The notes beneath the pieces are model-generated. The model was not told the origin of the DNA. It saw only the letters and a list, made by a program, of their open reading frames with translations, and did no database searches. A DNA stretch of 64,000 bases from Haloarchaeobius salinus (GTDB taxonomy: Archaea; Halobacteriota; Halobacteria; Halobacteriales; Natrialbaceae), in NCBI RefSeq assembly GCF_024464185.1, contig NZ_JANHAU010000007.1, positions 62,001-126,000 on the forward strand, read 5' to 3'. Numbering within the stretch: position 1 is the first letter of the stretch; every line of letters starts with the position of its first letter. A program made the position numbers and the translations under genes. Of the stretch, positions 1 through 64,000 are shown piece after piece.

Positions 1-1
1 T

Positions 2-511
2 AAACAGACTGCATACGTCGACCGGAATACCCACTGGGAGATTGAGCAGTTCCTATACAAAGAGGCGGAGTATCTGGACGATCGACGCTTGGACGACTGG
101 CTTGAACTCCTTGATGAGGAGATCGACTACAAAATCCCGGTTCGCGTCTCGCAGGAGGGTCGCACCAGCGACTTCCTTGACACGTACCACATGTACGAGA
201 CGTACGAAACGCTCAGCGATCGCATCACCCGACGCGCCGGCGAGTACGCTTGGTCAGAGCGCCCACCTTCTCGGACTCGCCACTTCGTTTCAAACGTCCG
301 CGTCGAACCTGGGGACGGAGAAGACGAGTATGAGGTGAACTCGAATCTCCTGCTGTACGTGAGCAAAGGCGACTCGGGGGACTACGATACACTCTCTGCG
401 AAGCGGGAGGACGTCATTGTCAACACGGATGACGGCTGGAAAATACGGAAACGGACCGCCTACCTCGACATCACTACGATCCCCCTCGATGCTATGAACT
501 ATTTCCTCTAA
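2..511 (+). CDS. Aromatic-ring-hydroxylating dioxygenase, small (beta) subunit, 5' partial
   Basis: The reading frame is open from base 2, so the start codon lies before the window. The visible part begins KQTAYVDRNTHWEIEQFLYK and runs through EAEYLDDRRLDDWLELL, the pattern of the small subunit of Rieske-type ring-hydroxylating oxygenases (an NTF2-like fold). A later YEVNSNLLLY strand and the C-terminal LDITTIPLDAMNYFL also fit that family. The small subunit is structural; the catalytic iron and Rieske cluster sit in the large subunit, which would be expected just upstream but is outside the window. In the cell the complex adds O2 to an aromatic ring. About 170 residues are visible, so little is missing. 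An ATG-less internal TTG at base 89 is an artificial start. Substrate unknown; the downstream hydrolases and dehydrogenase fit an aromatic degradation cluster. Confidence 0.85.
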   Translation, partial: KQTAYVDRNTHWEIEQFLYKEAEYLDDRRLDDWLELLDEEIDYKIPVRVSQEGRTSDFLDTYHMYETYETLSDRITRRAGEYAWSERPPSRTRHFVSNVRVEPGDGEDEYEVNSNLLLYVSKGDSGDYDTLSAKREDVIVNTDDGWKIRKRTAYLDITTIPLDAMNYFL

Positions 512-579
512 CGGGGTCGGGATAGCCGTCTTTAACAGCCGACTCCGTCTGGCTGGTTGGCACGGTCCTAAGCCAACCT

Positions 580-592
580 AAATTATAAATAG
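580..592 (+). promoter_or_regulatory. TATA-like box of the aldo/keto reductase gene
   Basis: AAATTATAAATAG is centred about 27 bases before the GTG start at 614. This spacing is typical of archaeal TATA boxes in front of leaderless genes, so the transcript probably begins at or next to the start codon. Seen by eye only. Confidence 0.55.
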
Positions 593-613
593 TATCACAG
601 GCACACTCAATCT

Positions 614-1600
614 GTGCAATACACAACGCTCGGCGACACTGGAATGTCAGTCAGTCGTATCGCCCTCGGCTGTGCGGGGTTCGGCGACAGCGCCTGGCGG
701 GATTGGGTACTGGATGAGGAGGAGAGCCGAGAGATAATCGAACGCGCCGTCGAACTCGGTATCAACTACTTCGACACTTCAAACCTGTACTCACTAGGCG
801 AGTCAGAACGACTCCTCGGCGATGTGCTTTCCCAGTACGACCGTGACAGTAAGGTCATCGCCTCGAAGTGCTACTATCAGACCGACCCGGATAACCCCAA
901 CTCCGGTGGTCTCTCCCGGAAGGCCATCGATCAGGCAATCCAAAATTCGAAAGAGCGCCTGGGTGTCGACACCATTGACCTCTATCAGATTCACCGCTGG
1001 GACTACGATACCGACATCAAGGAGACTCTACGCGCGTTTGACGATGCTGTCACGCGTGGTGACATACACAACTTCGGTGCGAGTTCTATCTGGGGCTACC
1101 AGCTTGTTGAAGCGCTCAAAACGAGTCGCTCAATGAATATCGACTCATTTGCCACGATGCAAAACCATTACAACCTAATGTACCGCGAGGAGGAACGCGA
1201 AATCATGCCTATATGTCAGCAGGAGGGCATCGCCTTCGTCCCATGGAGCCCGCTCGCGCGAGGCACCCTCGCTCGCCCCCTCGAGAATTTGGACGCGACC
1301 CGGAGGGGCCAGACGGACGATCGTACGGAGGGACACCCCTATCTGGAACGCGGCGGCCGCGAAATCAACGAGCGGGTCCAGGAACTGGCCGAAGAGTACG
1401 ATGCCTCGATGGCCCAGATAAGCCTCGCATGGATGCTGTCGAAGGACATGGTTGATGTCCCGATTATCGGCGCAACCAGCATCAAACATCTTGAAGAAGC
1501 CGTCGAAGCCGTCGATATTGACCTCCGCGAGAGTGACATCGCGTATCTCGAAGAGCCCTACAAGCCCGTCCGCGTCTCGGGCAAGAATAAAACCGCTTAA
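614..1600 (+). CDS. Aldo/keto reductase
   Basis: A 328-residue NAD(P)H-dependent oxidoreductase of the aldo/keto reductase superfamily (TIM barrel). The start is GTG at 614, giving MQYTTLGDTGMSVSRIALGC, a standard beginning for the family. The catalytic tetrad is visible: Asp and Tyr in DTSNLYSLGESE (about residues 54-65), Lys in VIASKCYY (about 84) and His in YQIHRWD (about 125). The C-terminal region IIGATSIKHLEEAVEA is the usual cofactor-phosphate-binding stretch. Family members reduce aldehydes or ketones or oxidise sugars and diols. Here it follows the dioxygenase subunit and may act on a ring-cleavage or side-chain intermediate, which is inference. It has its own TATA-like box, so it may be transcribed separately. 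Confidence 0.85.
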   Translation: MQYTTLGDTGMSVSRIALGCAGFGDSAWRDWVLDEEESREIIERAVELGINYFDTSNLYSLGESERLLGDVLSQYDRDSKVIASKCYYQTDPDNPNSGGLSRKAIDQAIQNSKERLGVDTIDLYQIHRWDYDTDIKETLRAFDDAVTRGDIHNFGASSIWGYQLVEALKTSRSMNIDSFATMQNHYNLMYREEEREIMPICQQEGIAFVPWSPLARGTLARPLENLDATRRGQTDDRTEGHPYLERGGREINERVQELAEEYDASMAQISLAWMLSKDMVDVPIIGATSIKHLEEAVEAVDIDLRESDIAYLEEPYKPVRVSGKNKTA

Positions 1601-1645
1601 ACTCAGGAAGGACAGTCAATGGTCTCGAGGGATCCGGGGTTGATC

Positions 1646-2551
1646 CTACTGACCGTACTCTTTCACGAAAGCCGCAGTATCGTCGTTGAACTGATCGGCT
1701 TCCTCCCACTGCGGCCAGTGCGCGGAGTGTTCGTACAGGTGGTACTCGACAGTCGGCATGAGGTCGGTCGCGAACCGCGCGGCCTTCTCCGGGGCACCGG
1801 GGTTGTGCGCCGAGTATATGAACAAGACTGGTACGTCTAAGTTCTCCACTTCCTCCCGTGACCAGAGATGGAAGTCGTCAATGAGTGTGGACTGATAGAT
1901 CTGTGGCATGACCTCCTGCACTCGATCCTGCTTGTAGATCTTGTACCGTATTTCGACGAGTTCGTCACTCGGCGTCTCGTTGACGAACAGCCAATCCAGG
2001 CGTCGACGGACGGTCTCTCTGGTCACGCCCGCGTCGAGCATATCCGTCGTGCGGTCGGCCAAATCCTCGAGCTTCTCCTGGGTGTCGGCCTTGTCCTCCT
2101 CGGTGACGCTCGGTGGGTCGAGTTGCAGGAGGCCGGCAGGTGTGTTGAGACCGATGGTCTCGGTCAAGTGCGGGCGGTTGATCCCCATGTACGCGGACAC
2201 CATGCCACCGAGCGACTCCCCGTGGACATGCGCGCTCTCGTAGCCGAGTTCGTCGATGAGGTACTCAACTTGGTCGGAGTAGTCTTCCAGCGTGTACTCA
2301 CAATCCTCCGGAGCGCTGGACAACCCGTGGCCGATGTAGTCGATGGCGATGACTTCCCGGTCGTCGAAGCGTTCAGCGAGGGGGATGACGTTCTTGAGAT
2401 ACGATTCTACGTGTCCGCCAATCCCACTAAGCAAGATGAGTGGCGGTTCGTCCCCATTACCCGCCCGCAGGCAACGCGTCCGATAGGGGTCACTGCCGAC
2501 GTACTGCACTTCTGCACCTAAGGTTCTAATCCAGGCTGTTTCTTCGGACAT
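1646..2551 (-). CDS. Alpha/beta-fold hydrolase, meta-cleavage-product hydrolase type
   Basis: A 301-residue alpha/beta hydrolase. The oxyanion-region LLSGIGGH and the nucleophile elbow HGESLGGM (Ser about residue 112) are clear, and the catalytic His lies in EHSAHWPQWE, which matches the MhpC/HsaD group that cleaves C-C bonds in ring-fission products. The acid position usually reads HDP or NDR in this group; here it reads AHNPGAP, so Asn sits where Asp is expected. The protein may use another acid, be weak, or have another role. It is on the minus strand, convergent with the aldo/keto reductase gene, and has a TATA-like box about 28 bases upstream of its ATG. Confidence 0.82.
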   Translation of the reverse strand: MSEETAWIRTLGAEVQYVGSDPYRTRCLRAGNGDEPPLILLSGIGGHVESYLKNVIPLAERFDDREVIAIDYIGHGLSSAPEDCEYTLEDYSDQVEYLIDELGYESAHVHGESLGGMVSAYMGINRPHLTETIGLNTPAGLLQLDPPSVTEEDKADTQEKLEDLADRTTDMLDAGVTRETVRRRLDWLFVNETPSDELVEIRYKIYKQDRVQEVMPQIYQSTLIDDFHLWSREEVENLDVPVLFIYSAHNPGAPEKAARFATDLMPTVEYHLYEHSAHWPQWEEADQFNDDTAAFVKEYGQ

Positions 2552-2572
2552 CAGATGGGATATCTATATCCA

Positions 2573-2585
2573 CCAATAAAAGTAT
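2573..2585 (-). promoter_or_regulatory. TATA-like box of the alpha/beta hydrolase gene
   Basis: On the minus strand ACTTTTATTGG is centred about 28 bases before the ATG at 2551, the spacing expected for a leaderless haloarchaeal transcript. Confidence 0.45.
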
Positions 2586-2698
2586 TCGGCTCCGACCGAT
2601 CGGCCTCCGTGCCGGCCTTCCCTCCGCCCAGCGACGGAAGAGTAATGTGAACGACGCAACGCTCATATTCTGTTGTAGTATGTTAGAGAATTGGTAGC

Positions 2699-3572
2699 AT
2701 GTACATTATAGGGGTAGACACCGGTGGGACCTTCACCGACACGGTAGTCACCGACGAAAGTGGGAATCGAATCGTAGGATGACCTGCTTGCCGAATCGTG
2801 CGGCTCCTGGCCGACGGTCACCGTCTTAGGACTGGACCACGACGGTAAACCTGTCGCCGACCTGTTCATGGACTCGATGGCCGGCGGATGGAGAGCTCGC
2901 TCGTACGAAGACGGCATCGAAACTGGCGGTATCATGTGCACGCCGCGGGGACAGTCCCCGACAGTCGAGCGGACCGAGCACGACCTGCCGATGCTCTACC
3001 TGTTCCGCCGGGAACTCGAGGACTCGGGTGGCGCCGGCGAGTACAGGAGTGGCGTCGGCGGCGAGATAGCCTGGAAACCGCACAACGTCGGCGGACCGGA
3101 GGCGCTGGACATCCCCCTCGAACTGACGCTGACCAGCTTCGGCGTCGCGTTCCCGCCGGTGCAAGGAATCAACGGCGGACTACCGCCGAACTCGAATCGC
3201 TACCAGATCAGCGAGGATACGGATGTCGCCGACCGACTCGCTGAAGGGCGGATACCCGAAGATATCAGCGAATTTGGTGACGCCAACGTCCTCCCGCCGA
3301 AGTACGAGATGCAGTAACGGGAGGCGGACGTGTTCCAGTTGTCGTGGGGAGGCGGCGCCGGACTCGGAGACCCAATCGACCGCGACCCGGAGCGCGTCCG
3401 CGAGGATGTCGCCAACGGGTACATCTCCCACGAAATGGACCGGTCCACGTACGGCGTCGCAGTCGACGGAGAGGGCATCGACGCCGAAGTGGACGCAGAG
3501 GCGACCGAGGCCCGTCGCGAAGAGATTCGCTCGGAGTGCTTCACCGCGGTAAAGCGGGAGGAGGGTGAGTGA
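2699..3572 (+). pseudogene. Collapsed hydantoinase A/B (acetophenone carboxylase-like) operon remnant
   Basis: The first 27 codons, MYIIGVDTGGTFTDTVVTDE, are the N-terminal nucleotide-binding motif of a HyuA-type subunit, ending at TGA 2780-2782. A different frame then continues with the C-terminal third of a HyuB-type subunit (ADLFMDSMAGGW, GQSPTVERTEHDLP, RSGVGGE). That frame is cut again by an in-frame TAA at 3315-3317, after which the typical HyuB ending resumes (VFQLSWGGGAGLGDPIDRDP, then the conserved YGVAVD). So a deletion joined the start of hyuA to the end of hyuB, and a nonsense mutation followed. These subunits work in ATP-dependent hydantoin cleavage or in acetone/acetophenone carboxylation. 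The remnant's last codon overlaps the start of the next gene, showing the original operon order. Confidence 0.85.
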
Positions 3573-3865
3573 ACGTGCCGACCACGCTCGACACCCACCT
3601 CGAAGCGGCGGACGGTCGCCTCCGGTGTCGTTCCTGCGGCGAGGATATCTGCTCAGTCGACGCCGTCTATAAGGAGCACTTGCTCTGTGCGAAGAAGCCG
3701 CTGACGGAGGCGAACCCGCTCATCGACGAACCGGGAATCTACGTCGACGAGGAGTTCGAACTTCGGGAGTACTACTGCCCTGGGTGCGCGACGCTGGTTG
3801 AGGCGCAGATGATGCAGTCTGATCGGGATATTCTGGCCGACAAGGAACTGGCGACTGACCACTGA
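3569..3865 (+). CDS. Small zinc-ribbon subunit, acetone/acetophenone carboxylase gamma-like
   Basis: A 98-residue protein starting at GTG 3569, which overlaps the TGA of the hyuB remnant (GTGA). It has two cysteine pairs, CRSCGEDIC and YYCPGCATL, that could bind one metal ion, and the layout matches the small gamma subunit found beside HyuA/HyuB-type carboxylases. Such subunits are needed with the two large subunits. Because the large subunits here are destroyed, this gene is probably an orphan, although its own frame is intact. The assignment rests on the cysteine pattern, the size and the context. Confidence 0.65.
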   Translation: MNVPTTLDTHLEAADGRLRCRSCGEDICSVDAVYKEHLLCAKKPLTEANPLIDEPGIYVDEEFELREYYCPGCATLVEAQMMQSDRDILADKELATDH

Positions 3866-4038
3866 GCCACCAGCTCACCCCTTGGCTGTCGGTCACACGA
3901 GCGAGTTATCCGCCACTGCTCGCTCGAATCGTTCGTTCGCCATTGCTTCCCTGACCTGTTCTTTCGCTACCGCATCCCCAACTGAGCGTCCCCGGACGAT
4001 AGACATAGGTAACTGCGGTTTATACTCCGCATTATCCG

Positions 4039-4809
4039 ATGACTGAACTACTGACGGACAGGACTGCAGTCGTCACCGGCGGGTCGAGCGGTATCGGTCG
4101 CGGCATCGCGCTCTCGCTCGCGGGCCACGGCGCGGATGTGGTGGTAGCCGACATCGACCCCGAACCCAGAGGTGGCGGGATTAAGACTGTCGACTTGATC
4201 GCCGAGGATACGAACGGAAGCGGGGCATTCGTCGAGTGCGACGTGAGCAAGACATCGGACCTCGAACAAGCGGTCGAGGCTGCCGAGGAAGCTGGCGGAC
4301 TTGACATCATGGTCAACAACGCTGGTATTCTCCACCGGCAGCCGTTCCTTGATATAACCGAGTCAGATTACGACGACCTGCTGGACGTCAACCTTCGAGG
4401 TACATTCTTCGGGTCGCAGATAGCTGCCCGAAAGATGCGGTTCTCCGGTGGTACCATTATTAATGTGGCGAGCGACGCGGCGCTCAAGGGGTATGGGAAC
4501 CGGACGACATACTGTGCGTCCAAGGGAGCCATCCGGACGCTAACCTTCGCGATGGCTGAAGCGCTTGGTCCGCAAGGAATCCGAGTCAACGCAATCCTCC
4601 CCGGGTTAACGGAGACCCAAATGTCCTCGTTACAGCGACTGAACGACGACGAAATGGAGGATCTCTTCAAGAAGATACCGCTACGGCGAGCAGGTCAGCC
4701 CTCTGACGTCGGAGACGTCGCCGTTTTCTTGGCGAGCGACCTCGCAAGGTACGTCTCCGGTGCATCACTTCTTGTCGACGGTGGTCTAACAAACACGGAC
4801 ACACTCTGA
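4039..4809 (+). CDS. Short-chain dehydrogenase/reductase (SDR)
   Basis: A 256-residue classical SDR with a Rossmann fold. TGGSSGIGRG at residues 11-20 is the glycine-rich NAD(P) site, NNAG lies near residue 92, the catalytic Ser is in INVASDAAL (about 143) and YCASK (about 156-160) supplies Tyr and Lys. PG at the end of ILPGLTET and the C-terminal LVDGGLTN are typical. Asp in VVVADIDPE after the second strand suggests a preference for NAD. In this cluster it may oxidise a dihydrodiol or another alcohol from aromatic degradation, which is inference. A possible TATA-like TTTATACT lies only about 17 bases upstream, too close for a normal leaderless start. Confidence 0.88.
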   Translation: MTELLTDRTAVVTGGSSGIGRGIALSLAGHGADVVVADIDPEPRGGGIKTVDLIAEDTNGSGAFVECDVSKTSDLEQAVEAAEEAGGLDIMVNNAGILHRQPFLDITESDYDDLLDVNLRGTFFGSQIAARKMRFSGGTIINVASDAALKGYGNRTTYCASKGAIRTLTFAMAEALGPQGIRVNAILPGLTETQMSSLQRLNDDEMEDLFKKIPLRRAGQPSDVGDVAVFLASDLARYVSGASLLVDGGLTNTDTL

Positions 4810-4849
4810 GGTGGTCAAGAACTGTCTAAAGTGGTGCTCCACGAGTATA

Positions 4850-5665
4850 TTATAGGAACCGGCGGAGCATAGACTCAACCTCGTTGACCTGATCTACCAT
4901 CTCCCAGTGTCCAGATCCCTTTATTACGTATAGCGACGCGTTATCAATTAGCTCCATGTATTCCCACGTATGAGTGACCGGCGGGCCCAAGAAGTCGTCG
5001 TCTTTGCCCTGGAAGATGATAGTTTGGTGCGGCAGGTTAGCAATGTCTTCGTCCGCGAACACGAGTCCGCCACCCTCTAGCATCCTTCGTATTGCGGCAT
5101 ATGCCTCAGGAGCGTTTTCTCTGTTCCACATCTCGATCCGTCGGTCGATCGCTTCGTTTAGGTCAAACTGGTCGGTGACGCTCATCCGTCCTACAATCTC
5201 CTCCATATTTGACCGACCGAGCGCTGACCAGTCTTGATCTATGGGGTCTGATTCAGAGATGAGGCGGGCCGACGGGCCGAACAGCACGAGTTTGTCGATC
5301 AAGTCGGAGCGCTTGATTGCGGTTCCAATCGCCACAGAGGCCCCGAACGACTGTCCGACGAGCGTGGGTCTGGATAGTTCGAGCGTCTCCACGAAGCCAA
5401 CTACGTGGTCCTGAAAAACCGTTCCGTCGTAATCGAAATTGTCTGGGTGGGGTATCTCAGACTTGCCGAACCCTACGAGATCCGGCGCGAGGACACGGTA
5501 CCCAGCTGAAACCAGTTTGGGCATAAGAAACTGCCAGTTCAGCCATGCATCGATTCCTGGACCGCCCCCGTGGAGCAACACGAGTGGTTCGCCCGTACCA
5601 CCTTCGTAATAGTGGGTCTCAATGCCGTTGACGTCTACTTTCTTCTCGCGGATTTCCAAGGGCAT
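4850..5665 (-). CDS. Alpha/beta-fold hydrolase, meta-cleavage-product hydrolase type
   Basis: A 271-residue alpha/beta hydrolase. The oxyanion motif HGGGPGIDAWLNW (about residues 32-44), the nucleophile GQSFGA (Ser about 104), an acid region GKDDDFLGP (about 216) and the catalytic His in GSGHWEM (about 250) form a complete set. HGGGPG is characteristic of BphD/MhpC-type hydrolases that cleave the C-C bond of ring-fission products. It is therefore a better candidate for an active ring-fission hydrolase than the gene at 1646-2551. It converges on the SDR gene and is divergent from the ABC importer genes, with about 200 bases between. Confidence 0.87.
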   Translation of the reverse strand: MPLEIREKKVDVNGIETHYYEGGTGEPLVLLHGGGPGIDAWLNWQFLMPKLVSAGYRVLAPDLVGFGKSEIPHPDNFDYDGTVFQDHVVGFVETLELSRPTLVGQSFGASVAIGTAIKRSDLIDKLVLFGPSARLISESDPIDQDWSALGRSNMEEIVGRMSVTDQFDLNEAIDRRIEMWNRENAPEAYAAIRRMLEGGGLVFADEDIANLPHQTIIFQGKDDDFLGPPVTHTWEYMELIDNASLYVIKGSGHWEMVDQVNEVESMLRRFL

Positions 5666-5829
5666 TGATATCGTTTAATACAGCGAGTGATGGTAAAACT
5701 ACTGCTCACCTCCCGGATATCCGGTTTCAGACCTGCAGGTACGCCCTAAGGCCCGACAGTGACGAATATATCTGAGTGCTCGAAGAAATGGACCCTAGTA
5801 TGAGTAATAGGGGTGTATTGAACCCAAAG

Positions 5830-5840
5830 TTTATTATATT
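5830..5840 (+). promoter_or_regulatory. TATA-like box of the ABC importer operon
   Basis: TTTATTATATT is centred about 28 bases before ATG 5863. This placement argues that 5863, not the upstream in-frame ATG at 5776, is the real start, and that the mRNA is leaderless. Confidence 0.55.
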
Positions 5841-5862
5841 GATTGTGAGTGTGTTGCAGTAT

Positions 5863-7101
5863 ATGTCCGAGCGACAAGAAGGCTTAGACCGCAGTGAGAG
5901 CTACCAGACCACTGTCAGGAATCGTCGTAACGTCCTGAAGGCCATCGGTTCCGTGGGGTCGATTTCCGCGCTTGCCGGCTGTTCAGGCACCATCGGCGGC
6001 CAAGGTGGGTCAGGCGGTCCGATAACTGCCGGCATCGCAGTACCGACGTCTGGTGGATACGCTGCCCTCGGAGAAGCAATCATCGCAGGCACGGAGGCGG
6101 CGATTGAAGATCGGGACGGCTCGATTAACGGCCGGGAGATAGAGGTCGCTACCCGGGACACGCAAGCAAACCCGAGCACGGCCCGAAACGCAGTTGAACA
6201 GCTTGTCAGTCAGGAAAGCGCTGACTTCATTAACGGGCCTGTATCTACGAACGTCGGCGAAGCGCTTCTTCCGATTATCGAGGAGAACGAGGTCTTGACC
6301 ATCATGTCGAACGCGGCCACAACGGCGGCGGTCACGGATAAGTGCAACCGGTATACGTTCAAGACATCACCCATCAACGAGCAACAGGCGATGCCGATGG
6401 CGCAGTGGGCCGCTGAGAACCTTGACGGCGATGCCATCACGTTCTCAGCGGACTACTCTGCGGGGGCGCAAGTAAATGGGTTCTTCAAGAGGTACTTCGA
6501 GGAGGGCGGCGGGACAGTCGTTGAAGACATCTACGCGCCCCAGGACGAAAGCGACTTCTCGTCGTACTTCTCTCGGATACAGAACTCCGACGCGGACATC
6601 GTGTTCTCGTTCTTCGCTGGGGGGGCCGCAGTCCGATATCTAAACCAGGCTGCGGACTTCGGACTGGGCCAAAACCACGAACTGACTGGCCTCGGGTACC
6701 TGACGACTGGCGACGTAATGCCAGCTATCGGCGAAAACGCGAACGGGTGGAAGACTTGCCTCGACTATGCGGACACGCTCGAACGTGAGGAGTTCCAGAC
6801 TTTCAAATCAGTCATGTCCAATCACGGCGTGTCTGAACCGAATCTTTATCACGCGCGGGGGTACGCCGCTGCCCAGTCCGTGTTCAAGGCGATGGAGGAA
6901 AGCGGCTCGACAAACACTGAGGATGTCATCTCCGGGCTCGAAGGACTAGAAGTTGCCGCTCCCCACGGTGACATCAAGTACCGCGCTGGTGACCACCAAG
7001 CTATTCTCGACTTCTACATCCGCGAGGTTCGGGACCAGCAGAATGAAATTCTCGACACTCAAGAAGATGTCATCCTGGAGGATCGGTGTGAAGCGTTCTA
7101 A
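5863..7101 (+). CDS. Branched-chain amino acid-type ABC importer, substrate-binding lipoprotein
   Basis: A 412-residue periplasmic-binding-type protein (Leu/Ile/Val-binding fold). I start it at ATG 5863 because this gives a normal haloarchaeal export signal: RNRRNVLKAIG holds the twin arginines and LAGC the lipobox, so it is probably exported by Tat and anchored by a lipid on Cys. ITAGIAVPTSGGYAALGEAI and the later SADYSAGAQVNGFFKRYFEE and YHARGYAAAQSVFKAMEE are typical of the family that binds amino acids, urea or aromatic acids. Four transporter genes follow at once. Given the neighbours, the ligand may be an aromatic or carboxylic acid; this cannot be decided from sequence. Confidence 0.9.
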   Translation: MSERQEGLDRSESYQTTVRNRRNVLKAIGSVGSISALAGCSGTIGGQGGSGGPITAGIAVPTSGGYAALGEAIIAGTEAAIEDRDGSINGREIEVATRDTQANPSTARNAVEQLVSQESADFINGPVSTNVGEALLPIIEENEVLTIMSNAATTAAVTDKCNRYTFKTSPINEQQAMPMAQWAAENLDGDAITFSADYSAGAQVNGFFKRYFEEGGGTVVEDIYAPQDESDFSSYFSRIQNSDADIVFSFFAGGAAVRYLNQAADFGLGQNHELTGLGYLTTGDVMPAIGENANGWKTCLDYADTLEREEFQTFKSVMSNHGVSEPNLYHARGYAAAQSVFKAMEESGSTNTEDVISGLEGLEVAAPHGDIKYRAGDHQAILDFYIREVRDQQNEILDTQEDVILEDRCEAF

Positions 7102-7154
7102 TTCAAGACAGCGATTACAATTGATGAAGGGCAAGCAATTAATCGTCGGATAAT

Positions 7155-7889
7155 ATGCTGACTGCAACAGACCTCACCAAAGAATTCGGTAAATTGCTGG
7201 CGGTCGATAGCGTTGACTTCAGCGTCGACGAGGGCACGATTACCTCGATAATCGGTCCGAACGGCGCCGGGAAGACGACGTTTTTCAACCTGCTAAGCGG
7301 TCGACTAACCCCGACCAGGGGGACTGTCAAGTTTCTTGGTGAAGACATCACCGAGGATCCACCGTACAAACGCTGCACGGCGGGTATCGGGCGGTCATTC
7401 CAAATAAACAATATTTTCCCAGACCTTACGGTACTCGAAAACGTCCGGGCGCCGGCGCAAGCAACCCTCAACCGCCAGTGGACGTTCTGGCGGCACCGAG
7501 ATGAGTACGAAGACGTTCGCGAACAGGCGATGGCTGCGCTCCGAAACGTCGGCTTAGAGGGCCAGGCCGATCAGCGAGCGTCAGACCTCCCATACGGCGA
7601 CCAGCGACGTCTGGAGATCGCCATCACGATTGCGACCGACCCTGAGCTGATACTACTCGACGAACCCACGGCAGGGATGTCGCCCGAGGAGACTGAGCGA
7701 ATAATCAGTCTCATCCAACAACTCAGTAGCGATTTCACGATACTACTGATTGAACACGACATGGACGTCGTCGATGATGTTTCCGATCAAATCATGGTTC
7801 TCAACCAGGGCCGAAAACTCGTCGAGGGTCAACCTAGCAAGGTACTGAACGACGAGCAAGTGCAGGAAGCCTATCTGGGGGGCCTCTGA
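7155..7889 (+). CDS. livG: ABC importer ATPase, LivG type
   Basis: A 244-residue ABC ATPase. Walker A GPNGAGKTT is at about residues 34-42, the signature LPYGDQRRLEIA at about 145, Walker B LILLDEPTAGM at about 168 and the H-loop LLIEHDM at about 198. The signature reads PYGDQ rather than the usual SYGEQ of LivG, a mild change. TAGMSPEE after Walker B is typical of LivG. It lies at the inner face of the membrane and powers uptake with the LivF-type partner. A 53-base gap separates it from the binding-protein gene, and its TGA overlaps the next ATG (TGATG). Confidence 0.92.
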   Translation: MLTATDLTKEFGKLLAVDSVDFSVDEGTITSIIGPNGAGKTTFFNLLSGRLTPTRGTVKFLGEDITEDPPYKRCTAGIGRSFQINNIFPDLTVLENVRAPAQATLNRQWTFWRHRDEYEDVREQAMAALRNVGLEGQADQRASDLPYGDQRRLEIAITIATDPELILLDEPTAGMSPEETERIISLIQQLSSDFTILLIEHDMDVVDDVSDQIMVLNQGRKLVEGQPSKVLNDEQVQEAYLGGL

Positions 7890-8608
7890 TGGCGCTGCTC
7901 GACGTGGATTCTATCCACACCTCTTACGGCCGGAGCAAGGTCCTTCACGGCGTCTCGCTGTCGGTGACGGGCGGCGAGGTCGTCTCGCTCCTGGGTAGGA
8001 ACGGCGCCGGCAAGACGACGACTGTTCGCTCCATCGCCGGTCTGACGCCAGCATCGGAGGGCACCATCGTGTTCGACGACCAGGAAATAACTGACTGGTC
8101 ACCCGAACACATCTCGAAGGCTGGTATCTCGCTGGTCCCTGAAGACCGCGACATCTTCCCATCACTGACCGTTGAGGAGAACCTTCGCCTCGGCGGGATG
8201 GCCCACGACGATTCGGCGGGGCGTCTCGCGCGGATCTACGACTATTTCGCGCGGTTGGACGAAAGGCGCACGCAACTCGCAGGTCAGATGAGCGGCGGTG
8301 AACGACAGATGCTGGCTATCGGTCGGTCGCTGATGACGAATCCAGACCTACTGATACTCGACGAACCTAGTGAAGGACTCGCGCCCGTCATTGTCGACGA
8401 CCTCGTAGACATCCTCAACGAGATACGGGGTGAAGAGGCCGCAATCCTCCTGATAGAACAAAACACGGAGATAGCTATGAAGCTAGCCGACAGACACTAC
8501 ATCATCGAGACCGGACAGAACCGCTTCCACGGCACGACCACCGAACTAAAACAGAACGAAGAGATACTGGAAACGACTCTCGGTGTCCGTCAGAAGGAGG
8601 TCGACTAA
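7889..8608 (+). CDS. livF: ABC importer ATPase, LivF type
   Basis: A 239-residue ABC ATPase of the LivF group. Walker A GRNGAGKTT (about residues 36-44), signature MSGGERQMLAIGR (about 133), Walker B LLILDEPSEGLAP (about 152) and H-loop LLIEQNT are all present. GRNGAGKTT and EPSEGLAP are the usual LivF signatures. ALLDVDSIHTSYGRSKVLHG at the start is also typical. Its start overlaps the livG stop and its stop overlaps the next start (TAATG), so the four genes are translationally coupled. Confidence 0.93.
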   Translation: MALLDVDSIHTSYGRSKVLHGVSLSVTGGEVVSLLGRNGAGKTTTVRSIAGLTPASEGTIVFDDQEITDWSPEHISKAGISLVPEDRDIFPSLTVEENLRLGGMAHDDSAGRLARIYDYFARLDERRTQLAGQMSGGERQMLAIGRSLMTNPDLLILDEPSEGLAPVIVDDLVDILNEIRGEEAAILLIEQNTEIAMKLADRHYIIETGQNRFHGTTTELKQNEEILETTLGVRQKEVD

Positions 8609-9486
8609 TGGTCGCGACGTCCGCAATAATCGCCCAAGCCCTGAACGGACTCTCTCAGATGATGCTGCTCGTGTTGATTGCGTCGGGACTGACTATCATC
8701 TTCGGCCTCATGGACATCCTGAACTTCGCTCACGGGTCGTTCTACATGCTCGGCGCCTACATTGGGCTGAGCACGTACTTGCTGACTGAACAGTTCTTCT
8801 TAGCCATCGTAGTCGCGTTCATCCTCGTCGGGGCGCTGGGCGGGTTGCTTGAGTATACGACGCTTCGGCCCCTGTACGGCCGCGATCCGGTGGACCACCT
8901 TTTAATCACCTTCGGGTTCCTACTCGTGCTTGACCAGTCGGCTCACTTCATTTGGGGAGCGGACCTAAAGTCGATGCCTACGCCCGACCTGCTCGACTTC
9001 TCGCTCCAGCTCGGCATGCTGTCGTACCCGGCCTATAGAATCTTCATCTTCTTGTTCGGTCTGGCATTCGTCGGCGGAATGTTCCTATTGATTCAGCGGT
9101 CGAACATGGGCCTGATCATTCGAGCAGGGACGCACAATACCGAGACGGTTCGCTCACTGGGAATCAACTTACCGCGCGCGTTCACGATGACCTTCGCGTT
9201 CGGCGCTGGAATCGCCGGAGTCTCCGGAGTCATCGCAGCACCAGTGGTTGGTCTATCCCCGACGATGGGTGTCTCGATAATCATCGACGCGTTCATCGTC
9301 GTGGTAATCGGTGGGCTCGGGAGCTTCCGCGGCTCCATCGTCGCGGCGTTCATCATCGCCGAGGTGAGAGCGCTAGGGGCACTGTTCTTCCCCGGCTTCA
9401 CGTCGATACTCGTGCTCCTCGCACTTGTCGTCACGCTCGTCATCAAACCAGAAGGACTGTTCCCGACGTCCATCACGGAGGCATAA
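8608..9486 (+). CDS. livH: ABC importer permease, LivH type
   Basis: A 292-residue integral membrane protein with about eight hydrophobic segments. IASGLTIIFGLMDILNFAHG near the N-terminus and VVVIGGLGSFRGSIVAAFII near residue 235 are the family hallmarks; the latter contacts the ATPase. It forms one half of the transmembrane channel with the LivM-type subunit. GTHNTETVRSLGIN in the middle is the usual cytoplasmic coupling loop. The start overlaps the livF stop, and only one base separates its stop from the livM ATG. Confidence 0.92.
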   Translation: MVATSAIIAQALNGLSQMMLLVLIASGLTIIFGLMDILNFAHGSFYMLGAYIGLSTYLLTEQFFLAIVVAFILVGALGGLLEYTTLRPLYGRDPVDHLLITFGFLLVLDQSAHFIWGADLKSMPTPDLLDFSLQLGMLSYPAYRIFIFLFGLAFVGGMFLLIQRSNMGLIIRAGTHNTETVRSLGINLPRAFTMTFAFGAGIAGVSGVIAAPVVGLSPTMGVSIIIDAFIVVVIGGLGSFRGSIVAAFIIAEVRALGALFFPGFTSILVLLALVVTLVIKPEGLFPTSITEA

Positions 9487-9487
9487 C

Positions 9488-10498
9488 ATGAACGTAAATC
9501 TAAACACGATTCGACACGGCGCGGTCGAGAACCGCTGGCTAATAGCGATTCTCACCGTGCTAACGGTATTCCCGTTCGTTGCACCGCCGTTCATTGGCTC
9601 GTTCTATACAGTGTTGATGATCGAAGCGATGGTATTCGCCATCTTCGCCCTCGGGTATGACATCATGATGGGCTACACGGGGATGATTTCGTTCGGCCAC
9701 GCCGCGTACTTCGGTCTCGGCGTCTATGGTGGAGCGCTTACGGTACTCCACCTCTCGGAGGGGCTTATTCCCCTCTTATTGGTCGCTGTCGTCCTCAGTG
9801 CAGCGTTCGCGTTCATCGTGGGCTACTTTTCGCTTCGGTCCACGGGCGTGTACTTCGCGTTGATAACCTTTGCGTTCGCGCAGATTCTCTACGAAATCGT
9901 AATCCGGTCGAGTGACTTCCTCGGTGGCAACAACGGCCTCACCGTTTCAACGCCGACCCTCTTCGCCAGCATCGAAATTTCTGAGATGATGATCTACTAT
10001 ATTGTCTTCCTCACGATGGTGGCCGTCTACATAGGCGCCCGTCGGCTAATGAACTCGCCACTGGGGCTGATATTCCAAGTGATTGGAGAGAATGATCAGC
10101 GCGCGGAATTCATCGGCTACAACGTCGACCGTTACAAGCATATATCGTTCATCATCTCCGGAATGGTCAGTGGGCTAGCTGGTGGTCTCTTCGTCGCAGC
10201 AGAGGGGTTCGCATCACCCGATATGTTGTTCTGGTTATTCTCTGGAGAAATAATCATTATGGTGGTCTTTGGCGGCGTCGGCACGCTCTACGGTCCGATG
10301 ATCGGTGCTGGTGTCTTCATCTACCTCGAGACCTACCTCAACTCTACGTTCGACGCGTGGCAGATAATCTTGGGTCTCGTTTTTATCACTGTCGTGTTGT
10401 TGTTCCCGCAGGGTCTGGTTGGCCTTCTCAAGGACTCCGACAGTCTCGACTCGCTATCGCTGGAGCGGTTGCGCGACCAGCTAACTTCCAGAGACTGA
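9488..10498 (+). CDS. livM: ABC importer permease, LivM type
   Basis: A 336-residue membrane protein; I use ATG 9488, one base after the livH stop. The upstream extension from 9425 lies inside livH and has no family-like residues. ALGYDIMMGYTGMISFGHAAYFGLG (about residues 52-76) and IIMVVFGGVGTLYGPMIGAG (about 255) are LivM hallmarks. The C-terminal LFPQGLVGLLKD is usual. It is the last gene of the importer operon. No clear terminator with a T-run follows. Confidence 0.92.
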   Translation: MNVNLNTIRHGAVENRWLIAILTVLTVFPFVAPPFIGSFYTVLMIEAMVFAIFALGYDIMMGYTGMISFGHAAYFGLGVYGGALTVLHLSEGLIPLLLVAVVLSAAFAFIVGYFSLRSTGVYFALITFAFAQILYEIVIRSSDFLGGNNGLTVSTPTLFASIEISEMMIYYIVFLTMVAVYIGARRLMNSPLGLIFQVIGENDQRAEFIGYNVDRYKHISFIISGMVSGLAGGLFVAAEGFASPDMLFWLFSGEIIIMVVFGGVGTLYGPMIGAGVFIYLETYLNSTFDAWQIILGLVFITVVLLFPQGLVGLLKDSDSLDSLSLERLRDQLTSRD

Positions 10499-10914
10499 CA
10501 TCCTACCTCGGTTACCGTCGAAGACTTCCGAGTGCATGTGTGTAAGGGCTTGTAGCTTCCCTACGCACTCGGTGTGAATCGTCGCATTTTGCGGTCGAAC
10601 AGTAAGGGATGGGTGTTTCCAGCCATCGGCACCTATATGGCCCACCGGAGGACTCTGAGTGTGTTCTATTGGGGAGGCTAATCGCGTGAAGTGGAGTTTC
10701 CGAATACACCGGAACGCTAGGACACGCCTCGGAGCGCACAGCCGAACGCGACATCGTAAAACAAGATCGACGCGACGAAACGGGGCGCACCAACACCGTT
10801 CTCCTCAGAAGGCCCGAAACTGATTCTCGGGCCCGAACTGCGTGTCGGTTCTCTTCCCGTTGCGTTCACAGCTCCTCTCCCACCCTGACGGACGCCTCAA
10901 CCAGCTAGACGAAA
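10499..10914. other. Gap without a recognisable gene
   Basis: About 416 bases between livM and the small minus-strand gene. Open frames here are short and have no family-like pattern. The base pattern resembles decayed coding DNA, but I could not name a parent. Confidence 0.5.
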
Positions 10915-11157
10915 CTACCTGTGTGGACGGTCCAGTTCGTCCGGGTTTAATTCATCCTCAGGACCGAACGGTGTCTCCAGCATCTCGGAGAACACGCTGT
11001 GGTCCTGCCACGTCAGACTCTCCAGTTCAAGTGGGTCCAGGCGGATGCTTCGACCGAGCTTCGGGGACCGTATCTCAAGTCGGCGCCCGTTCCTCGTGTC
11101 AACCATGCGCATTGTGACCGTAGCGAATTCGTTGGAGAGGGTCTTCTCTTCTTCCAT
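10915..11157 (-). CDS. Small conserved haloarchaeal protein of unknown function
   Basis: An 80-residue acidic protein with NEFATVTMRMVDTRNGRRLE, SPKLGRSIRLDPLELESLTW and a C-terminal EMLETPFGPEDELN. I recognise this as a small family found in haloarchaea near catabolic genes; such proteins are sometimes labelled dihydrodiol dehydrogenase, but nothing in the sequence supports an enzyme (no Rossmann motif, too short). The beta-rich, highly conserved middle suggests a binding or regulatory role. It sits just downstream of the MFS gene on the same strand, 102 bases away, so they might share a transcript. Confidence 0.7.
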   Translation of the reverse strand: MEEEKTLSNEFATVTMRMVDTRNGRRLEIRSPKLGRSIRLDPLELESLTWQDHSVFSEMLETPFGPEDELNPDELDRPHR

Positions 11158-11259
11158 ATTACAACGAATAGAGTGATGAGTGATAAGCCTTTGTCAAACT
11201 CGTGTTCAGGACCACTATCCGTGTTCGAGGTCGATACCGCTGTCGGCTGGCCGAACGTT

Positions 11260-12429
11260 TCAGACTCGCCACCAGCAGTACATTCCGAGCAGTATCGTCG
11301 CCAGCGTGAACGCAATAACAGGCACGTACGATTCAGTGTTCGAGACGATGGCTGTTCCGACGAGCGGGAGCACTAGGGACGTTACTCCGAAGGCTGTTGT
11401 GAATACGCCTATGACAGCTGTGCTTCGCTCGGGGTCGTACATCTCGAGGAGGACCGGGATGTATAGTGTCGCCGCGCCGCCGAGGCCGAGGCCGAACAAC
11501 ACCACGGCGACCAGCGACGTCAGTATTGATGGAACAAATAGGAGTATTGTCGCGACGCCGGCGGTACTCATCGACAGGAGATACGAGGGATAGGCGCCGA
11601 TGCGGTCCGCGACAACGCCGCTACCTAGTCGCGAGAAAATGCTAATTCCACCGATGAACCCGAACATCAGCGACGCGCGTGACGCGCTGAGGCCCCGGCT
11701 CTCGAACAGCCCCAGAGTGAATACACTCAACAGCGAGTACCACCCTAGCGAGAAGGCGACGCCAGCGAATTGGTACGTCAAATCGTTCGACCGCCAGATG
11801 CCCACAACCCAATCGTACAGTTCCGTTCCCGTTGTCGATTCGTCCTCGACCCACGGCGGGTCCCGGCAGATCAGTCCTGCGAAGAAGACTGGGACCGCTG
11901 TTACCACCAGGAAGACGAAAAATCCCTGTCGCACACCAAGTGTATCTAACGTATAGTGCCATGCTGGCGGGACGAGAAAGAGGCTGAGTCCGTTCCCGGC
12001 GAACAAGATGCCAGTTCCCGTACCCCTGTACGTATCGAACCACCGGGGGATAGTCGACGCAAGAACCACGTAGACCGTTCCGAGAATAACACCCATCGTC
12101 GCAAACACGAACGCTAGCGCATATATCGATTCAACGACGAAGAGCGATGGGGCGAGTAGCGAGAGCACAGCTCCGCTGACAATGAGGACCCTCCTCGCAG
12201 GCACTTTCGATATCAATACACCGAGAATCCCTCCGCCAGCGAAGAACATGAACAGCTGCAGAGAGAAGATACTCGAAAGCAGCACCTCGGAGAACGGATA
12301 TGTGGGCCCAAAGTAACGAAGGAATACCCCGAATGAGTACGGCGTTCCAAAGGTGAAGATGCTAGCGAACGCGCCGACGAGTGCGACTACCCAACTGTAG
12401 AACTCATCGGGGGCTCCCGTTCCCGACAT
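11260..12429 (-). CDS. MFS transporter, oxalate/formate or monocarboxylate type
   Basis: A 389-residue membrane protein with about twelve hydrophobic segments. I start at ATG 12429 (MSGTGAPDEFYSWVVALVGA) because a TATA-like box lies about 31 bases upstream; the longer frame adds a basic, unlikely N-terminus. GTPYSFGVFLRYFGPTYPFS, ISRLGSGVVADRIG (the loop 8-9 MFS motif) and the AGNGLSLFLVPP helix fit the OFA/MCT-like groups that move small carboxylates. The gene is divergent from the lactate-utilisation-type genes, sharing a 153-base promoter region, so the pair may import and oxidise the same carboxylate. Confidence 0.82.
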   Translation of the reverse strand: MSGTGAPDEFYSWVVALVGAFASIFTFGTPYSFGVFLRYFGPTYPFSEVLLSSIFSLQLFMFFAGGGILGVLISKVPARRVLIVSGAVLSLLAPSLFVVESIYALAFVFATMGVILGTVYVVLASTIPRWFDTYRGTGTGILFAGNGLSLFLVPPAWHYTLDTLGVRQGFFVFLVVTAVPVFFAGLICRDPPWVEDESTTGTELYDWVVGIWRSNDLTYQFAGVAFSLGWYSLLSVFTLGLFESRGLSASRASLMFGFIGGISIFSRLGSGVVADRIGAYPSYLLSMSTAGVATILLFVPSILTSLVAVVLFGLGLGGAATLYIPVLLEMYDPERSTAVIGVFTTAFGVTSLVLPLVGTAIVSNTESYVPVIAFTLATILLGMYCWWRV

Positions 12430-12454
12430 GTAGACTCGGAAACTCAGGGGTCGA

Positions 12455-12466
12455 GCATAAATGTGG
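12455..12466 (-). promoter_or_regulatory. TATA-like box of the MFS gene
   Basis: On the minus strand CCACATTTATGC is centred about 31 bases before ATG 12429, consistent with a leaderless transcript from the divergent promoter region shared with the lut-type genes. Confidence 0.45.
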
Positions 12467-12582
12467 CTTTTGCGGCACTGTCGCCGAGGCACGAAGGACA
12501 GTGTCGGGTCGTTGTCTCAACACGCACAAACCGCGGTACGCCGACCCAAAGCTAATTACTCGCCCAGACCCTTTCAGTGTAC

Positions 12583-13083
12583 ATGCCGACCGACACCCGC
12601 TCGCTTGAGCAATCACTGGCGAGTCTGAACGTGGAGAGCAGGCGTGTCGCTCCGTGTAAGGTAGCTGACGCTGTCGCAGCGTTTGCCGCTGACCCGGCGG
12701 TCGCGGTCCATCTAGATCGGGACAACGCCTCCCTACCGGACAGTGTGACCGTCGACCCAACGCCGGTTGAGCTGAAGGATGCCACGACAGGCGTGACGCC
12801 GGCAGCCTTCGCTGTGGCCGACTACGGGTCCGTGGTACTCCCCACGACAGCTGCGGGAAGTGAACTCGTAAGCCTCCACGTCGACCGGCACGTGGCTGTC
12901 CTCGACGCCGCCGATGTCGTGTCAGATATGGAGTCAGCGTTCGAGCGCTTCGGCCGCGACATCTCGAACAGATACGGTAGCGCGGTTCTTGCGACAGGTC
13001 CCAGTGCCACCGCCGACATGGGTGCACTGGTGAAGGGCGCCCATGGCCCGAGTGAAGTCCGGGTCGTTATCGTGGAGGACTGA
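12583..13083 (+). CDS. LUD-domain protein, LutC-like
   Basis: A 166-residue LUD-domain protein. I start at ATG 12583 (MPTDTRSLEQ); a GTG two codons earlier is possible. VTPAAFAVADYGSVVLPTT (about residues 68-86) and the C-terminal TGPSATADMGALVKGAHGP are characteristic of LutC, one of three proteins that oxidise L-lactate or a similar 2-hydroxy acid without flavin-lactate dehydrogenase. Its stop lies 3 bases before the next ATG, so it forms an operon with the LutB/A-like gene. The role in lactate use is by family; the true substrate may be another hydroxy acid. Confidence 0.85.
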   Translation: MPTDTRSLEQSLASLNVESRRVAPCKVADAVAAFAADPAVAVHLDRDNASLPDSVTVDPTPVELKDATTGVTPAAFAVADYGSVVLPTTAAGSELVSLHVDRHVAVLDAADVVSDMESAFERFGRDISNRYGSAVLATGPSATADMGALVKGAHGPSEVRVVIVED

Positions 13084-13086
13084 CCC

Positions 13087-15270
13087 ATGTCGAAGGCAGA
13101 CCGCCTCCGTGAAATAATGGATGAGGAAGGTGATGCGGTCCATGCGAACACGCAGAGTTTCAACCGGGGACGCTACGACTCCGTTGCCGACTTAGAAGAC
13201 TACGAGGCACTGAAAGAGGAGGCGCGCACAATCAAGGAAGACGCCATCGAGCGTCTCCCAGAGCTCATCGACAGACTTGAGGAAACTGTCGAGGGTAATG
13301 GTGGGACGCTGTACCTCGCCGATGACGTAGCGGACGCAAACCGGTACATCCGCGAGGTCGTTGGCGAAGAGTCCGCGAAGACCGTAGTCAAGAGCAAGTC
13401 GATGACTTCTGAGGAACTAGACGTCAACGACGCGCTCGCGACGGATGGGCACGAGGTGGTCGAAACTGACCTGGGCGAGTGGGTCTTGCAGGTGGCCGAT
13501 GAGGCGCCATCTCACATTGTCGCCCCAGCTATCCACAAGTCACGTGAGGCAATCGCGGAGCTGCTCAACGAGCATTTCGACTCTGATGAGCCCCTCGAGA
13601 CAGCAGAGGAACTAACGACGTTCGCTAGGGAAACACTCGGTGAACGCATCTCTGAAGCCGATGTCGGAATGACCGGTGCGAATTTCATTGCTGCTGATAC
13701 TGGCACTATGGCGCTGGTCACGAGCGAAGGAAACGCTCGAAAATCCATAGCGGCGACGGATACGCACGTCGCCATCGCCGGCGTCGAGAAGGTCATCCCC
13801 TCCATTGAGGACCTCCAACCGTTTGTAGAACTCATCGGGCGTTCCGGGACCGGGCAAGACATCACGTCGTACATCTCCCTGTTGACCCCACCCGTCAAGA
13901 CGCCGACGATCAACTTCAACGACGACGAAACGCCTCTCTCGGCGCTCGATGACGACGATAGAGAGTTCCACTTGGTTCTAATCGATAACGGACGGATGGC
14001 GATGCGCAACGACGACGACTTGCGTGAGACGTTGTACTGCATCCGGTGTTCGGCCTGCTCAAACGTCTGCGCGAACTTCCAGCAAGTCGGTGGACATGCC
14101 TTCGGCGGCGAGACATACTCGGGAGGAATTGCCACCGGCTGGGAGGCCGGTGTCGAAGGAACGGACGTCGCGGGTGAGTTCAACGACCTTTGTACTGGCT
14201 GTTCGCGCTGCGTCGACGCCTGCCCAGTGAAGATAGATATCCCTTGGATAAACACCGTTGTCCGCGATCGGGTCAACCGCGGGAAGGCTGGGAAGATTGA
14301 CTTCCTAGTTGACGGGCTGACACCCGACGATGAGGCGGGGAACCCACCACTTCAGAAACGACTCTTCGGCAACTTCGAGACGGTTGCGAAACTCGGCTCC
14401 GCGCTGGCACCACTCTCGAATTGGTTAGCTGACACCACCGTCTCCAAGCGGATGATGGACCGATTCCTTGGCATCGATGCCCGCCGCGACCTGCCGGAAT
14501 TCAAACGCGAGACGCTGACTGAGTGGTGCACTGACCGCGACTCGACGATCCAGAACCCGCGCCGCCAGGCAGTACTGTACCCCGACCTCTACACAAACCA
14601 TGTACAGATCGAACGTGGAAAGGCAGCTATCCGGGTCCTTGAAACCCTAGGAGTCGACGTAGTGGTTCCTACGGCACCCTCCAGTGGTCGTGCTCCTCTC
14701 TCGCAGGGAATGGTGGAGACAGCTCGCGATCACGCCGAACGGGTCGCTGACTCACTCGACCCATTCATCGAGGAAGGGCGTGACATCGTCGTCATTGAAC
14801 CAAGCGATCTGGCGATGTTCGAACGCGAGTACGAGCAACTGCTGGACCTGGCGACCCAAGAGCGTCTTGCTGACGAGAGCTACGAAATTATGGAGTATGT
14901 GTTTGGACTGCTGGAAAACGGCGCAGATGCGGCGGCGCTCTGCGAGGGTGCTGGTGAGCATGTCGCGTACCATAGCCATTGCCAGCAGCGGACGCTCGGC
15001 CTTGAGGGCCACACTGTCGCTGTCCTCGAACACTGCGGGTTCGACGTGTGGACCTCCGACGTGGAGTGTTGCGGCATGGCAGGTAGCTTCGGATATAAGT
15101 CTGACTACTACGACGTGAGCATGGCCGCTGGGGACGAACTCCGCCGGCAGTTCCATGAAAAGGATACCCAGAACCGGACGGTCGTCGCCAGCGGAACATC
15201 CTGCCTTGAACAGCTAGATTCACTCCTCGAACGGCACCCGACTCACCCCATCGAACTTCTCGTGGACTGA
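13087..15270 (+). CDS. LutB-LutA fusion, LUD domain plus iron-sulfur oxidoreductase
   Basis: A 727-residue protein in which LutB and LutA functions are joined. Residues about 60-310 are a LUD domain (GMTGANFIAADTGTMALVTS, NARKSIAATDTHVAIAGVEK). Two 4Fe-4S motifs follow: CIRCSACSNVC (about 318) and CTGCSRCVDACP (about 369). The C-terminal half (about 490-727) is a HdrB/GlpC-type cysteine-rich domain. Its last CCG motif is intact in VECCGMAGSFGYK, but the first, usually CCGRP, reads PSSGRAPLSQG, so that ligand set is lost. Separate lutA and lutB genes are the common arrangement elsewhere. It would pass electrons from a 2-hydroxy acid to the respiratory chain. A T-rich stretch near 15350 may end the transcript. 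Confidence 0.87.
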   Translation: MSKADRLREIMDEEGDAVHANTQSFNRGRYDSVADLEDYEALKEEARTIKEDAIERLPELIDRLEETVEGNGGTLYLADDVADANRYIREVVGEESAKTVVKSKSMTSEELDVNDALATDGHEVVETDLGEWVLQVADEAPSHIVAPAIHKSREAIAELLNEHFDSDEPLETAEELTTFARETLGERISEADVGMTGANFIAADTGTMALVTSEGNARKSIAATDTHVAIAGVEKVIPSIEDLQPFVELIGRSGTGQDITSYISLLTPPVKTPTINFNDDETPLSALDDDDREFHLVLIDNGRMAMRNDDDLRETLYCIRCSACSNVCANFQQVGGHAFGGETYSGGIATGWEAGVEGTDVAGEFNDLCTGCSRCVDACPVKIDIPWINTVVRDRVNRGKAGKIDFLVDGLTPDDEAGNPPLQKRLFGNFETVAKLGSALAPLSNWLADTTVSKRMMDRFLGIDARRDLPEFKRETLTEWCTDRDSTIQNPRRQAVLYPDLYTNHVQIERGKAAIRVLETLGVDVVVPTAPSSGRAPLSQGMVETARDHAERVADSLDPFIEEGRDIVVIEPSDLAMFEREYEQLLDLATQERLADESYEIMEYVFGLLENGADAAALCEGAGEHVAYHSHCQQRTLGLEGHTVAVLEHCGFDVWTSDVECCGMAGSFGYKSDYYDVSMAAGDELRRQFHEKDTQNRTVVASGTSCLEQLDSLLERHPTHPIELLVD

Positions 15271-15744
15271 TGACGGTAGTGGGTCCATCAATCCAACCGG
15301 TGTGAACGCAGGCGGTTAGCTGGAAGAACCGGTGCATAATTAGCTGCCCTACATTTTTGAGTTCATCTTGTGTCCGAATACAATTGTCCTCTATACTGGC
15401 AGTGAGGGTGGTCAGTCCGCCCGCGTCGCGTAACGGTGGTCGAGGGAGATAAGTTCATGCCACCTTTGGTTTCGGTCACGGGTATTCAATCTCCGTACGC
15501 ACGGCGGTGGCCGAAAGAAGATCCTTCAAATTCTCCGAACTGCGTGGGGGACTGCGGGTCCTGTTTAAATTCCTCGTATGCTTACCCGGCGACGTAGCGA
15601 TAGGGGCGCTGGAAGAAAATGGGGTCCGGAAAATTAGTATAAAGACATAGTCACAATACAATATTTTCCGCTTCATCTACTTCTATATACATTGTGAGCA
15701 TATAGCATAGTGGAGCGCGGTTCGGTGCTGCGTAAACACCGTTA
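15271..15744. other. Gap without a recognisable gene
   Basis: About 470 bases with no convincing coding frame on either strand. ACATTTTTGAG near 15350 could be a weak T-rich terminator for the lut-type operon. Confidence 0.5.
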
Positions 15745-15930
15745 CTAGCGCTTCTCAACGTGACCGAAACCCATTCCCACCACGGAGGCCGTGGTCACGT
15801 AGATGCCGTGGCTTGCCCGTTTGTCCTTTGTCAAACGCAGGTCCGTGCCCTTTGCCGGGAGGCCTCCCCCGGCAGGATCGACGACATTTCCCAGTTCAGA
15901 AACAGCGCAGTCGACAACAGATAATTGAGA
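15745..15930 (-). pseudogene. 3' fragment of an unidentified gene cut by an insertion sequence
   Basis: On the minus strand one frame reads SELGNVVDPAGGGLPAKGTD, then LRLTKDKRASHGIYVTTASV and ends GMGFGHVEKR before TAG. The composition looks like a real protein end, but I do not recognise the family. The frame runs up to the left end of the decayed IS at 15939, so the insertion probably cut the gene and the rest is missing. Confidence 0.35.
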
Positions 15931-15938
15931 ACGTTACC

Positions 15939-17210
15939 TAGCTTTGCACGTTAGCGTTATCTGTTGAGTGAACGAAGAGCTGGTCGATCTCTTGCATGAG
16001 ATCATCGACGCCTCGGTCATCGTTGTCCCGAATCTACGAGAGAAGGTTGTAGAAAGCTTCTTTCATGGAATGCTCGAGGTTCGCTCGAAGATGACGACTT
16101 CGAGCGAACCGTACCCAAGGCGCTCAAGTCGGGATTAAGACGAACGAGGCCGTAGGCGGCCATGAGAAGGTGGCAGTGCCGACTGGCACCTTCGTCGGTC
16201 AGCATCTCGGAGTCGCTTAAGCCGAGATCCTGCCTCGGGGCCTCAAAGAACGTCTCGGTTCGCCACCGCATTCTGGAGGACCGAATCACGTGTTCGGTCG
16301 ATGCGTCGATTTTGTTCGTGGCGAGGTATTTGACCGGGTTATCTTCGCCCTCCCAGGTTTATTTTTAGGCGATGGCCAGCTTCACGTCTCCCAACTGGGA
16401 GACGGGAAGCTTCTTCGTCCAAATGTGGTAGGTTTCCTCTTCGGTATAGCTCTCAACCCTGTCGATGCGCTCTGCCAGCGTATCGCCGCTGAATTATTCG
16501 CCAGCGTGGGTGACCTTGTGATTGCTGCGGAGCGGGCCGATTCAGCCCTTGTCGTGGAATTCGATTTGGGTGGGAATCCCAGAATCGTGGGCGAACCACG
16601 GGTCGAAGAGGTAGGTGTCCGCATGCACACTACCCCTTCTTCGAGTTCCGTAACAATTCCACGGGCGAGACCGTACTAGGTATTGGGGTCGGCGTCCCCG
16701 CCATCTTGTTGTTCGTAGAGGCGGAAGGTGAGCGGGTAGGCAGGTTTGTCGTCAGCGTAGAAGGCGTGGATAAGCTCTTCGCCCTAGACAGTGTCGCCTT
16801 CACCGCAATCGTAGAAGTGGCCGATACCGGGGATTTCGTCCTCAGAATTCTCGGTGATCGTGTCATCAGAGATAATGTAACCATCCTTCAACCAGCGCGC
16901 ACCCCCTGTGTTTCTGAAGTTCGTCAACGCGTTCGCGGTTGAGTTGCTGTTCGTTCCAGCCGTACTCGGTGAGGAATTTGTTGAGGGCGCGTTTTCCGTT
17001 GGCTGGAAGGACTTCGCGTGCAATACCGCCACGGTCTTGTTGTTGGCCGCAACAAGACCGGTGACGTAGGTTTTGGCGTGACGGCGTTATGCTGGTAACC
17101 GCAAGTCGAACCCATCGAACACGCACGTAGACGGCAAGGGTTGTCATGATCGGCATTATCAATCCTTGCTATCGGCTACGTCACGGCCCCGATTCAATGT
17201 GCAAAGCTGA
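15939..17210 (-). mobile_element. Decayed insertion sequence, IS4/IS701-type, with recognisable ends
   Basis: The left end TAGCTTTGCACGTTAGCG (15939-15956) and the right end CAATGTGCAAAGCTGA (17195-17210) are imperfect inverted repeats sharing 12 of 13 core bases (AACGTGCAAAGCT against AATGTGCAAAGCT). They bracket a broken transposase on the minus strand, giving an element of about 1.27 kb. I could not identify a target-site duplication. Confidence 0.7.
15975..17150 (-). pseudogene. IS4/IS701-type transposase, many frameshifts
   Basis: Pieces of one transposase appear in order in different minus-strand frames: LTEYGWNEQQLNRERVDELQ, then DGYIISDDTITENSEDEIPG and GHFYDCGEGDTV, then a frame matching DTYLFDPWFAHDSGIPTQIE, and finally WRTETFFEAPRQDLGLSDSE with GASRHCHLLMAAYGLVRLNP. 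The FFEAPRQDLGL block is the conserved Glu region of the DDE catalytic core. Repeated frameshifts and stops mean no active protein is made. Confidence 0.8.
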
Positions 17211-17464
17211 GTTCGTAATGAAATCGGCGTTCATGCTCGCAAGAGACTCTCATGGTAAGCGTCTGGAACGTCCATGCGAGGTTCTGGGACGCCCCATATC
17301 GTCAGATGGTGGTCCAGATTCCCTGAAGTCGGCGATATGATCCGCATACAGCGTCGGCGTTCAGCGGGGTAAAGTAAGTTGTACAGAGGCTTAGAAATTA
17401 ACGTCGCACAATAGTAGGTCGTTGGTCCTCCCACGGATTCATCTCTGCAACTCAAACCGACGTC

Positions 17465-17872
17465 TCAACTGGTTGCTTCGGCAGCTGCATCATCGATAAT
17501 TGTGGTGAGTTCTTCCCACAGCATTTCATTATTTTGTTCGCTCGAGTTTGAAAATACTGAGTTGAACGTTTCACCCCCAACTGTCGAAATGATGCTCACT
17601 TCATCTGTTTCGATGATTACGATTGGAACCACTAAGTCGGCCTCTGAAGTATTTGGGCTACTTCTTTCGCCTGGGTGAACTATGATAATCTCTGTATTAG
17701 GGCCCGAGTCCATCCCCTCTGGAAAGATGAGTCCTGACTCAGCCAATATTTCCGATTGGTTATGATATGACTCTACGACCCACTTCTCTCGATCCAGCAA
17801 CCGTAGGACTTCGTAGAACACCTCCTCGCATCCGGCTTCTACCGCCTTTGTGTACCAAGTCCCTGTTTCCAT
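17465..17872 (-). CDS. Hypothetical protein
   Basis: A 135-residue acidic protein, METGTWYTKAVEAGCEEVFY at the start, then an alternating pattern of charged helices and strands such as ADLVVPIVIIETDEVSIIST. I do not recognise the family. The composition is normal for a haloarchaeal cytosolic protein, and no transmembrane segment is visible. It stands alone between two decayed insertion sequences, so it may be a leftover of a cargo or host gene. The start codon is the only reasonable ATG. Confidence 0.5.
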   Translation of the reverse strand: METGTWYTKAVEAGCEEVFYEVLRLLDREKWVVESYHNQSEILAESGLIFPEGMDSGPNTEIIIVHPGERSSPNTSEADLVVPIVIIETDEVSIISTVGGETFNSVFSNSSEQNNEMLWEELTTIIDDAAAEATS

Positions 17873-17939
17873 GTCTGGTAGCCATGTTTTCCAGTATGGT
17901 TAAAGGCAGTGTTCCGGGCGGTGCTCAGGTAAGGATACA

Positions 17940-18603
17940 GAGTGAGGCGGTCGGGTTTTGAGTGACCAATGCTCGAAACCGCCCCCTCACAGAAGGTAGT
18001 GACTGCTTTGAGTTAGATTTTCTGGAGCGAGAAGCGACATCCGAGCCAGCGATGAAACTCGGTATCCGACTCAATTTAGCTGGATTATCACTTTCGAATA
18101 CGGTAACTATACTCGATAAATTGGATGTCGACCACTGATGCTCAACTGTCCATAACCGGGTGCAGAAAGCTGATTTACAGCCCACAGATAGTGCAGACCC
18201 GGTTCACGTCCCAGTCGACGGGCGGTGACCCAATTCAAGGACGAACGATTCTGGCGATACGCCGCTGTTGATCCAACAACGAACCACTTGCTTACACGTC
18301 CGACTCTTCCCGACGAGAACACAGGCACTGACCGAGAAGTCCCTCGAGAATCTTTGCGAAAAACATCTCGTCGACGATATGGTCTTTCTCGTCGATAGAA
18401 CTCCGTGGTTGCAGGCAGCCTGTCACCGTCACGTGCTTCGATTCCAGCATGAAATTTACGGGAGTCGAATTTGCGTCGAACGTGCCTTTAGAGAAGTAAA
18501 ACCCAGTACAAACCAGTTCTCAAACTGCTTCAGTCACGCCGAAGCAGAGACTGTCGAAAGTTGGTTGCAAGCGTTCGACTTCATATGGGATCAGCTAATA
18601 TGA
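17940..18603 (+). pseudogene. IS6-type transposase remnant
   Basis: The C-terminal half reads continuously from about 18268: LHVRLFPTRTQALTEKSLEN, then VFLVDRTPWLQAACHRHVLR with a catalytic Asp, then CVERAFREVKPSTNQFSNCF with the catalytic Glu. This is the ISH15-like IS6 family. Upstream, fragments such as GCRKLIYSPQ and ERTILAIRR match the N-terminal half but are broken by stops and frameshifts. The element is inactive; its ends were not identified. Confidence 0.75.
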
Positions 18604-18710
18604 ACACTACCTCCGACGCATGAATATCTTCACGGGGTCTGGTGAATCACTAGATTGCGTCGGCTTCGGCCGTTAGAACTTAGAAAATGAAGTGGGAGAC
18701 CGCTGATTCT

Positions 18711-19200
18711 ATGCCGAAGATCTCCCGCCGCGCGCAGAAAGCAGTACGATTGACCAAAAATGCTATCAGTGTGTGAGGCGAAGCCGCCGCCCCGGAGAGG
18801 GTATCGGTTCCGCCGACTAGGCGGTTGTGTCACTTCACTGTCTGGGGGTTTACCTCGACAAATCCTACCGCGACAGCCTTGATCTGCTGAGCGAGTTACA
18901 AATACTCGGGTAGATCGGCCTCGACTAGGCCAATCTCCCAGACCATTCCACGTTAGTCAAGCGTTTGACGAACTTAAAACGGCACTCTGGCGGGTGTTGC
19001 TCCGACTCTCGTCGGAGCTGTACGACCCGAGCGATCACGCCGCTATCGACGCCACGTTCTTAGATCGCGAAACCGCGAGCAAGCACTACTGTCGATGGAC
19101 AAATTACTGCGTTCAAACACTGAATACGACGGCGCTCGTCGACACGGAAACGCAAGCGATTCTCGACGATTACTGCGCGACCGGAAAACCGCACGACACC
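18711..19200 (+). pseudogene. IS5-type transposase, truncated and broken
   Basis: From ATG 18711 the frame reads MPKISRRAQKAVRLTKNAIS and stops at TGA. Other frames continue with the expected family pattern, ending in HAAIDATFLDRETASKHYCR and TLNTTALVDTETQAILD, which contains the first DDE Asp. The match ends near 19200, so the catalytic C-terminal half is missing. It is inactive. Confidence 0.75.
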
Positions 19201-19813
19201 CAGCACAGCATCCAGTCGGCGTCGTCAAGGACGATCCTTGACAAACCGTTGTCCCCGTGGTCACCGACGGCCAACTCAGTACCGCTCGAGTTCGCGTGCA
19301 GCGTTTCGTCGATAGTTCCCACCGTCCCCACCGCGGCCTTTCCCCTTGTCCTGGAGGTAGCGCTCGATCAGGCATCCACCGGCCCTCCACCCTCCTGCGA
19401 GCCCGGTCTCGGTGCCTCTACCCTGGGCAAGCGCCGTCGTGAGGTGGTTCCAGCATTCGTGCTTACCCGACAGCGGCGAGGTACTTGACTATGGTCATGA
19501 TTATTGAGTTAATCAGAACCATCGTGTATTTTCCGTATTTGGCCAATTTCCATGTATAGAACGCCTCTACTGCCCAAACCACAGATATTAAACTGTATAT
19601 CGCAATATAGAATTCCACGTATTGGAAGTTGAGACTACAGCGGGTTTAGCGGGTCTGTAATGCGTGGTATCGCCCGAATCGATGAGCGAAATCTGCGTCA
19701 GATCGGTTTCTGAACGGCCGCTCTTGTTCCACAGGCAACTATTCCAGCGGATTTCCGAGACTCTGGATAGTGTTGCCACTCAGACGCTGCGCTCTCACGG
19801 AGAGAGACCCTTG
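19201..19813. other. Gap between two insertion sequences, no recognisable gene
   Basis: About 600 bases. The open frame that continues from the IS5 remnant to 19488 has no family pattern past 19200 and seems to be a chance extension. The stretch 19500-19813 lies downstream of the intact transposase and must include one end of that element, but I could not define its inverted repeat. Confidence 0.45.
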
Positions 19814-21544
19814 CTATCCGATTCCCGTTTCCTTCTTCACCAGCGTCAGCGTATTGTCTGCCGTCACCATTGGCGAATGTTCATAATCACCGGTCAACTC
19901 GACCTGTACCAGCAGATCCACTGCTCGCCAAATCGAGTACAGAAGACACGCGAACCCGAAGTAGAAGAACCGGAGCCCGAAATCCTTCGACGTCGTCGCC
20001 GCCATGAACCGTTTGATCGACCTGTACCCGCTCTCAATCTCCCAGCGGTAGCCGTACTCAGTAAGGTGACCACTCCCGCAATTCGTCATGAATACCGAGT
20101 ATTGCCGGTGGTCGTCGTGCTCGGAGTCTTCTATCCGGCGGTAGATCAGCGTCGTCTTGTGCCACTCATTCTTGCCGAGATGCAACTTCCGGTCCGTCTC
20201 GTATCGGTCTTGGTCTCGCTGGAGCAACCGCTTGGCCTGGGCTTTCTCACTGGTCTGCATCCGCTTGGGAACGGCGTAGGAGAGCCCGCGCTGGCTGATC
20301 ATCTCCAGAACGTGCTGACTGTCAAACTCCCGATCCATCAGGACGTTATCGACATGAACCATCTCCTCGGCAGAATCCAAGAGATCCGTGACGAGTTCTA
20401 CGCGGGACTCACCCTTCCGAACTGGCCGCGCGTCAAGGACGATTGGGACGGCGTTGCCGACTAATTGGACTGTTGCCCACTGGTAGGCGTACTCGTCGGT
20501 TTGCTCCTTCGTGCCGATGATTTCGTCTTCGTGGCCCGTTCGATCGCCGGTGAAGGGATCAGCTTCAGTGATGTCGATGGCGATTATTCCGGCTCGGAAG
20601 AACTGCTCTGTCTCTGCGACTTCGTCCAGCAGCCGATTCACCGCCTGTCGGTACATCTCGCGAATCAGCGCGATAGAGAGGCCACGAATGTGTTCTCGGT
20701 GGGCGTGACCCAACGGCGTCCGCTCCCGAGTCGATTCGTAGACAAAACTGCGAGCCCCTTCGTTCGCAGCTAACCGCTCGCGGAGTCCGAAATACATCTG
20801 TAAGTCCCAGTAGGCGTTCTCGTGAATCTCGCAGCCCTCCCCCCGATCCAGCGAGAATGCCGGGAAGACAACGCGACGGATGTGGTCCGTAATCGGTGCC
20901 GCTTCGTCGAGAACAGCGTGATCTTCCGGGCCTGATTCGTCCTCTTCGTCACTGTGAGATGGAAGGTGGTATTCTGGTTCGCGCGGGACTGTGACCCCGG
21001 CGTTCTGGGCTTTGATGAGGATCGTCCGGGCAGCTGTTTGGACTGTCTCGCGGAGGTCAGCAGTGAACCGCTGGTGCCAGCTGCGCCACAGCGTCGATTG
21101 GTCTGGGACTGTCTCTAGGCCTAGTTGCTCACAGAGGTCTAAGTGGTGAGTAAGGTACGTAACGAGTGCCGTCTCGTGGTTCCAGCCATGGATTTCTTTG
21201 AGCAGGAAGACGCGGAACAATTGCGCCATCTTGTATCGTGTTCCCACCGAATACTGGTCGTGAGGGCGAAATTCGACATACGCCAACGGGTAGTGAGAGA
21301 CGAACTCATCGACAGAATTGAGGGGATCGTGATCGAACCACGCGGCTGCAACGGTGCGGATGTCCTCTTCAAGACCGTTGAGTGAACTCCGATCGTACAA
21401 CGGTGTCGAATCGTAGGCAGGCCACGTGGTGTGGGAGGTCTGTGCGATCTTCCGGAATACCGTCTGTCGCGTTGTGGGCGATACTGACACAATTTGAGTC
21501 TGCACTATCCCACTATCAAGAACGCGTCCAAATGCCCACGACAA
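19814..21544 (-). CDS. Full-length DDE transposase, ISH3/IS4-like
   Basis: A 576-residue intact transposase. Three acidic blocks fit a DDE core: IAIDITEADPF (about residue 325), VDNVLMDREFDSQHVLEMI (about 400) and YRWEIESGYRSIKRFMAATT (about 510). The final FYFGFACLLYSIWRAVDLL resembles the C-terminus of haloarchaeal ISH3-type enzymes, but the protein is much longer than the roughly 390-residue classical ISH3. A nearby fragment at 23.8-24.0 kb is related to its middle part. I start at ATG 21544; the N-terminal stretch is not conserved enough to decide. The protein may be active, being the only intact transposase in the window. Confidence 0.8.
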   Translation of the reverse strand: MSWAFGRVLDSGIVQTQIVSVSPTTRQTVFRKIAQTSHTTWPAYDSTPLYDRSSLNGLEEDIRTVAAAWFDHDPLNSVDEFVSHYPLAYVEFRPHDQYSVGTRYKMAQLFRVFLLKEIHGWNHETALVTYLTHHLDLCEQLGLETVPDQSTLWRSWHQRFTADLRETVQTAARTILIKAQNAGVTVPREPEYHLPSHSDEEDESGPEDHAVLDEAAPITDHIRRVVFPAFSLDRGEGCEIHENAYWDLQMYFGLRERLAANEGARSFVYESTRERTPLGHAHREHIRGLSIALIREMYRQAVNRLLDEVAETEQFFRAGIIAIDITEADPFTGDRTGHEDEIIGTKEQTDEYAYQWATVQLVGNAVPIVLDARPVRKGESRVELVTDLLDSAEEMVHVDNVLMDREFDSQHVLEMISQRGLSYAVPKRMQTSEKAQAKRLLQRDQDRYETDRKLHLGKNEWHKTTLIYRRIEDSEHDDHRQYSVFMTNCGSGHLTEYGYRWEIESGYRSIKRFMAATTSKDFGLRFFYFGFACLLYSIWRAVDLLVQVELTGDYEHSPMVTADNTLTLVKKETGIG

Positions 21545-21782
21545 ATTAACGAACTATCGCGGTTTGTCAAAAGTGATAAAATATTGATGAGGATGTAGTG
21601 GCCGACTTAGACGAGTTCTATTCAGCGCAATCCCCCAATAGCCAGCCATTGAGGTCATCGAAGCCGCGTTGGCTTCCGAAATCAAGCACCACTTGTCTAC
21701 CACCCCTGGCAGTCAGTGGTATCGAATATGGCGTGTTACCCACATAACAAAAAAATCCTGAATAGTAAAACCACCCATCATA

Positions 21783-22100
21783 ATGTTTATGAAGTTCTTA
21801 TTCCTTCTTATGAAGCCCTTACTGCCGTTGAACGACGGAGAATTTAGCCTCCTTGTCCGCCACTCAATCGACAGTGAGGAAGAAATGACTGAGGCAGTCG
21901 TGGATGCGTTCCTCGCTGCGGGGGTGGACGTTTACGATCGCCCCACCACGCTGGCAGGGTGGATTGATCCCGATGTTTTCGAGACCCTCCAGTGGTCTTC
22001 TAGTCGTCCGTTGTACCTGGGTACGCTGATTTGGGACCATTACGTGGTCATCACGCCCGATCAGGTCGCAATCTACACGGCTCCGGGGGGGGAGAGTTGA
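21783..22100 (+). CDS. HalOD1-type output-domain protein
   Basis: A 105-residue protein. The part from MTEAVVDAFLAAGVD through WIDPDVFETLQW and WDHYVVITPDQVAIY follows the halobacterial output domain 1 pattern, which usually reads VVDAVADAEGVDP..L....IDPDALD...G.V.F.Y.GY.V.V. The first 25 residues are hydrophobic or variable, so the true start may be an internal ATG. HalOD1 proteins are thought to act downstream of haloarchaeal response regulators; the histidine kinase gene at 22735 is near. It is probably cytosolic. Confidence 0.65.
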   Translation: MFMKFLFLLMKPLLPLNDGEFSLLVRHSIDSEEEMTEAVVDAFLAAGVDVYDRPTTLAGWIDPDVFETLQWSSSRPLYLGTLIWDHYVVITPDQVAIYTAPGGES

Positions 22101-22185
22101 TGCGCTCCACAGCTCGGTTCGACCGGCAGACCGGCTCGTCCGAGAGCAGTCGCGTGCCTCAGCGTGATTGGATGGGGACCGACCG

Positions 22186-22689
22186 ATGACGAAGAACGTG
22201 GAGCGTGAGCCAAACGAGACCGTTCCCGATTTCCGGTTGCCGGGCACGGAGGGCGACGAGATTCGCGAATATCAACTGAGCAGTTACACCGATAAGGGTG
22301 CCGTGGTCCTAGTGTTTTACCCGTTCGATTTTAGCCCCGTCTGTACGGAAGTGCTCTGCAACTTCCGTGATGCGGAGTTCCTAACGTTCACCGAGAATGT
22401 CGACGTATTCGGCGTTTCGCTGGACTCCTGTTACGCCCACCAGCGGTTCATCGAGGAGTACGACCTCCCATTCCCGCTGTTGAGCGATACGAGGGGTCGG
22501 ATCACCGACCAGTATGGGCTGGCCTACGACGAGTGGGAGCACCACGAGGGTGTCCCGAAGCGGGCACTGTTGACGATTGACGAGTCCCGGTCCGTCCGGT
22601 ACAAGTGGGTAACGGAGGACGCGTACGAGAGTCCGGGCATGGATGCACTCCATCAAACTGTCCTGTCGCTGGAAGAGGTGGACTCATGA
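22186..22689 (+). CDS. Peroxiredoxin, AhpC/TSA-BCP type
   Basis: A 167-residue thioredoxin-fold peroxidase. I start at ATG 22186 (MTKNVEREPNETVPDFRLPG). The peroxidatic Cys lies in FDFSPVCTEVLCNFRD (about residue 50), preceded by VVLVFYPF. FPLLSDTRGRITDQYGL (about 95-111) is the usual strand and loop after the active site. It reduces hydrogen or organic peroxides with a thioredoxin-like partner. Its stop is close to the kinase start, with 45 bases between, which may place both in one transcript with the HalOD1 gene and suggests a redox or oxygen response module. Confidence 0.9.
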   Translation: MTKNVEREPNETVPDFRLPGTEGDEIREYQLSSYTDKGAVVLVFYPFDFSPVCTEVLCNFRDAEFLTFTENVDVFGVSLDSCYAHQRFIEEYDLPFPLLSDTRGRITDQYGLAYDEWEHHEGVPKRALLTIDESRSVRYKWVTEDAYESPGMDALHQTVLSLEEVDS

Positions 22690-22734
22690 GCACGCTCGGG
22701 CACACCCGGTCCTCGGCGACGCCGGGATACTACG

Positions 22735-23802
22735 ATGTCTGAGCCGCCGGATGGCGACCGCAGCGGGCACGCCCGAGACGCGGAGGCACCGTATCAGCAC
22801 CTGATCGAGGGGGTCTCCTCCCACGCCATCTTCATGCTCGATTCGGGCGGGACGATCACCGCCTGGCCGGCGCCAGCCCAAACACTGTACGGGTACGAGC
22901 CCGAGTCGATGGTGGGGCACAGTCTGCGGGAGTTGTTTGCCGACGACGGGATCGCCGAGTTCGACATCGACACCGACGAGGACGAATCACATCCCGACGT
23001 CGCCGCCATGCTTCGGGAGGCGGCGGCCGACACGATAGAGGATGAGCAGTGGCACCAGCGGGCGGACGGCTCCGTCTTCTGGGCCACGATGACGATCTCG
23101 TCGCTCGAGGAGCCGGCGGGATACGCGGTCGTCAGCCGTGACACGACGGCGAAGAAACAGTACGAGCGGATGCTGGAACACCAGAACGACCGTCTCAAGG
23201 AGTTCACGGACATCCTGGCCCACGACCTTCGGAACCCGCTGAACGTGATCGACGGCCGGCTTGACCTCTTTAAGGAAACCGGCAATCCCGAGCACATCGA
23301 ATCGATCGAAGCGACGACCGACCGGATGGAACAGTTGGTGGACGACCTGTTACGGGTGGCTCGGCAGGGCAACATCGTCACCGACCCGGAACCGACCGAC
23401 ATCAGCGACGTGATCGCGACCGCGTGGGAAGGGACGGGTGGCGCTGCGGCTGGGGCAACCCTCGACTACGAGACGGTGCGCCCGGTGAGTGCGGATCCCG
23501 ACAGGCTCTGTGAGTTGTTCGAAAATCTGTTTCGAAACGCCATCGACCACGTCGGGGAGGACGTGACCGTCCGGGTAGGAGCGCTGCGGGACGGCATCTA
23601 CATCGAAGACGACGGCCCCGGGATCGCCGAGGACATCCGCGATGAGGTGTTCGATCACGGATTCACGACCCGTGAGGAGGAGTCGGGCTACGGCCTCTCG
23701 GTCGTGCGGACCATCGCCAACGCGCACGGCTGGGACGTGCGGGTGGCCACGGCCGACGCTGGCGGAGCCCGGTTCGAGATCACGGGCATCGAGTTTTTAT
23801 GA
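22735..23802 (+). CDS. PAS-domain sensor histidine kinase
   Basis: A 355-residue cytosolic kinase. A PAS domain (about residues 24-145) includes AIFMLDSGGTITAWPAPAQT and SVFWATMTISSLEEPAGYAV. The HisKA helix carries the phospho-accepting His in ILAHDLRNPLNVIDG (about 163). The ATPase domain has an N-box LFENLFRNAIDHVGE (about 262), a G1 motif DDGPGIAED (about 286) and a G2 region GYGLSVVRTIANAHGW (about 320). No transmembrane segment and no receiver domain are seen. PAS domains of this type often bind small ligands or heme or sense redox; this one is next to a peroxiredoxin. Its partner regulator is not in the window. Confidence 0.9.
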   Translation: MSEPPDGDRSGHARDAEAPYQHLIEGVSSHAIFMLDSGGTITAWPAPAQTLYGYEPESMVGHSLRELFADDGIAEFDIDTDEDESHPDVAAMLREAAADTIEDEQWHQRADGSVFWATMTISSLEEPAGYAVVSRDTTAKKQYERMLEHQNDRLKEFTDILAHDLRNPLNVIDGRLDLFKETGNPEHIESIEATTDRMEQLVDDLLRVARQGNIVTDPEPTDISDVIATAWEGTGGAAAGATLDYETVRPVSADPDRLCELFENLFRNAIDHVGEDVTVRVGALRDGIYIEDDGPGIAEDIRDEVFDHGFTTREEESGYGLSVVRTIANAHGWDVRVATADAGGARFEITGIEFL

Positions 23803-24000
23803 TCTAAGACTCTCCGAACCAAAACCTCCCAATCCACATCGTATGCATTGAGACTACCAGCCTCAACTTCTGCCACGTAGCAATCGTCCGGTTCTGACTC
23901 ACCAGGCTCGTTCCAGTGGTATCTGAGCTTCCGTGTCGGTTCACGCGGAATCCCAACACCCGCATTCTGGCCTTCGCTCTTGGGTAGAGGATTGTTAGTG
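23803..24000 (-). pseudogene. Remnant of a transposase related to the intact copy at 19.8-21.5 kb
   Basis: On the minus strand a frame reads EGQNAGVGIPREPTRKL, then ESEPDDCYVAEVEAGSLNAY and VLVRRVLDH. The intact transposase has KAQNAGVTVPREPEYHLPSH followed by an acidic linker and a helix with RRVVFPAFSLD at the same place. Only about 60 residues are left. It lies just before the cydA promoter region. Confidence 0.65.
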
Positions 24001-24361
24001 GAGAGTAGCCTGGTGATTTTGTAAGACCTGAACTACGCGATCAATCGATCCAGAACTGGGGCGAAACCGGTTGAAAGAGGAATCTCAGGGGACTCACCCG
24101 ATGTACGAGATCCTAACCAACAATCTACGCCACAAGAGCGTCCATGTAATTGATTTTCTCGCCATAATATCGTTTACGTCGCCTCTACACAGCCAATTCT
24201 GTCGGTTTAGCGTTTACCAAACTAAAGTCAATATAAAGAAAACGATCTTCCTCTGAGGTGTAGGAAAACTACGGGTCTAGTAATCAAAGCTGTTGTGGTG
24301 AATGCTCCAAAGTGGGAACCGTGGGGCTACTCATAAGCTATTGTGCCGTAGCGTAAGGTCA
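24001..24361. other. Region upstream of cydA
   Basis: About 360 bases with no convincing gene. CTCATAAGCT near 24331-24339 lies about 27 bases before the preferred cydA start and could be its TATA box. I see no clear regulator palindrome. Confidence 0.4.
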
Positions 24362-25810
24362 ATGGGTCCAATCACACTACTGGGTGCCATCGACCCAGGA
24401 TTGGTGACGTTCCTCTCACCGGAAATCGCGAGCCGCATGCAGTTCGGATGGACAATCTCCGTTCACATCATCTTCGCGTCCCTTTCGATCGGGCTCGCAC
24501 CGTTTATTATTTACTTTACTTGGAAAGACGTGCGGACGAACGAGCAGCGGTATGCGCGATTGCGCTCGTTCTGGGTGAAGGTTTTCGCCGCCGGCTTCGT
24601 GATGGGTACAGTCACCGGGATTCCGATGAGCTTCCAGTTCGGCACAAACTTCCCACAGTTCGCCGAGGTGGCCGGTGAACTGATCGGAGGCCCGCTGGCC
24701 TTCGAAGCGAAGATGGCGTTCTTTTTAGAGGCCGTCTTCCTCGGCGTGTTGCTGTACGGCCGCGACCGTGTTGAGGACCGAACATACGTCATCTCGTCGG
24801 TACTCGTTGGTTTCGGTGCCTGGCTGTCGGGGTTCTGGATCCTGATCGTTAACGCTTGGATGCAGACCCCACGGGGCTACGAGATGGTCACCCGCAACGG
24901 GATGGAAGTCGCCAAACTAACTGATCCGTTCGCCGCGTTCCTCACCCCGCGAATGCCCTGGATGTACGTCCATATGATGAACGCGTCGGTGATCTCGGTC
25001 GCACTGCTGGTCGCGGGCGTCTCGGCGTACATCGTCTGGAAAAAGCCCGACACTGAAGCCTGGAACACCGCACTCAAGCTGGCTGTCGTACTCCTGATCA
25101 TCTCCGCACCGTTCCAAGCGGTCCACGGCGACGCCTATGGCCGCCACGTTGAGGACACCCAGCCACAGAAGTTTGCCGCGATGGAGGCTCACTACGAGAC
25201 GGGGGAGGCCGACCTACACCTGCTCGCGTTTCCGAAGTCACCTGAGGCACTCACCGACCCGCGAGCCGAGAACCTCGTCACCGTGAGCCTTCCCGCAGTC
25301 GGGTCGTTCCTCGCCAGTGGCGGGGACTTCGACGCCGAGGTCATCGGACTGAACGAGTACGAGGAGAACCCCCCAGTAGCACTCGTATTCTGGTCGTTCC
25401 GCTTCATGGTCGGGCTCGGATTCCTGTTCATCGGGTTGGCACTGTGGGGCGGTTACCTCATGTATCGCGGGCGGCTGTCCGACAGCACACGCTACCTGAA
25501 GGCGATGATCGCTGCATCGCCGTTCGGCTACGCTGCGTTGCTCACCGGCTGGTACGTCACCGAGATCGGCCGGCAGCCGTGGGTCATCCAGGGCGAGCTC
25601 AAGACGAGCGAGGCGGTGTCATCGACGCTCACCGGGGCCGAGGCGACACTGACCCTGGTCGGGTTCGTCGTGCTCTACGTCGGGCTGATGCTGACTGCGC
25701 TGTACATCCTGAAGTGGCTGGTCCGGGAGGAACTCCGGTCACTCGGCGTTCGAGAGTCGAGTGGCGGCCGCTGGCACGGCCCGATTCCGTGGGTGAGTAG
25801 CGATGACTGA
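24362..25810 (+). CDS. cydA: Cytochrome bd quinol oxidase, subunit I
   Basis: A 482-residue membrane protein with about nine hydrophobic segments. I start at ATG 24362, since the 20 residues upstream are not family-like. QFGWTISVHIIFASLSIGLA (about residues 28-47) holds a heme-ligand His, WMYVHMMNASVISVAL (about 200) carries the second, and the quinol-site region GWYVTEIGRQPWVIQGELKT (about 400-419) is conserved. FQFGTNFPQFAEVAGELIGG is also typical. The enzyme oxidises quinol and reduces O2 with high affinity, which helps at low oxygen. Its stop overlaps the cydB start by 8 bases. The block is bracketed by an imperfect short repeat (see findings). Confidence 0.95.
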   Translation: MGPITLLGAIDPGLVTFLSPEIASRMQFGWTISVHIIFASLSIGLAPFIIYFTWKDVRTNEQRYARLRSFWVKVFAAGFVMGTVTGIPMSFQFGTNFPQFAEVAGELIGGPLAFEAKMAFFLEAVFLGVLLYGRDRVEDRTYVISSVLVGFGAWLSGFWILIVNAWMQTPRGYEMVTRNGMEVAKLTDPFAAFLTPRMPWMYVHMMNASVISVALLVAGVSAYIVWKKPDTEAWNTALKLAVVLLIISAPFQAVHGDAYGRHVEDTQPQKFAAMEAHYETGEADLHLLAFPKSPEALTDPRAENLVTVSLPAVGSFLASGGDFDAEVIGLNEYEENPPVALVFWSFRFMVGLGFLFIGLALWGGYLMYRGRLSDSTRYLKAMIAASPFGYAALLTGWYVTEIGRQPWVIQGELKTSEAVSSTLTGAEATLTLVGFVVLYVGLMLTALYILKWLVREELRSLGVRESSGGRWHGPIPWVSSDD

Positions 25811-26798
25811 CCCGCTGTTGCCCGTCGACGCGTACCTCGTCGAATCGCTGCCGGAGATCTGGTTCGGCGCCGTGCTGTTCGCGTTGGGGATGTACGTCGT
25901 CCTCGACGGGTTCGACTTCGGTATCGGGATGCTTTACGCGACCCGGACGGACGAACGCGAGCGGGAGACGTTCCTGGCGGCGTTCGGACCGGTCTGGGAC
26001 GCGAACGAGGTGTGGGTCGTCGCCTTCGGGACGATGCTACTAGCGGCATTCCCGCGCGTGTACTCGCGCCTGCTGGCGGACAACTATCTGCTCGCGCTCG
26101 GGTTCGTCCTCGCGTTGGTGTTCCGCGGCCTCGGTCCGGAACTCCGCGAGCAGCGCGATGACGAGCGCTGGAAGCGCTACACCGACTACGCGTTCATCGG
26201 CGGGAGCGTGTTCGCGCCGCTCCTGTTGGGGATGCTCGCGGGTCGCTGGCTGTTCGGCGGGGCGACGCTACCAGTGGCGTTGACTGGCGTCGGCCTGGTC
26301 GCCGTCTCGATAGTCACGGGGGCGGCGTTCCTCGCAGCCAAGACCGAGCCCGGTCTGGCATCGGAACTGCGAGCGTACGGCATCGGTGCGACACTGGCGT
26401 ACCTTGGCGGTGTGGTCGTGCTGCTGGGAACCGTCGTCCTGACCGATGCGGGCGGCGCTGCCGACGCGGTGCTCTCGCTGCCCGTCGCTGCAGTCGTCGC
26501 TCTCTCGGTCGCCGTCGGACTGGGCGGGAGCGTACTGGCCAGACGCGGACAGTACCGAGCCTGGCTCGCGAGCGCGCTGTCGCTGCCCACACTGTTGACG
26601 ATCTTGGTCGCAATTCTGCTGTATCCGACGATTTATCCGCCGACCGGGCTGTTGGTTAGAGAAGCGGTCGTGTCGCCACTAGCGCTGAACCTCGTGACCG
26701 TCCTCGGGTTTCCGGTCCTGCTGCTGGTACTGTGGTACTTCAAGTTCCTCTACGGCGTGTTTAGCGGCCCAATCGAGGGTGAGGGCTACGGGGGGTAA
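25803..26798 (+). CDS. cydB: Cytochrome bd quinol oxidase, subunit II
   Basis: A 331-residue membrane protein with about eight hydrophobic segments. YVVLDGFDFGIGMLYA (about residues 36-51) and FGPVWDANEVWVVAFGTMLL (about 60-79) are the standard CydB motifs. The rest is hydrophobic and variable. The start ATG 25803 overlaps cydA by 8 bases, so the two are co-translated. No CydX or CydCD genes are visible. No terminator is obvious after the stop. Confidence 0.93.
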   Translation: MTDPLLPVDAYLVESLPEIWFGAVLFALGMYVVLDGFDFGIGMLYATRTDERERETFLAAFGPVWDANEVWVVAFGTMLLAAFPRVYSRLLADNYLLALGFVLALVFRGLGPELREQRDDERWKRYTDYAFIGGSVFAPLLLGMLAGRWLFGGATLPVALTGVGLVAVSIVTGAAFLAAKTEPGLASELRAYGIGATLAYLGGVVVLLGTVVLTDAGGAADAVLSLPVAAVVALSVAVGLGGSVLARRGQYRAWLASALSLPTLLTILVAILLYPTIYPPTGLLVREAVVSPLALNLVTVLGFPVLLLVLWYFKFLYGVFSGPIEGEGYGG

Positions 26799-27130
26799 CC
26801 CCACCAACCTCTGGTCGTTCCATTCTCCGCTCAGTACTGGTAGCTCTCCGATCGGGGATGTGTACGATATGATAGAATCACACCCTCGCGATAGTGTATC
26901 ACTCTCGGTGTCACACATCACCAGTGCCGGCAACTAGAACGCGATAGAGTGTATCGGCTTCGGACTGCCGAGGACCGCATTGTGTCGCAGTTTGTCGAGC
27001 GGACACTCTAGCTGGGGCCATCGAAGGAAGACAGTTCCATATGCATTGAGTTTGCCAGTCTCAACTATTGTCCTCTACAGTCATCGGCTCCAATGTTTAG
27101 AGTACATGTGGGAAGGTCCTTCCGATGCGA
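26799..27130. other. Gap with a short repeat, no gene
   Basis: About 330 bases between cydB and the minus-strand nuclease gene. The segment 27040-27079 resembles 23842-23880 in the same orientation. No convincing coding frame was found in the rest. Confidence 0.45.
27040..27079. repeat. Imperfect copy of a segment of the 23.8 kb transposase remnant
   Basis: ATATGCATTGAGTTTGCCAG, followed by TCTCAACTATTG, aligns with GTATGCATTGAGACTACCAG and CCTCAACTTCTG at 23842-23871 with about three quarters of bases identical. The two copies are in the same orientation and bracket cydAB. The match does not extend past about 40 bases. Confidence 0.5.
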
Positions 27131-28219
27131 CTACCGCAGTTCTTCGTCTAAAACCGGCGTCAGTTGCTCGTGGAACTCTACCAACCTATCGACGGCCCAC
27201 TCTTTGAGCCCCTCATCCTCCAGAGCCTCGTCCAGTCGGCCAACCTTGCGTTTGACGAAGAGCCGCGTGTATCCGCTACTCCCGTACTCTTCGGAGTGGA
27301 TCCCCTCGGGGACATCCAGAGGTCGGTCTTCGATCGCCGCCAACATCGTCTCGAGCATCTCTTCGTTCCGTGTGGACTCGTCGAACTGGAAGTTCATCAC
27401 GACGTGGAATTCCTTGTCGCCGGGGTCACCCTTGAAGTGCCACACGAACTCGACGTCCGAGTGGCCGGCGGGAATCGTGATCCAGCTGTCGCTGCTGGCT
27501 CTCCTGCTCGTGACGCCGGGGAGTTCAACCTTGAAGCGTTCGAGTACCTCGCCGAAGAACCGCCGGTACTTCTTCTGCTTCGGCGATGCTTCACGCTCCT
27601 TGATTTCCTGCGTCTCGTCGGCGCCGATGATCGTCGGGACGAACATCTCGGCGTCGTCTCGCTCGTAGTAGTCGAACTCGACGCAGTTGATCTTCAGGTC
27701 GTGAGCGTCCCGCAGCCAGCGCGTCATCCGGCGGACGTCGTCGGTGATCGTGTACGCGACCAACATGAGCTGGGGCGACTCCAGCCCCTCGACGAACTCC
27801 CGTTCGAAGTCGTCGATATCGAACTCCGAGTCCTTCTCGTGGTCGAACGCCTCGTACAGTTCCTCCAGCGACTCGTAGTTAGTGAGGTCGAAGAACTCGT
27901 CCCGGTCCAGTCGGGCCAGCGAAGACGCGTAGTCGAAGAGTTGGGTCACGGCCGACCGCGGCGAGCGGTCGCGCTTGAACTCAATCGTCGTGAGTGTCCC
28001 CCTCTTGTCGCACACGAGCAGGTCGGGCTCCTTGCCGGTGGGCAACTGGATTTTGCTCCCGAGGACGACGTTCTCCCGTGTCGTGAGCGTCCCCATCACC
28101 AGCCTCGGATCACTGTGGATTACCTCGTGAAGGTCGTCCTCTAAATGTTCCTCGCTGTACTCAACCTCCTCGAGGTATTCGATTTCGCTATCCTCGCGTC
28201 GAAAGCCGATCAGTGACAT
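27131..28219 (-). CDS. PD-(D/E)XK nuclease-like protein
   Basis: A 362-residue protein; I start at ATG 28219 (MSLIGFRREDSEIEYLEEVE), the second in-frame Met. Residues about 20-100 look like an NucS/DUF91-type nuclease core: EEHLEDDLHEVIHSDPRLVM, then EPDLLVCDKRGTLTTIEFKR, which supplies Asp, Glu and Lys of a PD-(D/E)XK site. The C-terminal half, with KQKKYRRFFGEVLERFK and GYTRLFVKRKVGRLDEALED, resembles the DUF4268-type domain often joined to such nucleases. It is the last gene of the minus-strand set that includes the helicase at 28367 and the two-module protein at 31249; a 147-base gap separates it from the helicase. A role in cutting or recognising foreign DNA fits, but is inference. Confidence 0.75.
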   Translation of the reverse strand: MSLIGFRREDSEIEYLEEVEYSEEHLEDDLHEVIHSDPRLVMGTLTTRENVVLGSKIQLPTGKEPDLLVCDKRGTLTTIEFKRDRSPRSAVTQLFDYASSLARLDRDEFFDLTNYESLEELYEAFDHEKDSEFDIDDFEREFVEGLESPQLMLVAYTITDDVRRMTRWLRDAHDLKINCVEFDYYERDDAEMFVPTIIGADETQEIKEREASPKQKKYRRFFGEVLERFKVELPGVTSRRASSDSWITIPAGHSDVEFVWHFKGDPGDKEFHVVMNFQFDESTRNEEMLETMLAAIEDRPLDVPEGIHSEEYGSSGYTRLFVKRKVGRLDEALEDEGLKEWAVDRLVEFHEQLTPVLDEELR

Positions 28220-28366
28220 TGCGGATAAATGTGGGCTCCCACTCAAAGGATTTTGCCGTTAACCAGACTGTTTGGAAGGGATACGCGGGAAATTGATGGA
28301 AATATAGAGGGACTCATTGTTGGAGTTCCACGAGAAGTAAGCTAGGGCTCAGATATCCGAGATAGT

Positions 28367-31246
28367 TCACAGATCCTCAAGCGAGAATTCTGACTCGTCC
28401 GTCAAGCTCCCAGTTTCGTCCGCATGATAGGTCAACTCAGATGGGTCACTAACTTCTCCGAGGTACACCCACTCATCATTGAGGAAGGTAATGGCATGGT
28501 CGGCTTCGTTCACCGTGACACTCCCGCCACCTTTCTCTCGATAGACGAACGACGCCACTTCTTGGTAGTCCTCAGCCTCGATGATTTTCCGGCCGTTCGA
28601 GGTCTTCGAGAAAGCTCGCCCTTCCGAATCGACGCTGAATTGGAACCCCTCTCGTGGTCCCTCATAGGGGTCACCTCTCTCTATTTCATCTGTGTCGGGG
28701 ACTGTTCGAACAGTCGGGGGTTCCGGAATCTCGTCGTCAGTCGCGGATCGTAGTATACCATCAATCGTATCCTCGTCGGTATCCCACGTGAGGTGTCGAA
28801 CTTCTGCTCGAGACAACTCCTTCCGCCAGTCGTAGCGATCGAATATATTCTCGTCGACCGTATCCCGTGCGTACAATACGTACAACTCAGCCTGTTTGTC
28901 GGGGTTCTCGCCGGTCCGGAGGATTCGCCCTAACGTTTGAATCCGTTGTCGAACACTCCCAGAAGAGACTCGGACGATTCCGACGTCAGCACTAGGTACG
29001 TCCACACCTTCGATGAGCGCCTTCACACTTAACATGACATTCGCGAAGCCGTCGTCGCCGAACCACTCGATGGCGAAGTCGTTCCATGCGTCACTACGAT
29101 GGCCCGAGTGGTACATCACCGGCCGATAACTCGATTTAAAGAAGAGGTCCTCAAGACGGTCGTCAATTCGTTCCAGCTCTGGATATCGATTGTACAGCTT
29201 AGCTCGGTCGACATCGGTGTCAGTACCCTCACCAGCCCCGTAATTCCGCCCTCGAGTTTCCTTCGGGGCCACCATCCGCTCTAACTGCTCAATCCGTTCT
29301 TGGAAGACGATCGTCTTCTGATCGCTTTCGAGATTTCGATTCAGGAGGTCAAGTGTTACAGCCTGTCGTGCAACGGCGTCGGCTACCAGTTCTCGTCGTT
29401 CAGTCGTGTACTCGAAATAGTCGGTGATGGCTGGAGTCGGGCTCTCGGCTTCGTTTTTAATCACCTGTAGCTTCCTGGCAAAACTCCCGTCCAGCTCGTA
29501 CAGGCGATTCTGATACTGTCGTTCGATATCGGTGATCGCATCAACTACAGCGTCGGTCAAACGGTCGTAGGCCATCTGCTCAGCGTCGGTCAGTTCGAAC
29601 CCAACGTAGTTGATCCGGAACCGGGGGATCAATCCACGTTCTAACCCTTCATCGTACGAGAGCTCGTAGTAGATCTCGCCGAGGTTCGAGAGCAGCATTT
29701 CGTCCTCCGGGCTGAGTTCCTCCCCTGTCGGGTCTGACAGCGGTGTCGCGGACAGGCCGAGGGCAGCAGTCCGTTCACAATCGAAGATTTTCGAGAAGTG
29801 GTCACCAGTGTACCGGTGACACTCGTCTGCGATCAATAAGTGCTCAGTCGTATCGATATCGCTCAGCCGCGCGCTCAAAGCATCGTTCTTCACGGCGGAA
29901 TTGACGATCGAAATCAGAATCCGTGGACCGTCCCCGAACGAATCCTTGTGGCCGTCACCGAGCCAGCCAACATCACTCGGTGGGACTCCCAGGGTGTCGA
30001 CTAACTCTTCCAACCACTGGTGCATCAACACCTTCGTCGGCACCACAACTGTAACGACACCCTCGCTGTTGTTCTCGAGCCACTGTCGGATCACAGCTAG
30101 CGCCATCACTGTCTTCCCGGCGCCCGTCACGACCTGAGCGATTCCGTGCTCTGGTCGGGTTTCAGTATCGGCGAACCACTCGTTGACAGCTTCTCGCTGC
30201 CAGTCGTACAACTCGAACTCCTCCGGGAAGGTATAAACCGGCCGGTCGGTTGCTGCCAGTCTTTCCAGATCAGTCCGCGAGAAGCCACTTCCTGCGCCGG
30301 ACTTTACACGACTTGCTTCTTCTGGAGAATCCGCGTTAGCAATCCGTTCCAGGACAGCCGTTGAGAGCCCAGCGAGATCCCGCGGCTCGAATCTCTCGAA
30401 CCGACTGCAGATGTCGTCTCGGAGGCGTTTTCGTCGCCGCTCCTGCTCAACGTAGAGCTCTGATCGCCGTAATTTTGGTTCCGAAGAATCCTCGGTTACG
30501 GACTCATCGAGGTATTCCTTCCGTGCGGTGTCCAACAACCGGCGGTGTTGACCCACACCACCCGACTCCCGATACATATAGTATTTCGCGAGGTCCCGTT
30601 TGACCCGGTCTGACGGAGGGAACGAAGTCGCCCCTTCCCGCTTGAGCCACTGCTCGTACTGCCAGAGAATATCTGCCTGCCGGAACCGGTCGCTGAACTT
30701 GTTTGGATTCCCGGCGAGGAACCCACTCTCCCGCTTATCGAGAGCGCCCATTTGCTCCAGCAATGGTAGATACCCCCGGATACCGCCGTCGTTGAACTCG
30801 TAACCGTAGCGATCAGCGAGCCGGACGCGGATCTCTTCGCGAGAGATGGGCTCCTCAACTCGTTTTACCACCCGATGGATGTTGTACAGTCCCTCAATTC
30901 CCTCTGGATACGATCCTTCCAGCGCCCAGGACTGCTTCACCCCGTACCAGAGCAACGTCTGAAAATCTATCTCGCCTTGTCTCCACTCGTGACCGAACTC
31001 GTAGACCGTGATCCCATCTGCAGTCTGATTGAGCACTCCGACATGGGCGTACGTGGAGACAACCCGGGACATGTACTGCTCGGAGTACGCGTCCCCGTTG
31101 GGCTTCGTAAGCCGTTCCCGCGCGATCTCTACGAGGTCAGCTTTCGGGATCGGTTCCGAAGACTCACACGCAATTTCCACGAAGCATTCACTCCGATGCC
31201 GGATGTCCTCCATGCCAAACAGCGGAGTGGGAAATCGCCGACCCAT
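28367..31246 (-). CDS. SF2 helicase, XPB-like, with a long N-terminal extension
   Basis: A 959-residue protein. Residues 1-350 hold wHTH-like stretches (IPKADLVEIARERLTK, SREEIRVRLADRYGYEFNDG) and no known catalytic motif. The helicase core follows: VTGAGKTVMAL (Walker A, about 372), ADECHRY (Walker B, about 472), LSATPLSD, and the second domain with SVKALIEGVDVPSAD and RQRIQTLGRILRTGE. The DECH box and motif VI fit SF2 enzymes of the XPB/restriction-helicase group. The C-terminus (about 840-959) is an extra domain. Its ATG at 31246 lies just after the TGA of the two-module gene, so they are in one operon. It probably moves on DNA for the neighbouring nuclease. Confidence 0.85.
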   Translation of the reverse strand: MGRRFPTPLFGMEDIRHRSECFVEIACESSEPIPKADLVEIARERLTKPNGDAYSEQYMSRVVSTYAHVGVLNQTADGITVYEFGHEWRQGEIDFQTLLWYGVKQSWALEGSYPEGIEGLYNIHRVVKRVEEPISREEIRVRLADRYGYEFNDGGIRGYLPLLEQMGALDKRESGFLAGNPNKFSDRFRQADILWQYEQWLKREGATSFPPSDRVKRDLAKYYMYRESGGVGQHRRLLDTARKEYLDESVTEDSSEPKLRRSELYVEQERRRKRLRDDICSRFERFEPRDLAGLSTAVLERIANADSPEEASRVKSGAGSGFSRTDLERLAATDRPVYTFPEEFELYDWQREAVNEWFADTETRPEHGIAQVVTGAGKTVMALAVIRQWLENNSEGVVTVVVPTKVLMHQWLEELVDTLGVPPSDVGWLGDGHKDSFGDGPRILISIVNSAVKNDALSARLSDIDTTEHLLIADECHRYTGDHFSKIFDCERTAALGLSATPLSDPTGEELSPEDEMLLSNLGEIYYELSYDEGLERGLIPRFRINYVGFELTDAEQMAYDRLTDAVVDAITDIERQYQNRLYELDGSFARKLQVIKNEAESPTPAITDYFEYTTERRELVADAVARQAVTLDLLNRNLESDQKTIVFQERIEQLERMVAPKETRGRNYGAGEGTDTDVDRAKLYNRYPELERIDDRLEDLFFKSSYRPVMYHSGHRSDAWNDFAIEWFGDDGFANVMLSVKALIEGVDVPSADVGIVRVSSGSVRQRIQTLGRILRTGENPDKQAELYVLYARDTVDENIFDRYDWRKELSRAEVRHLTWDTDEDTIDGILRSATDDEIPEPPTVRTVPDTDEIERGDPYEGPREGFQFSVDSEGRAFSKTSNGRKIIEAEDYQEVASFVYREKGGGSVTVNEADHAITFLNDEWVYLGEVSDPSELTYHADETGSLTDESEFSLEDL

Positions 31247-31248
31247 AA

Positions 31249-32124
31249 CTACCAGTCGGTCGGATCGTCGTCGGGGATGTCCGGTCCATCGTCGTGAGTA
31301 GCGTTGCCCGTCGGGTCATCCACAGTATGATCTTTGGGGTTGGTCGCGGATGACTCACCCAGCGAATCAAGCCAGCTATCGACTCCACCCTGCTCGTCGA
31401 ATGGGTCGGTCAACGACCGCGGCTCGGCGACCGAGAGTGGTGTCTTCTGGATTTGACCCACGTAGATTGGGAGTTTCCGGACCCCGCCACGCTCTCGTCG
31501 TAGCGCAATGAGATTCTTGACGACACGGGGGAGAGCGTCGAACTCGTCGCGTGTGTCCTGAGGGAGCCGGTCGAGATCGACGAGCGTCAGGACATCGTTC
31601 CACGGTGTCACTCGTAACGAGCCACCCCGTGGTTTGTATCGAGCAAGGCTGTTCACGAGTTCTGGTTCTAAACTATCCTGAACTGGGTGGTCCTTGTGTG
31701 TCTGCGGATTAGCCCACCAGATGCGGTCAACGCCTGGACCGAACGAATACTTCGCCCCGTCATATACACTCGGCCAGAGATCGCCCGGTTCAACACCATC
31801 GGGCTGGAGAGGGATGCTGTACTGAGGATCTTCCGGGGGAACCAACTCGCCTGAAAGCGAGATTTCCCCGACCCAGTACGTCTCATAGTCATCGCCGTCT
31901 TCCATGCGAGTGAGGACATCGTTGTCCTCGGTGATCCGAACCCGACCACCGAGCCGCTTGAGTTCGAGGAGGGACTCCACTAACGCTTCGGGAGTTGGGT
32001 CAACGTAGAGGCGGTCCGTCCCTTGGTAGGCCTGCCACCACACATCTCCATCGGGGTTGGTCCGAAGGCGATACCCCCGATAGTGATTCGACCATTCGTC
32101 TCCGGGCTCGTATGTTTGAGTCAT
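31249..32124 (-). CDS. Two-module protein of unknown function, paralogue of the 38.5 kb protein
   Basis: A 291-residue protein if started at ATG 32124 (MTQTYEPGDEWSNHYRGYRL); a TATA-like AAATATATTT lies about 55 bases upstream, and a longer start at 32208 is possible. Two similar modules are visible, about residues 8-90 and 108-230. Each has a Trp/Tyr-rich start (GDEWSNHYRGYRL; GDLWPSVYDGAKYSF), a GG-R-[VL]-R-[IV]-T-x-x-N-D-V-L-T core and ends in YWVGEI or PIYVGQI. The gene at 38471 has the same two modules. The C-terminus is acidic and disordered. I cannot name the domain. It begins the minus-strand operon with the SF2 helicase. Confidence 0.7.
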   Translation of the reverse strand: MTQTYEPGDEWSNHYRGYRLRTNPDGDVWWQAYQGTDRLYVDPTPEALVESLLELKRLGGRVRITEDNDVLTRMEDGDDYETYWVGEISLSGELVPPEDPQYSIPLQPDGVEPGDLWPSVYDGAKYSFGPGVDRIWWANPQTHKDHPVQDSLEPELVNSLARYKPRGGSLRVTPWNDVLTLVDLDRLPQDTRDEFDALPRVVKNLIALRRERGGVRKLPIYVGQIQKTPLSVAEPRSLTDPFDEQGGVDSWLDSLGESSATNPKDHTVDDPTGNATHDDGPDIPDDDPTDW

Positions 32125-32278
32125 CGCTTTGGTGTGACGAGAGCGAGAGTCACTTGCTCGGTGGAGTAGGTCCGCAAATATATTTCTGACGACACCACAC
32201 CCACTCATTCTATCAAAAGTTAAATATTCGAAACCGAAAGCCGAAGTCGGTTTGAAGCTGAGTCTTGATATCGGCGAT

Positions 32279-32289
32279 AAGATTTATTC
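32279..32289 (+). promoter_or_regulatory. TATA-like box of the SNF2/zinc-repeat operon
   Basis: AAGATTTATTC is centred about 30 bases before ATG 32315, which is consistent with a nearly leaderless transcript. The two divergent operons start within about 190 bases of each other, so this region probably controls both. Confidence 0.5.
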
Positions 32290-32314
32290 ACCCACCGATT
32301 TTCTAACGATCTAG

Positions 32315-34093
32315 ATGTCAGACGATGCGGAATTGCCCGATGTTTCACCTCAGATCTCGTATTCTATTGACGATTCCTCGGCCGCAACCCGCGCACTTTC
32401 GGATGACTCCGAGACTGCCACCGGACATCTGTTGAATGTTCAGGCCCGTGAATTCGAGATTGCGCAGGGTCAGCAGGAACTGCTCTCCGTCGAAGAAATA
32501 AAGGACCGAATCAAGCTGCTTGACCACCAGCTTCAGGCGGCACACCGTGCGCTCTTCCAGATGAGTGGGGGAGCACTCTTCGCGGACGAGGTTGGACTCG
32601 GGAAGACAATCGAGATCGGGATGGTCCTAAAGGAGATGGATTTCCGCGATACTCGAGATACATTCCTCATTATGACTCCTGCTCAATTAGCTCCCCAGTG
32701 GCAGAACGAACTCCAGGAGAAGTTCGGTCTCGACTTCGTCTGTAACTACGACGACGACTTTCTCGGCTTCGATGCGCACGACAAAATCATCGCGAGTGTC
32801 GACACTGCGAAATCGAAGACGAACCGAGACGATGTTCTCAATCGCCGCTGGGACGTCGTCGTTCTCGACGAGGCCCATTACGTGCGCAACGAAGACACAA
32901 TGCGGTACGAACTGATCGACGAACTCGACTACGGTGAAGCGTTCTTCGCGACTGCGACACCGATCCAGAACGATATCTCCGACCTGTACAATATTGTCGA
33001 CCTCATCCGGCCCGGAATGTTGGGTACTCGTCAACAGTTCGACCAGCGGTACGTCGTCGACAGTGACGATGCGCAGATTAAACGAGCCGACGAACTCCAA
33101 GAAAAACTCAACCGGGTGATGATTCGGAACCGGCGCGAAGAGACGAAGATCGATTTCACGAACCGAGAAGTCCACACGAACATCTTCGAACCGTCGAGTG
33201 CTGAAAGCGAACTCTACGATGCGGTCACGGACTACGTCCGTTCGAACTACTCCAGCCAAGGGGCTCGCCATCTCGTTCTGTTTACACTCCAGAAAGAGGT
33301 CGTCTCCAGCCCGTATGCCGTTGAACAGACGATTGACAACTGGGTTAGCGATGACGAGAAACACCTCACTTCATCAGAACGTGAGCACCTCGCTGAAATT
33401 CGGGAGATAATCGGGGATATCAGTCGCACGACGAAGCAAGAACGCCTCAGTCATATCATCGAGACGATACGCGACCAGATTGGCACCACACGAGCAGTCG
33501 TGTTCACGCAGTTCAGGCCGACACAAGACGCTATCGCGGACGGCTTGAGAGACTTGGACCTCCCGGTTCACATCGTGAACGGCGACCTCTCCAGCAAAGG
33601 AAAGGAACGGATGGTTGCAAAATTCCGTGATGAGGGCGGTGTGATGGTGGCGACCGATTCGATCAGTGAGGGGCGAAATATGCAATTCTGCAACGTCCTG
33701 GTCAACTACGACCTTCCATGGAACCCGATGAAGGTAGAACAGCGGATTGGCCGTGTCGATCGGATTGGCCAGGACCGTGAGGTCCACGTGTTCAATATGG
33801 CGCTTGAGAACACGATAGAGGAACACGTCCTCGACAAACTGTTCGGGAAGATCGACCTCTTCAATCAGTCCATTGGCGGCCTCCGAGATATCCTCTCACG
33901 GATGGAGAAGTCTGGCTCGGACTTCGAGCGGGAGGTGTTCGAGAAGTTGCGGCATGCGGATTCCGAGATCGAACTCGAGAACAATTTCGAGGAGATGGCC
34001 GTTGATCTCGAAGAGAATACCGAGGCCCAAGAGAAGATGGACGACTTCAATCGGCGAGTATTCGATACTTTCGAGTTCGGTGAGAGCGCATGA
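32315..34093 (+). CDS. SNF2-family ATPase (RapA/HepA-like)
   Basis: A 592-residue SF2 protein of the SNF2 group. Motif I DEVGLGKTIEIGM is at about residues 89-101, motif Ia IMTPAQLAPQWQNEL at about 124, motif II LDEAHYVRN at about 184, motif III FATATPIQND at about 211, and the second domain ends with VEQRIGRVDRIGQDREVHVF at about 475. SNF2 proteins remodel or translocate along double-stranded DNA and are core parts of DISARM (DrmD) and related defence systems, but this one lacks the extra N- and C-terminal domains of DrmD. Its TGA overlaps the ATG of the zinc-repeat gene (ATGA), so they are coupled. Confidence 0.9.
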   Translation: MSDDAELPDVSPQISYSIDDSSAATRALSDDSETATGHLLNVQAREFEIAQGQQELLSVEEIKDRIKLLDHQLQAAHRALFQMSGGALFADEVGLGKTIEIGMVLKEMDFRDTRDTFLIMTPAQLAPQWQNELQEKFGLDFVCNYDDDFLGFDAHDKIIASVDTAKSKTNRDDVLNRRWDVVVLDEAHYVRNEDTMRYELIDELDYGEAFFATATPIQNDISDLYNIVDLIRPGMLGTRQQFDQRYVVDSDDAQIKRADELQEKLNRVMIRNRREETKIDFTNREVHTNIFEPSSAESELYDAVTDYVRSNYSSQGARHLVLFTLQKEVVSSPYAVEQTIDNWVSDDEKHLTSSEREHLAEIREIIGDISRTTKQERLSHIIETIRDQIGTTRAVVFTQFRPTQDAIADGLRDLDLPVHIVNGDLSSKGKERMVAKFRDEGGVMVATDSISEGRNMQFCNVLVNYDLPWNPMKVEQRIGRVDRIGQDREVHVFNMALENTIEEHVLDKLFGKIDLFNQSIGGLRDILSRMEKSGSDFEREVFEKLRHADSEIELENNFEEMAVDLEENTEAQEKMDDFNRRVFDTFEFGESA

Positions 34094-37000
34094 GCGTCGA
34101 CGACGTCGGCTCTCTCAATCGCCTCGAGACACGACGGTTCACGGCATCGACGATCCAAGCCTTCGGCGGTAAAATAGATCGAAGCCAAGCTGATTGCTGG
34201 CGAGTCACCCTCCCGGAGCCGTTAACAAATCTTTCGGAAAGTCGGGAAGTGGCAGTCGTCTTCGATCCGAAAGACCAGCAGCCGGGTCGCGAAGAACTCT
34301 TGATTCAGCCAGGATCACTCCCGTTCAACGAGCTTTTGGGACTAACAAAACAGGAGGTATCAGTCGGGAGAATCCACCTCTCGGCAGCAGATCTGCAAAC
34401 TCCGCTCCCGGACGCACTCGACGTGTCAGAGCTGACTGTTCGAGTGGATGAGTTCGAACCAGAACAGACTGCAGATGCAGTCTCGTTCCATTTCCTCGTC
34501 GAAATGGAGAGTGTTTCATCATTCCACCGGGAGCGGTTCGAAACAGTTACGCTGGATCTTGCGACTGGGGGACGTCTCCCCGATCTCACCCAGCGCCTAC
34601 TGGCCCACACGAGTAATCTCGCCAATTCTCACCGAACGGTCTCGATAGATCCCGAGGACGAGGTCGTCGAGGACCGCTACGAGACGGCAGTCGAAGAGGT
34701 CGAAGCACGTATCGAAGACGACGCCGCAGAACTGCTCCAGGAGGCGACCGAAGCCGCTGAGACGCGGAGTGAAGAGATCAAGGATCTATACGATCAACGG
34801 CGCCAAGAGGCACGGGAGGAGTTCCGCGGCGGCGCCCTCAGGAGACGAAAAGAGGCATTCGCCGAACGGGAGCGGGAAGAAATCGAGGAGATGGTCGCGA
34901 GACACGACGTCGCCGTGAACGTGACGCTGGTCGGACTGACTCTAGTGGCACACGATAAAGGGTCCCTCTCTCTCACCCTCGACGACGGAGAGAACACTGC
35001 AAGCACGACTGTGCAGTACGCACCAGCCACAGGGACCGTCGATCAGTTCGATTGTGCGACTTGTAGCACTGGATTCGGTCCGAAAACTCGCCCCCAAGTC
35101 TGTACATGCGGGACTGTCGTCTGTGCTGGTTGTCTCAACGTGTGTGAGTCATGTACCTCACCCGGGTGTCCAAACTGTGACCCCCCAATGTGTGAGTGCG
35201 AACTCTGCCACCGAGTCGAGTGTCACGACTGCAACTCAGAATGTGCCCACTGTGGTTCGATAGTCTGTTCAGCTCACATCGAAACGTGTGGGGCAACCGG
35301 CCAAGAAACCTGTCTGGCTTGTGGCCAGCCATGTAACACCTGCGACGAGTTCCACTCCGACGACCATCTCGCCCAGTGTACAGTCGACGGAGACCTCCAT
35401 TGTGACTCACACTGCAGTCACTGCGGGGTTTGCTCTGAGACCATCTGTTCCGACCACGCAGACGCCTGCACTGCATGCGAACGAACCCTCTGTCCGAGCG
35501 ATCGAGTGTCCTGCGAGACATGTGGCGACACCCGGTGTAGAGACGACGCGTTTGCCTGCGACGGATGTGGAGGCTATCATTGCGCAGAAGACATCGCAAC
35601 GTGCGAGGTTTGTGAGGGTCAGTTCAGCGAGGGTCATCTCGCAGAATGTGCAGTTTGTAGCCGGGCAGTCTGTGAATCGGACCATGGACAGTGCCGGCTC
35701 TGCGACGACATCGTCTGTACCGAAGACAGCATTGAGTGTGCGACGTGCGGAGCAGTAACCTGCCTAGAGCACGCAGAGGAGTGCGACCTATGTGACGAGT
35801 CGTTCTGTGAAGACCACTTGGAGAGTTGTGGCACCTGTGAGACCACAGTCTGTGACTCCGACCGCGTTCACTGTACAGCCTGTGATGCAGTTGCCTGTTC
35901 AGACCACGCACAGAGTTGCGACGCCTGCAACGACGATCTCTGCCCTGAGCACGGGACCAGTTGCAGTGAGTGCGAGGATACACTCTGCCCTGAGGACACT
36001 GTTCAGTGTGCAGACCACGAGGAACCACTGTGCCCGAGCCACTCGGAAACCTGCATCCAGTGTGAACGAGCGTTCTGCTTCGACCTCGTCCAAACATGCC
36101 AGTACTGCCAGGAACCCGTCTGTGACTACGACTCCGGAGAGTGTACCCACACAGGGAAGGCTGTCTGCTCTGACCACCTCGAATCTTGCACAGTCTGTGA
36201 GGACTCGTACTGTCCAACCCACGGCGCAGTAACTGAGATAGCCTCTGAGTTCCGTTGCCTCGATCACTCCGCTTGCTGTGCCGAATGCGGCGGTGATTTC
36301 GCCCCTGAGAATCTGATCGGCTGTACGCACTGCGGCGAGTTGGTCTGTGACTCTGATGCGGGCGAATGTGTAGTGTGTGACGAGCACTTCTGCATGTCTC
36401 ACGGCGTGGTGACGGGGCTGACGGGAAGCTTCCACTGTCACGACCACGCGGAACAGTGTGTCGAGTGTGAGGGGTATTTCGACGAGGCGAATCTAGTTGA
36501 CTGCGATCACTGTGGTGAACCGGTCTGTGATTCGCATAGCGAGGAGTGTGCCGAATGTGGCGACGTACTCTGCCAGACCGATAGTGGACGGTGTTCAGTT
36601 GACGATGCAACTCTCTGCGAGAAGCATCTTACTTCCTGCAGTGTCTGTGGCGACGATCTGTGCGACAATCACCTCTCGGTCTGCACATCCTGCGGCGATG
36701 TGATTTGTCCAGCCCACGCTGAGCCCTGTGCAACCTGTGACGCCCTCCACTGCCCGGCCCATCTCGAAGAGTGCGCTGACTGTTTCGACTCCCATTGTTC
36801 ACAGCACATCGAGGCCTGCAAGAGCTGTGGTGATCAGTACTGCGCCGATCATCTCAGCAGCTGTGCTGAATGCGGTGAGCCGGTGTGCATCGTGGACAGT
36901 ACTCTCTGCCGCGGATGCGATGAGCTGGTGTGTCCGGACCACACTGATCGCTGTAGTGTCTGTGACGGCGAATTCTGTCCAAACCATCGCTCTCAATGTG

Positions 37001-37536
37001 GGACGTGCGGCGAGACACTCTGTTCAGACCATAGTGTAGCGTGTGGCGACGATGGGGTCGAGCACTGCTCGCAGCACATGTCGAACTGTGAGGTCTGCGA
37101 ACGCGAAGCGGGAATGAAAGACGTACAACCACGATGTGAGGACCATCTCGTCTCCTGTGTGGTTTGTCAAGAGCGACTCTGCCGTGAGCACGCGTCTTGG
37201 GCTCCAATCACGAAGGCAGCGGTGTGTGCTGAGCACCGAGCCGAATGTTCGACTTGTCGGCAATACGTTTCGGAGCGTGTGCTCCAGAATGGCAAGTGCT
37301 CCACCTGCCGTAAACTGAGATCTGACGGACTAGCACTGCTGCCGGACGACTTCGAACTCCCGGAGGCAGTGAACACCGACTCGGGGGAATTCGGCGTGAA
37401 TTCTCGCTATGTCGTTGCTCGTCAGTCACACCTGCTCCGCTCCGACGAAATCATCGTCGTGAGCCGCGAGAGCGAGTCAGTTGTTGAGCGACACAAGATC
37501 GGGATGCTCGCGAAGATCACAGGAGGGCGACTATGA
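34090..37536 (+). CDS. Giant Cys/His zinc-repeat protein, partner of the SNF2 ATPase
   Basis: A 1148-residue protein. Residues 1-190 form an uncharacterised globular part (QADCWRVTLPEPLTNLSESR). Residues about 190-275 are a charged coiled coil (EEVEARIEDDAAELLQEATE). From about 320 to 1075 runs an array of more than forty units with the form C-x2-C-x4-C-x2-[HD]-x3, 15 residues per unit, for example CTSCGDVICPAHAEP. Each unit offers four metal ligands, or pairs of units could share ions. A conserved C-terminal piece (RYVVARQSHLLRSDEIIVVS) closes it. I know no described archaeal protein with this layout. It may be a scaffold or DNA/RNA-binding arm for the helicase. Both ends overlap neighbouring genes (ATGA). 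Confidence 0.85.
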   Translation: MSVDDVGSLNRLETRRFTASTIQAFGGKIDRSQADCWRVTLPEPLTNLSESREVAVVFDPKDQQPGREELLIQPGSLPFNELLGLTKQEVSVGRIHLSAADLQTPLPDALDVSELTVRVDEFEPEQTADAVSFHFLVEMESVSSFHRERFETVTLDLATGGRLPDLTQRLLAHTSNLANSHRTVSIDPEDEVVEDRYETAVEEVEARIEDDAAELLQEATEAAETRSEEIKDLYDQRRQEAREEFRGGALRRRKEAFAEREREEIEEMVARHDVAVNVTLVGLTLVAHDKGSLSLTLDDGENTASTTVQYAPATGTVDQFDCATCSTGFGPKTRPQVCTCGTVVCAGCLNVCESCTSPGCPNCDPPMCECELCHRVECHDCNSECAHCGSIVCSAHIETCGATGQETCLACGQPCNTCDEFHSDDHLAQCTVDGDLHCDSHCSHCGVCSETICSDHADACTACERTLCPSDRVSCETCGDTRCRDDAFACDGCGGYHCAEDIATCEVCEGQFSEGHLAECAVCSRAVCESDHGQCRLCDDIVCTEDSIECATCGAVTCLEHAEECDLCDESFCEDHLESCGTCETTVCDSDRVHCTACDAVACSDHAQSCDACNDDLCPEHGTSCSECEDTLCPEDTVQCADHEEPLCPSHSETCIQCERAFCFDLVQTCQYCQEPVCDYDSGECTHTGKAVCSDHLESCTVCEDSYCPTHGAVTEIASEFRCLDHSACCAECGGDFAPENLIGCTHCGELVCDSDAGECVVCDEHFCMSHGVVTGLTGSFHCHDHAEQCVECEGYFDEANLVDCDHCGEPVCDSHSEECAECGDVLCQTDSGRCSVDDATLCEKHLTSCSVCGDDLCDNHLSVCTSCGDVICPAHAEPCATCDALHCPAHLEECADCFDSHCSQHIEACKSCGDQYCADHLSSCAECGEPVCIVDSTLCRGCDELVCPDHTDRCSVCDGEFCPNHRSQCGTCGETLCSDHSVACGDDGVEHCSQHMSNCEVCEREAGMKDVQPRCEDHLVSCVVCQERLCREHASWAPITKAAVCAEHRAECSTCRQYVSERVLQNGKCSTCRKLRSDGLALLPDDFELPEAVNTDSGEFGVNSRYVVARQSHLLRSDEIIVVSRESESVVERHKIGMLAKITGGRL
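35046..37313 (+). repeat. 45-bp coding period encoding 15-residue zinc-ligand units
   Basis: The gene has a strict 45-base period through most of this stretch, seen as TGT/TGC codons at positions 1, 4 and 9 and a CAC/CAT or GAC/GAT codon at position 12 of each 15-codon unit. Units differ at most other positions, so this is an old protein repeat under selection and not a young minisatellite. A few units carry short insertions (near residues 715 and 760). Confidence 0.85.
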
Positions 37537-38465
37537 GTCGCCGAGGCGATGCACCGACTTGGTACAGTCCAGGTGAGGTGCAATCGACAGTTCGTCGAGC
37601 GCTCTCGAACAATGTCGACCTGGAGAAGATCGTCTCCGTATTGGGTGAACGCGAGCTCGACAACGTTCAACACTCCCGCGTCGAAGCGATCATCGAAAAT
37701 GTCTCTGAGAACACCGAAGAGGCGTCCATCAAACCGCATCTCTCACAACCTCCGTCGACAAAGGCGGAGCCTCGTGAGGTTCGCGGGCGACGGCTAAGCG
37801 CCGATGATTTCGAGTTTTTCTCGAATAGGGAAGCTGCCCGCGTACTAGGACTGGTTCTCGAGTCGTTTGACGGGAACACACTCAGGATGGGACCCCACGA
37901 CCAGGTTGAATCCGATCTAGTCTGGAACCGACAGGGTGGAACCATCGCACTCCTGATCGTCCCCACAACCGAGGAAGCTGTAGACTCTCACCAGGTCGAC
38001 GCACTTCTTGAAGGCCAGACAGTTCCCGAAGACCGTCGAAGCCCCTCCGAACTCGCGGTGGTGACTAACGGGTCGTTTACGGATCAAGCATTGGGTTACG
38101 CCGAAACGAACGACATCCGGTGCTATGATGGCGGCCATCTCGAAGCCTGGCTCCAGCGTGTGCTCGTGCCGATGGATGCCGTGGGAACGGTCTTGGAGGA
38201 AGGCGAAGATCATGATGGGCCAATCTTAGAGATCGTCGATATCCCGTCGATCCCAGCTCCCCGCGCCACAATCGCTCCCCTGGAGATCGAACCGGTATTC
38301 GAAGTGGAGATGGGCGAAGAGGAGCCAGGGCCCAAAGGTCGGTTAGGACGGGATGACCCACTGAAGGGCACCGACCCTGACACAGGCCAGACCGGGACGC
38401 TGTACGCTGACCCAGAAGAAGACGGCGAGTACGGAGCGTTCGAAGACTACCTGGAGAGTATCTAA
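37533..38465 (+). CDS. Mrr-like protein with an altered active site
   Basis: A 310-residue protein. Residues about 95-210 follow the Mrr-type restriction-endonuclease fold: FFSNREAARVLGLVLESFDG, then HDQVESDLVW, GGTIALLIVP, LAVVTNGSFTDQALGYAETN and a final CYDGGHLEAWLQRVL. The first acidic residue (ESD, about 127) is present. The (E/Q)-x-K pair, which should sit in ALLIVPTT (about 140-145), is not there, since Pro replaces the usual Lys. It may be a DNA-binding relative without cleavage. The N-terminus and the acidic C-terminus are not recognised. Its ATG overlaps the zinc-repeat gene's stop and it is followed by the two-module paralogue 5 bases later. Confidence 0.7.
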   Translation: MSRRGDAPTWYSPGEVQSTVRRALSNNVDLEKIVSVLGERELDNVQHSRVEAIIENVSENTEEASIKPHLSQPPSTKAEPREVRGRRLSADDFEFFSNREAARVLGLVLESFDGNTLRMGPHDQVESDLVWNRQGGTIALLIVPTTEEAVDSHQVDALLEGQTVPEDRRSPSELAVVTNGSFTDQALGYAETNDIRCYDGGHLEAWLQRVLVPMDAVGTVLEEGEDHDGPILEIVDIPSIPAPRATIAPLEIEPVFEVEMGEEEPGPKGRLGRDDPLKGTDPDTGQTGTLYADPEEDGEYGAFEDYLESI

Positions 38466-38470
38466 TATTC

Positions 38471-39367
38471 ATGACAGCGATATTTGAAGAGGAGTCCACG
38501 ACAGTCCCAGTGAAGAATGGCCAATCGATCACCATCGAACCTGGAAATCCCTGGCCGTCTGCGTACCGAGGGTCAAAGTACAGTCTGGTCTCGGACGACG
38601 ACTTCGAGGATACAGTGTTGAAATGGGAGCACCGAGACCTCAACATCTTCACAGAACCACCGTCAGGTCTCAGGCGAGCGCTGGTACTTCTTGGGAAAAG
38701 TGGCGGTCGCGGGAGCATCCGTGTGACTGCAGATAATGAGGTTCTCACGAAGATCCCCGCAAAAGACTACGAACACGTTGACCAGGCACCGGTCGACAGT
38801 GGATGGGTCCCCGTCTACGTCGGCAAACTCCAAACCCCGATCGATTTCGAGGAGGTTGAGACTGATCCGACGCCACCCACCCAGTCGAGTATCAAGGTGT
38901 GGCAGGGTTTCACGTTCAATAACGGTGAACGATGGGCCGTCGGTCACGACGGCAAACTTGTTTGGAAGTGGCGGGATTATCGATTCGAGTCCGCGTTCAA
39001 TCACCCCGAACTGGTTGCCGAATATCAGAAATATCGAGGGACTGCGGGCCGGCTCTACATTACCGAGAATGCCCATGTCTGGGTGAATTTGCCAAGACAA
39101 GACATTAGATCGGAACAGAAAGAGACGGTTCGGAGAGCCATTACTCAGTGGAAACAAAAGGCCGAAGAGGCTGATGATACTGCCTCGCTTCGACTGGTCA
39201 ATCGTCGACTGGTCGCAACCAGCCAGCAAGACGACCCCTCGACTGGTCACTTCCCTATCCATATCGGTCATCTGGGGAACTTCGACGGGGGGAAGATTCC
39301 GCGGCCGGTCGTCGACGACGAGAGCTACTACCAGGCAGTCTGTGAGTACGAGACAGTGTGGGAGTAG
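38471..39367 (+). CDS. Two-module protein of unknown function, paralogue of the 31.2 kb protein
   Basis: A 298-residue protein. Module one (about residues 20-125) begins GNPWPSAYRGSKYSL, has GGRGSIRVTADNEVLTKIP and ends PVYVGKLQTP. Module two (about 143-272) has GRLYITENAHVWVNL and ends FPIHIGHL. The first module closely matches the second module of the protein at 31249-32124 (GDLWPSVYDGAKYSF, GGSLRVTPWNDVLTL, PIYVGQI). So two paralogues with duplicated modules stand at the two outer/inner ends of the divergent operons. No catalytic motif is visible; a binding role is likely. It is the last gene of the plus-strand operon. Confidence 0.7.
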   Translation: MTAIFEEESTTVPVKNGQSITIEPGNPWPSAYRGSKYSLVSDDDFEDTVLKWEHRDLNIFTEPPSGLRRALVLLGKSGGRGSIRVTADNEVLTKIPAKDYEHVDQAPVDSGWVPVYVGKLQTPIDFEEVETDPTPPTQSSIKVWQGFTFNNGERWAVGHDGKLVWKWRDYRFESAFNHPELVAEYQKYRGTAGRLYITENAHVWVNLPRQDIRSEQKETVRRAITQWKQKAEEADDTASLRLVNRRLVATSQQDDPSTGHFPIHIGHLGNFDGGKIPRPVVDDESYYQAVCEYETVWE

Positions 39368-39426
39368 GCCATTCCAGTTTCTCGGGGCTTCGTGATAGAG
39401 TCGTCTCAGCTGCGGGCCCAGGGGTA

Positions 39427-39781
39427 TCTGTAGCAATTAGCTCGCCCGTATTTCTGTAACGAAAATCTGTAACGTGTGTCTGTATCGGGCTCCCTCGGCC
39501 GGAATCCCGAACAATCACCCACTCGGACGGCCGTATTGAACATCTGTAACAGTTCTCTGTAACGTCCATTCGTGGCAGTCGCCCTATACAGAATGCGGGA
39601 CAATCGTTCGTACCCTAAATCTGTTACAGAAGTCTGTAATAGGCTTCAGTAATAGCTAACCGTAACAGATTGACAGGGCGGGGACAATCCAGATCACCAT
39701 AGTGCACCATGGCAGAGATCCATTACAGAGATCTATTACAGATATTGCTCTGTATTGTCTGACACAGATTTATGATACAGG
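39427..39781. repeat. Iteron arrays, TCTGTAAC at 13-bp spacing, candidate centromere or origin
   Basis: Octamers close to TCTGTAAC recur at exact 13-bp steps in three forward clusters: starts 39453, 39466, 39479; 39543, 39556 (a degenerate third at 39569); and 39620, 39633, 39646, 39659. A single TCTGTAGC lies at 39427. A fourth cluster is inverted (ATTACAGA-like) with starts 39722, 39735, 39761 and 39774, keeping the same 13-bp grid. The last cluster overlaps the parA TATA-like box. This is the layout of a partition centromere or replication iteron region, and the overlap suggests that a ParB-like protein represses parA. Confidence 0.8.
39767..39778 (+). promoter_or_regulatory. TATA-like box of parA
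   Basis: AGATTTATGATA is centred about 28 bases before ATG 39800 and lies inside the inverted iteron cluster, so a protein bound to the iterons would block transcription. Confidence 0.5.
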
Positions 39782-39799
39782 GGGGAAAACGGGTGACGT

Positions 39800-40795
39800 A
39801 TGATAACGGCCGTGGTCTATTCAGAATCGGGCGGGACCTACAAAACGACGATGACGGCCAACATCGCCGTCGCACTGGAGCGAATGGGGCTGAACACGCT
39901 CGTTCTGGATTTAGACCCACAGGAAGGGAATCTGACGAGCCTGTTCGACGCTGGTGAGAACCGGAGCGATCCAGAGGCGGATAATCTGGTAAAGCACATC
40001 CTCGACATGCCAGACGGGGAGTTCGACGACCTCATCGAGACGACCGACGAAGGCATCGACATCATTCCGAGCCACGACATGCTCGGGGACTTCACCTCGA
40101 ATCTGGAGCAGAAGATCTCGTACGAGACAGGGATGAAAAACATGAGTCGAGAGGAGTATCCACGCTTCGAGCTACTCTACGATCTCCTCTGGGAGAAAGA
40201 GAAGTTGCAGGAGCAGTACGACGCGATACTCATCGACCCGAACGCACGTGCGGAAGATCTCCTCTACAACGCTATCTACGCGCTCAGAACGCTCGTGGCC
40301 CCAGTCAAGCCCGCAGGTAAGGGGAACCTGAGTCTCGAAGGGCTCGAGGAGCTCGTCGGGAACATGAGCAGTCAGCTCGAAATCGAGATTGGGCTTTCCT
40401 GCGTTGTCCCCTCTGGTGTTGGCCAGACGAACGCGCATCAACAGTACCAGCGGCAGTTCGAGAACACGGATGCATTTGACACGCCTGTCGCAATCGGAAA
40501 CCGCGAGAGTCTCATGGACGCCATGTGGGAGGCCAGAGGCTCTGCGTTCAAGGTTGTCGAGGAACGGTGGAAGACGTTCCAACGAGATGGCGAGATGGTG
40601 AGTGAGCCTGGACAGCGTCGAGTGCGGGAAAGGGAAATCGAAACGCTCCGGAAAATCTACGAACTCGCGTGGTTCATTGCGACCGAAACGTTCGATGCTG
40701 ACGTCGACCCGGTGCTCGAGCTGGACATCGATGACTACGAGACCCGGACAATCGACCTACGAGCGGACAAGGAAACGGAGGCGACCACCGCATGA
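39800..40795 (+). CDS. parA: ParA/SojA-like partition ATPase
   Basis: A 331-residue deviant-Walker ATPase. The start ITAVVYSESGGTYKTTMTAN has the GG-x-x-KTT deviant Walker A (about residues 10-16), and VLDLDPQEGNLT (about 37) is the switch region with DLDPQ. AILIDPNARAEDLLYNAIYA (about 146) is the Walker B equivalent. It drives plasmid segregation with a partner that binds the iterons upstream. Its start is 20-80 bases after the inverted iterons, and its stop overlaps the next start (ATGA). A decayed second copy lies at 54.1-54.5 kb. Confidence 0.9.
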   Translation: MITAVVYSESGGTYKTTMTANIAVALERMGLNTLVLDLDPQEGNLTSLFDAGENRSDPEADNLVKHILDMPDGEFDDLIETTDEGIDIIPSHDMLGDFTSNLEQKISYETGMKNMSREEYPRFELLYDLLWEKEKLQEQYDAILIDPNARAEDLLYNAIYALRTLVAPVKPAGKGNLSLEGLEELVGNMSSQLEIEIGLSCVVPSGVGQTNAHQQYQRQFENTDAFDTPVAIGNRESLMDAMWEARGSAFKVVEERWKTFQRDGEMVSEPGQRRVREREIETLRKIYELAWFIATETFDADVDPVLELDIDDYETRTIDLRADKETEATTA

Positions 40796-41274
40796 ACAAT
40801 TTCAAATCCGGTTCAGGAAACCTCGATTTCGGGGGTGATGAGAGCGACGAGGAGCCAGAAGAGGACGAAGAAGACGTGAGTGTAGAGTCATTCCCTGAAG
40901 AGGAGCCCGAGCAGACCGAGCAGGAATCACCCGTAACAGCCGACAGTCCCTCGATAGAACGAGCTCGTTCTCCGGCTGAATCCCGCGATTTAGCCACTGA
41001 AGGGCCCGATTCGGACGAAAATCCACGAACAGAGTACCCATACTTCATTCGGCGGAACAACGTCGGGGACGAGCGAGACAAGCGTCTGGAGATCCACGTT
41101 CGACAGAACGTTGCGGATCAGGAAGCCGACTTCCGGAACGAGCTCGCGGCACAACTGGGGACAGGGGAGGTCTCAAAAACGGATGCTCGCGAGTTTGCAC
41201 TGCTTGCTGCGTTTGAACACCCAGAACAGGTCGCGGAGCTGATGCGGGATGAGGGATTTGGTGCGCTCGACTGA
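40792..41274 (+). CDS. Small acidic partner of ParA, candidate iteron-binding protein
   Basis: A 160-residue protein. The first 85 residues are acidic and disordered (DESDEEPEEDEEDVSVESFP). The C-terminal part, EIHVRQNVADQEADFRNELA with VSKTDAREFALLAAFEHPEQ, is helical and begins with a strand, which would fit a ribbon-helix-helix-like fold, but I cannot prove it. It overlaps parA by 4 bases. In haloarchaeal plasmids such small second genes are the likely ParB analogues. Its target would be the TCTGTAAC iterons. Confidence 0.65.
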   Translation: MNNFKSGSGNLDFGGDESDEEPEEDEEDVSVESFPEEEPEQTEQESPVTADSPSIERARSPAESRDLATEGPDSDENPRTEYPYFIRRNNVGDERDKRLEIHVRQNVADQEADFRNELAAQLGTGEVSKTDAREFALLAAFEHPEQVAELMRDEGFGALD

Positions 41275-41450
41275 GAACGTACAGAGTTCACAGGACACCA
41301 GAACACGGTAGTAGGTTTGTATATTGAAATTTGGTTTATACCCAGAGGAGTTGGCGAGTCCTACTCATAGGGAGCAAGGTGGAAACAAACCCTTGCAGTG
41401 GGTAGCTAGAGCATTTCAGTGTTCCATCGACAGCTATGAGAGAATCACGG

Positions 41451-41702
41451 TCAGGAATGCCGACCAAAGTGGTAGATGACTCCCCAGAGGAACGAGAGGC
41501 CAACCATGACGACGATACTCCCAGCAAACTGCTCATTCACGGGAATCGATGCACCGGTGATTGACTGTGTTTCTCGGATGAGAAAGAGCGAGAACTCGCC
41601 AAGAGGAGGCAGGAAATCCCAGACAAATTTCGAAAAAATGGTTCCGACAATCAGCGATGCGAATGCTGCAATTTCGTGTGACGCCCCCGTGGTTGCTGGC
41701 AT
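41451..41702 (-). CDS. Small membrane protein of unknown function
   Basis: An 83-residue protein with two hydrophobic stretches, FASLIVGTIFSKFVWDFL (about residues 14-31) and AGSIVVMVGLSFLWGVIYHF (about 60-79). No family is recognised. It stands between the par locus and the CARF-like gene on the opposite strand. Small two-helix proteins near CARF nucleases can be effectors, but here orientation gives no support for this. Confidence 0.5.
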   Translation of the reverse strand: MPATTGASHEIAAFASLIVGTIFSKFVWDFLPPLGEFSLFLIRETQSITGASIPVNEQFAGSIVVMVGLSFLWGVIYHFGRHS

Positions 41703-41880
41703 AGTGTGACCAATGAGTAGTTTCCCAAATTACTGTTCTGCTTGAAATACACTTCTCGACAAAGAGTGGACACGGGTTCTAGGGATAGAGGGGATAATCC
41801 CGATCAGAACGAAGTGGAGAATGTCGAACCATCTTGCTGGCCGCCAATAGGACTTAGGTCTACTACGACGACCAACCAGT

Positions 41881-42348
41881 ATGACACGCCGCTGGGTTAC
41901 CTGTGGAACACCCACGATTCCTGGAATACTGAACCCAATGACTGCAGCGTGTGATCGGGGATTTGTTCCGGACACCATCCACATCCTGTCGAATCCACCA
42001 GTCATGGAGTATGTCGAAGAGACACGGGGCCTGATGGCCGAAGTGATAGCTGCGTATGGAGGCGATGCAGAAACAGAAGTCCACGAACTAACGCACGAGA
42101 CCGATTTTACGAGCATCGTCGACTTCTACCGAACACAGGTGGAGCAATCAGCAGATGACGATGAGGTAGCGATCGACGTCACGCCAGGGCGGAAGTTCAT
42201 GTCCGCAATTGCGTTCCAGGCAGGTATCCAGTTCGGTGCGGACCACGTCTACTACTTTCATCGGAAGTCTGGGGGATACTACGGACAGTTCTATCCCGAG
42301 ATTCCACGCACAGCGACCGACCTGATCGACTTCACCGAGGTGCTGTAA
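41881..42348 (+). CDS. CARF-like domain protein
   Basis: A 155-residue protein with a Rossmann-like pattern. It opens with a strand and loop (RRWVTCGTPTIPGILNPM), and later has DVTPGRKFMSAIAFQAGIQF (about residues 99-118), which matches the D-x-[ST]-x-G-x-K-x-M core of CARF ligand-binding domains, followed by GADHVYYFHR. CARF domains bind cyclic oligoadenylates or related signals and control linked effectors. Its stop TAA overlaps the ATG of the PIN-domain gene by one base, so the two form a coupled pair. No CRISPR array or cas gene is visible in the window. The domain call is by pattern and not by a profile search. Confidence 0.65.
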   Translation: MTRRWVTCGTPTIPGILNPMTAACDRGFVPDTIHILSNPPVMEYVEETRGLMAEVIAAYGGDAETEVHELTHETDFTSIVDFYRTQVEQSADDDEVAIDVTPGRKFMSAIAFQAGIQFGADHVYYFHRKSGGYYGQFYPEIPRTATDLIDFTEVL

Positions 42349-43385
42349 TGGAGGTCAGCCGACGTCGGTTGACCGTCCTGCTGAATGCATTGTATGATGA
42401 GGGTGTCGACTCGATTCCGGTCGAGCACCCAGCCAGTGACATCGGAGAGTTGGCCCGTATCGAACTTGAGACAGATGGACAGGTGACCGTCAGATTCACA
42501 CAGGGGTCGTTCACCTACCAAGAGAACCGAGAGGGTATCCCCGCAAAGTACGGGGAAGCGGCGCACGATGATCTCCCAGACGCCGAGACGTATACCCGGG
42601 CAGCAGTCGCGAGTTCTCTTGTCGAGCTCGACAACCGCGATGAGATAGACGCGTTCTTCGACCGGCATGGATACCCCGACCTCGAGGCTGGGCACGGACC
42701 GGTCGTCCTTGGATTGGACACGAACATCATTCCCTGGCGACTTCCTGAGATTCTCGGTGTTGACAGCGACACCGGCGACACTGACGAGAAGGGTCGTGCG
42801 CCAACGAACGGCTATGCGCTGGCCACGGGTGTGAAGGAAGAGCTCGACTGGCACTACAAGCAGTACAACACACACGAACTCACCGCCGCCTTCGGGGAAG
42901 AATTCACACGCCTCGACAATCAGCCGGCAGGGAGCAACCGAGAGGGGTTCATGGGACTGTATGAGTATCGACGCCTCCGGACGAACCGGACGGTCGATAT
43001 CATAGAATCCAACACCGGTGATGAAGGAATCGTCGACGCCTACGAGGCTTTTAACGAAGAGAGTCGCAAGACTGCGGTGCTTCTGAGCAACGACCGCGGC
43101 TTCATCACCAGAGCAACTGAGGCTGGCGTTCCCGCCCAGCACGTCGACTTCCCGCTCGACATGCCGCGGAAGGTGACCGGAACCTGGACTGACGCCTGTG
43201 AACTGCTGTACTACCTCGCGGTGCTGTTCGGTGTCGTCAAGCTCCCGAAGGTCACGGTGTACGGTGTCTGGAACGGCAAAGATGGTCGTCACTGGCAACA
43301 CGAACAGCTCGACATGGACTGTCGCAGTCCCAAGATAGAACCCAGACTGACGCGGGATCTGCGGATTCTCGATGCGACAGACTGA
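42348..43385 (+). CDS. PIN-domain nuclease-like protein
   Basis: A 345-residue protein. The acidic PIN residues are visible: GLDTNIIPWR (Asp about 124), a Glu in GVKEELDWHY (about 164) and LLSNDRGF (Asp about 247). The first 110 residues are an extra domain (PASDIGELARIELETDGQVT), and the region after the PIN core is conserved-looking (DACELLYYLAVLFGVVKLPK). PIN domains cut single-stranded RNA or DNA. Coupling to the CARF-like gene suggests a signal-controlled RNase effector. The long insert between the Glu and the last Asp is unusual for small PIN toxins. Confidence 0.75.
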   Translation: MEVSRRRLTVLLNALYDEGVDSIPVEHPASDIGELARIELETDGQVTVRFTQGSFTYQENREGIPAKYGEAAHDDLPDAETYTRAAVASSLVELDNRDEIDAFFDRHGYPDLEAGHGPVVLGLDTNIIPWRLPEILGVDSDTGDTDEKGRAPTNGYALATGVKEELDWHYKQYNTHELTAAFGEEFTRLDNQPAGSNREGFMGLYEYRRLRTNRTVDIIESNTGDEGIVDAYEAFNEESRKTAVLLSNDRGFITRATEAGVPAQHVDFPLDMPRKVTGTWTDACELLYYLAVLFGVVKLPKVTVYGVWNGKDGRHWQHEQLDMDCRSPKIEPRLTRDLRILDATD

Positions 43386-43394
43386 GTCCAGAAT

Positions 43395-44957
43395 TCAACA
43401 GAGCAGCAGATAGAACCAATAGGGGAGCTGGATCACGCGATTCTCGCGAAGCGTGATCGGCTCCTCAGTCGAGACGGTATCGCCCGTCAAGAGGAATCCC
43501 ACCGGAACATCGTATTCGTCGAGGAACTCGGTAATCACGTCGAGGGAGTCGTCGATAGGCGGTCGATACGCGAGGACAACAGGCACTGGTGTGTCATCGA
43601 TATCGAGGACGAAATCGACCTCACCCTGTCTCCCGCGCCAGAACTGGACGGATGGGTCGCTCTCGGATTCCTGTGCGGCATTGACGCCATAGGCGAACCG
43701 CATACTGTGGTCGAAACCGGCGACACGGGCCAGGTCAGCTTCTCGGCCGAAATCACTCAACACGCGATCGGCGTTCCCATCGGCGAGTGCAGTCACGAGG
43801 CCAGTATCTCGAAGGTACAACCGGACTGACCGCGGCCGGGCGTTGTCGTACTCAGTCACACCGGTCAAGAGAAACAGGTCTGCGAGCGCGGGAAGATAGC
43901 TGTCGGCGATAGTTCGCCGGTCGACATCGAATAGCTCGACGAGCTCCTGATACCGTATTGGTTCCGAGCCACGATTATGGGCGGCAAGTGCACAGAGACG
44001 TTCGAGGTCGGCGATCGTCTTGATGGATTCGAACCCAGGGACTTCCTGGTAGAGCGCATCTCGTACTTCCTCACGTAGGCGTGTGTAATCAGTCGTTGTG
44101 AGGTTGGACGCAGAATCGATGACTCCGTCGTGCTCGTAGCTTATCGTGCCACCCATCGCGAGGTAATCCACAACCTTCGACTGGATACGGGGTTCGACAT
44201 CCTCGATCTTCTCGTACTTCCCTCGAAGTTCATCGAGAAGCGGTCCTGTCTCGCCACTCTCGAGGGCTGCTGGGAGGCTCTTTTCTCCGGAGCGTATCGA
44301 AGTCGGACTTACACGGCGTTCGGACTCCTCGAGGTCGGGATAGAGGGTGAAAAGGTAGTCACGGAATTTCTCAGGGAGGATGGGCTGCGTGTCGTACTGG
44401 TTCTCCGGGAAGCCGGCACTCTCGAGTTCACGTTCGACTTGGACCTCGGCACTCGCTGTGACGATAACGTACCGGTCTGCTGCCTCGTCGAGGATATCGA
44501 CGACTGGGGTTCCCCAGCCGTCGATCGTCGGTTTCCCCGGGTGTTCGATCTGGTGGACATCGTCAAGGAAGATGAAATGTGGCTCGGGTGAATCGAGTCG
44601 CCCCAGGATGCGGCTCTCGTAATACCGGACTGCACGTCGGAGTTGCTCGTCAGATTGGAGTTGATACAACGGGTCCGCGTCAAATGGGAGATAGAGAAAC
44701 CGTTCTGGCTCGGCACCGGCTTCGATTCGGTGATGGATGAACTGTTTGCAGAGCGTCGTCTTCCCCGCTCCGCGCCGCCCGACTAGACCAAGCAAGGGCT
44801 GGTCTTCGAACTGACTCCCAGAGCGGTCCGGCCGGGCGAGGTGATAGAAGTCACTCTTCTGCCGCGCAGGAAGTGTGAATGCGGCAGTACCCTGTTCCCA
44901 CCACGGGTTGTGATCGTGGAGGGATTGAACCAGGGAGTTTCGCGCGTCAACTGACAT
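43395..44957 (-). CDS. AAA-family ATPase with DUF4143-type C-terminus
   Basis: A 520-residue protein with ATG at 44957; a GTG nine codons earlier (44984) is possible. GRRGAGKTTLCKQF (Walker A, about residues 60-73) and FIFLDDVHQIEHPG (Walker B, about 130) mark an AAA_14-type ATPase, and the C-terminal part with LYLRDTGLVTALADGNADRV and GEVDFVLDIDDTPVPVVLAY is the DUF4143 domain, whose acidic pattern is like a PD-(D/E)XK fold. Such ATPases are common in archaea and their targets are unknown. It converges on the PIN gene, with about 10 bases between. Confidence 0.85.
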   Translation of the reverse strand: MSVDARNSLVQSLHDHNPWWEQGTAAFTLPARQKSDFYHLARPDRSGSQFEDQPLLGLVGRRGAGKTTLCKQFIHHRIEAGAEPERFLYLPFDADPLYQLQSDEQLRRAVRYYESRILGRLDSPEPHFIFLDDVHQIEHPGKPTIDGWGTPVVDILDEAADRYVIVTASAEVQVERELESAGFPENQYDTQPILPEKFRDYLFTLYPDLEESERRVSPTSIRSGEKSLPAALESGETGPLLDELRGKYEKIEDVEPRIQSKVVDYLAMGGTISYEHDGVIDSASNLTTTDYTRLREEVRDALYQEVPGFESIKTIADLERLCALAAHNRGSEPIRYQELVELFDVDRRTIADSYLPALADLFLLTGVTEYDNARPRSVRLYLRDTGLVTALADGNADRVLSDFGREADLARVAGFDHSMRFAYGVNAAQESESDPSVQFWRGRQGEVDFVLDIDDTPVPVVLAYRPPIDDSLDVITEFLDEYDVPVGFLLTGDTVSTEEPITLRENRVIQLPYWFYLLLC

Positions 44958-45280
44958 CGTTGTCTGAGTATCAGAGCCCACCACAATGGATTTTTCGGGA
45001 GTATTTGACCCGGTGGAGAGATTATTTGACTTCTATAGTACTGGCTACCGCGGGTTCTTAGTTCGTATCGGCAGTGATATTCACCGTCAGGAGGTCGTTT
45101 TTATCGATATAATAGACTAGGATATGATTCTTACCGATGTTTTTAATACATCTTGGAACACATAGTTGCTTGTGGTGGCCGGGAAAGGAACACTGCGATG
45201 TCGGTAATCATCGAGATGGGTTTCCACGGTCGAATCCGGTCACCCGCTGGCTGTACGGGGAAGACAGCGCACCAGAACCG

Positions 45281-47389
45281 ATGAACGCGACATACTCAGA
45301 TCTAAACGAAGGGGAACGCATCGACATCACTGTCGAGTTCGTCTCACGACGAGCGCTCGACAGCGGGGGAAATCGTGTCTGCCGGCTGCTCGTCGAAGAT
45401 GACACCGGCAGCCGATTCGCGATCTTCGTCACGCCCGACAAGGGCTTCCTCGAGGGACTTCGAACGGGGGGGAAGTACACCCTCACCGGCCTCCTCGGAA
45501 GCGCTCCGAGCGGACCGGTGAGCAGAGGAACGCCCGACTGTCCGGCGTGTGGGGGGCCACTGCGGCGAGGGGTTGTCGCTGACGCGGTCGACACCACGAT
45601 TACCGACACGGCCTCGCCACTGGGGGTGGAGCAGCTCTTCGGCATCATCGACGAACAGACCACCGTGTCGCGTGCGGAACGACGAACGGATGTCGTGGAC
45701 GACTGGCAGCCGATGAACGTCGGTGGGAAGAGCGAGTCGGCCGTCACCGCACCCGACTACGTGTGTTCGGACTGCGGCCGAACGCTCGACTCGAGAGAGC
45801 TACACGAGAACCAGGGAGAGATAGTCGACTCGGTGGCCAACGAAAGCCCGGCAGCGGCACCGAGCCGAGCCGCACCTGAGACCGTCGGTCTGGCAACAGG
45901 GGGAGCGAAGGACGTGGAGAACTTTCGCGAGAACATCGCGAACGGCTACACGCCACAGCCGGAGTCGATCAGCACCGAGGGGCTGTTCTACGACTACTAC
46001 TTCGAAACGGGGGAACGGACCGAATCGGACGCGCTCTTCGCGCCGCGATACGCTGCAGCGGCGAGCGAGAATCCACTCACGGGAGAGACCGACCAGTTCC
46101 TCTCCGTCGGTCTGGATTCGACGCTCGCACTCGAGGACTTCCAGCGACCGCAGCTCGACATCGTCACGGTGCTCGACGTCTCGGGGTCGATGAACAGCCA
46201 GTTCGACTCGTACTACTACGATGAACACGGTCGGGAGCGCGAAACAGAGAGTGGCTCCGAGACCAAACTCGAAGCGGCAACGGAGTCGCTGTGTGCGCTG
46301 ACGGAACGACTTCGCGACGACGACCGACTCGGCGTCGTGCTGTACAACCATCGAGCGCACGTCGCGAAACCACTCCGCGACGTCGGCTCGACAGACATGG
46401 ACGCAATCCGAGGACACATCCGCGACATCGCGGCCGGGGGGAGTACGAATCTCGCGGATGGATTCGAAGCAGCTGTCGACATGCTCGTCAAGGACGAACA
46501 GAACGAGGAGTCCCGGTACGAGGATGACGTCGAGCGACGCGTCGTCTTCATGACCGACATGATGCCGAACACTGGTACTACCGACGGGGGCTCTCTCACA
46601 CAGCTGTTCGAAGACGCTGCATCTACCGGGATACATACGACGTTCGTCGGGATGGGGATCGACGCGAATGCGGAGCTCGCTGATACGCTGTCTGGCATTA
46701 GGGGTGCCAACCACTACTTCGTCCAGTCGGGGCAGGAGTTCGAGCAGCGTCTCGACGACGAGTTCGACTACATGGTGACACCACTCGTCTACGACCTCGA
46801 ACTGGAGATCATGGGGGATGGCTACGAGATAACGGCCGTCCACGGGTCACCGAGCGATGACGAACCGTCGGACCAACTCATGCACGTGGAGACGCTGTTC
46901 CCCTCCGCGAAGGAGGACGGGGATGCTCGCGGCGGTGTCGTCCTCGTCGAAGTCGAGCAGACCAAGCCGACCGCCGAGCTGGACCTCGTCGTCTCGTGGA
47001 CCGAACGTGACGGCTCTGAACACAGCGAATCTGTGAGCGTCGAAGTACCCACGGTGGCTGGAACCTACGCGCATACCGGCATCAGAAAGGCGATCGCGCT
47101 AGCTCGGTACGCCCGGGAACTGCGGGCATGGACACGCGACGTCCACGAGCGCGCCGAGAGTTCCTCGGGTGTCGACGACTGGCTGCTACCCGATAATCGG
47201 GGCGAGCACGAACGAGAGTCGGTCTCGCTGGTAGTTTCGACGGGGTATGTGGAGCGCTTCGGTTCGCTCCGCGACTATCTCCACGAGGAGATGGAAGCAG
47301 TAGACGATAGAACGCTTCAGCAGGAACTCAACCTGCTCGAGACTCTCTGTCAGAAGCAGCCGGAGCGACCCCATGAAATGACCGAATAG
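45281..47389 (+). CDS. von Willebrand factor A-domain protein with zinc ribbon
   Basis: A 702-residue protein if started at ATG 45281; the 48 residues upstream look unlike haloarchaeal coding sequence and are left out, although the frame is open. The first 80 residues resemble an OB-type fold (RIDITVEFVSRRALDSGGNR). Two CxxC pairs follow (CPACGGPLRRG; VCSDCGRTLD), forming a zinc ribbon. The vWA domain begins at about residue 295 with DVSGSMNSQF (the MIDAS motif) and includes VVFMTDMMPNTGTTDGG (about 420). The C-terminal part is alpha-helical. The protein has no signal peptide. Its partner, usually a MoxR-type ATPase, is not in the window. Confidence 0.8.
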   Translation: MNATYSDLNEGERIDITVEFVSRRALDSGGNRVCRLLVEDDTGSRFAIFVTPDKGFLEGLRTGGKYTLTGLLGSAPSGPVSRGTPDCPACGGPLRRGVVADAVDTTITDTASPLGVEQLFGIIDEQTTVSRAERRTDVVDDWQPMNVGGKSESAVTAPDYVCSDCGRTLDSRELHENQGEIVDSVANESPAAAPSRAAPETVGLATGGAKDVENFRENIANGYTPQPESISTEGLFYDYYFETGERTESDALFAPRYAAAASENPLTGETDQFLSVGLDSTLALEDFQRPQLDIVTVLDVSGSMNSQFDSYYYDEHGRERETESGSETKLEAATESLCALTERLRDDDRLGVVLYNHRAHVAKPLRDVGSTDMDAIRGHIRDIAAGGSTNLADGFEAAVDMLVKDEQNEESRYEDDVERRVVFMTDMMPNTGTTDGGSLTQLFEDAASTGIHTTFVGMGIDANAELADTLSGIRGANHYFVQSGQEFEQRLDDEFDYMVTPLVYDLELEIMGDGYEITAVHGSPSDDEPSDQLMHVETLFPSAKEDGDARGGVVLVEVEQTKPTAELDLVVSWTERDGSEHSESVSVEVPTVAGTYAHTGIRKAIALARYARELRAWTRDVHERAESSSGVDDWLLPDNRGEHERESVSLVVSTGYVERFGSLRDYLHEEMEAVDDRTLQQELNLLETLCQKQPERPHEMTE

Positions 47390-47453
47390 CCACGAACCGA
47401 CCGGAACAACCAACCAGAGCCAGTCAGCCGTTCCCAGTCATTTTTCTGCCGTC

Positions 47454-50400
47454 TCAATGTGAGATATCGATGTCTGCCTCATCACTACAGGAGAGACTCC
47501 TGTGGGGACAGTACTTGCAGTGGTCTCCAGCCGTGTACGTCCCAAAGGAACTCTCAGCGGCGTCTGAGAGACGGTCGGACAGCTGTTCCCTCACACGGTC
47601 CAGGTCCGCGTCGGTGAACTCCCGCAGGTCGATTCGTGGCCCCTGCTCCCCGACATATGCATAGCCGGCAGTCCTGACTGGTTCCTCGAACAGTTGCTCA
47701 CAGGCAAGCAGGTAGATCGGCAGTTGGAGATCGTCGTCGAGTGACCGCTCTTTCTGCGTGGCTTTGTAATCGAGGACGACCAGATCGCCATTCTGGCGAC
47801 GGCAGAGGGCGTCAATCAACCCGACGATACTTTCGCCGTCGAACGACAGCTCGAAGCCGCGCTCTGCAGCCAGTATCTCCCACTCGCTCGCCTCAGTCTG
47901 GAAGAACCGTTCGATACACTCCTCGACCGCCGGGAGTACATCCCCTTCGCCCCGAATCATCGCGACACGCTCAGCAAGCGCCAGCCACTCTGCTTTGCTC
48001 GTGTACCCACGATCGGCCGCTCGTTCCGCAGTGTCGTGGAACAGGATGCCGATCGCTTGTTGGCTGGGGCCACTGTTTCCTGCTCCGATCCCCTGACCGG
48101 TGACAGGGTCGTCGAACGCTCTGACGACGTGGCTGAGATAGTGCCGTCGCTGGCAGGTTTCAAACGTGTCTAGCGATGTGTAACTGTGTCGCCGGTGGAG
48201 TGTCGCATCGGCTGGTTCACCAATGATGTCCGGGGGGAGCTCGTCAGCAAGCGCAGGGTCGAGATCACCTTCGAGCGCCTGCTTCGCTAGGCCCAAGACG
48301 CGGTCCTGTCCGGCCGATCGGCTGTACTGTTGCTGGCCTTCGACTGCGGCAACCCGTCCAGTCACGTCGACCGGGCTTGCGAGGGTTTCGGTTCCGTCTA
48401 TCGCTGTCGGCGGCCGGCTCTCCTGAATCGTCTCCCAGATGGGGAACGAGACGCCATCGATGGACCACGGGACGGTACCTGGGAGGACATCGCCGACAGT
48501 GGCTGGTGAAATGGTCTCGTCGCCGGAGTCGTCGTCAGAGTCGTCGTACCGGCCGCTGAGGATCGAGAGTTCCTCTGCACGAGTGATACCGACGTGGAGC
48601 AATCGGCGGGCCTCGTGCTCGTCCCGCTCGGCGAAGTCGTGGTCGAGGGGGGAGCCACCATCGAGGACGTGCTCGACGACGTCGTACGTGCGGGCCTGGG
48701 GCTCCCACTCGTCTGCACGGAGTTGCGGGAGGACGACGACCGGGAACTCGAGCCCCTTGCTCTTGTGGATCGTCATGATGGAGACCGCTGCCTCTTGCGC
48801 CTCGGGCTGGTCCTCCATCTCGCGGTCGGAGACCTCCGTAATGATGTCGTGCTGGTCGAGGAACTCGATGAACCGGCCGGACAGTTCTGGCTCGACAGCA
48901 CCCTCCTCGAACGAGCTCACGACTTCGTCGAGTGCCCGTAGGTCGCGGCGCTCCTGCTCGGAGAGGAACCACTCGATACGCATCGTCGACTTGAGCTCCT
49001 GATAGAGGCGAGAGAGCGAGTAGGTGTCGCGCTTCGCCCACAGGTCGCCGAGTTGCTCGCGCGCCGTTTCGACCCGCTCGGGTTCGGTAAGTTCGTCCAA
49101 CGGTAGTTCGAGAAGCGAGGTCTGGAGCGGTGTCTCCTCGTCCGAACCCGTGCGTGGCAGTTCGTGTGTGTTCAATCGTTCGAGGTCCTTCCGATGGATT
49201 CGGTACCGCATGGCGAGGACCCTGTTGAGTGCGACATCGTCGTGTGGGTTCGCGAGTGCCTTGAGTGCAGCAATGACGGTCTCCACACCGGGTGCTTCAG
49301 ACGCGAGATCGCCGCCGAGTTCGTATGGGATACCAGCCGAAGTGAGTTCGTCTGCGATAGGCCGTGCGTGGCGTTTCTTGCGGACGAGGATGGCGATGTC
49401 ACCGGGACTGTACTCTGTGTCGGCGATGTCGTTGTCTCCGTTGATGAGGCGAACGAGCGCGTTCGTGAGCTGGGCTGCTTCGTCCTCGGGCTCTTCGTCC
49501 GCTTCGAGCGTGACGACACCCGTGTCAGCATCTGCGGCGTCTCCAACCGCGGTGAGTTCTTTGTCACTTGCGCGAGCCTCCAGGTGCGAGAGCGCGTTGT
49601 TCGCGAGGTCGAGGATCGGCTGTCGGGAGCGGAAGTTCTCCTCGAGCGTCTCGTCGTGCAGGTTGGGGTAGGTCTCGTCGAGTCGCGGACCGATGTTCTC
49701 GACGTTCGCGCCCCGCCACTCGTAGATCGCTTGGTCGGCATCGCCGACGACGAAGAGGTCGGCCTCGGCAGCGAGCCGCTGGACGAGCTCGAACTGGACG
49801 GTGTCGGTGTCCTGGTACTCGTCACAGAAGACGTAATCGTAGCGCTCGCCGAGCCAGCCCGCGACCGTGTCGTCCTGCAGGAGATCGACCGTCGCGAGGA
49901 CGAGGTCGTTGAAGTCGAGCAGGTTCTCCTCGTCAAGTCGAGCCTCGTACGCTCTGTACCCGGGGGCGAGGTCGGAGAGTGTCTGGCAGCGCTCGACGAA
50001 CTCGTCGAGTTTCCCGGGGAGCGAGTAGTCGAGGGAGGGCATCCCCTTCGGAGCACCGCTGTACTGGCCGAACAGGTGCGCGGGGAGTTTGAAGCTGTAC
50101 GTGAGGTCACCGTCGAGGATCTCCGCTCTGTTTTCGTCGAGGAATACCCCCATTGAGACGCAGGTCTCGGACATAACATCGAGATAGGAAGCCACGTGTG
50201 CCTCCATCCCATCGTCGTGCAGGTCGGCGCGGAGTTCCGCCAGTGTCAGTTCCATCGCGCCGAGGTTGTCGATCATCTCGTCGAGGCGGTCCCGGGTGAT
50301 CTTCTGCCAGCCGACTCTGAGATGCTCGTCCGCGGCGTCGTGGATCTCGTCGGTCAGCGCGCCGAGTTCGAACAGTCGGTCGACGCTCGGCAGGTACGCG

Positions 50401-50921
50401 TCGACGTCGTCGGGCGTGATCCCGGCACGTTTCATCGCCGGGATGAACTTCAGGAGTCGATCCGAAGCCCCGCTCGCATAGTCTACGCCCTCGTACACGT
50501 CCGGGTTCGTGAACCGGTATGGCATCTCGTCGAGGACCTCGTAGCTGAGCGCGAACCGGTCGGCGTCCGTTGCGATGTCGTACCGCGGGTCGAGGTCCGC
50601 GTGGTACGCGAACTCCTGCAGGAGCTCGTGGCAGATGGCGTGGTAGGTGTACGCCTCGATGTCGTATCCCTGTTCGCCGACAGTCTCGACGAGTTTCTCG
50701 CGCATCGAGTCGGCAGCTTTGTTCGTGAACGTCAGCGCGAGGATACGGTCCGGTGCCGTTCCGTTCTCGATGAGTCGCTGGATCTTCCGAACCATCGTGA
50801 ACGTCTTCCCCGTACCAGCGCCAGCTCGGACTCGCATCGGGTAGGCATCGCTCTCGATGATGTCACGTTGGGCGTCTCGTGGCTCTGGGACTTGCTCGTG
50901 GGCGGTTCTGTTGTCAGTCAT
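47454..50921 (-). CDS. UvrD-type helicase fused to a PD-(D/E)XK nuclease
   Basis: A 1155-residue SF1 protein. Motifs visible are RAGAGTGKTFTM (Walker A, about residues 32-43), CDEYQDTDTVQFELV (motif II, about 370), VGDADQAIYEWRGA (motif III, about 392), TIHKSKGLEFPVVVL (motif V, about 715) and HVGITRAEELSIL (motif VI, about 775). From about 950 a RecB-type nuclease follows: VGLIDALCRRQNGDLVVLDY with K in DYKAT. The Cys in TFETCQRRHY together with CKYCPHRSLSC near the end likely bind an iron-sulfur cluster, as in AddB. It is the third gene of the operon; its ATG overlaps the stop of the previous gene. Confidence 0.9.
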   Translation of the reverse strand: MTDNRTAHEQVPEPRDAQRDIIESDAYPMRVRAGAGTGKTFTMVRKIQRLIENGTAPDRILALTFTNKAADSMREKLVETVGEQGYDIEAYTYHAICHELLQEFAYHADLDPRYDIATDADRFALSYEVLDEMPYRFTNPDVYEGVDYASGASDRLLKFIPAMKRAGITPDDVDAYLPSVDRLFELGALTDEIHDAADEHLRVGWQKITRDRLDEMIDNLGAMELTLAELRADLHDDGMEAHVASYLDVMSETCVSMGVFLDENRAEILDGDLTYSFKLPAHLFGQYSGAPKGMPSLDYSLPGKLDEFVERCQTLSDLAPGYRAYEARLDEENLLDFNDLVLATVDLLQDDTVAGWLGERYDYVFCDEYQDTDTVQFELVQRLAAEADLFVVGDADQAIYEWRGANVENIGPRLDETYPNLHDETLEENFRSRQPILDLANNALSHLEARASDKELTAVGDAADADTGVVTLEADEEPEDEAAQLTNALVRLINGDNDIADTEYSPGDIAILVRKKRHARPIADELTSAGIPYELGGDLASEAPGVETVIAALKALANPHDDVALNRVLAMRYRIHRKDLERLNTHELPRTGSDEETPLQTSLLELPLDELTEPERVETAREQLGDLWAKRDTYSLSRLYQELKSTMRIEWFLSEQERRDLRALDEVVSSFEEGAVEPELSGRFIEFLDQHDIITEVSDREMEDQPEAQEAAVSIMTIHKSKGLEFPVVVLPQLRADEWEPQARTYDVVEHVLDGGSPLDHDFAERDEHEARRLLHVGITRAEELSILSGRYDDSDDDSGDETISPATVGDVLPGTVPWSIDGVSFPIWETIQESRPPTAIDGTETLASPVDVTGRVAAVEGQQQYSRSAGQDRVLGLAKQALEGDLDPALADELPPDIIGEPADATLHRRHSYTSLDTFETCQRRHYLSHVVRAFDDPVTGQGIGAGNSGPSQQAIGILFHDTAERAADRGYTSKAEWLALAERVAMIRGEGDVLPAVEECIERFFQTEASEWEILAAERGFELSFDGESIVGLIDALCRRQNGDLVVLDYKATQKERSLDDDLQLPIYLLACEQLFEEPVRTAGYAYVGEQGPRIDLREFTDADLDRVREQLSDRLSDAAESSFGTYTAGDHCKYCPHRSLSCSDEADIDISH

Positions 50922-51831
50922 CGAGACTCACCTCCGCACCGATGTAGTCACCGCACATTCCCTGATACGAGCAGTCGCCACACGCGTTCTCGTGGATTTC
51001 TTCCCACGGTTCCGGCATGAACTCGCCGTCGACGATGCCAGTGTAGCAGTCGTCGATGAGCGACCAGATGGTGTCCTCGTGGGCCTCGTAGATCCAGCCG
51101 ACGTCGCGGGATTTCCCAGTTACCTCGACAGAGATACCATCGTGTCCAGGAGTCCGGTCGACGTTGTAGAGGACGCTATAGAACGTGAACTCGATATCCA
51201 TCCCTGGCTCGTAGTGCTCCGTCGCCTTCGCGCCCTCGATGTAGGTGGCAGCTTGGAAGACGCTCTTCAGAATGCTAGCGTGGTACTCCTCGCCGGCGTG
51301 GTGGGTCTCGATACGGTTGTGAGTCCGGCCGGAGACGATGCCGGAGAGTGAGCCCTTGTAGTCGATGATCTGGAGTGCCTCGTCGGTCCGGACGATGTTG
51401 TCCACGCGCCCACGCAGATGGACATCGCCACGATCGCAGGTGAGCCAGCCTTCCTGTTCGACGGAATTGCGAGCGTGTTCAAGGCCAGCCGCGGCGAAGT
51501 ACGCGTCTACACCGGCGATCGCGACCTGCCGGTCGTAGGCGAACTGGGCGTCCGAGGCGTACTCCTCACGGTCCGCTTGTTCGTCCCATCGGCGTTCAAT
51601 CGCTTCGTGAGCGTAGGTTTGGATCTCGTCGTCCGTCGGCGGCTCGGGCTGATCGGCGACCCATGCACACGTGTCCTCGATGGCACCGTGGTAGGCGAGC
51701 CCCCGGTCGAGATACCGCCGTGACTCCTCGGGCGACTCGACCGACCACTCCTTGTCGTACTCGTACTGGCGTGGGCAGGTCGCGTAGGTCGCCAGCCTCG
51801 ACGGCGAGACACGAATGATGTCTTCACTCAC
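50914..51831 (-). CDS. Iron-sulfur PD-(D/E)XK nuclease, RecB/Cas4-like
   Basis: A 305-residue protein. I start at GTG 51831, which overlaps the stop of the upstream gene (8 bases shared). VSPSRLATYATCPRQYEYDK at the start and CGDCSYQGMCGDY at the end hold four Cys for an iron-sulfur cluster. The nuclease site is HLRGRVDNIVR and LQIIDYKG (about residue 160-176). This is the RecB/Cas4 layout. The protein would trim DNA together with the helicase. ATGA overlap with the helicase gene downstream shows translational coupling. Longer frames that start at 51906 lie inside the upstream gene and are not real. Confidence 0.88.
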   Translation of the reverse strand: MSEDIIRVSPSRLATYATCPRQYEYDKEWSVESPEESRRYLDRGLAYHGAIEDTCAWVADQPEPPTDDEIQTYAHEAIERRWDEQADREEYASDAQFAYDRQVAIAGVDAYFAAAGLEHARNSVEQEGWLTCDRGDVHLRGRVDNIVRTDEALQIIDYKGSLSGIVSGRTHNRIETHHAGEEYHASILKSVFQAATYIEGAKATEHYEPGMDIEFTFYSVLYNVDRTPGHDGISVEVTGKSRDVGWIYEAHEDTIWSLIDDCYTGIVDGEFMPEPWEEIHENACGDCSYQGMCGDYIGAEVSLDD

Positions 51832-53950
51832 GGTGGACCACCCCCTCGGCGAAGTCGACCCGTGTCTGGATCGCCTCCCGAACCTCGTCGGGGAGGTCCT
51901 GCCCAAGCAACGACTGAATCGTCGCGAAATCTTCGCGGACTACGTCGACTTCGACAGCGTCACCGATGACTCCGGCACGTCGAATTTCGTCGAGTGCTCT
52001 GTCCGAGCGAGTGAGCGCGAACTCGACGGCGCTCCCGTGGCTGTGGATGCCGTCGTGCCGAATTCGCTCGAACGGGCCGAGTGCCTCCTCTGCAGCCGCG
52101 AGGAATCGCGATGGTTGGAGGTTGCTCCCTGTGCCACCAGCCTCCTCGCGATATGTGCCGAAGTAGAGCCGGTTCTCGGCTGCGCGGGCACCGACAGCAA
52201 GGAACCTTCGGCTCAGCGCTGCGTAGTAGGCACGGAGCGGTCGGGTCAGTAGTTCGGTCTCTGTCGAGAACGTTTTCTTGACGTCCGATTCAGTCGGCGT
52301 CGTGTAGGAGGGGTATGCGTCGAGTTGCTCGAGATGTGGCGTCGGGAACAGTGCGGTAAACCGAGGGTCTGCAGGATAGTCGCGATCGACGGCGTTGACC
52401 ATGAAGACCGTGTCCTTGGTGGTGTTCTTCACGACCCGCACGGTATCGACGAGAACGCCATCAGTCGGAACCTCGAGTTCGGACGCAACGCGGTCCGACG
52501 CAGCGCGTTCCATCTCCCGTTCGAGGCCGTGACGGAGCGACTCCCACGACGCATCGATCAGGTCCGAGTCGTCGATGAAGCTCGCGAGTGAGAGCACCTC
52601 ACGAGCGTGCTCGAACTGGGTCTTGGCTTCGAGTGGTGTCTCGTCCCGACCGACGCGTGCCTTCAGGTCCGTTTCGAGGATCCAGTGCCAGAGCGCCGCT
52701 TCGAGGCCAGCGGCTTGTGCTTGGTCGAGGGTTTCGTCGCGAAGGTCTTGTAGCTCGGCCGGGTTTTCGATGCGTGCAGTGAGTGTTGCAAGCGCCCGGT
52801 CAGTCGACCAGGCATTCTCAGAGTCTGTCTCGTCGCTGCACCAGCAGACCAGCGCATAGAGCTCCCGTGCGGCCGGGTCGTGTTCCAGTCCGCCGACCGT
52901 CGCCGATGTGACGGGAATCCCAGCGTTCTGGAGGAGTCGGAGTGTCTCCGGAATTGGTGCCTTCGAGTCCTGTAACACCACCGCGATGTCGTCGTAGGAG
53001 ACACCGTCCTCACGTCGTCGTAGTTCGATCTCGTCTGCAATCCGCCGAATCTGTGCCTCGAAAGTTGGGCTCTGCAGGACCGCAACGTGCCCCTCGGTGG
53101 TGGGCTCTGGCTGGTCTCCAGTGGCGAGATAGGAGGCAACTGAGCCAGGAAGGCTCCTGTTGTCGGATTCCCTGTGATCGACGATCGAGAGTTCGGAGAC
53201 GACATCCTCGATGCGGCCGGCTTCGTTCCAGAGCCGCTGAATGGCACTACCCCGTTCAGCGACACAGACCAGCGGTACGTCACGCGTGAGCCACGCGAGA
53301 TACGCACGGTCAATTGCCGTGAACTCCTCGAACTCGAGGACCAATACCGCGTCGAACTCCCGCTGGATTCGCCGTCTAACTTCGTCAATCTGGAGTTGCT
53401 CGATCGCGGTTGAAAGGACGTTCCCCGGGTCGAGCAGGTCGTTTGAGCTGAGCCACTCGTGGAACGAGCGGTTGAACCGGGCGAGTTCAGCTAGTGCTTC
53501 GTCGTCCGTCTCTATCGCGCTTCCCTGCCACGTCGCCTCGGCGACGAAGCGGCCGAGGTCACCGACGAAGGACTCCTGCTGGCTCGCTCGCTGGAGGTAC
53601 GGGGTTTCCCAGTCGTACTGCTGTTCGAACGCCTCCAGGAGGAGACTCTGTTCGGCTGGGTTGAGTACTCGTGATGATTGGGGGCTTTCTTCGAGTACCC
53701 GTCTGCTGTGGGATGCTAGTCCAGTTATTTCAGGTGCTGTGACGCCATCAATCGCGTCTGTGAGTACCGACTCTATTTCGTCAATACCCGTTGGGAACCG
53801 TTTGATGATGAGGACGTCGTCCGTCTCATATGTGTCAGTCACGTCGACGAAGGGAGGCGCAGCCAGGTCTGCCAATGAATCTCCCAAAAACGGATGGAGG
53901 TGTAACGCACCGTCTAAACTTGGTGCGTCTTCTACGGGAGTGTCGTGCAT
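51824..53950 (-). CDS. RecC/AddB-like subunit without Walker A
   Basis: A 708-residue protein with ATG 53950. It lacks a GxGKT loop at the N-terminus. Residues about 200-215 read FDAVLVLEFEEFTAIDRAYL, like a decayed motif II, and VSYDDIAVVLQDSKAPIPET and VRVVKNTTKDTVFMVNAVDR resemble SF1 helicase domain 2. So it looks like an inactive helicase of the RecC or AddB kind that holds the active subunits. It is the first gene of the operon with the iron-sulfur nuclease and UvrD-type genes. The set would form a DNA end-processing complex. Confidence 0.7.
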   Translation of the reverse strand: MHDTPVEDAPSLDGALHLHPFLGDSLADLAAPPFVDVTDTYETDDVLIIKRFPTGIDEIESVLTDAIDGVTAPEITGLASHSRRVLEESPQSSRVLNPAEQSLLLEAFEQQYDWETPYLQRASQQESFVGDLGRFVAEATWQGSAIETDDEALAELARFNRSFHEWLSSNDLLDPGNVLSTAIEQLQIDEVRRRIQREFDAVLVLEFEEFTAIDRAYLAWLTRDVPLVCVAERGSAIQRLWNEAGRIEDVVSELSIVDHRESDNRSLPGSVASYLATGDQPEPTTEGHVAVLQSPTFEAQIRRIADEIELRRREDGVSYDDIAVVLQDSKAPIPETLRLLQNAGIPVTSATVGGLEHDPAARELYALVCWCSDETDSENAWSTDRALATLTARIENPAELQDLRDETLDQAQAAGLEAALWHWILETDLKARVGRDETPLEAKTQFEHAREVLSLASFIDDSDLIDASWESLRHGLEREMERAASDRVASELEVPTDGVLVDTVRVVKNTTKDTVFMVNAVDRDYPADPRFTALFPTPHLEQLDAYPSYTTPTESDVKKTFSTETELLTRPLRAYYAALSRRFLAVGARAAENRLYFGTYREEAGGTGSNLQPSRFLAAAEEALGPFERIRHDGIHSHGSAVEFALTRSDRALDEIRRAGVIGDAVEVDVVREDFATIQSLLGQDLPDEVREAIQTRVDFAEGVVHRE

Positions 53951-54079
53951 GGTTTTGGATTCTTGTGTCCACATAATGATTGTGTGGGCCAGAGTAATTC
54001 TGAATCAGCAGTCGTCGCGACCGATTTACTAAGATTACCCCGGGATTCGGACCACAGTTCCAGGACATGATCCAAGCGT

Positions 54080-54517
54080 CAATATCAATCCGAGTCACGA
54101 CATGCTCGGGGACTTCACCTCGAATCTGAAGGAGGAAGTTTCAGATTAGTAGGGGTGAAAACATGAGCCGAGACGAGTATCCCCGCTTCGAGCTACTCTA
54201 CAATCTCCTCTAGGAGAAACAGAAGTTACAGGAACGGTACGACGCGGTACTCATCGACCCGAACGCACGTGCGGAGGATTTCCTCTACAACGCGATCTAC
54301 GCGCTCAGAACGCTCGTGGCACCAGTCAAGCCCGTCAGAATGGGTAATTCTGAGTCTAGAGGGACTTGTGGGGCTCGTCGGGGACATGAGCACTCAGCTC
54401 GAAATCGAAATCGGTCTTTCCCGTGTCGTCCATCCGGGGTTGGGCAAACGAACGCCCATCAGCAGTACAGGCGACAGTTCGAAAGCACGGACGCATTCGA
54501 CACGCCCGATTCATACC
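54080..54517 (+). pseudogene. Decayed second copy of parA
   Basis: The segment matches 40066-40490 of the intact parA at high similarity. SHDMLGDFTSNL, then YPRFELLYNLL, DAVLIDPNARAEDFLYNAIY and ALRTLVAPVKP are readable, but a TAG replaces Trp in LLWEK, the frame is lost after PVKP, and the 5' and 3' thirds are absent. No iterons are seen nearby. Confidence 0.9.
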
Positions 54518-54873
54518 ATATGTAGTATCAAGACCGGTGACACAGGAATGGACTACCAGTGGACCCCGACGACCCAGCTATTCTATTCACGCCGAAGGAA
54601 GGCCGAGAGGTGTATATCGAGGCTCTGCGCTTTTCTACAGTGCCTTGTAGTTATGAATCGTCAGATCGCCACCTGAGGTGCAGCAACAAGTGTTGACCAT
54701 TCCAACGACAGCGTGCTCCGCGAACGAGCGCTTGATGCATGGTGTGATTCTATCTGTTGATACCGAATCAGGAACTGTAGAACCCAACGGAATCGGTCCA
54801 TCCTGTTATTTTAAATCACACGAGTTCGAGATTTTCCGGTAGCTATTAGTCGATAATGAGTTAATTCCCCAAC
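54518..54873. other. Gap without a recognisable gene
   Basis: About 355 bases. A short frame (VDPDDPAILFTPKEGREVYI, from about 54560) looks coding-like for about 45 residues but has no start or family I can name. It may be another remnant. Confidence 0.4.
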
Positions 54874-56280
54874 ATGAACGAGTGTCAGCATTCTATCGTG
54901 ATATTTTTTACGACAGTCCTTATCTGAAGCTTCCTCCTCGTCGCGCCTGTCGCAGCGGAAGAGACAAATTCGACCGACTCGACGATTGCAGACGTCTCTA
55001 TCGAGGTCGAAGAAATTTCTGACTCTGAATATCGCCTCACCTACGAGATATCCCCCCGTGATGGTACTCATTTCGTCAGTCCCCCTGATGACCAGATCCC
55101 GATTGAGTCGATGGAGAATCTGGAGCGGACGAGCCAGCCAGGCGTCTTGCGCATCACTGATGTTTCCGAACCAGCCACCCTAATTTTGCGAGTGGAATTC
55201 GACGCGTTAGGTCGTTATGGGGGTTCAACCAGAGATTCTGCAGTCTTTGAGTCAAATGTGGGGCTCTATTCGAACGGGGAATGGACTCCAGTTGAATATA
55301 CCGGCGTAGAAGGACTGTCTGTCTCTGTTTCTGGTGAAGATGGTCTGGAAACACACCTCGGACGGGGGTCGATATACGTCGGAGACGACCTCGTCGTCGA
55401 GACGACAGAGCTCCCGGACGGAAGACAGGTCACCATCGTCGGTACCGAACGCCAACTAGGAGATGGTGAGATCGTGAACCACGCCCTCTCTCGTTTATCC
55501 TATCAGTCAGATGGTGAACCTCACAACGGAGTATGACATCACGGTCGCGGTTTCGAGTGGTGTGTCACGTGCGTACGTTCCATATACCGGGCAAGGGACA
55601 ATGTTCGTCTCGCCTTCAGACGTTACTAACGGTCACACGTTAGCTCACGAGTACATCCATCTCCAGCAGGGGATGCATTTCTCAAGCGAGATGGAGTGGC
55701 TCGTGGAAGGGAGCGCTGTGTATTACGCGACACAGACGATTCACGATAGAGAGGTATTGGAGTCGAATTTCGAATCCCGGATGGGGTCTGGTAGTGAAAT
55801 TGGTGATACGCTGTCGAATCGTGACTCGTGGGACGATTCGAGCGTTGAATACGAAAAGGGCGCTATCGTCGAAATGCTCCTCGATTTCCATCTGCAGCAG
55901 CATGAGTCTTCGTTGGAAAAAGTGCGGCATGGAATGAACCAGCGGCTATACTCCGAACCTGTAACATATACGGAGTTCCGTCAGATAGTCGTTGAACGAA
56001 CGAATCGAACGGTCGGCGATTATATGGACCGCTGGATCCGAGGTTCAGGTGTCGTCAGAGTATCTGATTCTGCACATCGATTCCTACTCACACAGCGTGC
56101 GGAGAACCTTGTAGAAGCGTCAGGCAACATGACCCCGGAGACCCCGATGATACTCAACATCGACGGTCGTCTATCACCTTCGGAACTCGTGCTGACTGGC
56201 CACCAACGAGTCTACAATAGGTACGTCAAGGAGAACACTGAGGAAGGAGGAAAGCACCTGATCTACACCCCACTGACGTG
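54874..56280 (+). pseudogene. Broken secreted gluzincin-type metalloprotease
   Basis: From ATG 54874 a signal peptide is read, interrupted by TGA at 54925-54927 and then continuing as SFLLVAPVAAEETNSTDSTI. The same frame goes on to 55536 (GEIVNHALSRLSYQSD). A shift of one base near 55510 then opens the catalytic part: LAHEYIHLQQG (HExxH zinc site) and EWLVEGSAVYYA (the third ligand Glu), typical of M1/M61-like gluzincins. The similarity to a natural C-terminus fades by about 56280 where the frame runs into the antisense of the methyltransferase gene. So it has a nonsense mutation, a frameshift and probably a truncated 3' end. The start has no clear TATA box. Confidence 0.75.
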
Positions 56281-56362
56281 TCGCCACGAATCATGTCGTA
56301 GTAAACGAAAACCTGATTATTCAAATGGGGCCAGTATATTTGAACACTACCCAGTTTTGAAT

Positions 56363-58741
56363 TCAATCCTCAGCAACGGAAGGGTCCGACTCAACAGAAA
56401 GTTCAAGGATATCTCTCAGCATATCATCGATATCTCTTCTGACGTCATCGACATCGCCGTCAAACCGGTCTCGCTTCTCAAGCTTGTCGAAAAGTGTTGC
56501 CAGCCGATCAACTACTGATGACTCCAGTTCTCGGGGGTCAATCACTGGTGCACTTTTCAGGGCGCCGAGCTCGATTTTCTTGAGACCAGAGTACGACCGA
56601 CTTACCTTACTGATCTCTTTCCGGACGATATTACTGTTGAGATAGGCTAGGAGGGCCTTGACCTGCTGTTCATCGGAGTCAAAATCAGGATCGATGATGT
56701 GGAAGTTGTTGAGTGTTCGAAGTTCCGCGTCGTTATAGATGAACTGTGATCCCGTTCGGCTCATGTATTTCGCGAGAATTGGTGCTGGCTCGCGCTTATC
56801 AACACAGTACCACGGGTTTCGACGATTGAAGAGTTCTCGATCTGTGTCGAACGCTGATTCTGCGTATGAGAGATATTCTTCAAGGGGGCCTCTGTCGGTG
56901 ATTTTTTCATCGTTTTCGTAAGCGTAGAGGAGCCAGACATCTTTTCCCCCGTCTTTCCACCCTTCCCAGTCCTCCTGTGTAATTTCATAACCAGGGATGT
57001 CCTTGGCGCTCCTGATAATCGGTTTGAGGAACCGGTCAGGGATATCGTGCTCCGCACGGTCGCTCTTGTTTAAACAGAAGAGGCTGTTATTCCCCGTCGC
57101 GATACCGCGCTTGATGGTCGCAATATCGGTGAAATCCTTCAATCCCGTGATTTCGTCCGTCTCTGTCGGAGAAAGATAGTGTTGCCAATTGTCTTCGGGT
57201 GAGAGTAAGCGTTGTAGAAGATCAACGCGATAACCGTCTGCGTCTGAATCGTTGTCGAAATCGGTCTCACAGAGGTCATCGAGACTGTCGACGTCCGGCC
57301 AGCGTCGAAGGTTGATGAAAGTTGTCTCGTGGTCTTCCGGCGCTTGCTTGTACTGCAAGAACACGAGACTCGTAGTAGTCCGAACTCCACGGAAAGTGTT
57401 CTCTTCTTCGTCAAGTTGGACGATCGCATCGATCTGAAACTGGTCTACGAGATACCGCTTGAACGGAACGCCGAAAGCAGTCTCCATAAACCCAGACGGT
57501 ATGATGAAGGCTAATCGACCGCCTTCTGCGACGAACTGGGCAGCGTGGGCGAGAAAATACACGTAGAGAGGTGATTTCCCGTGGAAATCAATTCCTGTCT
57601 CACCAGAGACCGTTTGATTTGCTTCGGACTTGAGGTCTACCTCCAAGGCCTGCGATCTCGAATACGGTGGGTTCGCCACGACAGCGTCGACGGGCTCCGT
57701 TTGGATGCGCCCGCTTTCGGTCCAATCGTGCGCCGTAATATCGAGAAAATTCCCTTTTTCGAGCACCGGACTACCGGGTCCGTCGACGAGCTTTAGCGAC
57801 ACTGCAGCCATCGATATCGACAGCTCATCGATGTCGTTTGCCCGGATGTCTTGGAGAGGTTTGGTCGCCCCCTGCTGAATTTTTTCTGTTACAGCTGCCG
57901 ACGAGAGCATCCCGGCACCGACTCCAGGGTCTAGAACGGTATCACCTGCATCGTCAATCGCCCACTCAGCGAGGATATTACTGATGTAATTCGGAGTAGC
58001 GAATTGTCCCAAGTCACGCCGGTCTTCTTGGACGAACAGACGTTCGTACACCATACTGAGAGTCTCTGCAGGATGGGATGTGGCATTTAGCGCGCTTCGA
58101 AGAGCAAGGACGGTTTGAATTTCCGATTCGACGACCTCAGTAATCAGATCAGCCGGGTCACTAAGCTCGAAGCCCTTGTTCTGAGATGCGCGTTCAGCTT
58201 CAGCAAAACGGGCCTGGAAGTCCGCGTTTACAGATAGTTCAGCGAGTCCCTCATGTTCAGACTCGTGCAGCGAATAGAGGGCACTCTTGAGATAAAAATC
58301 GAAAACACACGCTCGGGAGAGGATTTCTCTGGACCGTTGGGAGTCGTCCATATTCCGGTCAGCTAACCACTGTTTGTACCTGGCAGGAATCTCCCCGGTA
58401 AGCGACCCCCGCTTGCATAGGTTGGACGCGATACCATCAATCGTCTCGATGAGTAAACAGGCGAGTTCCTTTTGCTCAACGTCAGCTTCCACGGTAGAAC
58501 CATGGTCGATTGCTGATTGGTCTAATTCCCACAAGAGGGAAGATCCAACCCAATTCGCTCTAACGGCATTAATTGATTGAAGTTCTTTGAGCCTCTTATA
58601 AGAATTATTATATGAGCAGCCGACTGCCGATTCGACGTCCGTTGTCGTGGCAGGTGCCGATTCGGCGACAGCGGAGAGAAAGTCATGGAGAGGGTACTTC
58701 AGTTGTGGCCTATCTTCCCTCAAATCCCGGCATAGCGTCAT
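56363..58741 (-). CDS. N6-adenine DNA methyltransferase
   Basis: A 792-residue protein with ATG 58741; TTTAAAG on the minus strand lies about 26 bases upstream, so it may be leaderless and transcribed apart from the helicase pair. The first 80 residues look like a winged helix (TTDVESAVGCSYNNSYKRLK). Motif I DPGVGAGMLSSAAV (about residue 269) binds S-adenosylmethionine, and NPPYSRSQ (about 357) is the catalytic motif IV. The last third (KPIIRSAKDIPGYEITQEDW, AYLNSNIVRKEISKVSRSYS) is a target-recognition region like that of type IIG and Eco57I-type enzymes. It would protect host DNA in the nearby DISARM-like system. No nuclease motif is visible in it. Confidence 0.88.
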   Translation of the reverse strand: MTLCRDLREDRPQLKYPLHDFLSAVAESAPATTTDVESAVGCSYNNSYKRLKELQSINAVRANWVGSSLLWELDQSAIDHGSTVEADVEQKELACLLIETIDGIASNLCKRGSLTGEIPARYKQWLADRNMDDSQRSREILSRACVFDFYLKSALYSLHESEHEGLAELSVNADFQARFAEAERASQNKGFELSDPADLITEVVESEIQTVLALRSALNATSHPAETLSMVYERLFVQEDRRDLGQFATPNYISNILAEWAIDDAGDTVLDPGVGAGMLSSAAVTEKIQQGATKPLQDIRANDIDELSISMAAVSLKLVDGPGSPVLEKGNFLDITAHDWTESGRIQTEPVDAVVANPPYSRSQALEVDLKSEANQTVSGETGIDFHGKSPLYVYFLAHAAQFVAEGGRLAFIIPSGFMETAFGVPFKRYLVDQFQIDAIVQLDEEENTFRGVRTTTSLVFLQYKQAPEDHETTFINLRRWPDVDSLDDLCETDFDNDSDADGYRVDLLQRLLSPEDNWQHYLSPTETDEITGLKDFTDIATIKRGIATGNNSLFCLNKSDRAEHDIPDRFLKPIIRSAKDIPGYEITQEDWEGWKDGGKDVWLLYAYENDEKITDRGPLEEYLSYAESAFDTDRELFNRRNPWYCVDKREPAPILAKYMSRTGSQFIYNDAELRTLNNFHIIDPDFDSDEQQVKALLAYLNSNIVRKEISKVSRSYSGLKKIELGALKSAPVIDPRELESSVVDRLATLFDKLEKRDRFDGDVDDVRRDIDDMLRDILELSVESDPSVAED

Positions 58742-58939
58742 GATGAGATAAAATACAGGCATCTTTAAAGTCAGTTTCGGTCGGTCAAAATTGCATATGA
58801 ATATTATCAATTAATCGTCTCAGGGATTGGCCTCGGCGTAGTCAAACCACAGCCAACTCCTATAGAAGCGTCAGTAGAATTATCAAAGGGCCTATAGTGC
58901 TATCGCTTCTCGGTTGAGGTGGCTAAAAGTATAGAAGCT

Positions 58940-61033
58940 CTAAATCCGGTTCCGGAACTCGTCCTCGAAAATACTGCAGGAATCGAGTTGGAAGTCGACT
59001 TCAATGGTCGCGTCGAAGGACGCTGTGGTACTTGGCTTGAGATCGCCTCGTACGAGGCACACGCCGTCAATGGAAAGGACGTTCTCGGTGATCTCGTCGT
59101 TGGTCACCAACGAGAGTGATGTCGTTTCCTGCAAATTTTCGCAGTTTTGAACCGCCTTAGAGTGGTCACCGTTCTCCGAGTCGGGTTCGACCGTGAGTAG
59201 CGTAGCGTCAATATCGAATTCCAGAATACTGGATTCAATCATCTCGACAAACCTTGGGGTGAGTTCGGTGCTCTGAATAAGCACTTCTTCCCGAGCAAAC
59301 GAGAGATAATCGTACAACAGTCCTTCAGTATCGAAGCCACTCGAGAAAGTTTGGTTAGGAGTATCGACGGCCTGGAGTATCTCACTCAGCGCACCACGTC
59401 CCAGCGATCGACTACTGACAAAGGGCCGATCAAACGTGAGGAAAGAGCACTCCTGAGTTTCCTCTACACAGTGTTGGCATCCATCCCAGCACAGGGGAGC
59501 ATCGCGCAAGATATCTCTAATCGAGTTCCGTGATTCGTCGTCGGCTACTTCAGCGGCGTCGACGTCACCCGAGAGGTCATCAAGTACTGTTTCGGATGTA
59601 TCCTCACTTTCTTCCGCCTCTGTGAGGTATTCGTACACAGCACGACGGACCGATTTCGCATGGGGATAGATGTGGTCTGAGTCGAGTCCTGTGAAGGCTC
59701 GAGCCATCAGTTCAGCGTGTGCATGCTCTTCTTCAAAATTTCGTGACTCTAGCGAGTTGTACTTCCCTTGGACATCTTGCTCGTGCGCGGTGAGAAACTC
59801 CACAACGGGCGTGATTAAATCCTCGACGGTCTCAAGGCCATTATCAACGAGTTGGCCGGAAAATTCGGAGAGATATCCAAATCCACCAACTGCAGTTTCG
59901 AACACGACGACTCTTGACTTATCAGATGTTGAGGTCTGGACATCGGAGGCCGGGTGTTCAAGATAGTACCCAAGATGGTCTTTCTCCGCACCAAACCGCA
60001 TGCAAAGTCGGTCTCGGAAGAGATGGGACAACGTGTGCAAGAGCGTAACCTCGGCGAAATCGAGTGCGTCCTCGTTGTCTTCGAAATCAACGCGTCGTGC
60101 ACGTTCGCCGAGATTGGGATCACCCATTAGGCCAGCAGCTGCACCCTCCTCCATTTTGTCGAAGGCATTGAACCCATTTTTTCGGTCAACTTGGTCTTGG
60201 TCCTCATGATAAAGAAGATACTTCAGCCCCAGCCATTCCTCAATGCGAGTGGAGGAGTCGATTACATCGAGAACTAGGTCTGTCAATACTTCTTCCTGGA
60301 AGTCCAGCTCAAGTGAGTTTACCTGCCGTGTGCGGAACCCTATCCCCTCACTGAGGAATACACTACCACTCCACATATAGCTCGGTTGCGAGTTGAACGA
60401 GACTTCATCAATATAAGCGCGGAACTCTCCTTTGTCAGCTAAACCTATGGAAAACAGGGGGCGATCCTGGTATCGAACGGCTCCAATACGCTCAGGTTCA
60501 CCGCCCGATGAATCCGCATAGTGTTGGAGGACGTTTGGGTATATTTTGTACAGCCGGTCATAACGTTCACCGTGTCGATATTCACTACAACCACCCTCCG
60601 CTTGCGGGTTCTTTTGATGCGGACACTGTTGGCGGACGGGACACTTGTACTCGCTTGAGGCGATGACGAAGGCCTTCCGGCAGTGATTAGTGTGGGAGAG
60701 TGAGTCGTGACTAAACTCCATATGAACCGGCGGGTACTGCCACACACTCTTGGAGCCGAGTGACTCTCGTTCGTAGATGACCTTACTCTCCGAACCGGCT
60801 ACAAACTGCGAAAAATTCAGCACCATCGGCTGTACGACAGTCTTGTCGAATGCGTCCAATGGGACCTCGTACTTATCTCGAGTTCCTTGACTCCGATAGT
60901 TCGAACTACCGTACAGCCGATGGTCCTCTGTTTTTAGATAGTTTATCGGTGGGAGCAAGAGCTCGAATGGCTCTGTATCACGCAGCTGGAATGGTGTATA
61001 CCCGTAGAGTGCGCTGATTCCTTTCTTACTCAT
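58940..61033 (-). CDS. DrmB-like DUF1998 protein with a degenerate PLD-like tail
   Basis: A 697-residue protein. The N-terminal part has a zinc-like set CPVRQQCPHQKN (about residue 130). Residues about 340-540 follow DUF1998: LLHTLSHLFRDRLCMRFGAE, VVVFETAVGGFGYLSEFSG and CWDGCQHCVEETQECSFL. The last 130 residues (LSFAREEVLIQSTELTPRFV, VLSIDGVCLVRGDLKPSTTA) resemble a phospholipase-D half like DrmC, but the HxK of the HKD motif is absent. In DISARM, DrmB and DrmC are usually separate. The ATG overlaps the helicase stop (ATGA). Confidence 0.72.
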   Translation of the reverse strand: MSKKGISALYGYTPFQLRDTEPFELLLPPINYLKTEDHRLYGSSNYRSQGTRDKYEVPLDAFDKTVVQPMVLNFSQFVAGSESKVIYERESLGSKSVWQYPPVHMEFSHDSLSHTNHCRKAFVIASSEYKCPVRQQCPHQKNPQAEGGCSEYRHGERYDRLYKIYPNVLQHYADSSGGEPERIGAVRYQDRPLFSIGLADKGEFRAYIDEVSFNSQPSYMWSGSVFLSEGIGFRTRQVNSLELDFQEEVLTDLVLDVIDSSTRIEEWLGLKYLLYHEDQDQVDRKNGFNAFDKMEEGAAAGLMGDPNLGERARRVDFEDNEDALDFAEVTLLHTLSHLFRDRLCMRFGAEKDHLGYYLEHPASDVQTSTSDKSRVVVFETAVGGFGYLSEFSGQLVDNGLETVEDLITPVVEFLTAHEQDVQGKYNSLESRNFEEEHAHAELMARAFTGLDSDHIYPHAKSVRRAVYEYLTEAEESEDTSETVLDDLSGDVDAAEVADDESRNSIRDILRDAPLCWDGCQHCVEETQECSFLTFDRPFVSSRSLGRGALSEILQAVDTPNQTFSSGFDTEGLLYDYLSFAREEVLIQSTELTPRFVEMIESSILEFDIDATLLTVEPDSENGDHSKAVQNCENLQETTSLSLVTNDEITENVLSIDGVCLVRGDLKPSTTASFDATIEVDFQLDSCSIFEDEFRNRI

Positions 61034-63948
61034 ACTGTATCCCTCGCCATCTCAAACTCAGGCTGTGGCGCATCGAACGTTCCCGTGAAATGAATGGAAT
61101 TCTGGAGAATGGTGTTGAGCACAGGGAAGAGGTGTGCTCCTCTGGCACGCTGATACTCGGAAACTAATTGTTCGAATCGGGTCAGGACGTGCGTCGCAGC
61201 TAAGACTTCCAAGTTCTGTCCCTGCAGTTCCTCCACCTCATCGAGTAATAGCTCGATTTCGGATTTGAAGCTGTCCTCTCGTTCCGGTTCGAATCGCTGT
61301 ACAGAGTTCGTCAGTTTTTCTGTGATTTCGTCCATGTAGAGATCGTATTTGTCCTCCAATTCCGATGTAGACCCGTATTCTCCGCTCACCCAAACCATCA
61401 AATCCATGAACAATAAATCATGCATCTCAGACCGTTCGGGTACCTGTTCGATAGCTTCCCTGAGTTCTTCCTCATTCTCTGCGACCCATTGCTGTAACTG
61501 CCCAGGATCTCGTGTATACCACGCACGCCGGACCGTTTCTTCCAGCTCATTCACGAGGTGTGTGATCGTTCGAAGAGATTCAGCGGTTCCCTCAATCGGC
61601 TCCATATATTCACCCGGAATGTTCGGGAGTGCTTCTAAATCCCTTCGAACAGATTCGAGTTTTCGGCGAATTTGGCGCAGTTCATCGTAGTAGCGCTGAG
61701 ATTTCGTGAGAATACGCTCGGGGTCGATATCTGATGCGTCTTCCGTAGTCTCATATCCAGAAATGATTGTACGGAGTTGCGATATGAATTCTTCCTGTTG
61801 ACGTTCGAAAGTTTGTCTGCGCGTACTCTCAGGATCAACAAACGAGGCCGGAAGCTCAGTCGTGTCTACGTACCCAACCAGCTCTTTTAGAAATTCGATG
61901 AGCTCGGCCTTTGATTGCAGGCCATCAATCCCATCAGCGTACGTTTCATGCCCTTCGCGAGCCATCTGGTGGAGCGCTCTCGAAAGGACATGCTGTACTT
62001 GAATTGAAGCACTATTTCCGATCTGTGACGGAGAGAGGTTCGATACGTTCTCTAGTTCCTGTCGGAGGTCCTCGTCAAACATGTACATCATACTTGAGGG
62101 GGACGACGAGAACTCGATAATCCCTAAACCGACTCGATAGGTGTCTGGGTTACGACCCGCTCGACCGATTCGCTGGATTACACCTTCGTTCTTCCCCGGC
62201 GGCAGCTTGTACTGAAGGACGGCTGCGACGCTATTCAGATCCACACCCATCTCAAGCGTCGATGTTGATAGGAGGAGTCGTTTCCCTCCATCTGGTGCAT
62301 TGAACGAATCTTCGATTTGGTTCCGTTCCAGATCGTGAAGTTCGCTGGTGTGGGTTCCGATGCTGTCCGCAAACGCATTCATCGTATAGCTTTGAAAGTC
62401 ACCACGAGTCGAACCATCCCAATCTGCAGATAAGAGTGGCTCCCAAGAAAAAGGATCATCCTGACTGTACTCCGAGTGTGTGTGTCGAACGACCTCTTCA
62501 CCACGGTTCCCGTTCGGCGATAGGATATACTTCGCAATGTAACTGTACTGGCGGTTGATTTCGGCAATGCTGTCGATGAAGTTCAGTGCCCGATAATTTC
62601 CTTTGGCGCACCAGAGGTTCAGACACTGGACCACCGCTTCATTTAGCGTCTCGACACTTCTATTCGGCGGTGGGAGAACGTAGTAATGGACCAGCTGGCG
62701 TTCATCTTCGACGCCGGCCAATTCAAGGACCTCTGAATAGTCGACGTGAGCGACGGTCTCCCGATCTAACGTTGTGAGATTTTGCGCGAATTCGACCGGG
62801 TTCGAAAGGGTTGCTGACGATAGTACGAATTGGGGAGTTTCGCCCTCAGTGCCTGCCTCCTTCAGCAGTTGGAGAATGTATTGAACATGGCCCCCCACAT
62901 AATTTGTGTAAATATGAGCTTCGTCAAGTACGACATATTCTAGATCGTCATACCGAGTGGCGTTACTTCCTCGCGAACTGCGAAGGCGGTGATATACTGT
63001 CCAAACTGTACTCAACAAAATCGCCGGTGGCTCCTCGGCAATCGATCTCTTCGTTGGGAGTATATATTCGAACGCCTCATCACAGGCCGGGCACCGTACT
63101 TGTGGAACCCCTGTAACAGCATCAATGATAAGATCATTATCATCGGTCCCTGGGTCGCATCTTGGACAGGTAATTCCAAAGAAACTCTCTTCTTTTTTAT
63201 CAGAGCTGAGGTCATTTGGTGTATCACCATGATCGATGCCGACTGATATCGGCCGGTGGCCTATCTCTTCGAGACGGTTATTCAGACGGTCGAGCCTCGG
63301 CAGTAGCGTTGACAGCTGATCTCGAATTAATGCTTGCCGAGGGTATAATAGAAGCGACGACGTCTGAGTCCCCCCCTGATAGTCGAGTGAGTCGAGAGCG
63401 TGCTTAAACGATGGAATCGAGAAAGTAAGTGACTTCCCGGAAGCAGTTGGTCCGTCGAGCGTGAGGCATTTATTCGTTCCGTCGAGGATTTCTTCGATGG
63501 CTGTTGCCTGATGGCTTGACAGTCCATCGATTTCAGCATCATTCCCTTCAACAGCATGGGTGATAAGCTCGGCCCTTTCAGAGCTCACCCCTGCCTCACT
63601 GAGCACCTCAAAGAGTTCCCGCTCTCCGAAGTCGGGGACTTTCTCTGTCTCGATAGAGATTTCGGACTCAAAGACTAGCGGGTCGTTTTCGTATCGGTTC
63701 CTAATGTGCGAGAGCCTGTATAAGAGGTCGAAGTGGGTTGATCGATATCCAGCATCGAACTCTAGAAGCATGTCGTCGTCAAGTAAATCTTCTACCGAAG
63801 TTGCTCCTGCGAGACAGTCAGTGACCTCTCTCTCGGAAAGATACGTCTCCTCTGGAGAAAGCGATTCCCCATAGGTCCGATACAGTGACTCCTCGTGCTG
63901 GAGTATAGCTTGGTAACTTTCAATCGCCTCCGAATTTGGGGTTGTCAT
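61030..63948 (-). CDS. DrmA/MrfA-like SF2 helicase
   Basis: A 972-residue SF2 helicase. LDGPTASGKSLTFSIP is Walker A (about residue 164), a zinc-like pair CPRC (about 260) and CPAC (about 285) interrupts the first domain, VVLDEAHIY is the DEAH box (about 338), LSSATLSN is motif III, and QRIGRAGRNPDTYRVGLG is motif VI (about 590). This is the arrangement of MrfA/YprA helicases and DISARM DrmA, which carry or pair with a DUF1998 domain; here that domain is in the next gene. The C-terminal third is helical with coiled-coil (RKLESVRRDLEALPNIPGEY). It likely moves along DNA to support defence. The ATG is 63948; promoter not in view. Confidence 0.85.
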   Translation of the reverse strand: MTTPNSEAIESYQAILQHEESLYRTYGESLSPEETYLSEREVTDCLAGATSVEDLLDDDMLLEFDAGYRSTHFDLLYRLSHIRNRYENDPLVFESEISIETEKVPDFGERELFEVLSEAGVSSERAELITHAVEGNDAEIDGLSSHQATAIEEILDGTNKCLTLDGPTASGKSLTFSIPSFKHALDSLDYQGGTQTSSLLLYPRQALIRDQLSTLLPRLDRLNNRLEEIGHRPISVGIDHGDTPNDLSSDKKEESFFGITCPRCDPGTDDNDLIIDAVTGVPQVRCPACDEAFEYILPTKRSIAEEPPAILLSTVWTVYHRLRSSRGSNATRYDDLEYVVLDEAHIYTNYVGGHVQYILQLLKEAGTEGETPQFVLSSATLSNPVEFAQNLTTLDRETVAHVDYSEVLELAGVEDERQLVHYYVLPPPNRSVETLNEAVVQCLNLWCAKGNYRALNFIDSIAEINRQYSYIAKYILSPNGNRGEEVVRHTHSEYSQDDPFSWEPLLSADWDGSTRGDFQSYTMNAFADSIGTHTSELHDLERNQIEDSFNAPDGGKRLLLSTSTLEMGVDLNSVAAVLQYKLPPGKNEGVIQRIGRAGRNPDTYRVGLGIIEFSSSPSSMMYMFDEDLRQELENVSNLSPSQIGNSASIQVQHVLSRALHQMAREGHETYADGIDGLQSKAELIEFLKELVGYVDTTELPASFVDPESTRRQTFERQQEEFISQLRTIISGYETTEDASDIDPERILTKSQRYYDELRQIRRKLESVRRDLEALPNIPGEYMEPIEGTAESLRTITHLVNELEETVRRAWYTRDPGQLQQWVAENEEELREAIEQVPERSEMHDLLFMDLMVWVSGEYGSTSELEDKYDLYMDEITEKLTNSVQRFEPEREDSFKSEIELLLDEVEELQGQNLEVLAATHVLTRFEQLVSEYQRARGAHLFPVLNTILQNSIHFTGTFDAPQPEFEMARDTV

Positions 63949-64000
63949 GTTAGGTGTGGTTATCGTGGGCGTTGTGGGTCCTGAGACTGCGCTGTCGGAT

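Follow-up and report, generated by a model that had tools for sequence, protein, structure and literature searches.

Seven neighbouring genes of Haloarchaeobius salinus, at positions 27131 to 39367 of the window (the whole 64,000-nucleotide stretch that was analysed), raise the question of what two helicase-type ATPases, nuclease-like proteins, and a giant zinc-repeat protein do together. Systems built on helicases make up a large share of prokaryotic immunity that is still poorly understood, and those of archaea have been sampled too little. A preliminary description of this DNA had proposed that the seven genes, in two head-to-head operons, form a new defence system. All seven open reading frames (g1 to g7) were found, with g1 to g3 on the minus strand and g4 to g7 on the plus strand, and the divergent layout and tight spacing given in that description were confirmed: ATGA overlaps join g4 to g5 (34090-34093) and g5 to g6 (37533-37536), g2 and g3 are separated by 2 bases, and g6 and g7 by 5 bases. 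The start of g3 is probably at 32124 rather than 32208, because the first 28 residues of the 319-amino-acid open reading frame are unmatched in its homologues (n = 16). A conserved operator was sought in the g3-g4 intergenic region (32125-32314) and none was found.

Gene counts in 392 Halobacteriales genomes, with genes at related loci called by a simple codon-bias caller, bear on whether the seven genes are inherited as a unit. Genes g2 to g7 occur together in at least 10 further haloarchaeal loci, divergent or colinear and in conserved order, whereas g1 is missing from all complete sets but that of the window; the conserved unit is thus six genes (g2 to g7) and not the seven originally supposed. 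The six-gene sets comprise L031, L082, L083, L084, L085, L086, L088, L089, L101, L106, and L116, and named hosts include Halorhabdus tiamatea (L085, plasmid pHTIA), Halopenitus malekzadehii (L086), Haloferax marisrubri (L089), Halobellus rarus (L101), Haloarcula amylovorans (L106), and Haloferax lucentense (L116, plasmid). Since all six genes lie on a single strand in L086 (L102 is colinear too), the divergent arrangement in two operons, though the usual one, is not essential. In split sets (L081+L090, L102, and L113+L114), g4-g5-g6-g7 lies within ~15 kb of a separate g3-g7-g2 triad, and the copies at L087, L104, and L109 are either broken or cut.

The counts for single genes agree closely. 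An intact g7 homologue is present in 18 of the 392 genomes, and 3 more have the 3' end only. Profile searches found full-length g2 in 17 genomes, every one with g7 (17 of the 18 g7 genomes), and long-form g6 in 11, all with g7 and 10 with g2. Hypergeometric P values for co-occurrence, uncorrected for relatedness, range from 1e-14 to 1e-29. In trees of g4, g2, and g7, the six-gene loci form one clade each (support 96/95 for 15 loci, 98, and 99), and the inner order of the three trees matches where resolved. The distribution is patchy, at 11 to 18 of 392 genomes across families, and the window g4 is 85% identical to a Halobellus g4 from a different family, which suggests horizontal transfer. Phylum-wide sampling found no member beyond Halobacteriales, no g7 relative was found in phage records or IMG/VR, and SNF2 matches in viral contigs were distant only. 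Remnants of g7, consisting of its last 26 to 45 codons at 73 to 79% identity, lie in genomes G106, G111, and G081 (L125:13682-13811, L100 at ~7033-7119, and L124 at ~4980-5057). These were examined as a possible recombination site; their flanks share little sequence, and we therefore take them as mere fossils of lost copies.

Three of the six genes, g2, g3, and g7, are linked by a common building block. The 959-amino-acid product of g2 (28367-31246) is an SF2 helicase of the XPB/ResIII type, as previously called, with a ResIII match of 3e-24, an XPB-like C-terminus, an N-terminal winged-helix-like region, and a C-terminal domain of the two-module type. Its nearest relatives are PbeA (1.6e-47) and XPB helicases; the match to TIGR04095 (4e-35) reaches 121.6 bits, below the cut-off of 600. 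The SF2 motifs TGAGKT, DECH, SAT, and QxxGRxLR are intact and invariant or nearly so in 16 sequences. A module of ~90 to 130 residues occurs twice in g3 (31249-32124; modules at 31843-32115 and 31444-31797), twice in g7 (38471-39367; modules at ~38528-38836 and ~38888-39280), and a fifth time at the C-terminus of g2 (residues 855 to 940; 28427-28684). Profile comparison gave E values of 1.6e-16 for g7N-g3C, 7e-15 for g3N-g3C, 6e-12 for g7N-g3N, 2.4e-8 for g3N-g2C, 3.7e-6 for g7N-g2C, and 1e-6 for g7C-g3C, against 0.03 or worse for controls. The first of these values bears out the paralogy of g3 and g7 that had been proposed; among the five copies, the case for the second g7 module is the least strong. 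Because the small module is common to all three proteins, we infer that g3 and g7 probably assemble on g2 or on a common ligand. The structure model of g7, although confident (pLDDT 91.4, pTM 0.90), had no PDB or BFVD (viral) fold match at an E value of 0.001 or better, its profile had no sequence match in the PDB, and no PADLOC, NCBIfam, or Pfam model reached significance for g3, g5, or g7.

The remaining three genes center on a second ATPase. The 592-amino-acid product of g4 (32315-34093) consists of a SNF2 helicase core only (SNF2 match 1e-33, as the preliminary call had it), with invariant DEVGLGKT, DEAH, and QRIGR motifs, and its nearest relatives are DrmD (1.5e-77), BrxHII (2e-64), HmaA, and ZorD. 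The N-terminal part of g5 (residues 1 to ~318; 34090-35043), which contains a RapA-like region and a coiled coil, is homologous to a short (~390-amino-acid) SNF2 partner in DUF499/DUF1156 loci. A model of g5 matched the fold of the SNF2 protein RapA with an E value of 7.7e-6 over 306 columns, in a single moderate-confidence model (pLDDT 74, pTM 0.33); we assign the match to the N-terminal part because it is the only non-zinc stretch long enough for 306 columns. Together, g4 and the g5 N-terminus resemble a SNF2 remodeller of the RapA/BrxHII type that has been divided between two genes.

The zinc-repeat character claimed for g5 lies far beyond chance. Residues ~322 to 1090 (35053-37359) contain 45 CxxC motifs. 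Most of these share a single register of 15 residues, with most units reading C-x2-C-x4-C-x2-[HD]-x3, and CxxC pairs exactly 15 residues apart number 27, compared with at most 6 in 2000 shuffles. The array, a long and probably rigid arm, is modelled as a repeating strand-turn-strand unit (pLDDT 80 to 86 across most of its length), and it is followed by a short, beta-rich C-terminal tail (37360-37533) with invariant N1104, V1123, and G1138. Homologues of g5 are 1029 to 1245 amino acids long. The array (~45 units of 15 residues) and the two-module adaptor g7 represent two protein types without known relatives among solved structures. The next gene, g6 (37533-38465), had been called Mrr-like, and this holds for its fold: the restriction-endonuclease fold and the Mrr aspartate D128 are retained, but the Mrr match (0.0046) lies below the Pfam cut-off and the catalytic motif is lost. 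Since the (E/Q)xK motif is replaced in all ten long-form sequences aligned, g6 is probably not a nuclease. The g6 homologue in L104 (188-3241) has grown to 1017 amino acids through a helix-hairpin-helix and eight DNA-binding repeats of the HNH type (PF18780, 4e-120).

The SNF2-zinc set occurs in three related forms: one adds a DUF499 ATPase and a methylase, another an active Mrr nuclease, and the third a dead Mrr protein together with a second helicase. This makes it directly testable whether systems of this kind cleave DNA, modify it, or do no more than remodel it. In the first form, a SNF2 protein (~584 amino acids) and a short g5 homologue (~390 amino acids) lie next to a gene for a DUF499 ATPase and, in most cases, one for a DUF1156 methylase. 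This is a BREX-related system in the sense of PMC12839542, its helicase divided between two genes. Haloarchaeal loci of this type include L033-L050, where the second gene of the split helicase is the short homologue of the g5 N-terminal part. The second, compact form consists of a SNF2 protein (593 to 595 amino acids), a 675-amino-acid zinc protein with 16 CxxC motifs, and a 216- to 218-amino-acid Mrr nuclease that keeps an intact D...QAK motif in all six homologues (Mrr_cat 1e-20). It is present in 6 of the 392 genomes, without the triad, at L126 (9577-14109), L127, L128, L129, L130, and L131, and it is by itself a candidate for a restriction-like system; next to the copy at L128 are apparent CRISPR cas genes. 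In the SNF2 tree the three forms are three clades, with the compact and six-gene forms as sisters (100/100) in a midpoint-rooted tree; the split between the first form and the compact form, where long branches meet, calls for caution.

The surroundings of these loci were also inspected: defence genes flank the six-gene loci, and the window neighbourhood is defence-rich, although such neighbouring genes could be passengers. On its left side the island ends at about 27 kb; the ordinary genes upstream read, by eye, as a histidine kinase and subunits of a cytochrome bd oxidase. Just downstream of g7 are a ParA-type ATPase and a small partner gene (39800-41274), and a degraded ParA fragment that resembles this copy by eye lies ~14 kb further on (54269-54676); a duplication or a plasmid-derived island boundary is possible. 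Adjacent CARF (155 amino acids, PADLOC CARF_m1 3e-58) and PIN (345 amino acids) genes at 41881-43385 make up a split CARF-PIN, with a homologous pair in L091 and a PIN homologue in L098. The stretch from 45137 to 53974 encodes a VWA protein, a UvrD helicase with a PD-(D/E)XK nuclease, a RecB-like nuclease, and a 716-amino-acid, possibly AddB-like protein, and relatives of these genes lie near triad or six-gene loci L082, L085, L087, L090, L094, L113, and L116. At 56363-63948, an N6-methylase-like gene, a 697-amino-acid protein whose likeness to DrmB/DUF1998 was judged by eye alone, and a helicase similar to DpdJ/DrmA (6e-37) are candidates for a further system that runs off the window. A family of MBL-fold hydrolases adjoins other triad or six-gene loci (L084:14841-17036, L089:422-2704, L116:2074-4356, and L117:19874-21694), next to a VWA gene in L116 and a VWA gene fragment in L089.

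We consider it reasonably probable that g2 to g7 constitute a horizontally mobile six-gene haloarchaeal defence system in which two modules cooperate, and which would act by remodelling rather than by cutting through its core enzymes. A point against this reading is that the unit contains no conserved modification enzyme or methylase and no active nuclease that we could find. A defence role is suggested by kinship, island context, and patchy distribution, and among possible roles an antiviral one appears most likely for this conserved multi-gene unit, which is undescribed in the sources searched. The first module, the triad, would consist of the PbeA-like SF2 DNA helicase g2 and the adaptors g3 and g7 that share its small module; the second would be the SNF2 remodeller of RapA/BrxHII type that g4 and the g5 N-terminus make up together. 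The zinc-repeat arm of g5 would carry or position the catalytically dead Mrr-like g6 and space it from the SNF2/RapA-like head. The triad may recognise, or load onto, the DNA of an invader or a viral complex that has stalled, and g7, at the end of the g4-g5-g6 operon, may couple it to the second module. ATP-driven remodelling would then block viral replication or transcription, without DNA cutting by the core enzymes.

Alternatively, the six genes might serve not defence but a RapA-like remodelling of transcription or replication, such as polymerase recycling or plasmid maintenance, and only happen to sit in islands. The RapA-like N-terminal part of g5, the g4 match to RapA (4.7e-46), and the plasmid location of some copies (two hosts, named above) would fit such a unit. 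We nevertheless hold it to be unlikely, as the genes are sparse (~11 of 392 genomes) yet spread across families, g4 is closer to DrmD and BrxHII than to RapA, the sister form carries a restriction-type nuclease with its active motif, and the triad is joined elsewhere to Pbe, Dnd, and pAgo genes.

These other contexts of the triad raise the prospect of two independent defence systems, a Pbe/Dnd-type accessory and a SNF2-zinc-Mrr set, that do not act jointly. Parts of the unit do occur separately: relatives of g4 and g5 (and in places g6) occur without the triad, as in the compact sets, and the g3-g7-g2 triad occurs without g4 to g6 at L091-L097 and L117. The triads lie beside other defence genes. 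The triad follows PbeA-PbeB-PbeC-PbeD in L090 and L092 and pAgo in L097; in L093, L094, L095, and L117 it comes after a gene for a GapS1-like nuclease and one for a 381-amino-acid protein. In L096 it precedes DndC and an ATPase of the DndD/PbeC type, and in L091 it lies between Dam-like and CARF/PIN genes. Against separate action, long-form g4-g5-g6 always has its own g7 downstream, L086 and L102 have colinear operons, the g2, g4, and g7 trees match, and split sets still keep the triad close by; two unconnected systems are thus distinctly unlikely. Judging from its neighbours, the triad may serve several haloarchaeal defence systems as a general accessory. A bolder version, in which the triad, as a helicase with module proteins of new fold, is a general haloarchaeal adaptor that plugs into unrelated defence effectors (SNF2-zinc, Pbe, Dnd, pAgo, and GapS1-like), the array a rigid solenoid, and the antiviral mechanism nuclease-free and remodelling-only, is speculative and, as a whole, rather unlikely.

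The seven-gene version, in which g1 would be a nuclease effector recruited to invading DNA by the other six proteins, we regard as very unlikely. The description of g1 (27131-28246) as a PD-(D/E)XK nuclease was sound: it is NucS/DUF4268-like, matches PADLOC PDC-S11 (1e-28), retains the PD...ExK motif, and is codirectional with g2, and distant relatives lie within a few kb of the six-gene locus L106 and the compact locus L129. However, 120 bases separate it from g2, PADLOC treats its family as single-gene, and a search of the other complete six-gene sets found no homologue except the distant one beside L106; by gene content, g1 is a neighbour outside the conserved unit. Chance proximity of g2 to g7 in an island with many other defence genes was rejected as exceedingly improbable, given the co-occurrence P values and the gene order conserved across families.

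The preferred reading, a six-gene remodelling system, has to be set against the named systems that it resembles. None holding the locus turned up in PADLOC, NCBIfam, Pfam, or the open-licence literature searched, in line with the initial proposal; neither the six-gene set nor the triad is described in that literature, and a description in subscription papers is possible. Membership of g2 to g7 in Pbe, BREX-related, DISARM, or Zorya systems was rejected, as defining components are missing. Zorya ZorD, a SNF2 helicase with an Mrr-like nuclease, offers the same combination that is here found in separate genes, and the compact relatives retain the nuclease motif; however, the ZorA/ZorB motor proteins are unmatched among g1 to g7, and g6 has no catalytic motif. 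Mrr-type restriction endonucleases share with g6 the fold and the conserved D128 but not the (E/Q)xK motif. DISARM DrmD and BrxHII are the best-scoring relatives of g4, yet these are fused proteins of 870 to 1040 amino acids, split here into g4 and g5; g4 also scores far under both NCBIfam thresholds for DrmD (259 bits against 950 and 248.5 against 610), and g2 to g7 include no DrmA, DrmB, DrmC, or methylase.

PbeABCD, a CxC ABC-ATPase system (PMC6459918, PMC10853773), is reported to stop virus DNA replication without cleaving DNA (PMC6459918), which is disputed (PMC10853773), and it would be the nearest functional analogy for the proposed replication block. Its PbeA resembles g2 by the match of 1.6e-47, with TIGR04095 below its cut-off, and the triad lies directly downstream of Pbe genes in L090 and L092. 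In contrast, g2 to g7 include no PbeB, PbeC (the CxC ABC-ATPase), PbeD (DndE-like), or Dnd genes, and g2 has its own N-terminal wing and C-terminal module, whereas the PbeA proteins beside the triad are separate proteins of 473 to 474 amino acids. BREX-related (Hma-type) systems combine a DUF499 ATPase, a DUF1156 methylase, and a Swi2/Snf2 helicase (PMC12839542). Neither the DUF499 ATPase nor the DUF1156 N6-methylase is among g1 to g7, although both adjoin the short-form pairs; the six-gene unit differs further in the zinc array that lengthens g5, in its additional genes g2, g3, g6, and g7, and in a g4 that forms a clade of its own. The RapA/BrxHII-type Swi2/Snf2 feature is present, split over two genes, and the haloarchaeal SNF2 proteins beside DUF499/DUF1156 genes are 52 to 58% identical to g4 and paired with the short homologue of the g5 N-terminal part. 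By sequence kinship, the proposed system appears related to the BREX-related, DISARM, and Pbe helicase systems.

Follow-up and report, generated by a model that had tools for sequence, protein, structure and literature searches.

A palindromic array of 13-bp pitch as the probable centromere and operator of a two-gene ParA-type partition cassette in haloarchaea

In a 64-kb stretch of Haloarchaeobius salinus DNA (hereafter the window; bases 62001-126000 of contig C7, 218,145 bp, in a genome of 3.85 Mb and 17 contigs), an array of 11-bp palindromes with a fixed 13-bp pitch was found in the gap between a 298-aa ORF (end 39367) and a parA gene (start 39800). Judged from sequence, the array is probably (roughly three chances in four) the centromere and operator of a two-gene ParA-type partition cassette, in which the small partner protein encoded after parA would be the reader. 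The features of the locus are as follows.

39427-39489, no strand: cluster I, with sites at 39427, 39453, 39466 and 39479 and a vacant grid position at 39440
39543-39566, no strand: cluster II, with sites at 39543 and 39556
39620-39669, no strand: cluster III, with sites at 39620 (perfect palindrome TCTGTTACAGA), 39633, 39646 and 39659
39719-39781, no strand: cluster IV, promoter-proximal, the putative operator part, with sites at 39719, 39732, 39758 and 39771 and 39745 vacant; it brackets the TATA-like box
39757-39763, plus strand: GTCTGAC element, about -42 to -44 from the parA start
39769-39774, plus strand: TATA-like box TTTATG, read from the sequence
39800-40795, plus strand: parA, encoding a 331-aa ParA-type ATPase without an N-terminal HTH, with the Walker A motif SGGTYKT that lacks the signature lysine
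40792-41274, plus strand: partner gene, encoding a predicted centromere-binding protein of 160 aa; its start overlaps the parA stop by 4 nt

Site scoring over 39427-39781 showed that the repeat unit is the palindrome TCTGTWACAGA and not an oriented octamer. At a threshold of at least 8 of 11 matches, 14 sites in four clusters were found, with eight neighbouring pairs exactly 13 bp apart, while 2000 dinucleotide shuffles of the region gave a mean of 0.85 sites (maximum 5) and 0.001 such pairs (maximum 1), confirming the 13-base grid proposed in the initial annotation. Its count of at least nine close copies holds when two mismatches are allowed: four copies are exact TCTGTAAC, four more are one base off and two are two bases off. 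Steps within a cluster are exactly 13 bp, or 26 bp across the two vacant grid positions. The orientation reading, in which three forward clusters and an inverted fourth over the parA TATA box formed a design, was ruled out by the palindromic units. With an imperfect palindrome as the unit, the labels "forward" and "inverted" tell which half of the sites in a cluster is better kept, and the octamer is that better-kept half; the fourth cluster thus loses its inversion, and its place on the same grid and around the TATA-like box stands. In relatives, 286 grid sites gave a profile with symmetry around the central base and a weaker two-base spacer preference, so that the array has dyads between sites too.

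Within the window, the 13-bp site pair is absent outside the array, and the strongest 13-bp periodic patches all lie in the array region. When unit pairs with zero or one mismatch were mapped over the 3.85-Mb genome, the array locus was their sole occurrence. A 13-bp period is not favoured in tiles of the window, and lags 7 and 14 stay at or below the shuffle level, while lags 13 and 26 exceed it.

A ParA scan of GTDB genome contigs gave 31 close-relative loci, two of which (L066 and L067) have a broken parA frame; the other 29 and the window form 30 analysable close relatives. A significant 13-bp period upstream of parA was detected in all 30. With the two broken loci pooled in, 167 site pairs were counted at 13 bp, compared with 0.1 in shuffles, and harmonics appeared at 26, 39, 52, 65 and 78. 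Clusters in the family hold two to eight sites each. In blastn searches against plasmids, alignment was limited to the last ~110 bp, the promoter-proximal quarter of the array, indicating that the pitch outlives the sequence. Loss of the spacing in relatives had been named at the outset as evidence against a centromere; the 13-bp step is kept, and that reading was not refuted. L066 and L067 are two close-relative parA copies of Halococcus thailandensis with broken or duplicated frames, either decayed or misassembled.

The period extends to divergent paralogous loci. Of 80 fetched, 68 have an intact recognisable parA-partner pair, and 66 of these have enough upstream sequence; the 13-bp period is present in 63 of the 66 at p<0.05 and in 58 at p<0.01, with 13 or its double as the top lag in nearly all. 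Control regions showed the period in 1/43 cases (1 kb upstream of parA) and 10/94 cases (just downstream of the partner). The palindrome itself differs by partner class, the classes being named after three alternating residues of the partner segment RLEIHVR and its equivalents:

EHR/EFR classes: TCTGTNACAGA
QHQ class: TATCTNAGATA
PFR class: TATAGCTATA
QYR class: GTTAGNCTAAC
QFR class (mixed): TAGTANTACTA
TFH class: TTTGTNACAAA
TYR class: CAGCANTGCTG

When every class was scanned with every motif, the resulting table was almost diagonal, with overlap where motifs are alike. A constant step with changing letters would fit a pitch that is set by the bound protein through touching dimers. The genome of the window carries a second cassette on contig C5 (~32.9-34.2 kb), with a GTGTTCA-type repeat and its own GTCTGAC box; its 13-bp signal is weaker (17, with 19 at lag 26). 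Co-resident systems had like motifs in 5 of 21 pairs, where 5.8 were expected; this enrichment for different motifs is not significant, and plasmid incompatibility is thus not demonstrated.

The array is tied to the parA promoter. Its sites reach 39781, flanking the TATA-like TTTATG on either side, and the distance from this box to the ATG suggests that the parA transcript may be leaderless. Among close relatives, the TATA-proximal box TCTGACACAGA itself lies on the array grid, and 80 of 85 sites within 80 bp upstream of it fall at a multiple of 13. In 67/98 loci, whatever the array motif, GTCTGAC stands some 42-44 bp before the parA start, and it is present in 4/469 control tiles; GTCTGAC-N(3-6)-TTTAT occurs three times in the window's own genome. 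The element has the position expected of a BRE or of a site for an upstream factor. The register between array and GTCTGAC is fixed per class, being 0 in EHR/EFR, 0.5 in PFR, 2-3 in QHQ, 5 in TFH and QYR, and 7 in TYR, though some classes hold few loci and shared ancestry contributes.

The grid over the TATA region in fixed register, together with the better alignment of the promoter-proximal part, would also suit an array that is an operator only, in which the partner represses parA and itself, the many sites serve cooperative repression, and partition, if any, has its site elsewhere. We regard this as unlikely. The array reaches ~300 bp upstream of the promoter, and its clusters, of two to eight sites in the family, far exceed what repression needs; a ParA ATPase with a small acidic-tailed protein is the layout of a partition cassette; and neither a second array of the motif in the window nor a near-exact pair elsewhere in the genome was found.

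The operon and its array form a self-contained cassette. In every close relative with intact genes, parA and the partner gene overlap by 4 or 1 nt; the ParA proteins of these relatives are 73-93% identical, and the closest sampled relative is that of Haloarchaeobius sp. FL176 (ParA 93%, partner 74% identical). No flanking gene is conserved beside the cassette, any other gene being present in at most 6/30 loci, so that the unit is the array plus two genes. The partner family was found in 216/391 Halobacteria genomes and 62/86 genera, so that the element is no rare plasmid type. All 26 partner matches in a 247-genome sample of the phylum fall within one order, and across the genomes sampled the family is confined to haloarchaea. 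Most related cassettes are located on a plasmid or on a contig of plasmid size, and 101 PLSDB records, including Halobacterium pNRC200, carry the partner; contig C7 itself has three orc1/cdc6 genes. Phage records gave distant ParA matches only, such as PhiCh1 ParA (32% over half its length). No tRNA gene was found in the window; a terminal overlap of contig C7 was looked for and none was found, so its circularity is unproven. One haloarchaeal cassette (PUMP01000053.1, ParA 85% identical) is filed under a Candidatus Nealsonbacteria MAG, probably through a binning error.

Several neighbours of the cassette were also annotated. Right after it, at 41881-43385, a CARF-domain protein (PADLOC CARF_m1, E=2.9e-58) and, directly behind it, a PIN-domain protein (CARF_PIN, E=2.3e-22) form a split CARF-PIN pair, which is adjoined by an AAA_14/DUF4143 ATPase (43395-44984, minus strand) and a VWA-domain protein (45137-47389). 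Upstream of the array, at 32315-39367, lies a chain of adjoining or overlapping genes encoding a DrmD/SNF2-like helicase (E=1.5e-77), a 1148-aa cysteine-rich repeat protein without a family, a protein with a weak Mrr_cat match and the 298-aa orphan, which is possibly an undescribed defence island.

The first protein of the cassette belongs to the ParA/MinD superfamily and starts at its Walker A motif. It matches AAA_31 (E=1e-17, from residue 5) and CbiA (3e-13), and its PDB profile matches include Soj, MinD and ParF. Close relatives have the Walker A sequence SGGTYKT or SGGTFKT. In all 98 ParA proteins compared, the signature lysine is replaced by A or S and the catalytic lysine is kept; the conventional ParA ATPase cycle is therefore not to be assumed. 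K174 of the window protein, 159 residues past the catalytic lysine, is likewise invariant (98/98), and our guess is that it substitutes for the signature lysine. The AlphaFold2 model of ParA had a mean pLDDT of 49, too low for use.

The partner has a conserved N-terminal FKSGSGNLDFG, a long, acidic and variable linker, and a conserved C-terminal domain of ~80 aa with the pattern PYFxRRxxVxDER...RLEIHVR...KTDAREFALLAAF.... No significant match to it was found in Pfam, NCBIfam or PDB sequence searches. In RefSeq, many partners are labelled acyl-CoA dehydrogenase (for example NZ_CP031313 162810-163301), which looks like a propagated misannotation, and the NRC-1 partner is labelled a hypothetical protein. 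The beta amphipathicity of the C-terminal domain peaks at RLEIHVR (170-degree moment 0.84, compared with 0.40 at 100 degrees), and this strand followed by two predicted helices suggests the order of a ribbon-helix-helix (RHH) protein. The AlphaFold2 monomer has a confident C-terminal domain that is helical where the RHH strand was expected; hhalign against haloarchaeal RHH_1 proteins gave a probability of 0.5% (positive control 99.7%), and there is no Pfam RHH match. Because the helical monomer and the RHH_1 profile failure stand against the strand signal, the RHH fold is neither supported nor excluded for the partner. Fold searches with the model gave a best Foldseek E of 3.0 and a best VIA-align Z of 4.7, neither of which is meaningful.

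Three putative strand positions of the partner correlate with the motif (partial rho 0.42 given ParA identity). Many ParA columns track motif similarity about as closely as partner columns do, so that motif change does not identify the binder, and shared ancestry may account for it. This agrees with a scheme in which the palindromes are bound by ParA or by an unlinked third protein and the partner only bridges, as does the separation of binder (AspA) and adaptor (ParB) in pNOB8 (PMC5120986). We consider such a scheme very unlikely: an N-terminal HTH is missing from this ParA, whose sequence begins at the Walker A motif; the neighbours of the cassette include no conserved third gene; and the motif is class-specific, for which the C-terminal domain of the partner is the natural candidate. 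That the repeats are replication-origin iterons for an initiator is highly improbable: haloarchaeal origins do have repeated initiator boxes (ORBs) in intergenic regions, but predicted ones adjoin orc/cdc6 genes and have boxes with a terminal G-string (PMC3528665), whereas the palindromes here lack a G-string, no initiator gene is adjacent to the array or conserved beside it, and the nearest of the three orc1/cdc6 genes on contig C7 is >55 kb off.

A centromere with autorepression, for which the initial annotation proposed the 160-residue partner as reader, is accordingly still the best-supported interpretation, given that the spacing is conserved, the array always precedes parA and covers its promoter in fixed register, and the motif varies with partner class. 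In the mechanism that we propose, partner dimers would bind one 11-bp palindrome per 13 bp via the conserved C-terminal domain, and neighbouring dimers would touch, their protein-protein contacts fixing the pitch. The dimers would wind round the DNA, as 13 bp is ~1.24 turns (the initial figure of about 1.2 helical turns was correct arithmetic), so that four sites make almost five turns. Bound clusters would mark the replicon, and the acidic tails, which are probably disordered and carry the N-terminal FKSGSGNLDFG at their ends, would contact nucleoid-bound ParA and stimulate its ATPase, whereupon a ParA gradient would carry sister replicons apart and so stabilise the replicon. As the last grid sites bracket the TATA box, occupation of the whole array would also repress both genes of the cassette.

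Among known systems, the type Ib partition loci (delta-omega of pSM19035 and ParFGH of TP228) are similar in having a small ParA without HTH and a small partner gene (here predicted to encode a DNA-binding protein) in the same operon, with tandem sites upstream that overlap the promoter, where binding would also repress. Different from their 7-bp heptads, the cassette has a 13-bp pitch and 11-bp palindromes; its ParA lacks the signature lysine of the deviant Walker A motif KGGxxK[ST], and no entry of Pfam, NCBIfam or PDB matches its partner. Activation of ParA in pSM19035 takes four or more contiguous repeats (PMC9499535), and the cluster sizes here, from two to eight sites, are comparable. 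The contiguous 7-bp repeats of delta-omega have no counterpart in the cassette. The cassette would work like a type Ib partition locus, yet we do not count it as a regular one: none of the members tested has the signature lysine, and the partner cannot be assigned to any known centromere-binding family.

The SegAB system of Sulfolobales also pairs an archaeal ParA orthologue with an archaea-specific small protein encoded downstream. SegB, a solved RHH protein, recognises a 13-bp palindrome that occurs upstream of segA too (PMC12284271) and wraps DNA (PMC9178275). Its sites are scattered over the chromosome, in contrast to the fixed-step array at the promoter of the cassette itself, and no SegB-like chain was among the PDB matches of partner profiles at E<=10. 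The AspA-ParB-ParA system of the Sulfolobus plasmid pNOB8 is likewise an archaeal plasmid partition cassette with overlapping genes, whose DNA-binding protein spreads into a superhelix from an upstream palindrome; it differs in having three genes with parA last, one 23-bp palindrome and a separate ParB adaptor (PMC5120986), whereas the present cassette has parA first and one partner. As to the ATPase, beta-McdA type 1 of carboxysome positioning is a ParA-like ATPase with the Walker A motif SGGQGKT, which is active despite the missing signature lysine (PMC8262871, PMC9178275); it positions protein organelles instead of DNA and has no centromere. The tyrosine of SGGTYKT recalls KGGVYKT of SopA (PMC9178275).

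A wider proposal, which we put forward only tentatively and hold to be doubtful, is that these cassettes form a haloarchaea-specific partition class, with an adaptor of undescribed DNA-binding fold that would build a rigid filament of 13-bp pitch, and a ParA without the signature lysine that possibly uses K174. The pitch would be conserved while the letters diversify between lineages, which may keep plasmids distinct.

A literature search on haloarchaeal partition, ParA and iterons, of limited reach for subscription papers, found neither this system nor a haloarchaeal plasmid centromere described, and a review counts the features of archaeal centromeres among the open questions (PMC5120986). 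For the present cassette, a site, a probable reader and a rule (fixed 13-bp pitch with variable letters) can now be named. The partner is present in over half of the Halobacteria genomes sampled and also on a plasmid of the tractable Halobacterium NRC-1. Haloarchaeal partition, plasmid incompatibility and autoregulation now become directly testable. The partner classes and their palindromes offer a set of natural variants in protein-DNA specificity built on a single scaffold, and a ParA family has been found without the lysine that is said to define ParA proteins.
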